A DNA stretch of 46,821 bases from a virus, in the IMG/VR virus record IMGVR_UViG_3300045996_000565, positions 1-46,821 of that record; one strand, written 5' to 3'. Positions 1 through 46,821 of this stretch are shown piece by piece. The position numbers and the translations under genes are program-made. How positions within the stretch are numbered: the first letter of the stretch is position 1; the number at the start of each line of letters is the position of its first letter. A model generated the notes under the pieces. That model was not told the DNA's origin, did no database searches, and was given only the letters and a program-made list of their open reading frames with translations.

Positions 1-127
1 ACATGGCTGGCGCGGATTACGTCTGCGGATTCGTCGGGGTAGTCGAGCGGGTACGCCTCTTTCCCGATCTTGCGGTCCACCGGGATGTAACCCGGAAGAG
101 GTACGTCACCTGCACCAATATTCAGTT
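1..127. repeat. Terminal direct repeat, left copy (circular assembly overlap)
   Basis: Identical base for base to 46695-46821. A 127-bp exact end overlap is what a de Bruijn assembler leaves when it closes a circle at k=127, so this is more likely an assembly overlap than a biological terminal repeat. Joining the copies restores one uninterrupted reading frame across the ends, which supports circularity. Confidence 0.95.
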
Positions 128-131
128 TCAC
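1..131 (-). CDS. Methyltransferase-glycosyltransferase fusion, 5' end (continues at 46694 on the circle)
   Basis: This is the start of the gene whose body lies at 45602-46821. The start chosen is GTG at 131, with a purine-rich Shine-Dalgarno (AAGGGGGAA) a few bases upstream. The first residues read MKLNIGAGDVPLPGY, which contain the glycine-rich SAM-binding motif I (LNIGAG) of class I methyltransferases. The part visible at the right end lacks that motif, so the two pieces belong together. The whole protein is 407 residues on the circle. Confidence 0.85.
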   Translation of the reverse strand, partial: MKLNIGAGDVPLPGYIPVDRKIGKEAYPLDYPDESADVIRASH

Positions 132-155
132 AGCATTCCCCCTTACAGGAATGTA

Positions 156-182
156 GGGCGAGGGAGGGTGAGTCCCTCGCCC
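156..182 (-). other. GC hairpin between decoration-like gene and glycosyltransferase gene
   Basis: Perfect 10-bp stem (GGGCGAGGGA at 156-165 pairing with 173-182) with a 7-nt loop, just after the stop of the gene at 189-653. No T-run follows on the minus strand, so it is not a canonical intrinsic terminator; an mRNA 3'-end stabiliser or processing site is more likely. Confidence 0.6.
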
Positions 183-188
183 TTGGGT

Positions 189-653
189 TTATCCAATGAC
201 CGACACGGACACACCGCGTTCGGTGTCGCTGTCGGGAGCGGTTTCGGCGCGGCTCAGCGTGGCCTTGCCAAAGATGGTGGTGTGGGAAGCGCCAGGCGTG
301 GCGGCGACCTTGATGTACCGCTTACGCGCCCGCAGGTCGATGTAGAACTTGTGGATGGCGCCCACGCTGGTGTTGTTGTGGACGGGGAGCACAAATTCAG
401 TCGCAGCCGCGGTGCTGTTCGTGGTGCCGGCGAAAGCGCCGAACGCCGCGAAGCTGGAGGTGGTATCGCCTTCCGTCAGGGCCAGGGCGATGAGTTTCGC
501 GCTGGAGTTGGTGGCGGTGGCGGGGGGAACCGCAACTTCAACCGTGGCGTAGTTGTAATTCTTGCGGTCGAAGTAATTGGATGCGACGGCGTTGGTCGCC
601 GTGGTGCCGGGTCCGAAGAGCACGACAACCTTGTCGGTTTGTTCGCAGATCAT
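189..653 (-). CDS. Putative capsid decoration/stabilisation protein
   Basis: A 154-residue protein rich in Ala, Thr, Ser and Val with alternating beta-like segments and no membrane segment. It starts at ATG 653 with AAGGA about 10 nt upstream. It lies immediately downstream of the major capsid gene, the usual place for head decoration or stabilising proteins. Function is inferred from position and composition only; no catalytic motif is visible. It is separated from the capsid gene by a UUCG-loop hairpin and followed by another hairpin, so its mRNA level may be set separately from the rest of the head operon. Confidence 0.75.
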   Translation of the reverse strand: MICEQTDKVVVLFGPGTTATNAVASNYFDRKNYNYATVEVAVPPATATNSSAKLIALALTEGDTTSSFAAFGAFAGTTNSTAAATEFVLPVHNNTSVGAIHKFYIDLRARKRYIKVAATPGASHTTIFGKATLSRAETAPDSDTERGVSVSVIG

Positions 654-661
654 GTGAAAAT

Positions 662-710
662 CCTTGTGTCAGAAGTCAGGTGTAGGGAGGGCCGAAGCCC
701 TCCCACAAGG
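662..710 (-). other. UUCG-capped hairpin between capsid and decoration genes
   Basis: Perfect 8-bp stem at 685-692/697-704; on the minus-strand RNA the loop is UUCG closed by C-G, the very stable cUUCGg tetraloop. Outer arms 662-668 and 704-710 (CCTTGTG/CACAAGG) can extend it across an internal loop. No T-run follows. It lies in the 68-bp gap between the two genes and could stabilise or partly terminate the capsid transcript. Confidence 0.65.
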
Positions 711-721
711 GTGCCGAACTA

Positions 722-2086
722 TTAGGAGTTACCAACCAGTGCGACGATGGGGCCGGCGTTGGATGCATCGCCAACGTCGTGGACGTTGATGTCCAGCCGT
801 TCCGTCGCCTTGATGGCAATCTGTTCCTCAAGGAACTTCAGTTCATCGGAACGCTTGACCGAGATGCCGCGGCGTTCGCCAAGGGTTGCGGCCTTGCCCA
901 GGTCACCGAACAGCAGAATGGGCGTGTTGTTGATGGTGCTGGTGGTCGTCGGGAGCACCTGGGAAATCTCAATCGGGTAGCCCAGGTAGGACCGCTGCAC
1001 CGCACCGGCAACCGTCTGGATCGTGTTGCCGCCGGCGCCAACCGCGAGACGGGAGAAGATGAGGTCGAACGCGGGAGCCGAGCAGAACCACTTCGCGCCC
1101 ATGCGGGCGTACGCGGGAAGCTTCGCCATCGTGCGGGAAAGATCGGCGGCATCCACTTCCTCGAACGTGTCATGCCCGGAGGTCGCATCGACCGCGCCGG
1201 CCATGCCCGGAACAAGCTTCGTCACGACGCCTTCAATGCCGCCGTACGTGCTGGTGCCGTCGCCGTTGAATCCGCACTGGTCTTCCTTCAGGGCGAAGGC
1301 ATAGGCCATTTCGCTGGCGATGTCGTCCGCAATGGAAATCACGGCGTCTTCGTCCAACTCGGTGGAAATCAGGGTGTAGACACCCAATTTCTTGGCGACC
1401 ATCTGGACCTGGTCAAACGCCTTGTCGCTGGAGGTCAGCGCCACGGCTTCGCCGGTAAAGGTGGCAGTCAGGCCACTGGTGCGGCGGGGAATGGTGATGG
1501 TGTCGCGGCCCATCGGCAACACGCGGACGTTACGGCGGAACACGCCATACTCTTCCCGCAGGTCGATGATCGCCTGGGACATCTCGGTGGGAACCAGGAA
1601 GCCGCCAGCGGTGTTGCTTCCCTCGCTCATCGCGCGGGTTTCAACGCCGTGGCTCTGGCACCAGCGGGCAGCGGTGTAGCTGCCGAACAGCGCGGCGCGA
1701 AGGAACATGCCGGCTTTCAGGGCATTAACCTCAGCGTCTTTGCCACGGAACGCCTTCAACTTGCCGAAGCGAAGCTGGTGGCCGGGAATTTCAATGCGGG
1801 TGTCGCTGTTCACGGGATTGGGGTTCGGATTCTCGCTGGGTGCCTTGCGTGCGGCGGGCTGCGTCAGGCCGGCAATCGCCTCCTGAAGCTTGGCTCGCTG
1901 CGCTTCCGCGGCGTCGATGGCGGCGATTTCTTCCTTGATGCGGGTAGCCGCGGCCAGGAAGTCGTCAATCGAGCGCTTCTCGTCGGGATTCGGAAGGCGG
2001 TTTTCCTTCTCGATCTTGACATTGAGGTCTTCAGCGGAACGAAGAGCGTGGCTCATGTCGTCGCGAAGCTCTTGGATGGTTTTCAT
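722..2086 (-). CDS. Major capsid protein, HK97 fold
   Basis: The 454-residue shell protein. Residues about 1-110 form a charged, helical, coiled-coil-like delta (scaffold) domain that in HK97 is cut off by the prohead protease encoded at 4396-5022. The remainder matches the phage major capsid family, with the segment around GGFLVPTEMSQAIIDLREEYG introducing the N-arm region and a long beta-rich body. Start ATG 2086 is preceded by GGAGAC. That ribosome binding site is buried in a hairpin (2090-2117). Six genes separate it from the protease, where capsid is normally adjacent. Confidence 0.93.
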   Translation of the reverse strand: MKTIQELRDDMSHALRSAEDLNVKIEKENRLPNPDEKRSIDDFLAAATRIKEEIAAIDAAEAQRAKLQEAIAGLTQPAARKAPSENPNPNPVNSDTRIEIPGHQLRFGKLKAFRGKDAEVNALKAGMFLRAALFGSYTAARWCQSHGVETRAMSEGSNTAGGFLVPTEMSQAIIDLREEYGVFRRNVRVLPMGRDTITIPRRTSGLTATFTGEAVALTSSDKAFDQVQMVAKKLGVYTLISTELDEDAVISIADDIASEMAYAFALKEDQCGFNGDGTSTYGGIEGVVTKLVPGMAGAVDATSGHDTFEEVDAADLSRTMAKLPAYARMGAKWFCSAPAFDLIFSRLAVGAGGNTIQTVAGAVQRSYLGYPIEISQVLPTTTSTINNTPILLFGDLGKAATLGERRGISVKRSDELKFLEEQIAIKATERLDINVHDVGDASNAGPIVALVGNS

Positions 2087-2089
2087 GGT

Positions 2090-2117
2090 GCCGTCTCCGT
2101 TGGGTGCCGGAGACGGC
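2090..2117 (-). promoter_or_regulatory. Hairpin sequestering the capsid ribosome binding site
   Basis: Arms GCCGTCTCC (2090-2098) and GGAGACGGC (2109-2117) form a perfect 9-bp stem with a 10-nt loop. On the minus-strand mRNA the 3' arm contains the GGAG Shine-Dalgarno of the capsid gene, ending three bases before its ATG. Translation would need the stem to open, or the stem protects the 5' end of a processed message. Confidence 0.6.
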
Positions 2118-2310
2118 TTCTGGCGTGCAGGGGCGTGTCACCGGCACGTTCAGAAAAAATATTGAACATGCCAGATGAGCCACAGCCCCGTCGCAGGGTG
2201 GGTTCACCGTTGCTGCTTGGGTGTTCTGGCGTCGCACCATACCACCCAAAAAGCCTATTCGGTTATCTGCTACAGAGAATAGACGCTATACAATGGTCAA
2301 CGCTACTGGT

Positions 2311-2332
2311 TTACTGCCGTAAGCGGCAGTAA
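2311..2332 (-). other. 9-bp inverted repeat after the zinc-ribbon gene
   Basis: TTACTGCCG (2311-2319) pairs with CGGCAGTAA (2324-2332) around a 4-nt loop, two bases after the stop of the small gene at 2335. No T-run on the minus strand. It could be an mRNA end/processing hairpin or an operator. The rest of 2118-2334 shows no convincing gene or promoter. Confidence 0.5.
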
Positions 2333-2334
2333 CA

Positions 2335-2493
2335 TCAATAAGTGACTAAAACTTTGAACTTGTGCCCGTTTTTACAGACATAACCCCGCATGTTCCCCCA
2401 GTGCGTTTCCCGGTTCACATGTCGGGTGCCACACTTCGGGCAAGACGCCTTTTTGACTATCACCATCGGTAATTCTTCGGTTTTTACCGTCAC
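2335..2493 (-). CDS. Small zinc-ribbon protein (52 aa)
   Basis: Starts at GTG 2493, overlapping the TGA of the upstream gene by 4 nt, with AGAAGGA 7 nt upstream. The protein has one CPKC knuckle followed about 17 residues later by a YVCKNGHKF segment, so Cys-Cys...Cys-His would be the zinc ligands. Zinc ribbons of this size bind nucleic acid or RNA polymerase in many phages; nothing here identifies the target. The 4-nt coupling and the strong ribosome site make it a likely real gene despite its length. Confidence 0.65.
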   Translation of the reverse strand: MTVKTEELPMVIVKKASCPKCGTRHVNRETHWGNMRGYVCKNGHKFKVLVTY

Positions 2494-2702
2494 GCTTGCA
2501 TCCTTCTTGCTGCGTTCAATAGATCCCGTAACGCCGCCTGTTCCTGGTCAACCGCCTGTGTGTAGAGTGTTTTCGCCGCGTCTTTGGTCTTGACCACCGG
2601 CAGTTTGTCGAGATTCTTTACCAGCCACGCCGTATGGTTTCGCGCCTTCTGGTAGTCGTCCACTGCTTTTTGAAATTCGGCTATCGTCATCATCATCGTC
2701 AT
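2490..2702 (-). CDS. Small helical protein, unknown
   Basis: About 70 residues from ATG 2702 (other in-frame ATGs lie at 2696, 2693 and 2690; the ribosome site is weak, so the start is uncertain). Sequence is charged and helix-forming with no cysteines or membrane segment (e.g. IAEFQKAVDDYQKARN). It lies in the block inserted between the prohead protease and capsid genes and is coupled to the zinc-ribbon gene downstream. No family recognised. Confidence 0.6.
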   Translation of the reverse strand: MTMMMTIAEFQKAVDDYQKARNHTAWLVKNLDKLPVVKTKDAAKTLYTQAVDQEQAALRDLLNAARRMQA

Positions 2703-2745
2703 CCCAATCCCAAGGCCACAGCGGACGGCTGCACACGGGGCACCA

Positions 2746-2991
2746 TCATTTCTTGACGATCCGATATGCCGACACGGGGTACATGTAACCATTTCTCTCG
2801 ACAAGCTTTCTGGTTCTGGTATATCTGCCGGCCTTAACCTGCACCGATACATACTCTTGGGTCCACGCCCTGGAACGCCCGAACCCCTCGGCTAGTTCTG
2901 CTATCGTTTTCGCCTGCGGATCAAGCTCGACACGGTTGCGCTCAAACTCAGCTTGCCATTCATCCAGAACCGCCAGCGTCTCCTTACGCAC
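2746..2991 (-). CDS. Small winged-helix/HTH DNA-binding protein
   Basis: An 81-residue protein whose residues about 28-60 (KTIAELAEGFGRSRAWTQEY and following) look like a helix-turn-helix, followed by a basic wing-like stretch with YTRTRKLVERNGYMYPV. Start is GTG 2991 with AGAGGTGA upstream, overlapping the metallophosphoesterase stop by 8 nt. It is probably a transcription regulator or DNA-binding accessory. An HTH gene inside a head operon is unusual and may be cargo acquired with the phosphoesterase. Confidence 0.7.
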   Translation of the reverse strand: MRKETLAVLDEWQAEFERNRVELDPQAKTIAELAEGFGRSRAWTQEYVSVQVKAGRYTRTRKLVERNGYMYPVSAYRIVKK

Positions 2992-3715
2992 ACTTCACCT
3001 CTTTCATCTCGGAGGGGAATATCCACTTATTGTCGATGCTGCGGGCCTGCCATGCGATGGTTGCGCCTGTGTTGGAGATTAACCCGTACCGAAACCCCTT
3101 CTCCTGCCGCAGTGTCCCAATCTGCGCCTCGTTGTACCCCAACTCCAGCCGCCCCATACACCCGATGCAACAGCCTTCTGCGTAGTCGTGCCGCTCCACC
3201 CGAACGCTTTCGATGGTGTGCAGGTGGCCCATCCATACCTTGCCATAGACTAGCGCGTGTTTTCGGACTGCGCCAATGCCGGCGGAATAGCCATGCACCA
3301 GCTTCGTGTCTCCGAACGGGTATACCCCGTCCCGTTTGTTGTAGGGTATCGGCTTGACCCCATGAAGGGCGTCTTCCATGTCGGCCCATATCATCTCCGC
3401 AAGTTTGCGTTTCGTTGCCTTGGGCGAATCCATCGCCTTACGGATGCGGTGATCGTGGTTCCCCATCAAAAACACAGTCGGGCGAAATCGTTCGAGGAAC
3501 GTCACGCCCGCGTCGAAGTCCGCTTGTAATTTGGGGTCGAGTGCGTCGTCCTCGCTAGCCTTGGATCGGAGCCAGCGAAAATCCCAGTTATCCCCCAGGT
3601 GGATGCGGTGTTTAGGCTTCCAATACTTGCTAAAGCCCAGCATGGCGTCTACGGCGTCGTCGTCCTGCTCATCGCCGTGGTTGTCAGCTACCACTAGAAA
3701 CCGCTCGAACGTCAT
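2984..3715 (-). CDS. Calcineurin-like metallophosphoesterase
   Basis: A 243-residue metal-dependent phosphohydrolase. The family motifs are present in order: DNHG (residues 11-14), GDNWD (41-45), GNHDH (85-89) and GHLH near residue 175, supplying the dinuclear metal ligands. Substrate cannot be told: relatives act on nucleotides, cyclic nucleotides, phosphoproteins or nucleic acid ends. ATG 3715 has AAGGAAG upstream. It lies in the insert between protease and capsid, next to a nucleoside-deoxyribosyltransferase-like gene, which hints at nucleotide metabolism or counter-defence; that link is inference. Confidence 0.85.
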   Translation of the reverse strand: MTFERFLVVADNHGDEQDDDAVDAMLGFSKYWKPKHRIHLGDNWDFRWLRSKASEDDALDPKLQADFDAGVTFLERFRPTVFLMGNHDHRIRKAMDSPKATKRKLAEMIWADMEDALHGVKPIPYNKRDGVYPFGDTKLVHGYSAGIGAVRKHALVYGKVWMGHLHTIESVRVERHDYAEGCCIGCMGRLELGYNEAQIGTLRQEKGFRYGLISNTGATIAWQARSIDNKWIFPSEMKEVKCA

Positions 3716-3724
3716 TACACTTCC

Positions 3725-3799
3725 TTACTTTTTGAAGATATTGACGAGCGTACCGGCAACAAAAAACAAACTTCCAATCAGGTAAAGAACATTAGCCAC
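3725..3799 (-). CDS. Single-span membrane micropeptide (24 aa)
   Basis: Reads MANVLYLIGSLFFVAGTLVN plus IFKK: one hydrophobic helix with a basic C-terminus. It starts at GTG 3799, inside the last codons of the upstream gene, with GGAGG 7 nt upstream, one of the best ribosome sites in the genome. Stop TAA is at 3725, ten bases before the phosphoesterase start. It fills the only gap between these two genes. Predicted inner-membrane peptide; role unknown. Too short to confirm by sequence alone. Confidence 0.55.
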   Translation of the reverse strand: MANVLYLIGSLFFVAGTLVNIFKK

Positions 3800-4373
3800 C
3801 CGATTCCCTCCGCTGACGGATCATGTCTAGGCAGTTCGCGTATCCCGCAATGTCCACAACACTGTCCCTATGGTGTGGGGATTCGCATAGCCTGCCGATT
3901 TTGAGTTGAATCATGCACAACGCCACTTGCTCGGGAGTCACTGTGCATCCCAATACCGCTTGCCATTGCTGGGCGATGCGGGAGAAGTCTTCCATCGGAT
4001 GCCCGTACACGTCGCGCCTGTCCCGCGTGGTGAGTCGTTGTGCCTCTGCGGTGATGGGCTCATTGAATACCGCGCCCGTGGTGGCGTCCAGCACCGTCAT
4101 CTTGAGCAGGCGGGCCGTGTGCAACTCGTGCTTTGCCCCTTCGGATGCGTGCCATTTCGGTAGCAGGGCGATAGCGTCACAGGTAAGTAGTTCGGGCATG
4201 TCGCGAAGCATAAACCATCGGCGGTCCCGGCCCGGTTGGGAGTGGCCGAGCGATGCGGGGTTGAATACCTCATAGCCCAGCCCCCGCAAGAATACCTCTG
4301 CGGCGTCGAATGCGGGGAAGTTTTCATCCTCAACGCCGGTCATTGGCCCCGCTATGTACACCCGCTTCTTCAC
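3792..4373 (-). CDS. DUF4406-DUF6378 fusion (nucleoside 2-deoxyribosyltransferase-like)
   Basis: A 193-residue two-domain protein. Residues 1-105 carry the DUF4406 signature (YIAGPMTG near the N-terminus, FPAFDAAEVFLRGLGYEVFNP, then DAIALLPKW and EGAKHELHTA), a relative of nucleoside 2-deoxyribosyltransferases. Residues about 110-193 match DUF6378, with YGHPMEDFSRIAQQW and DSVVDIAGYA. Both domains are common in phages, separately or fused; function unproven but nucleotide-related. GTG start with AAGGGTGAG upstream. It follows the prohead protease in the same transcript. Confidence 0.8.
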   Translation of the reverse strand: MKKRVYIAGPMTGVEDENFPAFDAAEVFLRGLGYEVFNPASLGHSQPGRDRRWFMLRDMPELLTCDAIALLPKWHASEGAKHELHTARLLKMTVLDATTGAVFNEPITAEAQRLTTRDRRDVYGHPMEDFSRIAQQWQAVLGCTVTPEQVALCMIQLKIGRLCESPHHRDSVVDIAGYANCLDMIRQRRESGG

Positions 4374-4395
4374 TGCTCACCCTTTTAACGTTCCC

Positions 4396-5022
4396 TTACT
4401 TCCGAAACGCCGCGATACGCTCGCGGACTTCGGCGTGGTATTCCGTCTTCAGGTCGGTATCCGTCTTCAACTCGGGCGGCTTGACCTTCGCGCGTGCCTG
4501 CTCCAGCGCCCTTGCTGATACCGTGGTGGCCGAATATGCCGGCCCGTCCACGGGAGCCACATCATGCAGGTTCAGATTCAGCAATTCCCGCGTGGGCGGG
4601 TCGCTTTCAAAGAACCACTGCTCCGGCGCCTTGTCGCCCTCGTCCCGCAGGCTGAACGCGAACGACGACTTGTCGATGTCGCCGCGCTGCACCAGTTCGT
4701 AAATGTCCCGGCCTGCGGTGGTATTGGGCAACTTCACCTCATACCGCAGCCCCTTATCGTCGCTCGTGAGCTTCAAGGTGCCGTTCGTGGTGCGTCCGAT
4801 GGTCGAAAGCCCGCCCTGATGCTGCACCCGCGCCGATACGTCGGGCTTTTCCTTCAGCGCGGCATCGAACGCCCCTTCGCGAATTATCTCTCTGAACCCG
4901 CCCAGGTCTTCGCTCAGCGAGTTGTACACCGCCGCGTACCCAACCAGCACGTTCACGCCATCCTTTTCCTTGCGGATTTCGACGGCGGGAGTGTTATTGA
5001 CGCCCCAAAAATGCTCTTTCAC
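4396..5022 (-). CDS. Prohead maturation protease, HK97/S78 family
   Basis: A 208-residue serine protease that cleaves the capsid delta domain during head maturation. The family pattern is visible: GYAAVYNSLSEDLGGFREII and an EGAFDAAL segment near residues 28-56, the catalytic His in the ARVQHQGG segment (about residue 68), and the nucleophile Ser in DKSSFAFS (about residue 119). Starts at GTG 5022, overlapping the portal stop by 4 nt. C-terminal 45 residues are charged and probably removed or scaffold-binding. Confidence 0.92.
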   Translation of the reverse strand: MKEHFWGVNNTPAVEIRKEKDGVNVLVGYAAVYNSLSEDLGGFREIIREGAFDAALKEKPDVSARVQHQGGLSTIGRTTNGTLKLTSDDKGLRYEVKLPNTTAGRDIYELVQRGDIDKSSFAFSLRDEGDKAPEQWFFESDPPTRELLNLNLHDVAPVDGPAYSATTVSARALEQARAKVKPPELKTDTDLKTEYHAEVRERIAAFRK

Positions 5023-6719
5023 AGCGAATCTCCTGCTTTTTCAAGAATCAACTTCGACACCGCCGCCAGTTCCGCCTTCGCCTCAACGTCGGCACGAGAC
5101 AGCCAGTTTTCCACTTTGCCAGCGTCCGCCATCTCGGACAGCGACACAGACACATGCCGCGATGCAATCTGGTTAATTTCCGCATTCATCGCGTCTAAAA
5201 CGGTGGGCGTCATGGGCGATTGAGTGAGAATCGCCCATGTGGAGGCCGAAAACGATTCCATCACGCCTCCGATAGCCGCCCTTACGTGCAGTTCGTGGTC
5301 CCGGTAAAACGACTCGGCCCACACACGAAAATCAGCCTTCCCAATGTGGCGACTAACGCGGTCTCGTTGAATGGTGAGTGCGCCGCGGAACGCCTCTGAA
5401 AGCAGGTCCACATAAGGCTTTTCAATGGTTTTTAGCCGCATTACCTTGTCGTCACGCTTCGGTTCGGGTGCCGGTGCCTCTGGCGCCGCCGTCTGCGGAC
5501 CCTTCACCGCGATATCCGAAGGCACCATGTTCAGCGGCACATAGTACGTGTCGCCTTCCGGCCCGATGGGGTTGCGGTTCTCAAGCCTCCGGATCTCATT
5601 CTGGCTGATGGCGCCAATCATAAACTGCGCGTTATAGAACGCGCCCCGTGCCGCCGTGTCCGCCCGCAGCATCGCGTCGAAGTTGTGCTCCGCGTACAGC
5701 GTCTTATCCGACGCAGGAATGAGCTTGCGTTCGATTTCCTGCTCGATTCGCTCCGTCCATGGCTGCAATGTGTCTGTTTTGTAGTCGGCATTGGTGGCTT
5801 CCAGTGTGGACCACCCCTGCGCCCGCGTCCTATCCCCCACCTTGTGCGGCGGCATCCGGAACCACCGGCAAATCTCCTCCACCTGGAACTGCCGCGACTC
5901 AAGGAACTGGGCATCCTCCGGCGTCACGGAGATAGGATTAAACTTTAATCCCTGCTCCAGAATGGCGGTTTTACCCCGATTGTCGGGTCCGCCGTACATC
6001 TTCTCCCAGGATTCCCGCAGGTTCGTCATCGCCTTGGGGTCGAGCTTGCCCGGCGTCTCCAGCGTCCCCGATGGCGTGGAGTTGTTGCCGAAGAACGAAG
6101 CGCTGTTCTTTTCCGCCGCCAGCGTCATTCCGATGGATTCCTTCGCCAATTTGATGATAGACCAACCCACGAGCCCATCCCCGATCCCCCTGATGTGCAG
6201 AACGTCAGCCGCCGGCAGAAACACATCCTCGCCCGAATCCTTGCGATACCGATACACAATCTTCCCGGCCTCGTTCCGCTCCGGCTTCACCCGCGAACGG
6301 CAAAGCTTGTGCAGTGCGACGGGCAATCCGCCGTTGTTCTTCTGGATTTCGGAGTATCCATTACCCCCCAGCAGCACATCCACCATCATGGCCTGCCAAA
6401 AGTCCATCTTCGTCATCTCATCGTTCGGCGCCTTCGCCAGCAGGTTGTACAGCGGAACCTCCGACGCCTCCTCCCGCTCCCTATCCGACACCTTCCGGTA
6501 CAGCTTCAACGGCAGTTTCGCGATGTCTTCCGACAGATTCCGCACGCACGCGAACACGGTATTAGCGTTGAGCGCGGTCGCCTCGTTCACCGTCACGCCC
6601 GACGACACCTCGCCCCCGGTCAAGGCGTCAATCAGCCATTGCGATGGCGACTGATACGTTGCCCGCAGTTCCCGCTTCCGCCGCGAAGTCCGCTTGGATG
6701 TCGTTTTCTTGGTGTTCAT
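5019..6719 (-). CDS. Portal protein, HK97 family
   Basis: A 566-residue portal that forms the dodecameric DNA gate at the head vertex. The N-terminal region with ALNANTVFACVRNLSEDIAK and LPLKLYRK is typical, and FRMPPHKVGD near the middle is a conserved portal segment. It is longer than HK97 gp3 (about 420 aa), with an extra C-terminal domain of about 150 residues after the proline-rich linker PEAPAPEPKRDD. ATG 6719 overlaps the terminase stop by 4 nt. Confidence 0.93.
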   Translation of the reverse strand: MNTKKTTSKRTSRRKRELRATYQSPSQWLIDALTGGEVSSGVTVNEATALNANTVFACVRNLSEDIAKLPLKLYRKVSDREREEASEVPLYNLLAKAPNDEMTKMDFWQAMMVDVLLGGNGYSEIQKNNGGLPVALHKLCRSRVKPERNEAGKIVYRYRKDSGEDVFLPAADVLHIRGIGDGLVGWSIIKLAKESIGMTLAAEKNSASFFGNNSTPSGTLETPGKLDPKAMTNLRESWEKMYGGPDNRGKTAILEQGLKFNPISVTPEDAQFLESRQFQVEEICRWFRMPPHKVGDRTRAQGWSTLEATNADYKTDTLQPWTERIEQEIERKLIPASDKTLYAEHNFDAMLRADTAARGAFYNAQFMIGAISQNEIRRLENRNPIGPEGDTYYVPLNMVPSDIAVKGPQTAAPEAPAPEPKRDDKVMRLKTIEKPYVDLLSEAFRGALTIQRDRVSRHIGKADFRVWAESFYRDHELHVRAAIGGVMESFSASTWAILTQSPMTPTVLDAMNAEINQIASRHVSVSLSEMADAGKVENWLSRADVEAKAELAAVSKLILEKAGDSL

Positions 6720-8365
6720 AGTGTCAGCAAACCTCGCGATTCATACACGGATTGTTCTTCAGCGGAAGTCATCGCCTGGCTGAGTGCCATGATTGCTGCC
6801 TGTCCAGAGTCGATGGATTTGTAGTGGTCCTTTGTCGCCTTCAACGGTCGCAGGAGTTTCGTAACCGGATCCACTTTGATTCCGATATTCCCGACATGCC
6901 ACGAGAAAACAGGGTTGCCGGTGTGCCTCAGTGTGCGGGTAATCACCATCCGCTCAAATTCCGTGGTCGGTGCGGTGTAATTCAATGGCGTCTGCTTGAA
7001 CAACACCCGCGGCAACTGGTGGTCAACCTCAAGACGCTGCGTCAGTTCCTCTGCGTAGCACGGGTCATACGCCAAGTTGAGGATGGTAAACTTCTCATGC
7101 GCGTCTCGCGCCGCCCGCTCCACAAACGCATAGTCACAAACACCACCGGGCATCAGTTCGATATGCCCCGCTTTCGCCCAATCGAGGTACGGCACGAGAT
7201 GATTCCGCTCACGGGCCGTCTGTTCTGGAAGCCAGATGTACGGAATGAGTCGGATTATGCCGTCGTCACACTTGAACGCGAGAACCATCGAAGTGGAGTC
7301 GCGGGAACGCGACAAGTCGAGCCCGGCATAGCACGGCTGCCCCACGAGGGAATCCGCCGTAAACTCTTCCTTGCACGCCTCCCAGGCCCCAGCCCTCAGC
7401 CACGGGCTGGTGTTCTTCTGCCAAATGTTCAGACGGTACATCTTGAAGTCCGCAAGATCCGTCAATGAATGCTTGCTCTGGTTATACGCCGCCACAAACT
7501 CAGATTCGTGGATGGTGTGGCCCCATGCAGGATTCGCCCGCCGGCCCATCTCCAGCAGGTTATCATCCAATTCATCTTCGCTTATGTCCTGCGGAGCGGC
7601 ATAGGACATATAAAAGTATGATTCGTCTACCCGGTCGCCCCTCTCCACCAACGCACCGTAATCAAACTGCTCTTTGCCGTATCCGTCCGGGTTGTTGCCC
7701 GCCGTGGAGAATTCCAGTTGTAACGGCTCAGAACGCGAAATGCCGGCGCCCCGCAGCACCTTCATCAGACGGCGGTCCACAACGTGCGTTTCGTCAACCA
7801 GCACGCTCCCATTCAACCCCTCTTGCGAGTTGATATTATCGCCAGCCACCACAGAGAAAAACGAACGCGAAGGCTCATGCGTAATGCGCCCAGTGCCCTT
7901 GTTGATAGAACACTCGGAAGACAGTTCCCGCGAGCGCCGCACCATCTCCAACGCGTGATTGTGGGCAATCATCGCCTGCCCGCCATCCTTCGCGCAGGAA
8001 AACACCTTCTGCCCCTGTTCTCCATCACCGCACAGGAGATACAACCCGATAGCCGCCAGCGTTGGGGATTTCTTATTTTTCTTCGGCACCCACACACTGC
8101 CACGGCGAAAGCGGCGGATCTCGCGCCCCCACTCTTCCGAACGCTTCACCCATCCGAAGATCCGCATGACAGCCTCAAGCTGCCAATCCCGCAGCACCAT
8201 CTTCTGCCCAGCGAACTCCCCTTCGTACAGGTAACAAAACTTCTGAATCCAATCGACCGCCCACCGCGCGCGTTCCGCATCAAACCGGCAACCATCCTTC
8301 GCAGCCCGCTCGTCCGCAGCATTGCGTATCCATTCGCGAGTGAGTTTGTCGATGCCTTGGCTCAC
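6716..8365 (-). CDS. Terminase large subunit
   Basis: The 549-residue DNA-packaging motor. An N-terminal ATPase has the Walker A-like segment VWVPKKNKKSPT at about residues 91-103 and Walker B with catalytic acid in VLVDETH near residue 188. The C-terminal half is the nuclease domain, with acidic segment YAGLDLSRSRD near residue 347. Starts at GTG 8365, overlapping the small-subunit stop. Neighbours (HNH, P27-type small subunit, portal) match cos-type HK97-like packaging modules. Confidence 0.94.
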   Translation of the reverse strand: MSQGIDKLTREWIRNAADERAAKDGCRFDAERARWAVDWIQKFCYLYEGEFAGQKMVLRDWQLEAVMRIFGWVKRSEEWGREIRRFRRGSVWVPKKNKKSPTLAAIGLYLLCGDGEQGQKVFSCAKDGGQAMIAHNHALEMVRRSRELSSECSINKGTGRITHEPSRSFFSVVAGDNINSQEGLNGSVLVDETHVVDRRLMKVLRGAGISRSEPLQLEFSTAGNNPDGYGKEQFDYGALVERGDRVDESYFYMSYAAPQDISEDELDDNLLEMGRRANPAWGHTIHESEFVAAYNQSKHSLTDLADFKMYRLNIWQKNTSPWLRAGAWEACKEEFTADSLVGQPCYAGLDLSRSRDSTSMVLAFKCDDGIIRLIPYIWLPEQTARERNHLVPYLDWAKAGHIELMPGGVCDYAFVERAARDAHEKFTILNLAYDPCYAEELTQRLEVDHQLPRVLFKQTPLNYTAPTTEFERMVITRTLRHTGNPVFSWHVGNIGIKVDPVTKLLRPLKATKDHYKSIDSGQAAIMALSQAMTSAEEQSVYESRGLLTL

Positions 8366-8829
8366 GCTTCCCTCTGGCGGGTGGGAATCATCGGTTCTGG
8401 TTTCGCACCATCGTCCGCACGAATCCGGGTGCGGGATGCCGGGGTGAGCCCCAACTCTGCGCCCGTCTTGCTGAACTCCTGAAAAGCCTTACTCCGGATC
8501 GTCAACCATGCCGTCGGCGCCGTGTATCCGCTCTCAGCCACCTGAACCATGCTGCCTTCGTTCATTTCCGTGTCAGCCCGCTTGTACAGCGCCCAGGCCC
8601 GGCAGTGGGCCTCCAGGGTTCGCACATCAGTTTTCTTCAACACCCCCGCTTCAGTCATCGCGCCATAGATTTCATTCCACAGCGATTGCCCCACTTCTGG
8701 CATGTCCGCAGGGCAAGGAACGATAATGGAGTCGTATTGCGGCTCTGATGCGTTCAGCGGCCTCCGAGATGGGTTACCGCGAGCGAGACGCAACGCCGAC
8801 GGTTCGGGTGCTGGTCCTCTTATTCCCAT
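8362..8829 (-). CDS. Terminase small subunit, P27 family
   Basis: A 155-residue DNA-recognition subunit. It opens with the family's GIRGPAPEPSALRLARGNPS segment and has the helical core SLWNEIYGAMTEAGVLKKTD followed by a segment on SRTRIR near the C-terminus. ATG 8829 has AGGGGG 8 nt upstream. It would bind the packaging site and load the large subunit. Position directly upstream of the large terminase agrees. Confidence 0.9.
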   Translation of the reverse strand: MGIRGPAPEPSALRLARGNPSRRPLNASEPQYDSIIVPCPADMPEVGQSLWNEIYGAMTEAGVLKKTDVRTLEAHCRAWALYKRADTEMNEGSMVQVAESGYTAPTAWLTIRSKAFQEFSKTGAELGLTPASRTRIRADDGAKPEPMIPTRQREA

Positions 8830-8841
8830 TTGCGTAACCCC

Positions 8842-9000
8842 CTAGGCTAAAACCTGCGCGGAAAAGTGCACGACTTCCGACAGCGGTCTAGGCTTTTCCA
8901 TGTTTAGAGATTTTGCCCCCATATCCCCACTCATGAATGTGCTGTAAATGGCACATTTGCCATCACGAAGATTGATGTAAGTCGCGTGTCTATAAGTCAT
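8842..9000 (-). CDS. Small hypothetical protein (52 aa)
   Basis: Begins at ATG 9000, overlapping the HNH gene stop by 4 nt; ends 12 bases before the small terminase. Sequence is MTYRHATYINLRDGKCAIYS then a Ser/Met/Lys-rich stretch and a hydrophobic end; no motif recognised. Kept because of tight coupling in the packaging operon. Its ribosome site is weak. Confidence 0.5.
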   Translation of the reverse strand: MTYRHATYINLRDGKCAIYSTFMSGDMGAKSLNMEKPRPLSEVVHFSAQVLA

Positions 9001-9326
9001 CGCCCGAATCCGCCGTCTTTCGTTGCCGTCTTCACATTGTGGCATCGTTCGCAAAGCGGTTGATGATTCTCCGCATTCCAGAACAGTTCCGCGTTGCCCT
9101 TATGTGGTTGCTTGTGGTCCACCACCGTGGCCGGCACCGTTTCCCCCCTTGCGTCACAGTGGGCACAGAGGGGGTGCTGTTGCAGGTAGGTGGCACGGTA
9201 TCGCTGCCATCGACCGTCATACCCTCGCGATGCAGCCGAGCCCCTGTAGCGGTCGTAGGTGCGTGCCGTCTGCTTACGCTGGGCCGCACGTTCCTTCGCA
9301 CCATGCACAGGAGGGCGCATCGGCAT
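8997..9326 (-). CDS. HNH endonuclease
   Basis: About 109 residues from ATG 9326 (a GTG three bases upstream is an alternative). The HNH core is clear: CAHC, then VVDHKQPHKGN, FWNAENHQPLCERCHN, i.e. His-Asn-His with two zinc-binding CxxC pairs. HNH proteins beside terminase genes in HK97-like phages act with the large terminase in cos-site cleavage (shown for HK97 gp74). That role is inferred here from position. Confidence 0.88.
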   Translation of the reverse strand: MPMRPPVHGAKERAAQRKQTARTYDRYRGSAASRGYDGRWQRYRATYLQQHPLCAHCDARGETVPATVVDHKQPHKGNAELFWNAENHQPLCERCHNVKTATKDGGFGR

Positions 9327-9970
9327 CACGCCACCGCCTGGGGCGCTGGTAGTACCTCCAGCGTGCCCCGTGCGAGTACATAGTCATCGGTGACGTTCCA
9401 CAGGGCATAGACGAAGCGGGCAAGGTTGGCGGTATGGGTATCGGTGAGGGCAACGGCAACACTGTTCCCATCGTCTCCCCCCACGGTTACACCCGCACTC
9501 CCCGTTGTGGTGCGGGTGATAACCGGGGTGTTTTGTGTACCGCGATATGCGGCGTAGAACGTCACCGTCTTGCCCGTGAGGTCGATGGGGTCGCCATCTG
9601 CATCGACAACGCCAAAGGTGAAGGTCTTGTCCTCGTTCTGGTAGGCGACCAGTGCGGATGTGGATACCTCGCCAGTCGATACCGTGGAGGCGACGGGGAG
9701 GATGGTTACGTCTGCGGTGGTGGCGTTGGACAGTACCGCAGTGCCATCCCATTGGATGGTTTCCGATTGGACGCACACACCACTGACGAAGTAAAGCACA
9801 TCGTAGGTGCCGGCTGCGGCTGCGGGAAAGTCGCCACCGTAATACATGGAGGATGCCGGATCCTCGGCAAGCGTCACTGTGCCTGTGAGCGTAGGACCGG
9901 ACGCAAGGTAGACCTTGGCGGTGATGGTTACGCCGGTTTCGGGGTAGCTGGCTCTCAGTTCACGCGCCAT
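9326..9970 (-). CDS. Beta-rich structural protein, baseplate/fibre-like
   Basis: A 214-residue protein from ATG 9970 (TTGGAG upstream). The C-terminal half (DKTFTFGVVDADGDPIDLTG through LARGTLEVLP) resembles the N-terminal beta-sandwich of phage baseplate upper or tail-fibre proteins, in which each domain ends by describing a value range for a polymer. The N-terminal half is a second beta-rich domain (TGVTITAKVYLASGPTLTGT). Likely on the virion surface, but no close family is certain. It sits upstream of the packaging genes, an unusual place for tail parts. Confidence 0.65.
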   Translation of the reverse strand: MARELRASYPETGVTITAKVYLASGPTLTGTVTLAEDPASSMYYGGDFPAAAAGTYDVLYFVSGVCVQSETIQWDGTAVLSNATTADVTILPVASTVSTGEVSTSALVAYQNEDKTFTFGVVDADGDPIDLTGKTVTFYAAYRGTQNTPVITRTTTGSAGVTVGGDDGNSVAVALTDTHTANLARFVYALWNVTDDYVLARGTLEVLPAPQAVA

Positions 9971-9972
9971 GA

Positions 9973-10275
9973 TTACTCCAATAGCCCGGTCTGACCCTGG
10001 ATGATTCCGGATCCCGCGTTGGCAACGATTCGCCACGGATAGGTTGCGGCGATGCCCGACCAGTTGCTGCCGGCGTTCACCTCAACGACCGTGCCCGATA
10101 TTTGCGAGTGACTCGAATCGACGACCCATGCACCGAGAATCTTCACGTAGAGCGTGAATGTGTCGATGGCGACGGTGCCGGAAAACGTCAGCGTCACCTT
10201 GCCCAGCAACCCATCAGCAACGGCGCTGTTGACCCATCGGGTTTCGGCTACGGTTGGCGAGGATCCGTGAATCAT
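9973..10275 (-). CDS. Small beta-rich hypothetical, structural-like
   Basis: A 100-residue protein from ATG 10275 with TTGAGG upstream. Composition (Gly/Ser/Thr/Val, alternating hydrophobics such as TFSGTVAIDTFTLYVKILG) suggests a beta sandwich. It belongs to a run of three similar proteins (9326-10591) and is probably a virion component. No family recognised. Confidence 0.65.
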   Translation of the reverse strand: MIHGSSPTVAETRWVNSAVADGLLGKVTLTFSGTVAIDTFTLYVKILGAWVVDSSHSQISGTVVEVNAGSNWSGIAATYPWRIVANAGSGIIQGQTGLLE

Positions 10276-10282
10276 GGTTGCC

Positions 10283-10591
10283 TCAATACAACGGCTTGGC
10301 GATGGTGTACGTCTGCCCGGTTGCCGCAGCACACAGGGTCAGGGTGCCGATGGATCCGGCGCCCGAATTCCTGATGATGTTCGCCACACCGTTTGCGAGC
10401 ACGTAGGAATTTCCGCTTGCGGAAAACAGTTGCGTTTCCGCGTTGACGGTATACGAGGACTTGGCGGTCGTGTCGGTTGCCGTCACAGTGAGCGTGACGG
10501 TGTTGGGCGGCCCCAGGTTGGAAAGCAGAACTTCGGTGGGTGATGTGGCGTTGACGGAAATAACGCCGGTCATCGAAGATGTCGTCGCCAT
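10283..10591 (-). CDS. Small beta-rich hypothetical, structural-like
   Basis: A 102-residue Thr/Ser/Val-rich protein from ATG 10591 with CGGAGA upstream. Strand-like repeats such as TVTLTVTATDTTAKSSYTVN suggest a jellyroll or Ig-like fold seen in head fibre and decoration proteins. First gene after a small intergenic gap, so it may head a late transcript carrying the packaging and head genes. Confidence 0.65.
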   Translation of the reverse strand: MATTSSMTGVISVNATSPTEVLLSNLGPPNTVTLTVTATDTTAKSSYTVNAETQLFSASGNSYVLANGVANIIRNSGAGSIGTLTLCAAATGQTYTIAKPLY

Positions 10592-10640
10592 AATATTCTC
10601 CGTAAGTGTTTCCACATACGGTAAGCACATTCATACAACC

Positions 10641-10657
10641 CAACAATGGAATTGTTG
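10641..10657. promoter_or_regulatory. Inverted repeat, possible operator
   Basis: CAACAAT (10641-10647) and ATTGTTG (10651-10657) are perfect 7-bp arms around 3 bases, in the 83-bp gap upstream of the structural-gene run. On the minus strand TTGTTG followed 17 bp later by TACCGT could be a weak promoter. Either a protein-binding site or a small hairpin. Confidence 0.35.
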
Positions 10658-10674
10658 AAATATGCAGATAAGAG

Positions 10675-10869
10675 TTATGCGTCGTCCTTTGGCAGTTTGA
10701 GCCAATCAGTAGCGTCGGCGTCGATTGCATTGGGCCGAAGTTCAAAAAGTAAACTAAAATCACACACAGAGCACTCACCCACGCCGGCAGAAACGACCTC
10801 TCGCTTTTCTGTGTCCACAAGAACATTTACCAGCATCACGCCCGGACAACCCGGTTTCATGCATTTCAT
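10675..10869 (-). CDS. Small zinc-finger protein (64 aa)
   Basis: CMKPGC near the N-terminus and CSVCDF at mid-protein give two Cys pairs that would bind one zinc ion. The rest is acidic and polar. It follows a second zinc-ribbon gene (10871-11152) with a one-base gap. Likely nucleic-acid or protein binding; the target is unknown. Confidence 0.65.
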   Translation of the reverse strand: MKCMKPGCPGVMLVNVLVDTEKREVVSAGVGECSVCDFSLLFELRPNAIDADATDWLKLPKDDA

Positions 10870-10870
10870 A

Positions 10871-11152
10871 TCATCGCTCCACGTTCATTTCGCGTTTCGC
10901 ACTTTCCGTCAGTTCCGCGGTGCGGTCGCAATTTGTGCAGCGATGCCGCTCCTTGCCGCCGCAAATCTCCGACACGACCGTCGGCGAGCCGCAGGTCATG
11001 CAGTGGTCGATGAACAGGCCGTTCGGATGGAGCGATCCCCAGTGTCCGCCCATCCCGTCGGACATCATCTGGTGGAACCACTTACCCTTCTCGTCACGCT
11101 TCGATGTGCCGATGGGGTCGCCCGTTACCATGATGCCCTCGCTGATATGCAT
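10871..11152 (-). CDS. Zinc-ribbon protein (93 aa)
   Basis: Residues about 50-75 read CMTCGSPTVVSEICGGKE then CTNCDRT, a CxxC-x(20)-CxxC zinc ribbon. The first half contains a GWxx-like MGGHWGSLHPNGLFIDHC segment. It sits in the run of short genes between the primase-helicase and the structural genes. Role unknown. Confidence 0.65.
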   Translation of the reverse strand: MHISEGIMVTGDPIGTSKRDEKGKWFHQMMSDGMGGHWGSLHPNGLFIDHCMTCGSPTVVSEICGGKERHRCTNCDRTAELTESAKREMNVER

Positions 11153-11175
11153 ACCACAACTCCAATAAAAGAAAA

Positions 11176-11436
11176 TTATCTTCCATCAAACAACGGCGTC
11201 GCCACAGGTTCACACTCACGCTTCGCTGGGGGCGGTTGCTTCGGTGCCTCCCATAAAATTTCATACGGCGGTTTTTCCCTCGCTGTCGAGTCCGTCCGCG
11301 TCCGGAACTGGCCCGCCTCGCGGATGTGGTACACCGAAACGTACGGGTAGCCCAGGCTCAACATCCGGTGCTGCCATTCCTTCGGCGTCAGCCACTCCTC
11401 CCACACGCCCGTCTCGGGGTTGTATTCGCGCGTCAT
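11176..11436 (-). CDS. Hypothetical protein (86 aa)
   Basis: Starts at ATG 11436, overlapping the upstream stop by 4 nt. Contains a tryptophan/aromatic-rich segment (GVWEEWLTPKEWQHRM, GYPYVSVYHIREAG) and a proline-rich C-terminus. No family recognised. Part of a coupled trio of short genes after the primase-helicase. Confidence 0.6.
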   Translation of the reverse strand: MTREYNPETGVWEEWLTPKEWQHRMLSLGYPYVSVYHIREAGQFRTRTDSTAREKPPYEILWEAPKQPPPAKRECEPVATPLFDGR

Positions 11437-11651
11437 CGGCTGCCCCCTGTGGGCTTGCCCTGCTCCACAAGCTGCGCGTACCGTGCGAGGCGCTTCATCC
11501 TGCGGCGATGCCATCGCGGGTCATCATCACGGGCTTCGTGAATACGCCTGGAACTATGGGCCTCGCTCCACTGCATTAATTCCTGCACGCGATTCAGGTT
11601 CTCTAAATCTGCGACCCTCTGGTATTGAGCCGGACTCAATCTCGATTTCAT
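11433..11651 (-). CDS. Small basic helical protein (72 aa)
   Basis: Highly charged, Arg-rich helical sequence (RRMKRLARYAQLVEQG) with 4-nt overlaps to both neighbours. It could bind nucleic acid or the replisome, but no motif is specific. Confidence 0.6.
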   Translation of the reverse strand: MKSRLSPAQYQRVADLENLNRVQELMQWSEAHSSRRIHEARDDDPRWHRRRMKRLARYAQLVEQGKPTGGSR

Positions 11652-11836
11652 ATTCCACCCCCAACCAACTGCCCTAACTCACGCCGCACCCGTTCCGCGT
11701 GGGCCTGAATGGCTGCCTCTCGCATCGCTCGCCATTTGGGGTCCATACGGCGTAACCGACCGAGCCGATTTTCGTTTATTAATTCCCGCTCCGCATCCCG
11801 TTCATTAATTCGCCATTGCTTGAGTACGTTTCTCAT
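11648..11836 (-). CDS. Small basic helical protein (62 aa)
   Basis: Begins MRNVLKQWRINERDAERELI and continues as a single charged amphipathic helix. ATG 11836 overlaps the primase-helicase stop by 4 nt, so it is translationally coupled to it. Possibly a helicase accessory; function unknown. Confidence 0.6.
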   Translation of the reverse strand: MRNVLKQWRINERDAERELINENRLGRLRRMDPKWRAMREAAIQAHAERVRRELGQLVGGGI

Positions 11837-13614
11837 GACTTCTCCACAAGTCCACGTTCACTGAACCGCAATGTATCCCCGTCGAAATCGAACGCGATTC
11901 GCTTGCCCGCCCCAGGTCCATTCCGCGCCTTCGCAATCCGCATGATGCGGTTGGGCGTCAATAGTTCCGGGGGCGCGTTCGGATGCGTCCGCACCGGCAT
12001 TTCCTCTTCCTTGTCGTTTTTTTCGATGAGCAGGACGGTATGCGAGAACCGCTGGTAAGCCGCACCGCCCGCCATGTCATCCATCCCCATCGGCGCGGGC
12101 TTCTGTCCGCTCTTGCGCGGATGCGTCACGAGGATGACCCGCGTCCCATACCGCCTCGCAATGGACTTCACCCGGAAAACGAATTGCTGGTCCTCCACCC
12201 ACGGCTTCCCCTTCGACTGCACCGCTGTTACTGGGTCAATGACGATGATTTCAAAACCCGCCTTCGCCCGCTCCTCCACCCACGACACGAGCATTTCGTG
12301 GGATAAATCCTCGTCGGGAGCATCCCAAATACACCGCCCAATCTCTTCCAGCATGTCGCGGTAATGGGTATTCGAGTCCCGCACTTCGGGGGCGTTCGCC
12401 TCCACCCAATCGTTATCGCACAGGCGGGAATTGCTGGCGAGTTGGGCATGTGCCCGGCGCACGTGGTAATTCCGGTCGTCTTCAAGGTGAAACACGCACG
12501 CACGAATCCCCACCTGCGTCCATTCGACGATAGCCTCGCTCAAAAACAAGGTTTTCGTCGCCCCACCCTGCCCGAAGAAACACGTAACGGTTCCCGGCAT
12601 AAGCGCCCGTGCCGCCCGCGTCAGCAGCTTCCACGGGAACGGCAACGCCTTCCGTTTGCCGGCGATGATGGCTTCCATCTCGTGCGAGTAATCCCCGAAT
12701 ACCCCAATGGGGCGGGCATCGTCCAGAACATCCTGCACCGCGGCCCGGATCTCGTCCGGTTTCCACCCCTTGTACCGTTCGATGAAATCGGCAACGTCGC
12801 CATGCTCGGGCAACTCCAGCGCATCATGCACCACCTTCGCCATGATAGGGGGCGGATTAAGTTCCTGGAGTTTGCGTTGAACGGCGGTGATAAACTCTGT
12901 GCCCGCGTCGTCGTTGTCCTGCCAGAGCGTGACATGCTTCCCCGCTAGTGGCGACCAATCCGCTAGATTGGCAGATTTGGCCCCTTGCGGGCTCGTGGTG
13001 GCACAGATACCGACTGAATGGAGCGCATGTACACATTTCTCTCCCTCTACCACCACAACGAACTGCGCAGCGTTTACACGTTTGCGATTATAGAGGGGTC
13101 GAACGGGTGGCGCTTTCATCCACCACTCACCACCCGGCGCAGGGCTGGCCTGCGTGAAGTGTTTCTTGCCGCTCCCGTCTCGCCAGCGAATAACCGCCAT
13201 GTCAACGACGCCCGTGTTGGGATCGGTGTAGCGGTACACGGCTTCCGTGTTGGCGAACTTGGCGACGATGGCGTCCAGCGTGGGGAACGTCTCGGGCTTA
13301 GGGGCGGGCGCGATGGGTTGCGGCGGTGCCATCCGCATCGCCTCGCGTTGCAACTCGTCCTCGGCGGTGGTTTTGTTCAGGCGGGCGCGGATGTCGAAGA
13401 TATCGCCACCAGCCCCGCACGCCTGGCACTTGAACCGCCAAACGCCCTGGCTGAGGATGGTGTCGCAGTACACGCCAGCGCTGGGGGATTTATCGTCGTG
13501 GAAGACGCATCGGCAGGTGTTGCCCCGGAACTTAGCCCCCGCCGATTCGAGTTCGCGGACGAGCAGGTCGCGATTACTGCGCATGCCCTGGATGGCGGTA
13601 TCACTGAGCAGCAT
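11833..13614 (-). CDS. Primase-helicase (zinc finger, TOPRIM, RecA-like ATPase)
   Basis: A 593-residue replication protein. Residues about 30-70 form a DnaG/CHC2-like zinc finger (CRCVFHDDKSP and CQACGAGG). A TOPRIM domain follows (VVVVEGEK near 186, DNDDAG near 233). The C-terminal RepA/DnaB-like ATPase has Walker A GQGGATKT near 346, Walker B IIVIDPVT near 456 and a THPRKSG sensor segment. Start ATG 13614 is preferred because GGGGAGG lies 6 nt upstream; it touches the first of two candidate ATGs. It would prime and unwind DNA at the phage fork. Confidence 0.88.
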   Translation of the reverse strand: MLLSDTAIQGMRSNRDLLVRELESAGAKFRGNTCRCVFHDDKSPSAGVYCDTILSQGVWRFKCQACGAGGDIFDIRARLNKTTAEDELQREAMRMAPPQPIAPAPKPETFPTLDAIVAKFANTEAVYRYTDPNTGVVDMAVIRWRDGSGKKHFTQASPAPGGEWWMKAPPVRPLYNRKRVNAAQFVVVVEGEKCVHALHSVGICATTSPQGAKSANLADWSPLAGKHVTLWQDNDDAGTEFITAVQRKLQELNPPPIMAKVVHDALELPEHGDVADFIERYKGWKPDEIRAAVQDVLDDARPIGVFGDYSHEMEAIIAGKRKALPFPWKLLTRAARALMPGTVTCFFGQGGATKTLFLSEAIVEWTQVGIRACVFHLEDDRNYHVRRAHAQLASNSRLCDNDWVEANAPEVRDSNTHYRDMLEEIGRCIWDAPDEDLSHEMLVSWVEERAKAGFEIIVIDPVTAVQSKGKPWVEDQQFVFRVKSIARRYGTRVILVTHPRKSGQKPAPMGMDDMAGGAAYQRFSHTVLLIEKNDKEEEMPVRTHPNAPPELLTPNRIMRIAKARNGPGAGKRIAFDFDGDTLRFSERGLVEKS

Positions 13615-14419
13615 CGACATCCTCCCCGAAAATTGCCGCGATTTCTTCGGGGGTGTGAACGTCGCTGTACCCGGCCTCCGCACCTTGCGGCGCGAGGGTT
13701 GCCGGCGCTTCCCAGCGCCGTTGATTCAGCCACGTTGCGGGCGCGGGAATGAACTCCCCGCTGTTCTTGACCCAATCGCGGGACACTTTGCAGCGTTCCA
13801 CGGCGGCAATCACCTGTTCGGTGATGTCGTCACACCCCTGCCGCTTCCAGTGGCGCGCACACTGCGCCTTCGCGGCTTTACGGGGATGGGCGGGCCAAGC
13901 CGCCCAAAATCGGGTGAAGCCTGTGTTGTCTTTCGGCAACGGGGCTATCCCGTCAACATCGGCGGCACGTCGCAGTGCCTCCGCGTTGCTCCCCCCTTGG
14001 GGGTTAGGGGGTATATGGTTTGGTTTGGTTGGGTTGGGTTGGGTATGTGCGTTTTCTTGGCAACCGTTGCCAACATTGTGCAACACTTGGCGCTTTCCGC
14101 GCTTCTGTTGCAGCCTGATTCGTTCTGTAACATACCGTGGTTGATGGTCTTGCCAATCGTGAACCATCAGGCGGTGCGTGGGGTGTTCGTCCAGCCATCC
14201 GGTGCGTGTGAGCGCTTCGATGAGTTGTTCCGGATCTCCCACCCAACCGATGGCGCATGCTATTTCGGCGTTGCTCCACTCCCCAATACCGCCGTGGTCC
14301 TTCCACTTCGCGGTGATATTCCACAGGCTTTCGAGGATGCCGACGACGCCCCAATCGGGGAGTTGGAGTACCGCCCGCAGCATTCGGAATTTTGGATGTT
14401 CGGTGGTGCCGGATTTCAA
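13601..14419 (-). CDS. Phage replication initiator-like protein
   Basis: A 272-residue protein. Residues 1-110 resemble a winged-helix/replisome-organiser domain (LPDWGVVGILESLWNITAKW, EIACAIGW, LIEALTRTGWLDEH). A proline/asparagine-rich linker, encoded by a TTGGG-like low-complexity DNA tract near 14010-14045, joins it to a C-terminal domain with FWAAWPAHPRKAAKAQCARHW, seen in helicase-loader or DnaT-like phage proteins. Start is TTG 14419 with AGGAGGG ideally placed. It probably recruits the adjacent primase-helicase to the origin. Confidence 0.75.
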   Translation of the reverse strand: MKSGTTEHPKFRMLRAVLQLPDWGVVGILESLWNITAKWKDHGGIGEWSNAEIACAIGWVGDPEQLIEALTRTGWLDEHPTHRLMVHDWQDHQPRYVTERIRLQQKRGKRQVLHNVGNGCQENAHTQPNPTKPNHIPPNPQGGSNAEALRRAADVDGIAPLPKDNTGFTRFWAAWPAHPRKAAKAQCARHWKRQGCDDITEQVIAAVERCKVSRDWVKNSGEFIPAPATWLNQRRWEAPATLAPQGAEAGYSDVHTPEEIAAIFGEDVDAAQ

Positions 14420-14446
14420 AGTGTGCCCTCCTGGCGGTCAGCAGAA

Positions 14447-14480
14447 CGTAGCCGTGGCTCATACAGACGCCACGGCTACG
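14447..14480 (-). other. 12-bp stem hairpin between ParB-like and initiator genes
   Basis: CGTAGCCGTGGC (14447-14458) pairs perfectly with 14469-14480 around a 10-nt loop, in the 71-bp gap upstream of the TTG-start initiator gene. No T-run follows. It is a strong RNA structure at an operon junction: an mRNA processing site or an attenuator for replication genes. Confidence 0.6.
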
Positions 14481-14490
14481 GGGAAGGGGT

Positions 14491-15378
14491 TCATCGTGGT
14501 TTCGGAAGGGGGGCATCTGGGTAATATCGCAGATCGGTCGTCTCATTCGCCCGATAGGCATTCCACGCGTGAATGCACTTCGCGTACATCTCAGAGAAGT
14601 CCGCCTTCCTATACTTAGCCCACCGCCCGCCCGCCCCGTTCGCGCTGTGTGTGCCCTGAAGGTAGTTGCGAAGTTTCAGGGTTGGACTCTTGGGTGCAAG
14701 CATTTCACCCGTTTCCACCTCATTCCAAAAGATTTTAGACACCCCTTGGTTGACTTTGATGGTCTGCAATACCGCCGTCGCAACCGCCTCCCTGTGCATG
14801 AATCTGGTGGCGTTTCCGGCTGGCCCCATGCACTTTGCGAATAGCGGGAGGTACTGGGCATACTCTGGAACCAACTTGATGCGATCATTTCCTTTGACGA
14901 GTTTACGGTTATGCGTGACAGCGCCGCCTTTATCGAAATTCGCAGCACACGCCATCAACTTCAGGATGCGTTTTGGATATTTTTCGAGAAGTCCAACAGC
15001 ATCCCAATACATATTAGAGAGGTGGCTGTAGGACCTTTGCTTATGCCTGTCCATAAGCATGTAAAGATCGGCTGCCGACTCCAAATCATCGGCGCGGTAG
15101 TGGCAATACCGTACGCGGAAATCCTTGGCTGATCCGTTGAGTTGCTGAAACCCCGCGCAAGTGTGTTGACCATTCAGCTTTAATGTTATACCGTCAACCT
15201 CCACTGTAGCCACGCACGCTTGTTGAGGGATAAACGTGCCACCCTTCATATGCCGCGACAATTCATCCTTCCACGCATCATCCTGTGGCCGCTCATTCTT
15301 AAGCGACGGAAGACTTGCGTACCACTCCGACAGTGCCCTTATTGGTCGAACCGATTCAGACAACAACTGCCAAGACAT
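14491..15378 (-). CDS. ParB-like fold protein with LNGQHT motif
   Basis: A 295-residue protein. Near residue 69 it has LNGQHTCAGF, resembling the DGQHR/DGHNR motif of ParB-like nuclease-fold proteins, followed by an FRVRYCHYRADDLESAADLY segment like the downstream part of that fold. The C-terminal half is helical. It directly follows a canonical ParB-like gene (15390-16226), giving two tandem ParB-like proteins. Role is unknown: DNA binding, nicking or nucleotide binding are options. Confidence 0.6.
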   Translation of the reverse strand: MSWQLLSESVRPIRALSEWYASLPSLKNERPQDDAWKDELSRHMKGGTFIPQQACVATVEVDGITLKLNGQHTCAGFQQLNGSAKDFRVRYCHYRADDLESAADLYMLMDRHKQRSYSHLSNMYWDAVGLLEKYPKRILKLMACAANFDKGGAVTHNRKLVKGNDRIKLVPEYAQYLPLFAKCMGPAGNATRFMHREAVATAVLQTIKVNQGVSKIFWNEVETGEMLAPKSPTLKLRNYLQGTHSANGAGGRWAKYRKADFSEMYAKCIHAWNAYRANETTDLRYYPDAPLPKPR

Positions 15379-15389
15379 AACAGAACCCC

Positions 15390-16226
15390 TTACGATTCAA
15401 GAATGCCGACGAGGTATCGCACGCACGCGCGGGCGGCCTCGATGGATGTTCCAGCGGAATATCCCCGGCGCTTTTCAACAATGATTTGTTTTTCAAACGT
15501 TTCAAACGCAATGCGAAATTCAGGCGTCATAAGTTTTTCTTTTTTGATAACATCAGCAGCATCTTTGCCACGTTCGCGTTCGGTGTTTTTCGCTTTGCTG
15601 GGTGCGGGTGTGTTTTTTTGTTTCCGCATCTCCGCAGCCTTTTCTTTAACCGCATCCGGCCCCGCCTGGACAACCTTCTCCTGTTCTGACTCTGGTAACT
15701 TCGCTACTGTCGCCGCCGCATCGATACTGACTTTCCCCGTCTTCATGTAGCGGCCAAGTTCCTTCACGGGTGATGCTTCAACTCTTTTGAACCGCTCAAC
15801 CGACTTTCCCGACACGTTGGCGAGTTGGGCTAATGAATCGCGAGTTGCACCCTGTGGACAATTGTCCATAGGGTTGCTTTTTCCGGACTTCATTCGCTTA
15901 TCAGCCGCCGCCGACAACAATGGTTCAAGCACAATCACCAGTGCGATCCGTTGAGCTGGCTGAAGGTTCCGCCGCCCTAGTTGATTGCGAATGATCCACA
16001 CTTTTGCGTCATCCCGCCCTGCGAAATCCATGCGGTGAACCTTGAACGGTAGGTGCAGCTTGGTGCAGATTTCATAGCGATTATGGCCGTCAATCAGGAT
16101 GTCGCCCCACGCAATCAGGTCTTCGCGACAACCCTCCGATGCAACACTGGCCTCCAATACGCTGCGCTCCTCCGCTGTGATGGGGGGAATCAAATCGCGA
16201 AATTCGGGGTCAATTGTGAGTGTCAT
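15390..16226 (-). CDS. ParB/Sulfiredoxin-fold DNA-binding protein
   Basis: A 278-residue ParB N-terminal-domain protein. ILIDGHNRYEIC near residue 45 is the signature motif, followed by WIIRNQLGRRNLQPAQR, typical of phage and plasmid ParB-like proteins. Residues about 130-160 could be an HTH (SLAQLANVSGKSVERFK). The C-terminal third is Lys/Glu-rich. Start ATG 16226 has GAGGCGG upstream. No ParA partner is seen, so a nuclease or transcription role is as likely as partition. Confidence 0.8.
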   Translation of the reverse strand: MTLTIDPEFRDLIPPITAEERSVLEASVASEGCREDLIAWGDILIDGHNRYEICTKLHLPFKVHRMDFAGRDDAKVWIIRNQLGRRNLQPAQRIALVIVLEPLLSAAADKRMKSGKSNPMDNCPQGATRDSLAQLANVSGKSVERFKRVEASPVKELGRYMKTGKVSIDAAATVAKLPESEQEKVVQAGPDAVKEKAAEMRKQKNTPAPSKAKNTERERGKDAADVIKKEKLMTPEFRIAFETFEKQIIVEKRRGYSAGTSIEAARACVRYLVGILES

Positions 16227-16244
16227 TGGTTTTACCGCCTCAAC

Positions 16245-16260
16245 TAGATTTGTTTATCTA
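16245..16260. promoter_or_regulatory. Short inverted repeat upstream of ParB-like gene
   Basis: TAGAT and ATCTA arms around 6 bases lie 19 bp upstream of the ParB-like start and just after the terminator of the preceding gene. It could be an operator for the ParB-like operon. No clear -35/-10 pair is visible. Confidence 0.3.
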
Positions 16261-16293
16261 AATACCCGCTCAACGCGTCCGTTTTGGAGCCTT

Positions 16294-16327
16294 AAAAACC
16301 CCGCAGCCGGTGGGAGCGGCTGCGGGG
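16294..16327 (-). terminator. Intrinsic terminator, minus strand
   Basis: Perfect 11-bp GC stem (CCCCGCAGCCG at 16299-16309 with 16317-16327), 7-nt loop, then TTTTT on the minus strand (AAAAA at 16294-16298). It follows the SSB-like gene and would end the early leftward transcript that starts near 18215. It is the clearest intrinsic terminator in the window. Confidence 0.85.
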
Positions 16328-16347
16328 TCGTGGGGAAAGGAAATGAA

Positions 16348-16668
16348 CTAGAACGGAAGCGGGTCGGCTTCCTCACCGGCATACGGGGCGGGGGCAGGAA
16401 CCTGCGGGGCGGGACGGCGAGGCTGGACCGTTGGCGTCGGCGTCGCGCGCGTGGCAGGTTGCTGTCGGTCGTCGGGCTGCTGTTCGCGGGGTTCGGAAAA
16501 CTTCAGGCTGAAGAACTTGCCCTTCGCCCCTTCCTTGACCCAGGCGGCAATCTCCACGAGCTTGCCGTTGACCATGCCTCTGCCCTTATAATCAGGCTTT
16601 TGGTCGCCCGCGTTCTTATACGTGTTCTTGAATAACACCCCGGAATCGTCGCGCTGTTCAAACGCCAT
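16348..16668 (-). CDS. SSB-like protein with acidic C-terminal tip
   Basis: A 106-residue protein from ATG 16668 (AGGAGA upstream). Residues about 10-55 are strand-rich (SGVLFKNTYKN, YKGRGMVNGKLVEIAAW, KGKFFSLKFSEP), compatible with an OB fold. A Pro/Gln-rich disordered tail follows and ends in EEADPLPF, which resembles the DDxxPF tip by which bacterial SSBs recruit partners. It follows another OB-like gene and a nuclease. SSB function is inferred. Confidence 0.6.
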   Translation of the reverse strand: MAFEQRDDSGVLFKNTYKNAGDQKPDYKGRGMVNGKLVEIAAWVKEGAKGKFFSLKFSEPREQQPDDRQQPATRATPTPTVQPRRPAPQVPAPAPYAGEEADPLPF

Positions 16669-17041
16669 CGGTAATCTCCTGCACCGGCTCGGGCCGCGGC
16701 TCGTCCGGGTTCCATTCGCGCACGCGGACGCAATCGACCGTCGATCCGCCACAGCGCGTGGTTGTCGGGTAAATCGTGATACGCTTCCCCACCCAGGTTT
16801 CGCACTCGCCCCCGTACAGGCCAGCGATAGTGCGGGCGTTGGTGCTGTTCAGTACAAGTTTTTTGGGGGTCTTCTCAAAATACATCACAGGCTTGCGTTT
16901 CGATTTGCCCCCTTGAATGTGCAAGTCCGCGACTTCAATCTTGGCGATAGTCAGGGTCGCATCCCTCCCCTTCAGGTCCGCCGCTCCCACGTACTCGGAC
17001 GGGAACAACAACTTCCCCTCAAGCGTAACGTTCAGGCTCAT
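16658..17041 (-). CDS. Phage OB-fold-like ssDNA-associated protein
   Basis: A 127-residue protein of a family common beside phage recombination nucleases, recognised by KLVLNSTNARTIAGLYG then WVGKRITIYPTTTRCGG and VDCVRVREW. It looks like a small all-beta protein. ATG 17041 has GAGGAGAGG upstream. Overlaps the SSB-like gene by 11 nt. Probably works with the PD-(D/E)XK nuclease; direct DNA binding is not proven. Confidence 0.65.
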   Translation of the reverse strand: MSLNVTLEGKLLFPSEYVGAADLKGRDATLTIAKIEVADLHIQGGKSKRKPVMYFEKTPKKLVLNSTNARTIAGLYGGECETWVGKRITIYPTTTRCGGSTVDCVRVREWNPDEPRPEPVQEITDGV

Positions 17042-17050
17042 AACCTCTCC

Positions 17051-17974
17051 TCACATTGAAACCGATTCGCCGCCGATTGACAGCGTAATTTCTTCGTTCT
17101 GCGCCCACATCGGAACCGTGATATCCTGCATCTCGTCGCCGTACCCAGGCCACTTGCCAGAGGTTCGGCACTGGTGGTACTGGTCCAGCAGTTCCCGGTA
17201 CAAGTCGCCGCCTTTGATAAGCAGGCTGTTGGGGGTTTCGTAAACGGCGACGAGATAGGGCGGCTTCTTTTCCACGGCGATGAATACGAACCGCTCCACC
17301 TTATGCCCGCGTGTCTTTCGTACGCCGTCCATGTACATCGCCGCTTGCAGGTGGTACAGGTGCTTCATGACCTGCTTCCCGAACCCTTCCGGGCTGGCGT
17401 CCAAGGTCGTCTTCAGGTCCGCGATGGTGTGCCCGTCCACATCCACGAGCCGGTCAGGGCGGCACTTGCACGCCTCGCCCGTGTCGGGGTCGGTCCAGAC
17501 GCAGGAGCATTCGGTAAACCCGTCCGCATCCATCAGACGGCGGGCTGCGGGGTGGGCACGGATAGCCTTCCGCATCGCCTTCAGCATCTCGAATTCGGAT
17601 TGGGATACTGTGGCGGTGGTGGGGTCAACGACGGCCCCCCGTGCCGTGTGCACGCCGCAGTACCAGTGCCCGCCCACCTTGTTCTTGCCTGAGTTCTGGC
17701 ACTCCTGCCCGTCCGCCTTCCGACCGTGGCACAGGCCCGTGATGGTGTACTGCTCAATGAAGCGGTCCGGTTCCAGCACCAAGGCGTGCCCGGCATCACC
17801 CACGCGCAGGCAGTCAACCGGCTCCCGCCCGTAGTCCATGAGCCACTTCAAATGGGCCGGCGTCCGGGGCGGTGCCATTTCGGCCAGCTTCGACTTGCTG
17901 GCGCAGTTCAAGGCGTGGTACTCATCGGCGGCAAGACCCGCGAAGAAGCCCGGTAATATCGTGCTGGTGTTCAT
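17051..17974 (-). CDS. PD-(D/E)XK exonuclease, RecE/Cas4-like
   Basis: About 307 residues. The nuclease core is near residue 180: CKCRPDRLVDVDGHTIADLKTT, giving the D...D-x-K metal and catalytic residues, followed by YHLQAAMYMDG, the QxxxY motif IV. Earlier Cys/His residues (CHGRKADGQECQ, HWYCGVH) may bind zinc. Start taken at ATG 17974, six bases after GGCGGG; ATG 17980 is an alternative. With the two OB-like genes it forms an early recombination module. No RecT/Erf annealase is recognised. Confidence 0.78.
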   Translation of the reverse strand: MNTSTILPGFFAGLAADEYHALNCASKSKLAEMAPPRTPAHLKWLMDYGREPVDCLRVGDAGHALVLEPDRFIEQYTITGLCHGRKADGQECQNSGKNKVGGHWYCGVHTARGAVVDPTTATVSQSEFEMLKAMRKAIRAHPAARRLMDADGFTECSCVWTDPDTGEACKCRPDRLVDVDGHTIADLKTTLDASPEGFGKQVMKHLYHLQAAMYMDGVRKTRGHKVERFVFIAVEKKPPYLVAVYETPNSLLIKGGDLYRELLDQYHQCRTSGKWPGYGDEMQDITVPMWAQNEEITLSIGGESVSM

Positions 17975-18014
17975 ACCCATCCCGCCATTGCGGATTACTT
18001 GAACAGGGGACGCG

Positions 18015-18188
18015 TTAAGACGTGGTGTTGTTGGCTTCAGCGGCGAAAGCACGGGCCGCATAGGATTGGATGGCGGCGCTTACGACGGTTCGGACTTTAC
18101 GCTTCTCCCTGTCCGCCAAGCGCTTAACGAGCTTATGGTCTGCCTTGTCGAGGGCGACGTTGACTTTCTTTGAGGCGTTCGCAACCAT
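18015..18188 (-). CDS. Ribbon-helix-helix regulator (57 aa)
   Basis: First gene of the leftward programme. A short strand (KKVNVALD), helix (ADHKLVKRLADREKR), turn and second helix (VRTVVSAAIQSYAARAF) are the CopG/Arc RHH layout. ATG 18188 has GGAGA 7 nt upstream. Its promoter (18222-18250) is bracketed by an inverted repeat, as expected for an autoregulated RHH repressor. Opposite it starts a second RHH-like gene (18293). Likely a lysis-lysogeny or early-gene regulator; inferred. Confidence 0.75.
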   Translation of the reverse strand: MVANASKKVNVALDKADHKLVKRLADREKRKVRTVVSAAIQSYAARAFAAEANNTTS

Positions 18189-18208
18189 TGTGTTGTCTCC
18201 AATATCCG

Positions 18209-18237
18209 GATGTTCTACGCAACATTACCCGAACATC
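18209..18237. promoter_or_regulatory. Inverted-repeat operator over the leftward -10
   Basis: GATGTTC (18209-18215) and GAACATC (18231-18237) are perfect 7-bp arms 15 bp apart. They flank the -10 box of the leftward promoter, so a bound dimer pair would block RNA polymerase. A third TGTTC half-site lies at 18264. Confidence 0.5.
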
Positions 18238-18250
18238 ATCTTGAAGTCAA
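18222..18250 (-). promoter_or_regulatory. Leftward early promoter
   Basis: Minus strand -35 TTGACT (18250-18245), 17-bp spacer, -10 TAATGT (18227-18222). Transcription would begin near 18215, 27 nt before the RHH start, and run to the terminator at 16294. Confidence 0.6.
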
Positions 18251-18269
18251 CACGGAAATGTTTTGTTCT
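18241..18269 (+). promoter_or_regulatory. Possible rightward promoter for the second RHH-like gene
   Basis: TTGAAG (18241-18246), 17 bp, TGTTCT (18264-18269). The -10 match is weak, and its -35 overlaps the -35 of the leftward promoter, so the two would compete. Start near 18276. Confidence 0.3.
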
Positions 18270-18292
18270 ACATTGCTAGGGGGTAGACGTAC

Positions 18293-18610
18293 ATGCAAGC
18301 GTTGGTACACAATGCGGTTATGACTACTCAAATTTCTTTTCAGGCGTCGCTTACGGTCCCCGCGAAACGCATCCTGGACGACATCAGTGAAAAGACAGGG
18401 GTGCCACAGAAACAGATATTCTCGAAGCTGTTCGAGTGGTTTGCCGAACAACCTAGCCAGGTGCGCAAGGCGATACTCTGGCCCGATGAGGGGTCAGAGG
18501 ATATCGACACCGTTATCGTGGCTCTGGAGTATCTTCAGCGCCGACGAGCCGAAGTGCTGGCCGCTGAGAAGGCGAGCCGGTCTGCCCGTGGGAAGGGCAA
18601 TGCTGGGTAG
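18293..18610 (+). CDS. RHH-like small regulator (105 aa)
   Basis: Starts at ATG 18293 (AGGGGG 9 nt upstream); ATG 18320 is an alternative. After a strand-like QISFQASLTVP come two helices (AKRILDDISEKTG, PQKQIFSKLFEWFAEQ), again the RHH layout, then an acidic segment and an Arg/Ala-rich helix. Diverges from the leftward RHH gene across a 104-bp control region. The two may be mutually repressing switch proteins; that is inference. Confidence 0.65.
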   Translation: MQALVHNAVMTTQISFQASLTVPAKRILDDISEKTGVPQKQIFSKLFEWFAEQPSQVRKAILWPDEGSEDIDTVIVALEYLQRRRAEVLAAEKASRSARGKGNAG

Positions 18611-18761
18611 TCATACCCTTTTTAAGTTTGGCTGTTGACGGGTCCGCCAGCATGTCGAGGCGGACGCGTCGCGCAATCATTTCGCCGCATGTCAGCGACT
18701 CTAAAAACTCACACAACTTGTTGATTTCGCCGGTGTTTACGCTTTCGATGGTGTGGAGCAT
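18513..18761 (-). CDS. Possible small leftward gene (82 aa)
   Basis: ATG 18761 with GAAGGA upstream. The first 50 residues (MLHTIESVNTGEINKLCEFL and onward) look protein-like: amphipathic, balanced charge. The last third overlaps the 3' end of the plus-strand RHH-like gene antisense, which lowers confidence. If real it faces the switch convergently. Confidence 0.4.
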   Translation of the reverse strand: MLHTIESVNTGEINKLCEFLESLTCGEMIARRVRLDMLADPSTAKLKKGMTTQHCPSHGQTGSPSQRPALRLVGAEDTPEPR

Positions 18762-19050
18762 AGATATCCTTCTCTATGTGCGTTAGGTTTTTGTTTGTCC
18801 GTATCTTATCGCAGCCATAATGTCGCGTCCAGATAAAAACGGACGTAACGTTCGGAAGCTATACCGAAAACCTAAAAAATAATATGCATTTCATTAACTA
18901 TTGCATTCTGCGCGAGTTGGGGGATGTTTCGCGTTGCGTCATGTTGAGGAAAACATTTTAATGTTTGACACGCGGGCAAAGTGCCGATATGTTGTATGGA
19001 ACATCCCGATGGATGTCCAAACATCGGACCTTTATTTACGGGAGCCAGCC
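18762..19050. other. Control region upstream of the rightward operon
   Basis: A 289-bp AT-rich gap with no gene. It contains a 9-bp inverted repeat TTAGGTTTT/AAAACCTAA (18783-18791 and 18867-18875), a CGTCC/GGACG hairpin near 18830-18845, GATGTTT at 18923-18929, the promoter at 18965 and a GAACATC half-site at 18999. Probably the main rightward regulatory region. Confidence 0.5.
18965..18993 (+). promoter_or_regulatory. Strong rightward promoter
   Basis: TTGACA (18965-18970), exact consensus -35, 17-bp spacer, TATGTT -10 (18988-18993). Start near 19000, about 50 nt before the first gene. A GAACATC half-site (18999-19005) and GATGTCC (19012-19018) lie on the start site, suggesting repression by the same protein as at the RHH switch. 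Confidence 0.7.
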
Positions 19051-19329
19051 ATGCGAAACACCCCTTACACAATGCAAGATTGCCCGGAACATGCCCTTGC
19101 CGACGGCCCGTGCCGCACCTGCGAGCCCCAGGCACCCGACGCGCGTCTCGCCCGTGCCGTCGCCCGTGAGCAGACTATCCGGCGGGAGATTGCCGCGCTG
19201 CGGGCGCTGGCGGATGCGAGCCCGGAATGGCGTCCGCACTTCGTCAAGCAGGCCGGCGTGCTCGAAGGCGAGTTGTTCGATGCGTGCATGAAGGTTGCCG
19301 TGTGCGAGATGGTCGCGAACGGCGAATGA
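19051..19329 (+). CDS. Small early protein with Cys motif (92 aa)
   Basis: First gene after the rightward promoter; ATG 19051 with GGGAG upstream. N-terminal CPEH and CRTC segments could bind zinc (TMQDCPEHALADGPCRTC); the rest is a charged helix ending in AGVLEGELFDACMKVAVCEM. No family recognised. Likely an early takeover or accessory protein. Confidence 0.65.
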   Translation: MRNTPYTMQDCPEHALADGPCRTCEPQAPDARLARAVAREQTIRREIAALRALADASPEWRPHFVKQAGVLEGELFDACMKVAVCEMVANGE

Positions 19330-19385
19330 TTAGCGGCTCGTTGCCGCCGCCGCGTCTCGATTCGGACCGTTGCAAGGAGAATGTC

Positions 19386-19652
19386 ATGAATGGCGAATTT
19401 TGTGGAATTTGTGGACGGTTCAGCCTTGGCCGGTGCACTGGTCTGCGATGCCTTACGGCTGGGAAAACATCCTTTACGGATGCTCAGCGTGTGGCGATTG
19501 CTAAGTACGAATCCAAAATTCCTGAGATGCGTGAAGAGATGGCAAGGGCTGACCGTAGCGACCGCGAATCGTGGGTCAACTGCATCGAGCAGGATGCCAT
19601 TATGCGGATGTACGAGCGGGAACTTGCTGAAGCGTTTGGAGTGACCTTTTGA
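19386..19652 (+). CDS. Small zinc-finger protein (88 aa)
   Basis: ATG 19386 with AAGGAGA 8 nt upstream. N-terminal CGICGRFSLGRCTGLRC gives four cysteines in a compact zinc site; the rest is a charged helix with QRVAIAKYESKIPEMREEMA. Unknown role in the early operon. Confidence 0.65.
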   Translation: MNGEFCGICGRFSLGRCTGLRCLTAGKTSFTDAQRVAIAKYESKIPEMREEMARADRSDRESWVNCIEQDAIMRMYERELAEAFGVTF

Positions 19653-19688
19653 AACCACCCCCCGCGAGGGGCTTACAGGAGATAGAAC

Positions 19689-20009
19689 ATGGCACGTAAA
19701 CCGAAAGACAAGGAACGCACGGCGGGGGAGCTGGTGGAGTTGCGGACGCAACTGCTTGCACACCGGGAGCGGATGGCGAACGACATCGAAATTATCGCCA
19801 AGGCCGTCCGGGTGAATTCGCAGATGGATGATGCGTGGGCTGGCGTCACGATGGATACCGCGTGCGAGCTTCGCGACAAGGTGCAGCAGTTAGTCTTCAC
19901 CAACGCCGCGATTCGCAGCCTCGACACCTGCATCAAAGTGGCGCAGATCAACGACACCGGCAAGTACACGTTCGACTTGAGCGGCTACGAAATCGGCTTC
20001 ACGGAATAA
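19689..20009 (+). CDS. Helical hypothetical protein (106 aa)
   Basis: ATG 19689 with CAGGAGA upstream. Starts with a basic MARKPKDKERTAGELVELRT helix and continues with long amphipathic helices, ending in a short strand-like YTFDLSGYEIGFTE. No cysteines or membrane segment. No family recognised. Confidence 0.65.
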   Translation: MARKPKDKERTAGELVELRTQLLAHRERMANDIEIIAKAVRVNSQMDDAWAGVTMDTACELRDKVQQLVFTNAAIRSLDTCIKVAQINDTGKYTFDLSGYEIGFTE

Positions 20010-20014
20010 CCACC

Positions 20015-20092
20015 CCCCGCGCGTCGCGGGGCTGACAAAACTTGAAGCGGGTATTGGCTCCTGCTCCTCACGCCCGGTAGGTGAAGCCGGGC
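20015..20092 (+). other. Structured leader upstream of 20110
   Basis: The 100-bp gap holds two hairpins: CCCCGCG/CGCGGGG (20015-20031, 7-bp stem, 3-nt loop) and GCCCGG/CCGGGC (20072-20077, 20087-20092). The first follows the previous stop directly. A related CCACCCCCCGCG start is seen at 19655. Probably RNA processing or partial termination between early genes. Confidence 0.45.
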
Positions 20093-20109
20093 AACTAAGG
20101 AGACTGACA

Positions 20110-20451
20110 ATGAAGGAAGCACTGGACAACCTGCAAACGGCGGTAGCGACACTGGGGCACCTTGGCACCCTGTTCGTGGAATGCAACGCGGTCAGCTACG
20201 ACCACTTCACGGACCGCAGGGTCGAGACTAACTGGCGGGTGTCGCTGGTCTACTCGAACAAACTGAATACTGAGTGCGAGCAGGCGGTGCGGCCCACGTT
20301 CGCGGACGCCCTGGCCGAAGTGGAACGGCTGGTCATGGAGCGGGAGCAAAAACTGCGGACGGTGGAAGCGATCATCCCGGAGGACGATGACGGCGGCAAG
20401 CGGCTTGAGGCGGCGGAACTGGAAGGCTTCACGATCAGGACTAGCGAGTAA
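20110..20451 (+). CDS. Hypothetical protein (113 aa)
   Basis: Soluble, mixed alpha/beta protein beginning with a helix (MKEALDNLQTAVATLGHLG), then a strand-rich middle (FTDRRVETNWRVSLVYS) and an acidic C-terminus (PEDDDGGKRLEAAELEGF). AAGGAGA-like site upstream. No family recognised. Confidence 0.65.
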   Translation: MKEALDNLQTAVATLGHLGTLFVECNAVSYDHFTDRRVETNWRVSLVYSNKLNTECEQAVRPTFADALAEVERLVMEREQKLRTVEAIIPEDDDGGKRLEAAELEGFTIRTSE

Positions 20452-20461
20452 GGAGAAGCAC

Positions 20462-20866
20462 ATGCATTTCCCCAACACGCAAATCGACCCCGTAATGGCA
20501 TCCATCCTTGGCGCTTTCGCCATGCTGCCCAACGCAGGCCCGTCGCCGCTGAAGGTGCCGGTGCCGTCGCCGCGCGTGCTGTACCGCAAGCGGCTGCTGG
20601 ATAGCTGGGAGGACATCATTGTGGGCGTCATCAACAACAACCTGGAAGTCACGCCCGACGACGACGGGCTGCGTCAGGGTGAAATCCTGGTAGGCGCGAC
20701 GCTGACGCTGGAACTGCAAGGCGATGAGTTGAGCGGCTACTACGCCAGCGGGAAGCCGAAGACGCTGTACGGCTGGAAGGGCGACCACGCATGGCGCGGC
20801 GAGGTGCTGAGCGCGAAGCGGACGCGGCAGGTGCTGGAACTGCAAATTGAGGTTGAAGAGGAATGA
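20462..20866 (+). CDS. Hypothetical protein (134 aa)
   Basis: ATG 20462 with AAGGAGA upstream. The C-terminal half is beta-rich and acidic (GEILVGATLTLELQGDELSGYY, RTRQVLELQIEVEEE); the middle has RVLYRKRLLDSWEDIIVGVI. No family recognised. Its stop overlaps a possible 15-codon ORF. Confidence 0.65.
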   Translation: MHFPNTQIDPVMASILGAFAMLPNAGPSPLKVPVPSPRVLYRKRLLDSWEDIIVGVINNNLEVTPDDDGLRQGEILVGATLTLELQGDELSGYYASGKPKTLYGWKGDHAWRGEVLSAKRTRQVLELQIEVEEE

Positions 20867-20910
20867 GAATCGTGTGGCTGACTGTGCTGGCGACGCTGGC
20901 GATGTGGTAA
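20863..20910 (+). CDS. Possible hydrophobic leader peptide (15 aa)
   Basis: ATG 20863 overlaps the upstream TGA by 4 nt with GAAGAGGA before it. Reads MRIVWLTVLATLAMW then TAA, which shares its last base with the next ATG (20910). Could be a translational coupler or small membrane peptide; could also be chance. Confidence 0.35.
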   Translation: MRIVWLTVLATLAMW

Positions 20911-21221
20911 TGGAGAATGCGATGTTTGTCTACTTGAAATCAGAACCGGGGCTGTGGACGGTCGGGCACTACGGCGGCAACAGCAAGTGGGTTGCCGAGT
21001 CCGACCACGACAGCGAGAAGGAAGCCGCTGCCCGCGTGCATTACCTGAACGGCGGTGCGGATGCCGACCTGCTCGCGGCCCTGCGAGAACTCGTGCTGCG
21101 TGCCGAGGATGCCGACGACCAGGAATACGCCGGGATGCAGGAGAAGTCGCCAGAGCTTCAGGCGGCAATGACTGCTGCCCGTGCTGCCATCGCGAAGGCG
21201 ACGGGCGGGGGTGGCGCATGA
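20910..21221 (+). CDS. Hypothetical protein (103 aa)
   Basis: Start ATG 20910 overlaps the TAA of the 15-codon ORF; ATG 20922 has a better-spaced GGAG and is an alternative (99 aa). N-terminal MFVYLKSEPGLWTVGHYGGN is strand-like, as in phage proteins of the 'DUF/short aromatic' type, then a DADLLAALRELVLRAE helix and Ala-rich tail. Unknown function. Confidence 0.65.
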   Translation: MENAMFVYLKSEPGLWTVGHYGGNSKWVAESDHDSEKEAAARVHYLNGGADADLLAALRELVLRAEDADDQEYAGMQEKSPELQAAMTAARAAIAKATGGGGA

Positions 21222-21433
21222 GAATTGTGTTCTCAGTGCAGTACGGCGTGCCGTGTGTAGTGGCGGAAGCAGGCGACACCGCAGACGACATCCTTGAGTG
21301 GTGCAGCGAAGAGGGTGCGGTGCTGGACCACGGCGACGGCGATGAGTTTGTGGTCGAACTGCGGCCCGATATCGGCCCCGAACTGTACACCGAGGCGGCT
21401 ATCAGGCGGTCATTGCCAGCGGGTGGCGCATGA
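21218..21433 (+). CDS. Small acidic hypothetical protein (71 aa)
   Basis: ATG overlaps the upstream stop by 4 nt. Strand-like MRIVFSVQYGVPCVVAEAGD, then an acidic run (HGDGDEFVVELRPDIG). Compact single-domain protein; no family recognised. Confidence 0.6.
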   Translation: MRIVFSVQYGVPCVVAEAGDTADDILEWCSEEGAVLDHGDGDEFVVELRPDIGPELYTEAAIRRSLPAGGA

Positions 21434-21651
21434 AACGCAAACGCAAACGCGCGGTGCGGGTGTACGAGAGCGAGGCATTTGTTCGAGTCTATGGACGAGG
21501 CGAGCCTGAGCTTTGGATGAAATATGTAGGCACAAACTTGGGCCGAACGTTGACCACGGAAGATACCTGCATGGCTCAACGTTTCCCCCGTCTCACCGGC
21601 CCCGCCCTTGCCGCGTGGCTTCGCGAGCACCCGAAACCGAAAGGGAAATGA
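21430..21651 (+). CDS. Small basic hypothetical protein (73 aa)
   Basis: Begins MKRKRKRAVRVYESEAFVRV, then GTNLGRTLTTEDTCMAQRFP; overall basic and likely nucleic-acid or protein binding. 4-nt overlaps with both neighbours. Confidence 0.6.
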   Translation: MKRKRKRAVRVYESEAFVRVYGRGEPELWMKYVGTNLGRTLTTEDTCMAQRFPRLTGPALAAWLREHPKPKGK

Positions 21652-22394
21652 AGATGACAACGGCGACGAAAGAGCGGCCCATCCTGTTCAAGGACGAGAT
21701 GGTGCGGGCGATCCTGGCGGGGACGAAGACGCAGACGCGGCGGATCGTCGGCATCGGCAACAGCACGGTCAATGGCTCGCGTGCCAAAAAGGAATGGTGG
21801 GGCGAACTGAACTTTGCAGACGCCACCGCCCGCACGCAATCCACCATCTTGCAATACTTTGCGGGCAAAGATGCCCCGCATGACCTGCATCTGCGGGTGC
21901 CGCGTCCCGACGATGAAACCTTTCACCGCGTGCGGCCTGAGTGGGATGAGGGCGACCACCTATGGGTGAAAGAGGGCGTCATCCAGATCGGCCACGAGCG
22001 AACAGGCCGGAATGGGCAATACCTCTGGCCGAAGTTCAGCGACGAAGACGGGCGACGGTGGTTTGACGGGCGATGCTTCTACACCGCAGACATGAAGTAC
22101 AACGACCAGCGTTTTGACGAGCCGCACGGCACGCTGAACAAGATGTTCATGCCCCGCTGGGCGTCGCGAATCACGCTGGAGGTTACCGGCGTGCGCGTCG
22201 AGCGGTTGCAGGACATCAGAGAAGCGGACATATGGGCAGAAGGATGCTCATTGGGTGACCGCGATTTGATTGAAACAACGCAAGACCCTTTAACGTGGTA
22301 CCGCGACCTTTGGGAATCCATCAACGGCAAAGGCTCGTGGGCGGCGAATCCTTGGGTATGGGTAATCGAATTCACGAAAGCAGGTGCCGCATGA
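21648..22394 (+). CDS. ASCH-domain protein
   Basis: A 248-residue protein of a widespread phage/prophage family. The N-terminus KERPILFKDEMVRAILAGTK plus TQTRR, the middle WDEGDHLWVKEG, and the end MPRWASRITLEVTGVRVERL with LWESINGKGSWAANPWVWVIEF are its signature blocks. ASCH domains are PUA-like and thought to bind RNA; related enzymes hydrolyse modified nucleosides. ATG 21648 overlaps the previous stop; ATG 21654 is an alternative. Early-operon position suggests a host-interaction role. Confidence 0.85.
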   Translation: MKMTTATKERPILFKDEMVRAILAGTKTQTRRIVGIGNSTVNGSRAKKEWWGELNFADATARTQSTILQYFAGKDAPHDLHLRVPRPDDETFHRVRPEWDEGDHLWVKEGVIQIGHERTGRNGQYLWPKFSDEDGRRWFDGRCFYTADMKYNDQRFDEPHGTLNKMFMPRWASRITLEVTGVRVERLQDIREADIWAEGCSLGDRDLIETTQDPLTWYRDLWESINGKGSWAANPWVWVIEFTKAGAA

Positions 22395-22546
22395 CCCACC
22401 CCCCGTACAAGCCCGGCCAGGGCCGCACGCCCGCCGACGCGGCGCAGCAGCCGGTGGCAGCGGTAACCGAATGGACGATTGATGTGGCGGTCGCATGGCT
22501 GCGGCTGCTGAGGAAACTTAGCAGAGTGAAAGGACGGACGGTATGA
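22391..22546 (+). CDS. Small hypothetical protein (51 aa)
   Basis: Overlaps both neighbours by 4 nt. Proline-rich N-terminus (MTHPPYKPGQGRTPADAAQQ) and an amphipathic helix TEWTIDVAVAWLRLLRKLSR with a basic end. Could bind membrane or a protein partner. No family recognised. Confidence 0.55.
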   Translation: MTHPPYKPGQGRTPADAAQQPVAAVTEWTIDVAVAWLRLLRKLSRVKGRTV

Positions 22547-23352
22547 GCACGGAACTGAACGGCATTATCGAAAAGCTGACGGCGCTGCGGGATGATCGGG
22601 ATACGCTGGCCGGGCAACTGGCAGACCTGCGGGCGGATGCCAAGCGGTTCTGCGAGGAACGCGACGCCGCCCGCGCCGAACTCGCGACGTACCGGGCGCT
22701 GATGCCGGAGGTGCGGCAATTAGCACTGATGGCAAAGGACTGCGTTGACGACCGTGTGAGCCAATCCGAGTTTGTCGCCACATGGGATAACTACTTCACT
22801 TTGACAAGTCTGGACGTTCTCCTCGCCAAGCTGCCACCGGAGCAGCCGGTGGAGCAGCCCGCGACTGCCGAGCCGAAGCCCGTGATTCATTGCAACCACA
22901 GCGGCAGCACGGTTTGCGGCGAGTGCCGCGACGCGACTGCCGAGCCGAAGCGGGTGCGGGAGTGGCGGAATGAGACTGAAGGCGGTTTGTACTGGGCAGA
23001 GTACCGCTGGGATGGTGATAGCATGTGGTTCAGAAGTGATCGTGGTCATGGTTGGCTTGCAACAGACAGGACAATCAGTCAGGTAGCGAGCTTGCGTAGC
23101 TATCGCGAAACCACGCCACAGCCTGCGAAGCTGAAGCCAACCCCGCCCGCGACTATTGAGCCGAAGCAGTATGACGATGGTAAAGGTGGGAAAGTTACGA
23201 CAACACTGATTGCCGAAACCACGCCGCAGCCCGCACCCGTCGCGGGCAACGTGCCGCTGACGCTGGTCGGGCCGGCGTCGCTCAACGGGAAGACGGCGAA
23301 GCTTTGGGTGGATGATTGCCGGTGGGCGACGGTGGAGGTGCGGGCGTGCTAA
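22543..23352 (+). CDS. Coiled-coil protein with proline-rich repeats
   Basis: A 269-residue protein. Residues 1-60 are a coiled coil (IIEKLTALRDDRDTLAGQLA...). A repeat unit based on ATAEPK occurs three times (near 107, 131 and 203) around a CNHSGSTVCGECRDA cysteine segment and a WRNETEGGLYWAEYRWDGDS domain. TTPQPA also repeats twice. Likely a modular early protein; no function assigned. Confidence 0.7.
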   Translation: MSTELNGIIEKLTALRDDRDTLAGQLADLRADAKRFCEERDAARAELATYRALMPEVRQLALMAKDCVDDRVSQSEFVATWDNYFTLTSLDVLLAKLPPEQPVEQPATAEPKPVIHCNHSGSTVCGECRDATAEPKRVREWRNETEGGLYWAEYRWDGDSMWFRSDRGHGWLATDRTISQVASLRSYRETTPQPAKLKPTPPATIEPKQYDDGKGGKVTTTLIAETTPQPAPVAGNVPLTLVGPASLNGKTAKLWVDDCRWATVEVRAC

Positions 23353-23729
23353 AGCCATCCGACCTGCCCGCCGACCTGCGCGAACGCATGGGACTTGAAC
23401 CCAAGCGGCACAAGTACAACGTCAGCCCCCGCGAGATGCGCACCATCGACGGCATAACCTTCGATTCCAAAGCTGAGATGCACCATTACCGCAAGCTCAA
23501 GGACATGCAGGCACAGGGGCTGATCCGGTACTTTTTGAGGCAGGTGCCGTTCCATCTGCCGGGCAACGTGGTCTACCGCACGGACTTCATGGTGGTCTAC
23601 CCCGACAACAGAATCGAGTACGTGGATGTGAAGGGCATGCGCACGGCGATGTACAAGCTGAAGCGCAAGCAGGTGGAAGCCCTGTACCAGGTGAAGATTG
23701 TGGAAGTGACGAAAGCGAGGACTGTATGA
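23346..23729 (+). CDS. DUF1064 PD-(D/E)XK nuclease-like protein
   Basis: A 127-residue protein starting at GTG 23346 (GGAGG upstream), overlapping the previous stop. FDSKAEMHHYRKLKDMQ, then YRTDFMVVYPDNRIEYVDVKG gives the E...D...E/DxK pattern of Holliday-junction-resolvase-like nucleases. DUF1064 proteins are frequent in phage replication/recombination regions. Probably cleaves branched or single-stranded DNA. Confidence 0.8.
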   Translation: MLKPSDLPADLRERMGLEPKRHKYNVSPREMRTIDGITFDSKAEMHHYRKLKDMQAQGLIRYFLRQVPFHLPGNVVYRTDFMVVYPDNRIEYVDVKGMRTAMYKLKRKQVEALYQVKIVEVTKARTV

Positions 23730-24175
23730 CACCCGAAGAGGCGGCACAATCCCGCATGGCATCAATCGGCGGCAAGATTCCGGCTGAGGAATCCGACGAA
23801 GGATTCCTTGCGGCGGTGACGGCACCGGACGCCCTGCACCAGCAACTGCGCGAGGCTGAGGCGAAGGCGGCGGCGTGCAGCGTGGCATTAGAGGCGTTTC
23901 TCAATTGGCATGGGGGGCTTATCCCGTGCCGCGATTTCGTGAAGCAATACGGTATGCCACCGGACAATATCGCTACGCTTGAGAGGTTTATTAACTACGG
24001 ACAGGCTGCCCTTGCCGCCCTGCCCGCCCGCGCTACGGCTATGCTTGCGGTGGTCGAGGCGGCGGATGTGTGGAACAAGGCGAAGCGCGGCACCGACCAC
24101 GGCGAATCGTTCTGCCACGCGAGCGATGCCCTGTCTGCTGCGGTCGCGGCGTGGCGGAAGGCGGGTGGCAGGTGA
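23726..24175 (+). CDS. Helical hypothetical protein (149 aa)
   Basis: Alanine-rich helical protein; residues 1-60 are coiled-coil-like (LHQQLREAEAKAAACSVALE), the rest amphipathic helices (FINYGQAALAALPARATAML). ATG overlaps the previous stop by 4 nt. No family recognised. Confidence 0.6.
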   Translation: MTPEEAAQSRMASIGGKIPAEESDEGFLAAVTAPDALHQQLREAEAKAAACSVALEAFLNWHGGLIPCRDFVKQYGMPPDNIATLERFINYGQAALAALPARATAMLAVVEAADVWNKAKRGTDHGESFCHASDALSAAVAAWRKAGGR

Positions 24176-24387
24176 AACTGTTTATTTCTTATGCCGTCAT
24201 GGAACCGAAAACTCACATCTGGTGCTTCAGCAATATTGATTTCTTGGCGGATGGCATTCAGGACATCACGGGCGTCCGCTACATCGAACGGCGGATTGCG
24301 GAGCAGTTGGGCGTGTCTTCTGATTTCGTGAAAATCATCGGATGGCAACCGTTCTATGAGGCGACGGAGAGGGGGGCGGGGAAGTGA
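24172..24387 (+). CDS. Small hypothetical protein (71 aa)
   Basis: GTG start overlapping the upstream stop by 4 nt. Starts MKLFISYAVMEPKTHIWCFS and continues with GVRYIERRIAEQLGVSSDFV, a mixed alpha/beta fold. Unknown function. Confidence 0.6.
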   Translation: MKLFISYAVMEPKTHIWCFSNIDFLADGIQDITGVRYIERRIAEQLGVSSDFVKIIGWQPFYEATERGAGK

Positions 24388-24734
24388 AAGACGCAGACCT
24401 TGCATCGCGCGTAATGTGGATGAAGCAGGTATTAGCCGCCGCAGAAAATGCCATCCGTCGCTATCGCTGCCAGCACATCCGCATTGCCGACGATGGCGAC
24501 CCGCTGCCGCTGCTGGACCTGTTGAGCATCTACGACCGGGACGGCACCACGAAGACGGGGCAGGACGAGATGGAACTGCTGGTGGACGCGGTATGCGGCG
24601 ACATCCTGAACACGGACCCGGAAGCACGCAAGGCGATTGTCGATGAGTGGTTTGCTAAAGATGCATGGGATAAAGCAATGGCTGCGATTGGTGCCGAAGC
24701 CGCTGACGACGACGCCTTCCGGCGGGGGGTGTAG
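24384..24734 (+). CDS. Acidic helical hypothetical protein (116 aa)
   Basis: GTG start coupled to the previous gene. Acidic, mostly helical (MKDADLASRVMWMKQVLAAA, DEMELLVDAVCGDILN, AMAAIGAEAADDDAF). No family recognised. Confidence 0.6.
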   Translation: MKDADLASRVMWMKQVLAAAENAIRRYRCQHIRIADDGDPLPLLDLLSIYDRDGTTKTGQDEMELLVDAVCGDILNTDPEARKAIVDEWFAKDAWDKAMAAIGAEAADDDAFRRGV

Positions 24735-24763
24735 GGATGGTGACGCCCCAGAAAGGACAACGC

Positions 24764-25015
24764 ATGAAGACGGCAACCCGCTCGAGGCTGGCGGTGGAGG
24801 GCGTGCCCCTTCTCCGTATGAAAGAGGAGCATGTGACAACGGCGCTCGCGTGCAGCCGCTCCCACCTTTGGGCTAAGATCAGCACCGGCGAATACCCGCC
24901 CCCCGACAAGACCGACGTTGGCAACCGCTGGGACTCGGCAACGCTCCTGGCGTGGTATGAGGCCGGATGCCCCAAGTTTGCCGACTGGTATCCATCGTGG
25001 GAAGGACGGCGCTGA
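24764..25015 (+). CDS. AlpA-like excisionase / HTH
   Basis: An 83-residue MerR/AlpA-type HTH protein: VTTALACSRSHLWAKIST is the recognition helix region and WDSATLLAWYEAGCP the family's C-terminal piece. ATG 24764 is chosen over 24737 because AAAGGA lies 8 nt upstream. It precedes the integrase by one base, so it is probably the directionality factor (Xis) that bends attP/attR for excision. Confidence 0.75.
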   Translation: MKTATRSRLAVEGVPLLRMKEEHVTTALACSRSHLWAKISTGEYPPPDKTDVGNRWDSATLLAWYEAGCPKFADWYPSWEGRR

Positions 25016-25016
25016 C

Positions 25017-26207
25017 ATGGCGTACATCTACAAAGATGCTCGAGGCCGATACCGGATCCAGTACACCGACGCTGCCGGCAAGCGCCGGGACGCGAAGGGG
25101 TTCACCGACCTGAAGCAGACCAAGGCAGAAGCCGCCCGGCTCGAGGACCGCACCACCAAGCAGAAGCGGGGCATCTTTGACCATGACGCCGAAATAGCCG
25201 CCCAAGCTGAACGCCGCGCCCTATCACTTCACATTGATGAATGGCGGAATCATGTCGCCGCGTCTGGTGCGGATCCGCAGTACGCCCATCAGCAGCACGA
25301 GCGGGTACACCGGATCCTGTGCAACCTGCTGGGGTACACCAAACTCTCGAGCATTCGCACCGAGGATGTACAGGCGACCGTGAACAGCCTCATGCAGGCT
25401 AAGGAGCGGGCAATCAGCCAGCAGACCGCCAGCCACATCATCCAGGCCCTCAAGCAGTTTGGGCGGTGGCTCTGGAAGCCTTCCCGCCGTGCGCGCGCCC
25501 CCATGCTGGACGAACTCAAGAAATACACCGTGACGGACCAGAAGCGCCCCCGTGCGGAATACACCCAAGAGCAGCTATTACGGCTGCTCGAGCAGGTGGA
25601 GGGATCCAATGAACGCCGATTCAACATCACCGGCCCCGACCGCGCCATGCTGTACCGGCTCGCCATCGCCACGGGCTTCCGCCGCAGAGAGCTTGCCAGC
25701 CTCACCAAGGCGTCGTTTGACTTGGACACAGGCACCGTGACGGTTATCGCAGGCAAGGCCAAGAACAAGCGGGAAGCCGTGCAGGCGCTGCCCGTGGAAC
25801 TCGTGGGCCTGCTCCACCCCTGGCTCGAGGGGAAAGCCAAGGGAACCCCCCTATTCAACGTCCCCCAGCATTCCGCCCGGATGATCCGCAAAGACCTCGA
25901 GGACGCCGGGATTGAGATTCCCGACGATGGCAAGTCTCGAGACTTCCACTGCCTCCGTCACACGGCGATAACGAATTGGGTCCGCAACACGACCAATGTG
26001 AAGGTAGCGCAGGAACTAGCCCGGCATTCCGATATCAAACTGACCATGCGGTACACCCACACGACCGACGCCGAACGGCGGGAGACGATAGCCCGAACTG
26101 CAAATGCGCTGCGACTGGTGCGGCCACGAGACGACAAATACGGACAAAGTAAGGAAGGGGAAAGTTCGGAAAGCTCGAGCAAACAAGGGGGCGGGAGTGC
26201 CGATTAA
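25017..26207 (+). CDS. int: Tyrosine integrase
   Basis: A 396-residue tyrosine recombinase. An N-terminal arm-binding strand region (MAYIYKDARGRYRIQYTDAAG) and SAM-like core-binding domain (to about 180) precede the catalytic domain: Arg in ATGFRRREL (about 222), HCLRHT (310-315), ARHSDIKLTMRYTHT with His near 337 and nucleophile Tyr near 345. The Ser-rich tail is acidic. It lies directly before attP in a tRNA-Ser, as expected for prophage integration. Confidence 0.93.
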   Translation: MAYIYKDARGRYRIQYTDAAGKRRDAKGFTDLKQTKAEAARLEDRTTKQKRGIFDHDAEIAAQAERRALSLHIDEWRNHVAASGADPQYAHQQHERVHRILCNLLGYTKLSSIRTEDVQATVNSLMQAKERAISQQTASHIIQALKQFGRWLWKPSRRARAPMLDELKKYTVTDQKRPRAEYTQEQLLRLLEQVEGSNERRFNITGPDRAMLYRLAIATGFRRRELASLTKASFDLDTGTVTVIAGKAKNKREAVQALPVELVGLLHPWLEGKAKGTPLFNVPQHSARMIRKDLEDAGIEIPDDGKSRDFHCLRHTAITNWVRNTTNVKVAQELARHSDIKLTMRYTHTTDAERRETIARTANALRLVRPRDDKYGQSKEGESSESSSKQGGGSAD

Positions 26208-26240
26208 CTGTCGTATCTGCTGGCGTTTACAGCCACTTAA

Positions 26241-26302
26241 CGGAGAGAACGGGATTCGAACCCGTGGTACGGTTATAAACCATACACCGGTTTAGCAAAC
26301 CG
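26241..26302 (-). other. attP core: 3' half of tRNA-Ser(GCU)
   Basis: Read on the minus strand this is the anticodon stem-loop (26288-26302, anticodon GCU at 26294-26296), long variable arm (about 26266-26287), T-arm with GTTCGAATC (26249-26265), acceptor 3' strand and discriminator G (26241). The D-arm and 5' acceptor strand are missing; homology ends at the anticodon stem, where crossover usually lies. No CCA is encoded. It abuts the integrase stop, so it is the phage attachment core, not a working tRNA. Confidence 0.88.
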
Positions 26303-26314
26303 ATTACGATTTTC

Positions 26315-26346
26315 TTGTAACGATTGGCTGATGTGTCTGTTATAAT
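26315..26346 (+). promoter_or_regulatory. Extended -10 promoter for the cargo genes
   Basis: TGTTATAAT at 26338-26346 is a perfect TGnTATAAT extended -10; TTGTAA at 26315 is a badly spaced -35 (20 bp). Transcription would start near 26353, just beyond attP, so in the prophage it lies within phage DNA and can stay active. Confidence 0.55.
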
Positions 26347-26401
26347 TTCGACGTTCTGGCGAATCTGCAAATACACTGCTTCTAAAAACGGAGGTCTAGT
26401 C

Positions 26402-26893
26402 GTGCGGAACAAGAGGAAGAAGCTGATATCGAAGTCTCATAAACCCCCTCCCGCCTGCCTCGAGGACATCCCCAACCTCCGCATGTTCACTCGCACCCCC
26501 GGCTATGTGTACTTCCTTGTCGATGGGAGCCGGGTGGTTTACATCGGGCAGACCACCAACATTTGCCATCGCCTTCGACAGCACAAGCGGGACAAAATGT
26601 TTACGCAGGTGTGGGTGTTGGAGGTGGACGAGGATCGGCTGGACGAGGTGGAAGCCCACTACATCCAGAAGATTCGCCCCTGGTACAACGGCGGCACCGC
26701 CCTCGCCACTGTAGCGGCCCGCAAGAAAGACCTTGGATCCCGCTCGCTGTGCCGTGCTCGCCCTGAATTCCTCGAGGTCTACGTGCCGCCCTCAGCCCGC
26801 AATCAGTGCTACACGATCACGGGCGGGCACACCCTTAGAATAGACCCCTATCGCGGCACACCGACGAAGCGGGCATCTAGTCGGCAAAGCTAG
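26402..26893 (+). CDS. GIY-YIG nuclease-domain protein
   Basis: A 163-residue protein. Starts at GTG 26402 with GGAGG 7 nt upstream, better than any upstream start. The GIY-YIG core is PGYVYFLVDGSRVVYIGQTT then a conserved ICHRLRQHKRD, and the metal-binding Glu is in DEVEAHYIQ. The C-terminal half (YVPPSARNQCYTITGGHTL) is of unknown type. It has its own promoter next to attP. It may be a homing-type or prophage-defence nuclease. Confidence 0.8.
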   Translation: MRNKRKKLISKSHKPPPACLEDIPNLRMFTRTPGYVYFLVDGSRVVYIGQTTNICHRLRQHKRDKMFTQVWVLEVDEDRLDEVEAHYIQKIRPWYNGGTALATVAARKKDLGSRSLCRARPEFLEVYVPPSARNQCYTITGGHTLRIDPYRGTPTKRASSRQS

Positions 26894-26972
26894 GTTTTTG
26901 CCTGCCCTGCCGCTACAGAACCGCGTTATCGCCCACGGGAAACGCCTTTCGATGCCCGACGAATCCCGTCAT

Positions 26973-26999
26973 TACCCCTAACAGACCTTTGCGGCGCGC
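26973..26999 (+). repeat. Repeated leader element, copy 1
   Basis: Shares TACCC..AACAGACC followed by GGCGCGC with 27350-27375. GGCGCGC can pair with GCGCGCC near 27016-27022 to form a hairpin upstream of the next gene. Both copies precede small plus-strand genes. Confidence 0.45.
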
Positions 27000-27042
27000 T
27001 GATTTTTACCGCGCGCCAGTAGACCCCTTTTTGGAGACGATG

Positions 27043-27339
27043 ATGGAAAAGGACGCCTTTGCAAGACGTATGTACCGCAAGATTGAAGACCATGAGATGG
27101 ACCTTGAAAGCGCTAAAGATGGGTTTCTCCGCGCGTGCGGCTGGGATCATCGTTGCGACTATCCGGGGTCGCTGTGGTTGTGGAGCAAGGCGCTGCCAGA
27201 TGGCCGCATTGTGGCTGTAGGCCGCGAAACCGCCATTCACATGGAAGAGGCCAGCAACGAAAGTATTTATGACCCACCCGAAGAGAATGCCCACGGCGAA
27301 ACGCCTGAGCAGCAGATGCGGTCCAATGGCATAATGTAA
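27043..27339 (+). CDS. Hypothetical cargo protein (98 aa)
   Basis: ATG 27043 with TTGGAG upstream. MEKDAFARRMYRKIEDHEMD is a charged helix, followed by a CGWDHRCDYPG segment and an acidic C-terminus. Lies in the group past attP, likely cargo expressed from the prophage. No family recognised. Confidence 0.6.
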   Translation: MEKDAFARRMYRKIEDHEMDLESAKDGFLRACGWDHRCDYPGSLWLWSKALPDGRIVAVGRETAIHMEEASNESIYDPPEENAHGETPEQQMRSNGIM

Positions 27340-27349
27340 CCCCCCGCAG

Positions 27350-27375
27350 TACCCGAACAGACCCGCCCGGCGCGC
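27350..27375 (+). repeat. Repeated leader element, copy 2
   Basis: Second copy of the element at 26973. Here GCGCGGG follows, giving a CCCGC/GCGGG-type hairpin just upstream of the zinc-ribbon gene at 27404. Confidence 0.45.
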
Positions 27376-27403
27376 GGGCAGAACTTTGAAAGGAGAGACA
27401 GAC

Positions 27404-27616
27404 ATGAAGAAGACGGTCAAACAGCCACCCAAGCATGAATTCACCCCATCATGCCCGAAGTGCAGCGAGCTTGATTTGTGGTCGCTGGGGATTATTCTGC
27501 CGCACGTCCGCGGCTACAGGTTGTGTGCCTATGAGTGCCCGGAGTGTCGCCACAAGTTCGTTTATGGCGAACTTGTTAAGAAACAACCCTCGTCGCGTCC
27601 GACGACCAGGGCGTAA
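27404..27616 (+). CDS. Zinc-ribbon cargo protein (70 aa)
   Basis: ATG 27404 with AAGGAGA upstream. CPKC near residue 17 and CPECRHKF near 45 form a zinc ribbon; the N- and C-termini are basic. One of at least six small CxxC proteins in the genome. Unknown target. Confidence 0.65.
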   Translation: MKKTVKQPPKHEFTPSCPKCSELDLWSLGIILPHVRGYRLCAYECPECRHKFVYGELVKKQPSSRPTTRA

Positions 27617-27635
27617 CGTATGCAGGAGACATGAG

Positions 27636-27854
27636 ATGCTACCCCTCGAAATGATGATTGACCTTGCGTGGCTGCGTGGACTTCGGGCGTACACCGAAGG
27701 CAACCACAACAACCCGTTCGTGTATGAAGCGAAGGTTGACAGCATATGGCTATCAATGCTCGGTTCGCACCTGTACGACGCCGAAGAAGCGTGGCAGCGT
27801 GGACACAACGCCGCAAGGGACTACCACGATGCGACCGGGCGGATTCTCGGTTGA
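27636..27854 (+). CDS. Hypothetical cargo protein (72 aa)
   Basis: ATG 27636 with AGGAGA upstream. Helical with aromatic-rich segments (MIDLAWLRGLRAYTEGNHNN, EAWQRGHNAARDYHDATG). Last plus-strand gene before the convergent leftward operon; no intrinsic terminator is obvious in 27855-27921. Confidence 0.6.
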   Translation: MLPLEMMIDLAWLRGLRAYTEGNHNNPFVYEAKVDSIWLSMLGSHLYDAEEAWQRGHNAARDYHDATGRILG

Positions 27855-27921
27855 CCCACGGGGCGATTCCCAGCCACGCTTCGTGAAGTGGCCTCTGCGG
27901 AGGGCACGGCTAGCGTTGCCC

Positions 27922-28797
27922 CTAAACCTCAACCCACGGCAGATTCGCCGCCCGCACCTGCGGCAAGTGCCGCCATTCCGCCCGCGCCTTCGCGTGCCCG
28001 AAACAGTCCCCCGGCGATACAGCCGGCAACGCCCCCTCCGCGATGCCCTGCTTCACGAAGAAAGCGTTGTACCCGTACCTATTCACGCCCACGAGCCTGT
28101 ACCCCCGCCGCTTGCCCAGCTTGGCATAGGCCGCGAGCGAAGCACTGATGAACACGGGAGTTGTGCCGATATGCAGGAACTTGCCCGCGTCAAACTTCGG
28201 GTCATACGGGACGGTAACGGACAGGTCGGGTCCAAGCATGGTGTTGTACTCGACCACCACCACGGGCGGCTCTATCTTCAACGCCTCCCATATCCAGTAG
28301 TCCACCCCGTCAAGGTCAATGGAGAGGACTTGGATATCCCGGTCGAAGCCATGCCGGGCGAGCAGGTCGTTCACCGTCTCGCGAGCGATCCATGCGTGCT
28401 CGAACGTGGGCGGGTATACGTAGGTCTGGCGGGAGCGCCGGTAATAGTCGCGGCCCCGTTCGACCAGCCGGGCGTCGCCATCCACCAGGAACCCGTCCCA
28501 GCCGTGATTGATAATCAGGTTCGCAGTGTTGCATTCGAGCCCGTCGCCGGCACAGATTTCCACGCACCGCTTGGAGCCCGTGCCGACTATGCCGAGGATG
28601 TAGAGCAGGATCCCGTCCTCGTCGGCTTGGGAATAGACCTTAAACCCAACGTCCTGTAATAGCGGGAACTTATCGCGCATCCGCTGGTAGGCGTGCAGGA
28701 GTTGAATCTGTGCGGCGGCGTTGGGAGCCTCGTACTTCTCTTCCCGCATGGCGATCAGGATAGGATTCAGTAACCGACTGCGCAGCCGCTTGAGCAT
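27922..28797 (-). CDS. FkbM-like SAM methyltransferase
   Basis: A 291-residue protein from ATG 28797 (AAGGGG upstream). KRCVEICAGDGLECNTANL carries the SAM motif I, GFLVDGD is motif II, IQVLSIDLDGVDYWIWEAL then VVVVEYN follow. These blocks are typical of methyltransferases that act on glycans or lipids in polysaccharide gene clusters. It is the last gene of the tail-fibre block, so it may modify host surface sugars or virion glycans; substrate not deducible. Confidence 0.78.
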   Translation of the reverse strand: MLKRLRSRLLNPILIAMREEKYEAPNAAAQIQLLHAYQRMRDKFPLLQDVGFKVYSQADEDGILLYILGIVGTGSKRCVEICAGDGLECNTANLIINHGWDGFLVDGDARLVERGRDYYRRSRQTYVYPPTFEHAWIARETVNDLLARHGFDRDIQVLSIDLDGVDYWIWEALKIEPPVVVVEYNTMLGPDLSVTVPYDPKFDAGKFLHIGTTPVFISASLAAYAKLGKRRGYRLVGVNRYGYNAFFVKQGIAEGALPAVSPGDCFGHAKARAEWRHLPQVRAANLPWVEV

Positions 28798-28866
28798 AGA
28801 GTGTTCCCCTTCAATCGCCATGAAGGGTACGATAGGCTGCGGCAGTGTGCAAACGAAGGGAGCGTT

Positions 28867-29103
28867 ATGGACCTTATCCCCGTGCCCGACCAGCTTCAGA
28901 GAGAGGGGGTACGCAGCATCAATGCCGTCAAATTGCGGCACCTGCTGCACGCCAAGGGCTACACCGTGCCCCAGGTCGCCCGCACGCTGCGGCTGTACCT
29001 GCCGGAAGTGGAGCGGCTGGCGGACGGTGAGGCACTACTGACGGATGCCGATTGGAAAGACCTGTTCGCGAAGATTGCGGCGCTGCCGGATCGTTGGGGC
29101 TAG
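28867..29103 (+). CDS. Small Cro/XRE-like HTH protein, antisense island
   Basis: A 78-residue protein from ATG 28867 (AAGGGAG upstream). Helices LRHLLHAKG, YTVPQVARTLRL and YLPEVERLADG look like a lambda-Cro-type HTH. It is on the plus strand inside the leftward tail block, overlapping the 3' end of the tailspike gene by 4 nt and divergent from the methyltransferase. An isolated oppositely transcribed HTH gene could be expressed in the prophage. Confidence 0.65.
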   Translation: MDLIPVPDQLQREGVRSINAVKLRHLLHAKGYTVPQVARTLRLYLPEVERLADGEALLTDADWKDLFAKIAALPDRWG

Positions 29104-32100
29104 ATGATGCCCACGGTGAGCCACGCGGGGATGTTGCTGCCGCCGGCGGATACGGTGACAGGGCCACCGCCGCCGCCTTCGGGTGTCGGCGCCGCATCCA
29201 CCGCCCCCAGCCGCGAGAGCGTGCCGCGGGTGTTGCCGAAGATGTCGTAGGGCACCATCGAGTGCCACACGCGGTCTTCAATGGCGGCGTCTTCGGAGAG
29301 GTAATTGTCGGTGAAGGTCAACGCGCCTTGCGTGGCCTGCGTGCCCTGTTCGGAGTCGCTGATAAAGTGGTTGTTGGTAAGGGTGAGGGTGGAACCGGAA
29401 GGCCAGCCGGTATTCGACTGCGTGCCTTGCAGGATGCTGTTGCGGACATTGAAGTCCGCAAGGTCGAGCGGGGCGGTGTTCGACATGAGCAGGTTGTTAT
29501 TCAGGATGGCCGACGAGTCAATGACGAAGTTATGTGCCCGCTGCTGGATTTGGGCGAGCGTGCCGGTGTAGCCCACGAGCAGGGTATTGAGTAGCGCCAC
29601 GCTATGGGCGGTGCCGTTCTCGCCCGGCTGAATGAGCATGGGCTGAAAGCCGATGGCGAGGTAGTTCTGAGACACCACCGGACCCACCTGGAAATTGCCC
29701 TGGTCGCCGATCTGGTAGGAGTCGCCGTGGGCTTCCTGCATCATCCAGAAGGTATCGCCCGCCGCACAGTTGACGTTGCCTGACACGGTGATGGTGTGCG
29801 AGGCGTGGACGTAGCCGGTGACGGGGTGCTGCGTCCCCTTGAGTGCGGTCGTGGTGGTGGTCGTGGCAAAGCGGATGTTCTCAATCACACCCGAGGCGTC
29901 CCCGTTGGTCGGGACATCATAGGTGATGGTGGTCACATCCCCGCCACCGTCGTAAGACTTGGATGCCACGGTCTGTACGTCGTCGTAATGGTTTCGCTGC
30001 TGGAGTACCGCCCGGAGGTTCAAGGTATCAGAGGCGGCACAGCCGGAGGCGTCCCCGCCAACAACGATAGTGCCGGCGACAACGTTCGTTTGCCCGATGA
30101 CGGCAGGGAAGGTCTGCCCGTCGAGCGCTCCGCTGGTGAACTCCACGCGGTCGGTATAGGCAAGCGTCTGGTAGGCGTCGCCCTGCGGCATGTTGGAAAC
30201 GGCAATCGTGGTGAGGTTCGTACCGCTGTTAAACGTCGCGCCCGTGACGATGAGTCCATAGGGCATGGAGATGGGGTAGGTAGTCCCGTCGTCCATCGCG
30301 GAGAAGCGGATAGCGAAGCCGTTGAGCATCGTGCCGCCGCCGTTGTGGAAGGCATCGAAGCCGACGACCATGTTGGGGATGAGGTTCCGCAGGTCTTGAG
30401 CCCCGCCCCGGTGAAAGGTCATGCCGACATTCGAGGGTGCGTAGACGCGGCATCCGTTGATGAAGTAGACCCCGTTCGTGGTGTTCTTGAACGGCTGGTG
30501 TGCCACATTGCCGCCGTTGCGCCCGAACTCTGAAAGGGTGCAGGTGATGGTGCAGTTATCGAAGATCAGGGAATCGGACGCGGAGGCCCAAATTTGCCCG
30601 ATGTTGGTCAGGTCAATAGTGACATTGCGGAAGGTAATGGAGGGTGCGTCAATGGCGATTTGCAGGGCGTCGTACCAGCCGCCCGAACTGCCTGAGATGG
30701 TGCGGCGCGTGCCGTCGCTCTGGATGACGACCGGGTATGTGGTCGTGTGCGAGCCGCCGATGACGGTCAGCCCGTCCCCGTCCATCGTAATCGCGATGTT
30801 GCCCGTGAGCGTGATAACGTGCATCGTGTTCGACGGGTCGGTGTCCAGTGCGGTATCGAGGGCCGCGGCGTTGGCAGCGTTGGCCGTGGTCTTAGGGATG
30901 GTGCCGCCGCCATCGTAGAACACGAGGCCGGGCACAAGGCGTTCCAGACCATTGAACGGTTCAACGAGTGCGTAGAACTCATACGCACCGTCTTCGTTGG
31001 GCAGGGTGACGCCCCGGCCCCACCAGTCTTTGCCGCTGGGCTTGAGCGTGCCGTTGTAGGTGTCGTTGGGGGTATCGTTTTCGACGTACCAGCGCACACG
31101 TTTGATGCCGGAAGGGTCGCCGCTGGTGGCGATGATGCTGACCACGCGGTCGCTGCTGGAAGTCATCACCTCGCCCCATGCCCGATCCGGGCTGGACGCA
31201 ATGGCAATGTTGGTAAACCCCGAGCCGTGCGGCGTTCCCGATGCTGTGGGCGGCGTGCCGAACCCGCTGCCTGCGGTGCCGTCATAGCCAGCGTCAACGG
31301 TGGCGGTGGGGTAGGAGGATTCGACTTCAACGACGGTGAATGACAGGTCGCTGGGGTCGGTAAGCTCCTGGTCGTCGTCAAAGGAGATGGTCTGCGGGGT
31401 GGTGGCGCTGGTGGTCCAGTATTCGCCAACGGCAGTTTGCGAACCCGAGAGCGTGACAGTGCTATCGGAGTGCACGCCATCCGAGCGGATGAAGTGGACG
31501 GAACCGTTCGCAGCCGTGGCGGTGATGATGGTGGATGCGGCAAAGGCGGCATCGGCGGGGCTTGGCCCAACGTCAAAGAAACCCTTCTGCCCCGTGTTCA
31601 CGGCGGTCTGACGGGCGGTGGCGCTGAAGCCGGTCGCGGTGGCAAGCGGCAACTGGAAGGCGATGGCAACGCCGAGGTTGAAGCTGGGAGCCGCGCCGTA
31701 GGTCGCCGTAATGGTGATGCTGGTGGTCGGGTCTTCGCTTCCGGCATCCAACGCCCCACCGAGGCAGACGCTTTCGCCGGGCGGGTCGTACAATTCGGTG
31801 TAGGTGTTGGAGTTGGAGTCGGAGAGCGTGGCCTGCACGCCGTTCCACGAGACGAACAGGGCGAGGGTCAACGCCCCGCGTTCGCCGGTGTCGAACGTGG
31901 CAAGGCCGATGTCGGTTGGGGAATCGGTGTCGGGCGTGGCAGACGTTGCAGCCGCGAGGAAGTCGGCAGCGTCCAGCACCAGCACGAACCACCGGGGGTT
32001 TGACTGCGAGATAGTGAGTTCAACGGCAACATCGGTGCCGCCCGCCCCGACCACCTTGTAGAAAGTGTAAATGGAAAAGCGGCTGGTGTAGTTGGCGAAC

Positions 32101-32270
32101 GAAGCCAGCGTCATGGCCGCCCCGCCAACCGTGGCGGAAGGTTCGGTAGCACCGGCATCCGCGAAGCCGATGATGCAGACGACTTTGCCAGCGGTCAGCG
32201 TGGGGATTTCGTGGCTTGCTGTCGCGCTGATGTAATCAGAGTAGTAAAGAACCTGGTCGAGGAAGGCCAT
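29100..32270 (-). CDS. Tailspike/tail fibre, beta-helix type
   Basis: A 1056-residue virion protein, the largest in the genome. Residues 1-210 are a beta-rich N-terminal domain likely attaching it to the tail (FYKVVGAGGTDVAVELTISQ); 290-450 another beta domain. From about 470 the ALDTALDTDPSNTMHVITLT segment leads into a right-handed parallel beta-helix with repeated turns (ITFRNVTIDLTN, SLIFDNCTITCT, YFINGCRV, LTLTNNHFISD), as in tailspikes that bind or cut surface polysaccharide. The end has a Gly-rich linker and small C-terminal tip. Overlaps upstream gene as TAATG. Confidence 0.82.
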   Translation of the reverse strand: MAFLDQVLYYSDYISATASHEIPTLTAGKVVCIIGFADAGATEPSATVGGAAMTLASFANYTSRFSIYTFYKVVGAGGTDVAVELTISQSNPRWFVLVLDAADFLAAATSATPDTDSPTDIGLATFDTGERGALTLALFVSWNGVQATLSDSNSNTYTELYDPPGESVCLGGALDAGSEDPTTSITITATYGAAPSFNLGVAIAFQLPLATATGFSATARQTAVNTGQKGFFDVGPSPADAAFAASTIITATAANGSVHFIRSDGVHSDSTVTLSGSQTAVGEYWTTSATTPQTISFDDDQELTDPSDLSFTVVEVESSYPTATVDAGYDGTAGSGFGTPPTASGTPHGSGFTNIAIASSPDRAWGEVMTSSSDRVVSIIATSGDPSGIKRVRWYVENDTPNDTYNGTLKPSGKDWWGRGVTLPNEDGAYEFYALVEPFNGLERLVPGLVFYDGGGTIPKTTANAANAAALDTALDTDPSNTMHVITLTGNIAITMDGDGLTVIGGSHTTTYPVVIQSDGTRRTISGSSGGWYDALQIAIDAPSITFRNVTIDLTNIGQIWASASDSLIFDNCTITCTLSEFGRNGGNVAHQPFKNTTNGVYFINGCRVYAPSNVGMTFHRGGAQDLRNLIPNMVVGFDAFHNGGGTMLNGFAIRFSAMDDGTTYPISMPYGLIVTGATFNSGTNLTTIAVSNMPQGDAYQTLAYTDRVEFTSGALDGQTFPAVIGQTNVVAGTIVVGGDASGCAASDTLNLRAVLQQRNHYDDVQTVASKSYDGGGDVTTITYDVPTNGDASGVIENIRFATTTTTTALKGTQHPVTGYVHASHTITVSGNVNCAAGDTFWMMQEAHGDSYQIGDQGNFQVGPVVSQNYLAIGFQPMLIQPGENGTAHSVALLNTLLVGYTGTLAQIQQRAHNFVIDSSAILNNNLLMSNTAPLDLADFNVRNSILQGTQSNTGWPSGSTLTLTNNHFISDSEQGTQATQGALTFTDNYLSEDAAIEDRVWHSMVPYDIFGNTRGTLSRLGAVDAAPTPEGGGGGPVTVSAGGSNIPAWLTVGII

Positions 32271-33619
32271 TAGTTGCCGCCTTTCAAAGTGTCAATGTGA
32301 ATGATGGGCCGCAGACCCTTGCGTTCCGCGTCCTCGACCCACCCCGGATCATCCCAGTTGGTGTGAACCGTCAGCGTAGCCTTGGGCGTGACGGCGCGGG
32401 GAATGTCATAGTTTCCACGCGAATAGGGATATTCCATCGTGATGCCGGTCGTCCATGCGGCGATGTCTCCGCTGGTTTCCGGCAGTATGCTGATGCCCGC
32501 CCGCTTCCAGTCGGCCAACAGCCGCAGCCATTCATGCGAGTTGCGCGGCGAAGGCTCCCCCCCGGTATCCCAAAAAGCGAGGGTCACTCCCCGCTGCTTC
32601 AGGGCTGCCATCAGGCGGGCGTTGTAGGCTCGGTTGGCTCCGAGGTCCAGTTGCAGGTTGGTGTGGCTGTAGCGGGCGTCTGTGAGCAGGGCGACCCTAT
32701 CTGCCTTGAGCGGTGGGGATACAAAGGGATTAACCAGGACTCCAACGGCAATGGGGGGGTTGGCTGGCAGGGCCTCAAACCATGAGAAGTGAGGCGGGTA
32801 CGGATCGTAAAAGTAGCTGCTGCCATCGGGAGGACTCCACTGTATGAATGCCGCGGCCCCGCCAGCCTTAGCCTTTGCCAGTGCTGCGGTCATGTCTTCC
32901 GGGTTGGTCCAGTTACTATACGCGATGGGACCGGGCGGCAGGTCAAGCGTGGCTTCGGGGATATTGAGGTCGCGCATGAACGGCATGAGCCGGTACTGCC
33001 TGAAATACGACCAATGCGCTGTCGGCCCGCCCTGCATGATGCGGTAATCGGCAGTCAACGTAATTGTTTCGCCGGGGTCCAGGTCCAGCCGATACCGCAG
33101 GAACGGGTTGAACCACCCCTTGCCAGCGAACCAGAAGCAGGAGACAGGCTTTAGCTGGCGGTTCAGGTAGGTCAGTGCCAGCGTGTCATCGCCGCTGTAG
33201 ACCGTCACGATGGGAGAATAGGCCGGTCCCGGCCAGTTGCCGGTCGAGCCTTGCCCCCCATCGGCCACGCTGCCGCCCCTGAGCGGGCTGTAGATGCGCG
33301 TATCCGGGGGCGTGCCGACTTCGGGCAGGCGCAGGTCAATCGAGTCCAGCCGCTGCGTCCAGCCGTTCGTGATGGTGAACTCGAACAGCAGGCCGGTCGC
33401 GACAAGTTCGGTCCTGCATTCCACGCGCACGCCGCCTGATTGCGAGTGCTGCACGACGCGCGTCACGCGCTGGCCGAGTTGTTCGGCGCTGCGGCGGAAC
33501 TGCACCGGCTGCCCGTCCAGAACGGCGGCGTCTGCTTCCGTGCCTTGGCGGGGGGCTGAGGCGGGGGCGAAGGTGAAGCCGAGGCAGGCGAGGGCGAGGA
33601 TGGCGAGGAGGAACCTCAT
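32270..33619 (-). CDS. Secreted glycoside-hydrolase-like TIM-barrel protein
   Basis: A 449-residue protein starting at ATG 33619 (ATGA overlap with the upstream gene). MRFLLAILALACLGFTFAPA is a signal peptide. Residues about 25-260 form a beta-sandwich (FEFTITNGWTQRLDSIDLRL, YRLDLDPGETITLTADYR). The C-terminal part looks like a TIM barrel (AAFIQWSPPDGSSY, FAWF-like and ALKQRGVTLAFWDTGGEPSP with DTGGE as possible catalytic acids, then ISILPETSGD). It may be a secreted polysaccharide-degrading enzyme, possibly serving as a signal-secreted endolysin. Family not recognised. Confidence 0.65.
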   Translation of the reverse strand: MRFLLAILALACLGFTFAPASAPRQGTEADAAVLDGQPVQFRRSAEQLGQRVTRVVQHSQSGGVRVECRTELVATGLLFEFTITNGWTQRLDSIDLRLPEVGTPPDTRIYSPLRGGSVADGGQGSTGNWPGPAYSPIVTVYSGDDTLALTYLNRQLKPVSCFWFAGKGWFNPFLRYRLDLDPGETITLTADYRIMQGGPTAHWSYFRQYRLMPFMRDLNIPEATLDLPPGPIAYSNWTNPEDMTAALAKAKAGGAAAFIQWSPPDGSSYFYDPYPPHFSWFEALPANPPIAVGVLVNPFVSPPLKADRVALLTDARYSHTNLQLDLGANRAYNARLMAALKQRGVTLAFWDTGGEPSPRNSHEWLRLLADWKRAGISILPETSGDIAAWTTGITMEYPYSRGNYDIPRAVTPKATLTVHTNWDDPGWVEDAERKGLRPIIHIDTLKGGN

Positions 33620-34071
33620 GCGGCCTGCCACCCCATATCTTTGACGGTGTTGATGAGGATGGCTTTCAGATCGTCCGAGTAGTCGAACCGCTTCTGATTG
33701 ATTTCGATGGACTTCAAGATATCCCCGTTCGCGTGCCGCATGGTTGCCGCCTTCCAATCGCACAGCATTTCCAGAACATCCAGTAGGTTCATGCCGCGAA
33801 TCCCATTGGAGAAATACTCGGGGTGGTGAGAGTTGTTGGCGTAGTGGTGTTGAAGTGCAGGCCCCATCGCCGCCAGAAATCCCTTGTACTCATCGCTCCC
33901 ATAGGTGCTTTCTTTGAGCTTTGGCGTGAACTCATCGAACACCTCAACCTCTGGCGACACGAGCTTTGATGCGTCATGCGCCTGTTGGCGATGTAGCAGG
34001 CCCTTGACGGCTTGCCCCATGAAGTCCCGCACAGTGTTGATGTGCTGATAGGTTTCGATGCGTGAGTCCAT
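33616..34071 (-). CDS. DUF5662 protein
   Basis: A 151-residue protein matching DUF5662: INTVRDFMGQ at the start, HDASKLVSPEVEVFDEFTPK, then PALQHHYANNSHHPEYF and MNLLDVLEMLCDWKAATMRH. The His/Asp pattern (HDxSK, HH, HH, D) suggests a metal-dependent HD-like phosphohydrolase fold. Frequent in phages; function unknown. 4-nt overlap with the next gene. Confidence 0.85.
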   Translation of the reverse strand: MDSRIETYQHINTVRDFMGQAVKGLLHRQQAHDASKLVSPEVEVFDEFTPKLKESTYGSDEYKGFLAAMGPALQHHYANNSHHPEYFSNGIRGMNLLDVLEMLCDWKAATMRHANGDILKSIEINQKRFDYSDDLKAILINTVKDMGWQAA

Positions 34072-34383
34072 TTACAATCCGCTCCTGCCAAACTCGCTGT
34101 CCGGGTCAATCACGCTGGGCCGCTTGTCTTCGTCATCCGGCATGTTGTTCGTGAACGGCGCGACGTAGCTGTATCGAATCTCCACCACTTCCAGCACCCC
34201 CAGCGTCATCGGATGCGAGCACTGGTGATGCGGCTCGAACGTCTCGCCCTTGAACGTCACCCACTTGCCCTGCACCAGTTCGATGTAGGCCCGCCATACC
34301 TCTTCCGGCAGACCCCACGGGCCGTACAGGACGATGCCGCAACTGCGGCACTGGCGGCGGATGCTGGCGTAACGCTGGCTCAT
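34072..34383 (-). CDS. Hypothetical Cys/His protein (103 aa)
   Basis: ATG 34383. CRSCG near the N-terminus and HHQCSH near residue 55 could bind zinc. WGLPEEVWRAYIELVQGKWV is a helix-strand segment; the rest is polar. No family recognised. Confidence 0.6.
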   Translation of the reverse strand: MSQRYASIRRQCRSCGIVLYGPWGLPEEVWRAYIELVQGKWVTFKGETFEPHHQCSHPMTLGVLEVVEIRYSYVAPFTNNMPDDEDKRPSVIDPDSEFGRSGL

Positions 34384-34384
34384 G

Positions 34385-34627
34385 TCACTTCCCGGTTGGT
34401 CGCTTGTCCAACCCCTTTTCCGCGAGCAGAGCGGCCACGTCGTCAACGTGGAGGCAGTCGCACATGCAGGCGTAGTCGTTGACGGGCTGAATGGCGGCGA
34501 TGTTGCCGTTGCAGTAGTCGCTGCCGGGAACGGCGGAATGGAGGACGCCGAAGGATACGACCTTGCCGCCTTCGAGCTTCACGATTTTGTCGCCGTTCTT
34601 GGCTTCTCGTCCGTTGCGGTAATGCAT
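34385..34627 (-). CDS. Hypothetical protein (80 aa)
   Basis: Starts MHYRNGREAKNGDKIVKLEG, a KOW-like short strand pair (NGDKIVKLEGGKVVSFGVLH), then a CNGN...CMCDCLHVDD cysteine segment. Found in many phages as small KOW-type proteins. ATG 34627 has AAAGGGAA upstream. Function unknown. Confidence 0.65.
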   Translation of the reverse strand: MHYRNGREAKNGDKIVKLEGGKVVSFGVLHSAVPGSDYCNGNIAAIQPVNDYACMCDCLHVDDVAALLAEKGLDKRPTGK

Positions 34628-34660
34628 ATGTTCCCTTTCAAGGAGTAAGAATATTCATGC

Positions 34661-34795
34661 TCACAAGGCACCCCCGATAAGCCATCCCCTGCGGTGGAAG
34701 CTTCGTAGAAAGTGCCACGCAAGCGTGTGCTTCACGCACCTGATGCTGCGTAGGCGTGTCGCGTGGGCTCGCTTGCGTTTCTGGCGGCTGTTCAC
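34661..34795 (-). CDS. Possible small basic protein (44 aa)
   Basis: GTG 34795 overlaps the previous stop by 4 nt. Very basic (MNSRQKRKRAHATRLRSIRC...). It fills a 160-bp gap and ends in the same GGAL-stop as its upstream neighbour, because a 16-bp sequence (34661-34676) repeats at 34792-34807. Either a real coupled gene or the product of a local duplication. Confidence 0.35.
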   Translation of the reverse strand: MNSRQKRKRAHATRLRSIRCVKHTLAWHFLRSFHRRGWLIGGAL

Positions 34796-35016
34796 AAGGC
34801 ACCCCCGGCACCCGTGCGTGCCGTGTCTTCGGCGGACGCGGACAGGTGAGCGGGGGGCGTGTTGTCCAAGTCTCTGATACGGTCCTTCTCCTTCTGCCTG
34901 CACTTGTCGCACTTGTACGCGGGGCAGTTCTCGGGTGAACGCGCGCCGCAGATGCAATACGCGGGCAACTGGCAGGGGCGCTGGCCGGCGACGCGCGCGT
35001 GGGGGAGGGGGATCAT
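34792..35016 (-). CDS. Small cysteine-rich protein (74 aa)
   Basis: Middle of the protein reads CICGARSPENCPAYKCDKC, six cysteines suited to zinc binding. Charged helix KEKDRIRDLDN follows. ATG overlaps the upstream stop by 4 nt. No family recognised. Confidence 0.6.
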   Translation of the reverse strand: MIPLPHARVAGQRPCQLPAYCICGARSPENCPAYKCDKCRQKEKDRIRDLDNTPPAHLSASAEDTARTGAGGAL

Positions 35017-35234
35017 GCGGCACCCCCATCCAGTAAAGGCGCGATAAAGTCTTCAGGCATGAAGTCTTCAGGCTCGAACGACGCCCAATGCACTGCCATG
35101 AAATCGGCCAAGGCCGCCTCGTCGGTGGCGTAGCTATGCACCGCCTTCGCGCGGGCGATAGCCTCTGCCTCTGTGAGAAAGCAGGCTACGGGGCGTCCGT
35201 CGTTGTCGGGCTGGACGTAGTAGACATGCCTCAC
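35013..35234 (-). CDS. Small hypothetical protein (73 aa)
   Basis: GTG 35234 overlaps the stop of the hydrolase-like gene by 4 nt. MRHVYYVQPDNDGRPVACFL followed by TEAEAIARAKAV is strand-helix; C-terminus acidic (PEDFMPEDF). No family recognised. Confidence 0.6.
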   Translation of the reverse strand: MRHVYYVQPDNDGRPVACFLTEAEAIARAKAVHSYATDEAALADFMAVHWASFEPEDFMPEDFIAPLLDGGAA

Positions 35235-35755
35235 TCCACACCCCCAATCGCCGCGAGCGTTTCCCGCACGATGGGCAGGCTGACAACGTTGCCGTGGTCC
35301 ACGCCATCCCAAAAGACCGGGATGTTCTGGTAGCGCGCCGACGGGTTGCGGATGGGGCAGCACTCGGGGATGACGGGAAACCGACCGGGGACGGAGTGGC
35401 GGTAGACGGTGGAAAAACACACGGCGCGGTCAACGTATTCGGGAATGACCCAGTGTTTCGACCATGCCTGCTTCCAGCCCTTGCGGTTGACGCCCGCGAT
35501 GATGACCAGCCAATCGACGTTGTATATCGACTCGCCCACGTCCTGCATCTTCTTCCATGCATTGAACAGGGCCGCGCATCCGTAGCTGTAGACGACGATC
35601 CCGCGTGGTCCGTCGGTGTGATTCAGCATCGGGTACAGGTCGCTATCCCACTCGTGCCGGTACTCAGTCGGCACCCGCAGCATGTCCGCGAGGGTCCACA
35701 ACGCGGACCCGTCGTTGACCTTTTGGCGAAAGCCTGACACAAAATCCCAACGCAT
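35231..35755 (-). CDS. Alpha/beta-hydrolase-like protein
   Basis: A 174-residue protein. GIVVYSYGCAALFNAWKKM has a nucleophile-elbow-like YSYGC (Ser about residue 54), and the C-terminal DGVDHGNVVSLP provides a plausible His. Middle DWLVIIAGV is the following strand. This pattern fits a small lipase/esterase-like fold. Start ATG 35755 chosen for AGGGGG 5 nt upstream. Placed directly after a lipoprotein gene in a lysis-like cluster, it might attack cell-envelope esters; that role is a guess. Confidence 0.6.
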   Translation of the reverse strand: MRWDFVSGFRQKVNDGSALWTLADMLRVPTEYRHEWDSDLYPMLNHTDGPRGIVVYSYGCAALFNAWKKMQDVGESIYNVDWLVIIAGVNRKGWKQAWSKHWVIPEYVDRAVCFSTVYRHSVPGRFPVIPECCPIRNPSARYQNIPVFWDGVDHGNVVSLPIVRETLAAIGGVE

Positions 35756-35880
35756 CATTGCCCCCTCATGGATTCGATGACCTGCTGCGCCTGTTGCTGC
35801 TGCTGGGCAGGCGTCGGCTGCGGGGGTAGCGCGGTGCATGACGCGAGCAAGAGGGTGGTGAGGATGGCGAGGCGGTTCAT
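35755..35880 (-). CDS. Small lipoprotein, o-spanin-like (41 aa)
   Basis: MNRLAILTTLLLASC is a signal peptide with lipobox LASC; the mature part is short and Pro/Gln-rich (TALPPQPTPAQQQQQAQQ). Size and composition resemble Rz1-type outer-membrane spanins. Overlaps both neighbours by 4 nt or less. No partner i-spanin is certain, though a membrane protein with periplasmic coiled coil lies at 37339-37629. Confidence 0.65.
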   Translation of the reverse strand: MNRLAILTTLLLASCTALPPQPTPAQQQQQAQQVIESMRGQ

Positions 35881-36287
35881 TCGACCCCCAACTTTGCCAA
35901 TACCGCAGGCCCGACAATCGACCAATCCACAAACGGCCTGCCGCCCATGCGCGGGTTTTCCCGCAGTGGGCATCCGAACGCGGCATCATCGATGTAGAGG
36001 TGTGCATATGCTTTGGGCGAGGAAGTCCAATCGCCCTGCTCGGGGTTGTGGTTCACGCCGAAAAACTCGATGCCATGCTGGCGGCAGAACTCCACAGCAT
36101 CGGTCAGCGTTGGACCGTTTTCCGGGCAGTCAGACCGCATCGTCCAGAGGACTAGTTTGCAGCCACGCTCCTGAAACTCTTTCAGGTATCGAAACGCGCC
36201 CGGAACCTCCTGCCCGATGTCCGGGTATCGGTGGTCCGCAATCGTGCCATCGAAGTCCACCGCGATGATGTAGATTTCACGGCTCAT
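35877..36287 (-). CDS. HAD-family hydrolase
   Basis: A 136-residue HAD-like phosphatase. IIAVDFDGTIADHRYPDIG holds the DxDGT motif I; LVLWTMRSD is motif II (Thr/Ser), a Lys in SSPKAYAHL motif III, and LYIDDAAFG motif IV. Short, capless form seen in phages. Substrate unknown; small phosphorylated sugars or nucleotides are possible. 4-nt overlaps with both neighbours. Confidence 0.82.
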   Translation of the reverse strand: MSREIYIIAVDFDGTIADHRYPDIGQEVPGAFRYLKEFQERGCKLVLWTMRSDCPENGPTLTDAVEFCRQHGIEFFGVNHNPEQGDWTSSPKAYAHLYIDDAAFGCPLRENPRMGGRPFVDWSIVGPAVLAKLGVE

Positions 36288-36790
36288 TCCGCCTCCACCT
36301 GTCCCGGCACATCCATCGGCACCAGCGGGGGCAGGCCGATGAGGTATCGCCGCACGTAGCGCCGCAGAACGTCCACGGCAGCCTTCGTCAAGTCCAGACT
36401 CGGCGGCACCACGCCCGGCACATCGGCAAGCGCCGGATTCGCCACCAGCCACGCACGGGCCTCCAGCAGCCGATCGCGGGCGGCATCCTGGTACTTCACC
36501 ACATCCGCCTTGGCCTCCGCCGGCAGCTTGCCCGCAACGTCCGCGGCGAAGATGCCCAATGACGCGCCGTTGTAGATGGCGGCGGAATGACGGTACTGCT
36601 GGTTCGGCGTGAGGTTGCTGCAGCCGACAAGTCCGGAAAGCATAAGCAGAAGTAAAGCGCCCGCCGCAATAACCACAACGATTTGAAACCATTCGAAACT
36701 AACCGTGCGGGGAGTTCGCGGCATTCCGATTGGGCGCATCACACCAAAGCTGTCCCGGTAAAGCCGTGGTGCAGGTGGAATCGGTTTCAT
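36284..36790 (-). CDS. Membrane-anchored or lipoprotein-like protein (168 aa)
   Basis: ATG 36790 with AAAGGGG upstream. After 38 soluble residues rich in proline comes one hydrophobic span (FQIVVVIAAGALLLLMLSGL) ending in VGCSN, a lipobox-like site. The remaining 110 residues are helical and polar (EAKADVVKYQDAARDRLLEA). Likely bound to the inner membrane with a periplasmic domain. Could be part of lysis or superinfection exclusion; unproven. Confidence 0.6.
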   Translation of the reverse strand: MKPIPPAPRLYRDSFGVMRPIGMPRTPRTVSFEWFQIVVVIAAGALLLLMLSGLVGCSNLTPNQQYRHSAAIYNGASLGIFAADVAGKLPAEAKADVVKYQDAARDRLLEARAWLVANPALADVPGVVPPSLDLTKAAVDVLRRYVRRYLIGLPPLVPMDVPGQVEAE

Positions 36791-36993
36791 GATTTCCCCT
36801 TTCGTTTGAGTAGTCGCCACACCTTCGGGGCGTAGACGCGGAGCAGCATGGCGACAATGACCGCGATGGTGCCCGCGAGGATTTCGGATTGCGCGCCTAC
36901 GTCTACGCCGGTCAGGTCAACGCCCAACTTGCCGGCGAGGGCGGACAGTCCAACGCGAATCAGTTGTGCCAGAATTAAAAGACAGACTTGCAT
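36787..36993 (-). CDS. Holin-like membrane protein (68 aa)
   Basis: ATG 36993 with GGAAGGA upstream. Two hydrophobic stretches (MQVCLLILAQLIRVGLSALA and ILAGTIAVIVAMLLRVY) around a short polar loop, then a very basic tail (KVWRLLKRKGKS). Size, two spans and tail fit a holin. Placed among small membrane genes with no recognised endolysin beside it. Confidence 0.6.
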   Translation of the reverse strand: MQVCLLILAQLIRVGLSALAGKLGVDLTGVDVGAQSEILAGTIAVIVAMLLRVYAPKVWRLLKRKGKS

Positions 36994-37129
36994 TTGAATC
37001 CTTCCACACAAACGCGGCGGTGACTTTGTAGATGGACGGCAAGAATTGCCCGCGACTGTTACGGAATCGTCGCCCCTGAGCATCCGTGGCGGTCTTGACG
37101 TATGCCGGAACTGACTCCATGTGAAACAT
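36917..37129 (-). CDS. Small hypothetical protein (70 aa)
   Basis: ATG 37129 with GGAGG 6 nt upstream. Polar, basic protein (AYVKTATDAQGRRFRNSRGQ, ending RPRRQVGR). Its last 26 codons overlap the holin-like gene in another frame. Unknown. Confidence 0.5.
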   Translation of the reverse strand: MFHMESVPAYVKTATDAQGRRFRNSRGQFLPSIYKVTAAFVWKDSNASLSFNSGTTDSRWTVRPRRQVGR

Positions 37130-37355
37130 CGTTTTCCTCCGTTGGCTCGAATTGCACGACGGCTTTCCACAGCCGCGAGTAGCCCGCGTAGAGTTGGCGT
37201 TCAGTGCTGTTCCGGATGCTCTGTGTGATGAAGTCCCGCAGGCAGTCGTCGCACGGCTCGGACTTCAGGATGTTGTGCGGGCAAACGTCGAGCCCGTACT
37301 GCTGGAACAGCATCGCGGCGCGGTTGCGGAACATGGCATTACCGAAGCTGGTCAT
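37059..37355 (-). CDS. Hypothetical Cys protein (98 aa)
   Basis: Start uncertain: ATG 37355 or 37334, neither with a good ribosome site. Contains CPHNILKSEPCDDC, a possible zinc site, and helical segments. C-terminal third overlaps the next gene. Lies between two membrane-protein genes. Confidence 0.45.
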   Translation of the reverse strand: MTSFGNAMFRNRAAMLFQQYGLDVCPHNILKSEPCDDCLRDFITQSIRNSTERQLYAGYSRLWKAVVQFEPTEENDVSHGVSSGIRQDRHGCSGATIP

Positions 37356-37629
37356 CCTTGGACTCTTCACGGTTGTAGGTCCGCGTGGCTCCCGGCACCT
37401 GCACCGGGATGTTCTTTTTGTTGAGTTCAAGCTGAAGTTCGAGGGTGAAGATTTGCTGGTCCTTATGCGTCCACCCCTCCCGCAGCGACCGGGCTACGTC
37501 ACTGATTGTCTTCTCCATCCTGTCGATTCTGCGGAACAGTTGGACGATGGCGATGACCACAACGATGACCCCGCCGATGGGAACCAATGTTTCGGCGTTC
37601 AAGTGTGGCATGGTTTGTGCGAGTATCAC
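37339..37629 (-). CDS. Membrane protein with periplasmic coiled coil, i-spanin-like (96 aa)
   Basis: GTG 37629 with AGGAG about 11 nt upstream (ATG 37611 lacks one). One transmembrane span (VPIGGVIVVVIAIVQLF, about residues 17-34) followed by a charged coiled coil (RRIDRMEKTISDVARSLREG...). Layout fits an Rz-type inner-membrane spanin, but also other membrane proteins. First gene of this leftward cluster. Confidence 0.55.
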   Translation of the reverse strand: MILAQTMPHLNAETLVPIGGVIVVVIAIVQLFRRIDRMEKTISDVARSLREGWTHKDQQIFTLELQLELNKKNIPVQVPGATRTYNREESKDDQLR

Positions 37630-37848
37630 GGCAGGTTCTCTCCTCTTCTCGTGTTTGGCTATGCGTTGTATTGTCCGCGTACGCGCGCGCGTAGGCAATG
37701 AACAAGTTGGGATATGCAGATAAAAAGGATAGTGCATATAGGTGCGTGTTCATCTGGACTGAACAGGGTTAGGAAATGAACAGGTGTTGATTCGCGATTG
37801 TGTTGCGGGTATGTTCGGCGGGTGTCGCTTACTGTGTGGGAGGTAACA
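37630..37848. promoter_or_regulatory. Divergent control region with TGTTCA/TGAACA half-sites
   Basis: Between the leftward lysis-like cluster and the rightward secreted-protein gene. TGAACA or TGTTCA occur at 37699, 37747, 37760 and 37777, and TGTTC at 37812 inside the rightward -10. 37747-37765 forms a 6-bp inverted pair. A run of alternating GC lies near 37678-37690. Leftward, TTCAGT-N17-TATATG is a weak promoter candidate. Confidence 0.5.
37787..37815 (+). promoter_or_regulatory. Promoter of the secreted-protein gene
   Basis: TTGATT (37787-37792), 17 bp, TATGTT (37810-37815), the same -10 as the promoter at 18965. Start near 37822, 27 nt before the ATG. A TGAACA half-site sits just upstream of the -35 and a TGTTC overlaps the -10. 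Confidence 0.6.
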
Positions 37849-38196
37849 ATGTCACGCATCTTCATCGCCGCACTACTCGCACTGGCTGTCTGCACGGGGC
37901 AGGCGTCGCAGCCGAAACCCAAGCCGGCGCCCGTGCCGGCACAATCGGAACTCGCCAAGGCGAAAGCCCAAGCCCAGCAGGCGAGCAGGCTCCGCGCCGG
38001 CATGAGCGGCACCAGCGTCCCGTCATTCTTCGAGGTAACGAAGAACACCCAACGCGGCACAGGCGCGAGGCAGATCACAAACACAACGATGGCCTGGACA
38101 TACATGCCGTCTGAGCCAGAGAAGCCTAAAAAGTGGATTGTCCAAATCACCAACGGCACCATCGTCAGCGTCAGCGTGGTGGACGTTTCCCGCTAA
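37849..38196 (+). CDS. Small secreted protein, probable moron
   Basis: A 115-residue protein from ATG 37849 (GGGAGG upstream). MSRIFIAALLALAVCTGQAS is a signal peptide; then a Pro/Lys/Ala-rich linker and a C-terminal strand-rich domain (TMAWTYMPSEPEKPKKWIVQ, TIVSVSVVDVSR). It is one of two plus-strand genes inside the leftward region, has its own promoter, and overlaps the convergent gene by 4 nt. Likely a lysogenic-conversion gene; function unknown. Confidence 0.7.
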   Translation: MSRIFIAALLALAVCTGQASQPKPKPAPVPAQSELAKAKAQAQQASRLRAGMSGTSVPSFFEVTKNTQRGTGARQITNTTMAWTYMPSEPEKPKKWIVQITNGTIVSVSVVDVSR

Positions 38197-38465
38197 TCCA
38201 CCAACGGGTTATGGTCGCCGCAGCCCCGGCAGCCGCCTATCTGCTTGCGGATGGCGGCTTGTACAGCAGGGTCTACCGGACCAGACCGGATCTGCCGGCC
38301 ACGGTTCCGCTTCCACATCTCTTGCCATGCCGGGTGGTCCTTATCGAACCAGTAGCCGTGTCCCGGTTCCTCCCGAACGATTGCGGGTTTCATTGCGTCC
38401 ATCCACCCTGGAACAGCCGCACACCGCTTCTCCACACTGCCATAGCTGGCGAATACCTCGTTCAT
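38193..38465 (-). CDS. Hypothetical protein (90 aa)
   Basis: ATG overlaps the upstream stop by 4 nt. Polar protein with WFDKDHPAWQEMWKRNRGRQ and a C-terminal CRGCGDHN that could bind zinc. Last gene of the tail operon, so perhaps a virion or assembly factor. No family recognised. Confidence 0.6.
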   Translation of the reverse strand: MNEVFASYGSVEKRCAAVPGWMDAMKPAIVREEPGHGYWFDKDHPAWQEMWKRNRGRQIRSGPVDPAVQAAIRKQIGGCRGCGDHNPLVD

Positions 38466-39133
38466 GGGAGCACTGCCTCCACGTACAGTGGTTCGGTCTG
38501 CTGTGGGAAGTCCGGCTGGTTCGTACCGTTCGGCCAATAAATGCCGGTGACGTTCATGCCGCTTTGCCAACGCCGCCACGATGCCGCCGCCACACCGTAC
38601 GATGCGGTAGCCCAGTTGTGACCCACAGCCCAATAGCGGCACTGTCCAGGGCCGTCCGATGTGTTGGTCAAATTGACTTGGCTTGCCGCGTTCTCGCTAA
38701 GCGCCCCCACAAGACAGATACTCCCGCCTGCGTCGCCCCAAAACAGACCGACGACGCGCGTCACCAGAACATCCGTAACCGATGGCGAACAGGTCGTGAC
38801 ATCGAGGATGCCGAAGTCAATGTTTGCTGGCGGGATGACGAGGTATTCATCTTCGGTGGAATAGGCAAAGGTTGTTTCGCACGGCTGGCAGTCCTCGCAA
38901 TCCGTGTGCTCTGTGATGTCCCCCGTGTCGATGATGACCATGCCCGACGTATCGGTAATGGTGTCATCGCCAAAGTCGAAGTAATAGCAGGTGGAGTCCC
39001 CATCAATATTGAACGCGCCGGTAACGCCTGCGGCTTCGCTCGCGAGCATAGCGGTAAACGCCACGGTATCCGAATCGCAGAACCGGGGTTGCCGGTACGG
39101 GGTGGAACCGCAGCAGCAGGAATTGACTGGCAT
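38462..39133 (-). CDS. Cysteine-rich tail-associated protein
   Basis: A 223-residue protein. It opens MPVNSCCCGS and has further cysteines in STCYYF, CEDCQPCETT and GQCRYW, about 11 in all, unusual for a virion protein. The body is strand-rich and aromatic (TEPLYVEAVLP at the end). By position it is a distal tail or baseplate component; disulphides could form after release. No family recognised. Confidence 0.6.
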   Translation of the reverse strand: MPVNSCCCGSTPYRQPRFCDSDTVAFTAMLASEAAGVTGAFNIDGDSTCYYFDFGDDTITDTSGMVIIDTGDITEHTDCEDCQPCETTFAYSTEDEYLVIPPANIDFGILDVTTCSPSVTDVLVTRVVGLFWGDAGGSICLVGALSENAASQVNLTNTSDGPGQCRYWAVGHNWATASYGVAAASWRRWQSGMNVTGIYWPNGTNQPDFPQQTEPLYVEAVLP

Positions 39134-39879
39134 TAGTCTTCCGCCGAGTTCGGAACCTTAAAGATGTACGTCACACCGCCGCCGCTGGAATCGGGAATCG
39201 TGTCAACATCCACCACCGCACCCACCCCTATGGCTTGGATTAGGCACGACCCGCTATTCACCACCCCCGTGGTTGCATTGGTGATGGTGATGCCAGTGGC
39301 GTGCGTGTACGGAGCCGTGCCCGTCACCAGTTCAAACCCATTCAATGCCGTCAGGTTTACCCCATCCGTCACCGCCCTTGCCGCCCCCGTGCCCGCACTG
39401 TTGTAAGACACCACCCGCTGCACCGTGTAAGACCACGCCGGGAAGCTGCCGGATACCGCCGTGATGCGGGCCGTGAACCTTGCCGGAGGAGCATCAAAGA
39501 CCCAGCACGCCGATACTTCGTCCTCGTCCGTGTACAGACACTCCCGATGGATCACCACCACATCCCCGTTGGTGGCATCCGCCCGGAACGTCTCCAGGCT
39601 GTTCCGCTCCAGCAGGGGAAGCGAACTGGTTTCGTGCGTCAATCCATTGGGCTGATCTTCGTACGTTCCATCCTCCAGCCGCCGCACCTGCGTCCACTCC
39701 GAAACCTTCCACTTATCCGTTGAGTCCCGTACCTCTAGGCGTACCACGATCCGCCTGGAACTGGTGCCAGTTCCATAGTCAGCAGTCTCCCGATGGGTTG
39801 GAATGCCCTCCACGTACCGCGTCGCCTTAATCACGCGGCGGATGCCCTTCTCATCGAAACCGTGAGAGGTGTTGGTCAA
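39133..39879 (-). CDS. Distal tail/baseplate protein
   Basis: A 248-residue protein. TTG 39879 is preferred: it overlaps the upstream TGA by 4 nt and has GGGAG 8 nt before it. Beta-rich with TSSRRIVVRLEVRDSTDKWK, SEWTQVRRL and GFELVTGTAPYTHATGITIT. Position after the tape measure and before the Cys-rich protein suggests a baseplate hub or minor tail protein. Not assigned to a named family. Confidence 0.65.
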   Translation of the reverse strand: MTNTSHGFDEKGIRRVIKATRYVEGIPTHRETADYGTGTSSRRIVVRLEVRDSTDKWKVSEWTQVRRLEDGTYEDQPNGLTHETSSLPLLERNSLETFRADATNGDVVVIHRECLYTDEDEVSACWVFDAPPARFTARITAVSGSFPAWSYTVQRVVSYNSAGTGAARAVTDGVNLTALNGFELVTGTAPYTHATGITITNATTGVVNSGSCLIQAIGVGAVVDVDTIPDSSGGGVTYIFKVPNSAED

Positions 39880-40820
39880 GTGCCAATCTCCCACAGAAGC
39901 TCAGTGCCCATGTCCACCAACTCGTTTATTTCGTACCCGATGCCCGGCGTCAGGCCGGAGAGGTTGTTGGGTGCCGGCAGGATTACCACCTGATCCCCAG
40001 GAACCGCCTGCCCGCCCTCGCCATCGAGGTTCACCGGCACCGTGATTTGATTCCCCTCCCCATCGCGGATTGGAATCCGCATGAGAGAACTGTCTGCGGG
40101 GTTCACGTACAATTCATACAATCCCTTATCCGCCAGCCGGCGCCGCCATGTTTCCAACCGATGCAGGAGTACGTACGTCATGCGTGGGCGCTGGGTGCCC
40201 GTGTCATCCAGGACGGTCTGCAATGCGTAGCGGTCGAACAGCAGGGTTCCCGTGGCGAAGGTGCGGGATTGCCCGTTGATGGTCATCACCACGGGCGCAC
40301 TGTTTACCTTGCCTAAGCACAAGTCGATGCCGTCCCAATCAATGACGTTCGTGGTAAACGACACAACGACTTCGGTGTCGTACCTGCGAGTCATCACCCC
40401 GGAGATGGGGTGGTATGCGCTATTGGTAATAGGGTTGTCGTAAGCGTCCTTCTGCGTCTCCACCTCGAACATCAGGCTTTGAATGGTGATGTCAATCGCC
40501 CAGCGTTCGCCATCAGGGTCAGGGTTATCCGGCGCCGCCTCTTCCCCGGGCGTGGGGAATTCATACGTGCAAGTGACCGTGAATAGTTCAGGCTTATCGG
40601 CGTTCTGTTCCGCCGTCTTGCGCTTCAGCACCAGCGAGCCAGAACCTAACGCCTCCCCGAACGCCGGGATGCCAGTGGCGTACACGGCATCCACGGGCTC
40701 AACGGTGTAGTCGGAATACTCCACATGGAACTTGCGTTCCTGCGATGCGGTGATGGTGGTGCCCACCGTCACATCTGCCACCTTGTTCCGGATCTCGTCT
40801 ACTCTTACCAGCGTTGCCAT
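39876..40820 (-). CDS. Minor tail protein
   Basis: A 314-residue beta-rich protein immediately after the tape measure gene. RWAIDITIQSLMFEVETQKD and VLLHRLETWRRRLADKGLYE are notable blocks. In siphophages the gene after the tape measure encodes the distal tail or hub protein; this is the likely role here. No catalytic motif. Confidence 0.65.
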   Translation of the reverse strand: MATLVRVDEIRNKVADVTVGTTITASQERKFHVEYSDYTVEPVDAVYATGIPAFGEALGSGSLVLKRKTAEQNADKPELFTVTCTYEFPTPGEEAAPDNPDPDGERWAIDITIQSLMFEVETQKDAYDNPITNSAYHPISGVMTRRYDTEVVVSFTTNVIDWDGIDLCLGKVNSAPVVMTINGQSRTFATGTLLFDRYALQTVLDDTGTQRPRMTYVLLHRLETWRRRLADKGLYELYVNPADSSLMRIPIRDGEGNQITVPVNLDGEGGQAVPGDQVVILPAPNNLSGLTPGIGYEINELVDMGTELLWEIGT

Positions 40821-40821
40821 G

Positions 40822-41952
40822 TCACCATCCCGTCACAATCGCAAAGCCCTTGCCGAACGCCTTGATGGGTTCAAGCAGGGCTTGCGTGGCGTTAGTGGTC
40901 GCCTTCTGTTCTTTCAACTGCTCTTTCGCCGTCTTCTCCATCTCGATGAACGGCTGCGGTACGTCGGCATCCGTCACCCGACGCGAGCCGAACACTTCCT
41001 CAGCCTGCACGCGGGGGTTCTGCAACTGGATCATGGTCCGCACCTTCTCAATCGGTGCGGTTACATTCTTTCTCAGTGCCTTGCCGGACGCCTCCCATAT
41101 CTCCGTTGCCGCCGTCTTCATCTCGGCCCACTGCGCCTTCAGCTTGTCGATTGCCATATTGTCAATCGCAACATCGCTGCTGAACTGCGCCGCTTCCATT
41201 GCATCCTGAAACGACTTCTCAATCTCGGCCCGGCGCTTCCGCAGTACATCCGCCTGATCCCAGTTCCGGAACTTGGACGCGGCTTCGATTGCCTCCAGCG
41301 TGGCACCCGACTCGCGAAGCGCCTCATTCTTGAGCCGTGCCAGTTCCATCAGTTCATCGCTGACGCGGGCGGCTTCCCGTCGCACTTCCTGTTGACCCTC
41401 CGGCTTCATGGCAATCCGCGCGTCTCGCATGGTGCGGCGGGTCCGCTCCTCAATCGACAGTACCGCCTTCTCCGCGGCGGCTTTCTGCCGCTCCATCTCC
41501 TCCCGCTCTTTCTTCAACGCCTCTGCACGCAACGCGCTCACACGGGCGGATTCCTGCTTGGCGGCAATCTCCCCCGTCCACGCCTCCTGCAACCCCTCCA
41601 GCCCACGCACCAGACCTCCGATAAGTGGCAGGCCGCGGGCTATCTCGTCATACACATCCGTAAGGTTCTTTGCTCCGGTGCGGGCATCAATCGACATCTT
41701 GCCGAGCGATTCCCCCAACTGCGCAAACCTGTTGATTGCCAACCCGATGCCGCCGATGGCAGCGCCCCCGAACATAATCTTTAACCCGCGCCCCAAGTTC
41801 GACTTATCACCAAACTGCGAATCTAGTTGCTTGAACAGGCTGTTAGATTTCGACTTGAGCTTTTCGGTATCCTTCCCGGCCTGGTCAAACCCCTTGCGCC
41901 ACGCACTCGCGTCCGCCTTCAGAATACACAGCAACGATCCGATGAAAGACAT
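40822..41952 (-). CDS. Tape measure protein (short)
   Basis: A 376-residue helical protein with one glycine-rich hydrophobic segment (IMFGGAAIGGIGLAINRFA, about residues 60-80) and long heptad-like helices (EALKKEREEMERQKAAAEKA). It follows the tail chaperones, as tape measures do. Start has GAGGTAATC upstream. At roughly 0.15 nm per helical residue it would specify a tail near 55-60 nm, short for a siphovirus. Confidence 0.8.
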   Translation of the reverse strand: MSFIGSLLCILKADASAWRKGFDQAGKDTEKLKSKSNSLFKQLDSQFGDKSNLGRGLKIMFGGAAIGGIGLAINRFAQLGESLGKMSIDARTGAKNLTDVYDEIARGLPLIGGLVRGLEGLQEAWTGEIAAKQESARVSALRAEALKKEREEMERQKAAAEKAVLSIEERTRRTMRDARIAMKPEGQQEVRREAARVSDELMELARLKNEALRESGATLEAIEAASKFRNWDQADVLRKRRAEIEKSFQDAMEAAQFSSDVAIDNMAIDKLKAQWAEMKTAATEIWEASGKALRKNVTAPIEKVRTMIQLQNPRVQAEEVFGSRRVTDADVPQPFIEMEKTAKEQLKEQKATTNATQALLEPIKAFGKGFAIVTGW

Positions 41953-41954
41953 GA

Positions 41955-42616
41955 TTACCTCTTGCCCAGGCTCGCGTTAAACGCCATCACCTTTTCGATT
42001 AGTTCCGCCCGTGTCGGCATCTTCGGTGGCGCCTCCAGACCTTTCGCCCACGGGTTGACCAGATCCTGCATGTTGGCGAACTTCGGCTTGCCGCCATTGA
42101 CCGCCGCCACCGTGAACGCCAGCGCCGTTGCCCGCATGTCGTCCCTTGTCTCTCCCCACGGTTCCAACTGGTAATCCGCGAGCCACAACAAAAACTCCTC
42201 TTTCGACATGCGGGATTGGGCTTCCGCGAGCGTGCATCCCATCACCCGCGCCACCTTGAGCCAGAACCTCAGTTCTGGATCGGCGCGTAGTCTTTTTTTT
42301 CGGCTTCGATTACCTCAGACAGCGTGTTGAGCTTTATCGCCGCGTCGAACATCTGGAGTAGCGTCCTGACATCCACCTGCGACACAAGTTGTTCGGCATC
42401 GCCATCCTCCAGCAGACGCACGCCATCCTCATCGCACAGGCACCGCACCAGTAGTTGCGCGTTATCCAACAACCGGATTTCGTCGGCTTCATTCCGGTTC
42501 TGTACGTACTGCTGCCATGCGGTCCAATCCTTGCCCGCCATCACCCGCAGGAAGTACGGCGTACCCTCCACGGGAACACGCTTCACGAGTGCAGAGAATG
42601 CATCAATCTTGCCCAT
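41955..42616 (-). CDS. Tail assembly chaperone G-T fusion by -1 frameshift
   Basis: Frameshift product of about 220 residues. Ribosomes slip at A_AAA_AAA (42299-42293) near the end of the upstream chaperone and continue in -1 frame as RLRADPELRFWLKVARVMGC, then SRMSKEEFLLWLADYQLEPW, the sequence typical of gpT-like chaperone C-termini. The -1 frame is open from the slip site to the stop at 41955. The GTG at 42254 is probably not a true start. The product recruits tail tube to the tape measure. Confidence 0.78.
42261..42278 (-). promoter_or_regulatory. Frameshift-stimulating hairpin
   Basis: CCAGAAC/GTTCTGG, 7-bp stem with a 4-nt loop, 14 nt downstream of the slippery heptamer and overlapping the zero-frame TGA. 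Its spacing is a little long but suits a -1 frameshift stimulator. Confidence 0.6.
42269..42616 (-). CDS. Tail assembly chaperone (gpG-like)
   Basis: A 115-residue zero-frame product. Acidic, helical, with VEGTPYFLRVMAGKDWTAWQ and ADEIRLLDNAQLLVRCLCDE. ATG 42616 has AAGGGGT upstream (a GTG two codons earlier is possible). Located between the tail tube and tape measure, the standard place. Its last codons contain the AAAAAAAA slippery run. Confidence 0.8.
   Translation of the reverse strand: MGKIDAFSALVKRVPVEGTPYFLRVMAGKDWTAWQQYVQNRNEADEIRLLDNAQLLVRCLCDEDGVRLLEDGDAEQLVSQVDVRTLLQMFDAAIKLNTLSEVIEAEKKDYAPIQN
42293..42300 (-). other. Slippery site for -1 frameshift
   Basis: Eight A on the minus strand; read in frame as GAA AAA AAA GAC, giving the A_AAA_AAA heptamer at 42299-42293. 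Confidence 0.75.
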
Positions 42617-42637
42617 GTTCACCCCTTAGAGAATGGC

Positions 42638-43069
42638 TTACGTGCCGGTGGTTAGCGTGCCGGCGCCCGTGATGCGGATGGTGATGTTCGCCTTGGCGGG
42701 TTCATCCTTCTGGAGGTCACCCGACATCGGCTCAAAGGTTTTGATCCATCCCACGAACGTTTGTGAAGACGCAGTGGTGAAGTCGTCCACCGCCAGCTTG
42801 TAGTTCTGGACCGTCTTAGCGGTGATCCAACCCTGCACCAGATTGCTCGTGGTGAAGTTGTACGGGATGGTGGCCGTCACCTCGCCAAAGTCGGGCGTGC
42901 CCGGTTGGCTGGTCGCCGTCGCGGAATTAAGCTTTGTGGTGACGACTTCGGCCACGGAGATGGCGTTGGGCTTCAGGTCGTACAAGTCACTCAGTACGGT
43001 GAAGCTGGCAGCGGTCCCGTATGCGATGGATGCGCCGTGCCCAACGGTTTCGGAAGTGTTTTCAGCCAT
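42638..43069 (-). CDS. Major tail (tube) protein
   Basis: A 143-residue beta-rich protein that would polymerise into the tail tube. TVLSDLYDLKPNAISVAEVV, then FGEVTATIPYNFTTSNLVQG and FVGWIKTFEPMSGDLQKDEP with the final ITIRITGAG strand are the typical tube-protein layout. ATG 43069 has GGAGTT upstream. Position between the tail terminator and chaperones agrees. Confidence 0.85.
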   Translation of the reverse strand: MAENTSETVGHGASIAYGTAASFTVLSDLYDLKPNAISVAEVVTTKLNSATATSQPGTPDFGEVTATIPYNFTTSNLVQGWITAKTVQNYKLAVDDFTTASSQTFVGWIKTFEPMSGDLQKDEPAKANITIRITGAGTLTTGT

Positions 43070-43085
43070 GTGGATAACTCCTCAG

Positions 43086-43496
43086 TTAAGCAGCGGCCCA
43101 CACGCGGTACGTGTGCTCCACCTCACAAAATGGAACCTCAGAATTAGACCCCTCGTAGAACTGCTCCTCAGACGCACCGTTGAAGAAGCACCCGCCCACC
43201 ACGATCCCGCCCCACGTACCCTTCTGGCGGTCCAATGCCGTCTTGACCGCCGATGCCACCGCATGCGCCCGCGTGTATGCGTCCGTTACCCCAGGCCCGC
43301 CCGCCACCATCGTCAGCGTCACAAAGAATTCCTTGCCCACCATCTCATCAATCGACTCTTCTTTTTCTTGGTCGATGTCATACACAATCAAGGGGTAGGT
43401 ATTGCTGGGCGATCCAATCGGCATGATGCGCGTGCCCACAAGGGCGGTCACTGCGGACGTTGCGGCAAGGCGAGCATAGATGGCGGTCGCAAGCAT
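43086..43496 (-). CDS. Tail terminator/completion protein (DUF3168)
   Basis: A 136-residue protein with the family's opening MLATAIYARLAATSAVTALV, G-TRIMPIGSPSNTYPLIVYD and internal VTLTMVAGG strands. It caps the tail tube and joins it to the head. Start shares bases with the previous stop (TAATG). Confidence 0.82.
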   Translation of the reverse strand: MLATAIYARLAATSAVTALVGTRIMPIGSPSNTYPLIVYDIDQEKEESIDEMVGKEFFVTLTMVAGGPGVTDAYTRAHAVASAVKTALDRQKGTWGGIVVGGCFFNGASEEQFYEGSNSEVPFCEVEHTYRVWAAA

Positions 43497-43963
43497 TACT
43501 TCAACGCCTCCGACGTTCGCGCCTCTTCCTCGATACCCTGCTGGAGTTTGTAGTTGAACACCTGCAACGCCAGATCCTTGGCGGTGTCAAAGGAGATGTT
43601 CATCCATCGCGTGCCGGGAATCTTCTTTCGGCGGTCGTTCAGGAATGCAGCCTTGCCGCCCGTTGGCCGCTTGCCAACCTTCCACCCATAGTTGACCATC
43701 GCCGCGTAGAACGTCTGGCCTGCGTAATCTTTCGCACCGATGGACACGGCTATAGAAAGAAGGTTCCTTTTTCTCTTCCACCTTCCAATGCGAATCGCCC
43801 GCCGCGTCAACCCTGTGTCCACTGGCGCGTTCTGAACCAGTTCGGCACGAATGACCTTCGCGGCTTCGCGCAGGGCCGGGCGGATCCGCTTCTTTGCGAT
43901 TCGCTCCGGCATGTTCTGCAAGGCCATAATCATTTCATCGGCGCCCATGATCTTACTGCCCAC
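43496..43963 (-). CDS. HK97 gp10-like tail-completion/neck protein
   Basis: A 155-residue protein of the gp10 family: MIMALQNMPERIAKKRIRPA, KVIRAELVQNAPVDTGLTRR and WVYGWKVGKRPT-like NYGWKVGKRPTGGKAAFL are the diagnostic segments. It joins head and tail. It overlaps the head-closure gene by 11 nt. Confidence 0.88.
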   Translation of the reverse strand: MGSKIMGADEMIMALQNMPERIAKKRIRPALREAAKVIRAELVQNAPVDTGLTRRAIRIGRWKRKRNLLSIAVSIGAKDYAGQTFYAAMVNYGWKVGKRPTGGKAAFLNDRRKKIPGTRWMNISFDTAKDLALQVFNYKLQQGIEEEARTSEALK

Positions 43964-44294
43964 TTGGCACCTCCGAGCAGTACAGCATGAGTTTCACTTT
44001 GGCTTCATCCACATCCATGACCCCGTTGATATACAGGTCGCGCGTGCGGTGCGTGATCTTCATGCCGGCGGTGATGTCGCTCCGGTATCGCAACTCCACG
44101 GTGTGCGACACCATCTCGCCCACGCTCTTGGCGCGTTCGGCCTCGCGGGCACTCAGCGGCGCCACTTTGGCCCACACGGTTGCCAGGGTGGACCATGTGG
44201 TCTGAGGCTCGCCCACGGCATTGGGCGTTTGCGTCGCCTTCTGCTTGACGATTACCCGGTGGCGCAAGTCGCCGGCTCGTACGGTCACTGCCAT
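43953..44294 (-). CDS. Head closure/head-tail adaptor protein
   Basis: A 113-residue adaptor: AGDLRHRVIVKQKATQTPNA, then WSTLATVWAKVAPLSAREAE and the HTVELRYRSDITAGMKI segment are typical of the SPP1 gp16-like family. It completes the neck below the portal. Confidence 0.87.
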   Translation of the reverse strand: MAVTVRAGDLRHRVIVKQKATQTPNAVGEPQTTWSTLATVWAKVAPLSAREAERAKSVGEMVSHTVELRYRSDITAGMKITHRTRDLYINGVMDVDEAKVKLMLYCSEVPSGQ

Positions 44295-44788
44295 TACGCC
44301 GCATCCTCATTCACGGTCACCGCCACAAACAACCCGGTCGGGAGCGTGCCGCCGCCCGCCGTCGCCACTGTCACCACCTCCAGCACATCGCCTGCCACCA
44401 GCGCCGGAACCGTGATGGTGCCGGCCTGCCCGATGCGTGCGACGCTCGAACTGTTCAGCGTGACGACCCCCGAAAGAATCGTGGTCCCGTTTTTCTTGAC
44501 ATCCACCGTCACGGTTGCCGCGCCCACGGCGATGGCGATGGATCCGGCATAGACCGCAATCGTGGTTCCCGTCGCCCCGTAGCAGTGGTAAATCGGCTGC
44601 GTCACTGAAGTGGCCGTGCCGCTCTGCGACAACACAAGCCGGTGCTGGTGTGCCACCTTTGTGGCGGCAATGGCGGCATTGGTCGCCACCATCGCATTCG
44701 TGATGCTTCCACTGGGAGCGGTAAACGTCTTGCTCGACAATCCGCCATTCACGTACAGGTCGCCTTCGACGCGGGTAGGAACTGCCAT
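44294..44788 (-). CDS. Decoration/head-fibre-like structural protein
   Basis: A 164-residue protein rich in Ala, Thr, Val and Gly, starting MAVPTRVEGDLYVNGGLSSK and continuing with jellyroll-like strands (TITVPALVAGDVLEVVTVAT). Such proteins with a 'VNGGLSSKTF' start sit on phage capsids or as small fibres. Between two neck genes, which is unusual. TAATG coupling to the connector gene. Confidence 0.65.
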   Translation of the reverse strand: MAVPTRVEGDLYVNGGLSSKTFTAPSGSITNAMVATNAAIAATKVAHQHRLVLSQSGTATSVTQPIYHCYGATGTTIAVYAGSIAIAVGAATVTVDVKKNGTTILSGVVTLNSSSVARIGQAGTITVPALVAGDVLEVVTVATAGGGTLPTGLFVAVTVNEDAA

Positions 44789-45390
44789 TAGTAAACCTCC
44801 GGTAGTGAATAGCGGGACAGGAGTGCATCCACGGCAATGGGGAACTCATTGACGATGTTCCCGACGTTGACCGCCTCGCGGTTCGCGTACAGGTGCCCAA
44901 GAATCAACTTCATTGCCGCACGGATGCTTTCGGGAACGTCAGCGGCGTCGCCGTAGCCAGCCACGAACGTAATGCTGATGGCGTTGGGCTGGGTGCGGAT
45001 GGTCGGCCATGTCTGGTTGTAAGCCAGCCGCACACGCCCAGGCTCAATGGATGTGTCCGCCGCGTATACCCCGGCGCTCAACGTCTGCGTTGCCCCTGCC
45101 GTGTCCACATAGGTGATGCTCGAAACGCTCTGAAGCGGCGGACGGGGGAGCGTGATTTCGTACCAACCGTTTTCTAGCTCGGTGGGAAACTCGTCCAGCT
45201 TGCCAACGAAAGTCGCCGTCACAAACTGGCGGTTGGTACTGGTCTCACAATACTCCCTCGCCGCCGTTATCAGGGAGCCAATCAATTCGTCTTCGTCGTC
45301 GCCATCCACGCGCAGGTGCAACTTCGCCTCGCTCAGCGACAGGGGCTCGCTGGTGGGCAGTACGGATGGCTGATAGGACCGCAGCTTCAT
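44788..45390 (-). CDS. Head-tail connector (HK97 gp6-like)
   Basis: A 200-residue connector. LPTSEPLSLSEAKLHLRVDG followed by DDEDELIGSLITAAREYCET is the defining N-terminal helix block, and the C-terminal helix SIRAAMKLILGHLYANREAV is also conserved. It docks on the portal and starts the neck. Confidence 0.9.
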   Translation of the reverse strand: MKLRSYQPSVLPTSEPLSLSEAKLHLRVDGDDEDELIGSLITAAREYCETSTNRQFVTATFVGKLDEFPTELENGWYEITLPRPPLQSVSSITYVDTAGATQTLSAGVYAADTSIEPGRVRLAYNQTWPTIRTQPNAISITFVAGYGDAADVPESIRAAMKLILGHLYANREAVNVGNIVNEFPIAVDALLSRYSLPEVY

Positions 45391-45605
45391 AGGCCACCCC
45401 TGCGTTTGGTGCGGCGTACTGCCGTCTCCGGTTCCGCACGCTCGGACACCTGCAACACCGCCGGCGGATCCATCGGGATGGGGGTGGTTTCCTCCACCTT
45501 CTCCACCAGCCGTTGCGCGATGAGTTGGTCACGGTACACGCCGGCTGGGGTCAGGATGTCGCCTTTGCGGTAATTGCCGAATGCTCGAATCACACGCACC
45601 TTCAT
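45387..45605 (-). CDS. Small hypothetical in the neck module (72 aa)
   Basis: KVRVIRAFGNYRKGDILTPA is a short strand pair found in many phage neck-region proteins, followed by a helix and a Pro/Arg-rich tail (RRTKRRGGL). ATG and stop overlap neighbours by 4 nt. Likely structural accessory. Confidence 0.65.
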   Translation of the reverse strand: MKVRVIRAFGNYRKGDILTPAGVYRDQLIAQRLVEKVEETTPIPMDPPAVLQVSERAEPETAVRRTKRRGGL

Positions 45606-46821
45606 TCCTCACCCCCATTCCCAAACTCCGGCGCGTCCGCACTGGCCCGCGCCGGAGCTAAGGGGGAACGATTGGTGAACTTGGGGGCGCCCTTCTTGCG
45701 GTACTCCCCGGCGTACTGGTGAACCGGCTGGAACTTCTCGTTCGGCCACGACACCATCAACTGCAAATGCCCCACCCGCACGTTCGGCGCCAGGAACAGC
45801 GTATTGCCGATAGCCTTCCACTGGTTCCAGAAGTAAATATCCTCATCCACCCGCCCCTCTTCCCAGCGGCCTTCCTTGTTGGGCTGGCCGATGAACCACG
45901 GGTGAGGCAACTTCTGCAAAGACTCCACCCGGAACAGGGTCAGCCCGAAGTGCGCCGATGCCACCTTCAGGAGTGGGGCGTCCAGTTCGCTCTGCCGAAG
46001 TTTGTTCCGGGCGTTCCCGTGTTCGTCTTCGATGCGGACGAGGGCACAATCTTCTTCGCGGCGGGCCTGGAGCGGGGCGATTGCGTCCGCCTCCGGATGC
46101 TCAGCCAGCAGGAAACACAGTTCCTTCAGCGTCTCCGCATCAAATACGGAATCGTAGTCAATCGTGAGAAGCCATTCCGCCCCCTCTTCCACGCACCGTT
46201 CCATGCCGCGTTCAAGGCACTGCCCCCAAAACGCCCCCGTCACTGTGGAAAGCGAGATATCCAACTGCGGGAGCACTGACGCGGCACAGAACATATTTTC
46301 GGAGAACGCCAGCCGCGGCATCGACATAACTGCGGCGATCTTCGTGCGCTCCGACTTCGGCAGTACCGGCGCCCCTGCTGTCTTCCTGCCCTGGAGGTTC
46401 AGGCTCACGGGGAGGGCGGCACAGTCTTCGATGGAAGATTTCCACGAGGTGATGGCGTCAAAGCCGGAATCCCTCAGTAGCTTTGCCAGGGATTCGGTGG
46501 TGAACGCGGATTTGTGGAAGTCGTTGGAATCCGTCTGCCCGCCCATCGTGTAGGCGAGTGACATGGGGTGGTCGATGTGTTCAGCAATCCAACGCATGTC
46601 AGGCACGGCAATCTTGATGATGCCGCCCGGCTTGAGAACGCGGCGCCAGTCGGCAATCACCTTCGGGACGGTGCGCCAATCGAAGTGCTCCAGAACATGG
46701 CTGGCGCGGATTACGTCTGCGGATTCGTCGGGGTAGTCGAGCGGGTACGCCTCTTTCCCGATCTTGCGGTCCACCGGGATGTAACCCGGAAGAGGTACGT
46801 CACCTGCACCAATATTCAGTT
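45602..46821 (-). CDS. Methyltransferase-glycosyltransferase fusion (5' end at 1-131)
   Basis: On the circle a 407-residue two-domain enzyme. Residues 1-105 are a short class I methyltransferase (motif I LNIGAG from the left end; VIRASHVLEHFDW and RVLKPGGIIKIAVPDM in the visible part). From about 150 a GT-A-like glycosyltransferase follows: KIAAVMSMPRLAFSENMFCA, the DxD-type LTIDYDSVF near 222, then FGLTLFRVES and DEDIYFWNQWKAIG. It would methylate and transfer sugar to a capsid, neck or host glycan. It is placed between decoration and connector genes. Confidence 0.82.
   Translation of the reverse strand, partial: LNIGAGDVPLPGYIPVDRKIGKEAYPLDYPDESADVIRASHVLEHFDWRTVPKVIADWRRVLKPGGIIKIAVPDMRWIAEHIDHPMSLAYTMGGQTDSNDFHKSAFTTESLAKLLRDSGFDAITSWKSSIEDCAALPVSLNLQGRKTAGAPVLPKSERTKIAAVMSMPRLAFSENMFCAASVLPQLDISLSTVTGAFWGQCLERGMERCVEEGAEWLLTIDYDSVFDAETLKELCFLLAEHPEADAIAPLQARREEDCALVRIEDEHGNARNKLRQSELDAPLLKVASAHFGLTLFRVESLQKLPHPWFIGQPNKEGRWEEGRVDEDIYFWNQWKAIGNTLFLAPNVRVGHLQLMVSWPNEKFQPVHQYAGEYRKKGAPKFTNRSPLAPARASADAPEFGNGGEE
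46695..46821. repeat. Terminal direct repeat, right copy
   Basis: Identical to 1-127. See the left copy. Confidence 0.95.

Follow-up and report, generated by a model that had tools for sequence, protein, structure and literature searches.

A fragment of a serine tRNA gene lies behind the integrase gene of a metagenomic phage, which raises the questions of whether this fragment is the phage attachment site (attP) and whether it identifies the host. tRNA genes are the usual sites of insertion of temperate phages into the host chromosome, the tRNA being left unbroken.

Phage genome and setting of the fragment

The window analyzed here is the whole phage contig of 46,821 nt (IMGVR_UViG_3300045996_000565, positions 1..46821), a separate virus record outside any host genome. 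It begins and ends with the same 127 bases, the form in which a circular sequence emerges from an assembler; hence, the contig is circular and the putative attP is intact and unintegrated. The window contains genes for a terminase, portal, capsid, primase-helicase, exonuclease, and integrase and is a complete, circular, temperate phage genome. A tyrosine integrase of 396 aa is encoded on the plus strand at 25017..26207 (PF00589, 7e-20; phrog_1, 2e-43), with an alternative TTG start at 24918, and the gap between its stop and the tRNA fragment is 34 bp. On the other side of the fragment is a GIY-YIG gene (26402..26893, plus strand; PF01541, 5e-5) whose GTG start lies behind GGAGG. The large terminase gene (6719..8365, minus strand; PF20441, phrog_9) was utilized as the query for finding related phages. 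No DNA-level similarity of the window to phage records was detected, and no planctomycete phage was among the best matches listed in the phage-record searches.

Anatomy of the tRNA fragment

The putative attP core (26241..26302, minus strand) corresponds to a tRNA-Ser(GCU) gene from position 28, in the anticodon stem, through the 3′ discriminator base. It comprises the last two thirds of the gene and lies between the integrase end at 26207 and the GIY-YIG start at 26402. On the minus strand, the anticodon stem-loop TCGGT-TTGCTAA-ACCGG (26287..26303), delimited from the sequence and from host alignments, has its anticodon GCT at 26296-26294. The 5′ edge of the core is the second base of the anticodon stem, so that the core reads C GGT, followed by the loop TTGCTAA, the stem ACCGG, and then TG. 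The variable arm TATGGTT-TAT-AACCGTA (26268..26284), with a 7-bp stem, was recognized from the sequence and by comparison with host tRNAs and is separated by CC from the T arm ACGGG-TTCGAAT-CCCGT (26249..26265), which folds into a perfect stem. The 3′ acceptor strand TCTCTCC and the discriminator base G, without CCA, complete the fragment (26241..26248), and this strand pairs with GGAGAGA of the host. As read directly from the sequence, the D-arm and the 5′ acceptor strand are absent. The initial annotation, a minus-strand 3′ part of tRNA-Ser(GCU) without a D-arm behind the integrase, was thus borne out base for base.

No tRNA was called in the window by ARAGORN or by Rfam at the gathering score, the tRNA finders being silent because the 5′ part is missing. 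The core folded better than all of 200 shuffles (z, −3.2), contains the only T-loop consensus in the 46.8 kb, and has a next-best ungapped match inside the window of only 36/62. Arm-type repeats were not evident in the surroundings of the core. A permissive Rfam scan matched 26241-26295 with RF04351 (54 bits), the Plastid-psbl-rps4 3′UTR family. Judged from its sequence, this family appears to represent an antisense 3′ part of plastid trnS and could give wrong annotations to tRNA fragments like that at window 26241-26295.

Matches to complete planctomycete tRNA genes

A search with 66 nt around the site against 392 planctomycete genomes gave matches in 229 of them. The best match, 57/62 (92%; E, 2e-19), was to a complete tRNA-Ser(GCT) gene, and the blast match began exactly at 26302 and ended exactly at 26241, confirming the limits originally assigned to the fragment. 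Matches of 92% were detected in four genomes; the three besides the best are of the same family and share an identical core. Such identity to real tRNA-Ser(GCT) genes, with an E value of 2e-19 in one genome, indicated that the core is not due to chance. All five mismatches to the best host tRNA are within the variable arm. The difference that ends the matches at 26302 is at position 27 in the anticodon stem (26303), which is T in the phage and C in the best-matching hosts; crossover is, therefore, expected 3′ of position 27. When the 5′ half of a host gene was joined to the 62 nt of the phage, ARAGORN called a complete tRNA-Ser(GCT) with the three different host halves tried.

A bacterial tRNA-Ser(GCU) gene containing the 62 bp had been anticipated, and this held to the extent of 57/62 in complete genes, with no exact match. 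Neither the exact 62 bp nor the exact variable arm was present in any genome searched (the 392 planctomycete genomes and a relaxed-core pattern scan of GTDB r220). No exact attB was found in a planctomycete or Pirellulales member genome, the best being 92%, and scans of IMG/VR detected neither the exact 54-base core nor shorter core patterns. In L074, L075, and L077, from the best-matching family, the variable arm (TGTACGG...CCGTACC) is closer to that of the phage and the T arm differs; these nearer arms make an unsampled relative plausible as the host.

Integrated relatives adjoining tRNA genes

The 26 nearest integrases found in the 392 planctomycete genomes were 32 to 39% identical to that of the phage. 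A complete tRNA or tmRNA gene adjoined 22 of these integrases (20 convergent and 2 on the same strand), and 4 were without one. Among these planctomycete relatives (L078-L103), the convergent tRNA gene was located at most about 330 bp from the matched integrase domain, and the window shares the convergent orientation with 20 of the 26. The targets were tRNA-Lys, Met, Ser-UGA, Arg, Glu, Cys, Asn, and Trp and tmRNA; tRNA-Ser(GCU) was not a target among the nearest integrase relatives. A phage with a 54% identical terminase exhibited the same integrase-tRNA arrangement at tRNA-Glu(CTC). As the arrangement is the same, the different targets do not refute the attP reading.

Five elements on long contigs were checked for direct repeats. 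In all five, a second copy of the 3′ part of the tRNA, in direct orientation and starting at tRNA position 25 to 30, lay 12 to 30 kb away, at the opposite end of the element. The repeats consisted of 36 nt (94%) of tRNA-Lys at a distance of 20.2 kb, 62 nt (100%) and 59 nt (100%) of tRNA-Ser(UGA) at 24.8 kb and 12.2 kb, respectively, and 47 nt (100%) and 51 nt (100%) of tRNA-Met at 16.7 kb and 30.4 kb, respectively. The 62-nt repeat is that of the G308 element, in tRNA-Ser(TGA). A prophage of this phage in tRNA-Ser(GCU) was not found in the genomes searched, and no relative of the GIY-YIG gene, which had been predicted for the far end of related prophages, occurred in any of the loci compared. 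Planctomycete prophages with related terminases (29 to 42% identity) contained no close integrase. In IMG/VR, a single-protein integrase scan detected no loci, and a two-row-alignment scan detected four, among them the already known L024 record and L037.

Several other features were observed in these loci. Among L079-L103, 17 of the 20 convergent loci have an integrase frame that stays open up to the tRNA and continues into it in antisense; the C terminus would then be encoded across the attachment core, and its sequence may not be the same in the circular and the integrated element. An ATGTD motif is common to many of these integrase tails. In L037, a related integrase is followed at 2509-2576 by half of a tRNA-Arg(UCG)-like gene in the orientation of the integrase, and this half is the 5′ rather than the 3′ one. 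A 48% terminase relative, the G006 record L029, has a tRNA-like sequence at 15984-16117 on the minus strand (Rfam tRNA, 37 bits), which seems to include a long insertion or variable region and may have the anticodon TCA. The G008 record L036 has, near 2235 on the minus strand, what looks like the 3′ half of tRNA-Asp(GTC) without a D-arm, possibly another attP. An element in tRNA-Ser(GCT) of G402 (L046, G402:C1:5185741) was rejected as a counterpart, as it has an integrase of another subfamily and a 19-bp 3′-end repeat 74 kb away, indicative of another subsite. The G402 genome has an 89% core match, and its tRNA-Ser(GCT) seems to be a shared target.

Proposed integration and alternative explanations

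The 62 bp are almost certainly the attP core of the phage, an ordinary anticodon-loop (type A) tRNA attachment site. This reading is based on the exact-end 92% matches in four genomes (E, 2e-19), the recognition of the joined host half and 62 nt as tRNA-Ser(GCT), the adjacency of 22 of the 26 nearest integrases to tRNA or tmRNA, with repeats in all five elements, the same arrangement at tRNA-Glu(CTC) in the phage with a 54% identical terminase, and the circularity of the contig. Against it stand the failure to find, in the genomes searched, either the exact 62 bp or a prophage of this phage in tRNA-Ser(GCU) and the identity of only 33 to 39% to the nearest integrase relatives, all of which use other targets. 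We infer from these data an active integrase and the exact crossover bases, as well as the host. The tyrosine integrase would recombine the attP core with the anticodon-stem-loop region of a host tRNA-Ser(GCU) gene, of which the host would retain the 5′ end (the 5′ acceptor strand, the D-arm, and the first anticodon-stem base). This end and the phage-borne 3′ part would form a rebuilt, complete tRNA-Ser(GCU) gene convergent with the integrase gene and carrying the variable arm of the phage, and the displaced 3′ part of the host gene would mark the far (GIY-YIG) end. That integration would rebuild the host tRNA-Ser(GCU), as proposed at the outset, is supported by the exact-end matches, the ARAGORN calls on joined halves, and the repeats of the relatives.

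Derivation of the fragment from a phage-encoded tRNA-Ser gene, once whole and deprived of its 5′ part by chance, is highly improbable. Phages do carry tRNA genes, and the distant relative L029 has tRNA-like sequences; however, the truncation is at the anticodon stem, which is also the starting point of the repeats in five integrated relatives, the fragment adjoins the integrase, the position of the attachment tRNA in relatives, and every remaining stem pairs, whereas decay would not preserve pairing. Even less probable is a function of the stems other than as attP, either in an antisense or regulatory RNA or in a bidirectional terminator separating the integrase and GIY-YIG genes. The strong structure (z, −3.2) and the position between two genes are compatible with such an element, but neither exact agreement with a tRNA, including the GCU anticodon, nor an end at the discriminator base would be required of it, and the direct repeats of the relatives would be left unexplained.

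A higher, though still low, probability attaches to the same attP serving in a host from another phylum with a similar tRNA-Ser, the integrase having been acquired from planctomycete elements. None of the planctomycete genomes searched matched the variable arm, conservation of the tRNA-Ser 3′ part extends across phyla (as in the 54-bit match to the plastid-type RF04351), and the similarity searches of host genomes with the tRNA and the integrase covered Planctomycetota alone, with no control phylum for the specificity of these two signals. Nevertheless, the integrase, the terminase relatives, and the tRNA converge on Planctomycetota, and the terminase scan of GTDB was unrestricted by phylum.

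Assignment of the host

The terminase scan of all GTDB genomes, of any phylum, detected one relative, in a Bythopirellula MAG, and the best tRNA matches belong to the same order, Pirellulales by NCBI taxonomy. More-distant terminase relatives were present in 9 of the 392 genomes, and four of these (G226, G354, G360, and G402) were also among the best tRNA matches. As the tRNA, integrase, and terminase all point to Planctomycetota, the host is, in our judgment, very probably a planctomycete. Pirellulales is the likely order, a judgment held with far less assurance, because the best tRNA matches and the sole GTDB terminase relative fall in the order of Bythopirellula. The initial annotation regarded the fragment as a key to the host group, and as the only one; the former proved valid for the phylum, which is well supported, and for the order, which is likely, while the latter was mistaken, since the integrase and terminase also have relatives in planctomycetes. 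The distinctive variable arm does not name the host, as it is the very part matching no genome searched, and the host signal is carried by the conserved part of the core and by the integrase. We suggest only tentatively that the host is an unsequenced planctomycete lineage with this tRNA-Ser(GCU) variable arm or that the arm is the phage's own.

Comparison with known systems and significance

The tRNA attachment subsites of tyrosine integrases were reportedly treated by Williams in 2002, in work cited in the paper on the Islander database. The islands in that database include those in tRNA genes with the anticodon-loop subsite "A," for which a 3′ repeat at the far end is a signature (PMC4383910). 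As in the window, type A sites have the 3′ part of the tRNA next to int and a core extending from the anticodon stem to the 3′ end, and the scheme proposed here is the same, with restoration of the target gene and a displaced fragment marking the far end. There is no difference in principle; here, the tRNA concerned is Ser(GCU), with a new variable arm, and an integrated copy was not found. Hosts of uncultured phages were assigned from tRNA attP sites by Mizuno et al. in 2013 (PMC3861242), with fragments of 39 to 46 bp in their examples. As here, metagenomic phages with an integrase and a tRNA fragment were matched to host tRNAs, but exact matches were required, whereas the best match here is 57/62, with no exact host; those authors caution that the tRNA-attP method alone reaches only phylum or class (PMC3861242). 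The planctomycete elements (L078-L103) resemble the window in having a related integrase (33 to 39%), a convergent tRNA, and, in the five checked, a far-end 3′ repeat. They differ in their tRNA targets and in that the integrase frame mostly enters the tRNA, whereas that of the window stops 34 bp before it.

The site is an attachment site of known type, genuine and ordinary, and its practical value is host assignment: it links a complete circular temperate phage to Planctomycetota. According to the survey, a family of planctomycete integrases has made repeated use of the anticodon-loop site, in tRNA genes of many different kinds. Seryl-tRNA synthetase recognizes tRNA-Ser by its variable arm; should the present arm belong to the phage itself, the tRNA-Ser(GCU) produced in each lysogen would bear a variable arm of phage origin. 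The attP and integrase constitute a concrete pair and a candidate integration tool for Pirellulales.
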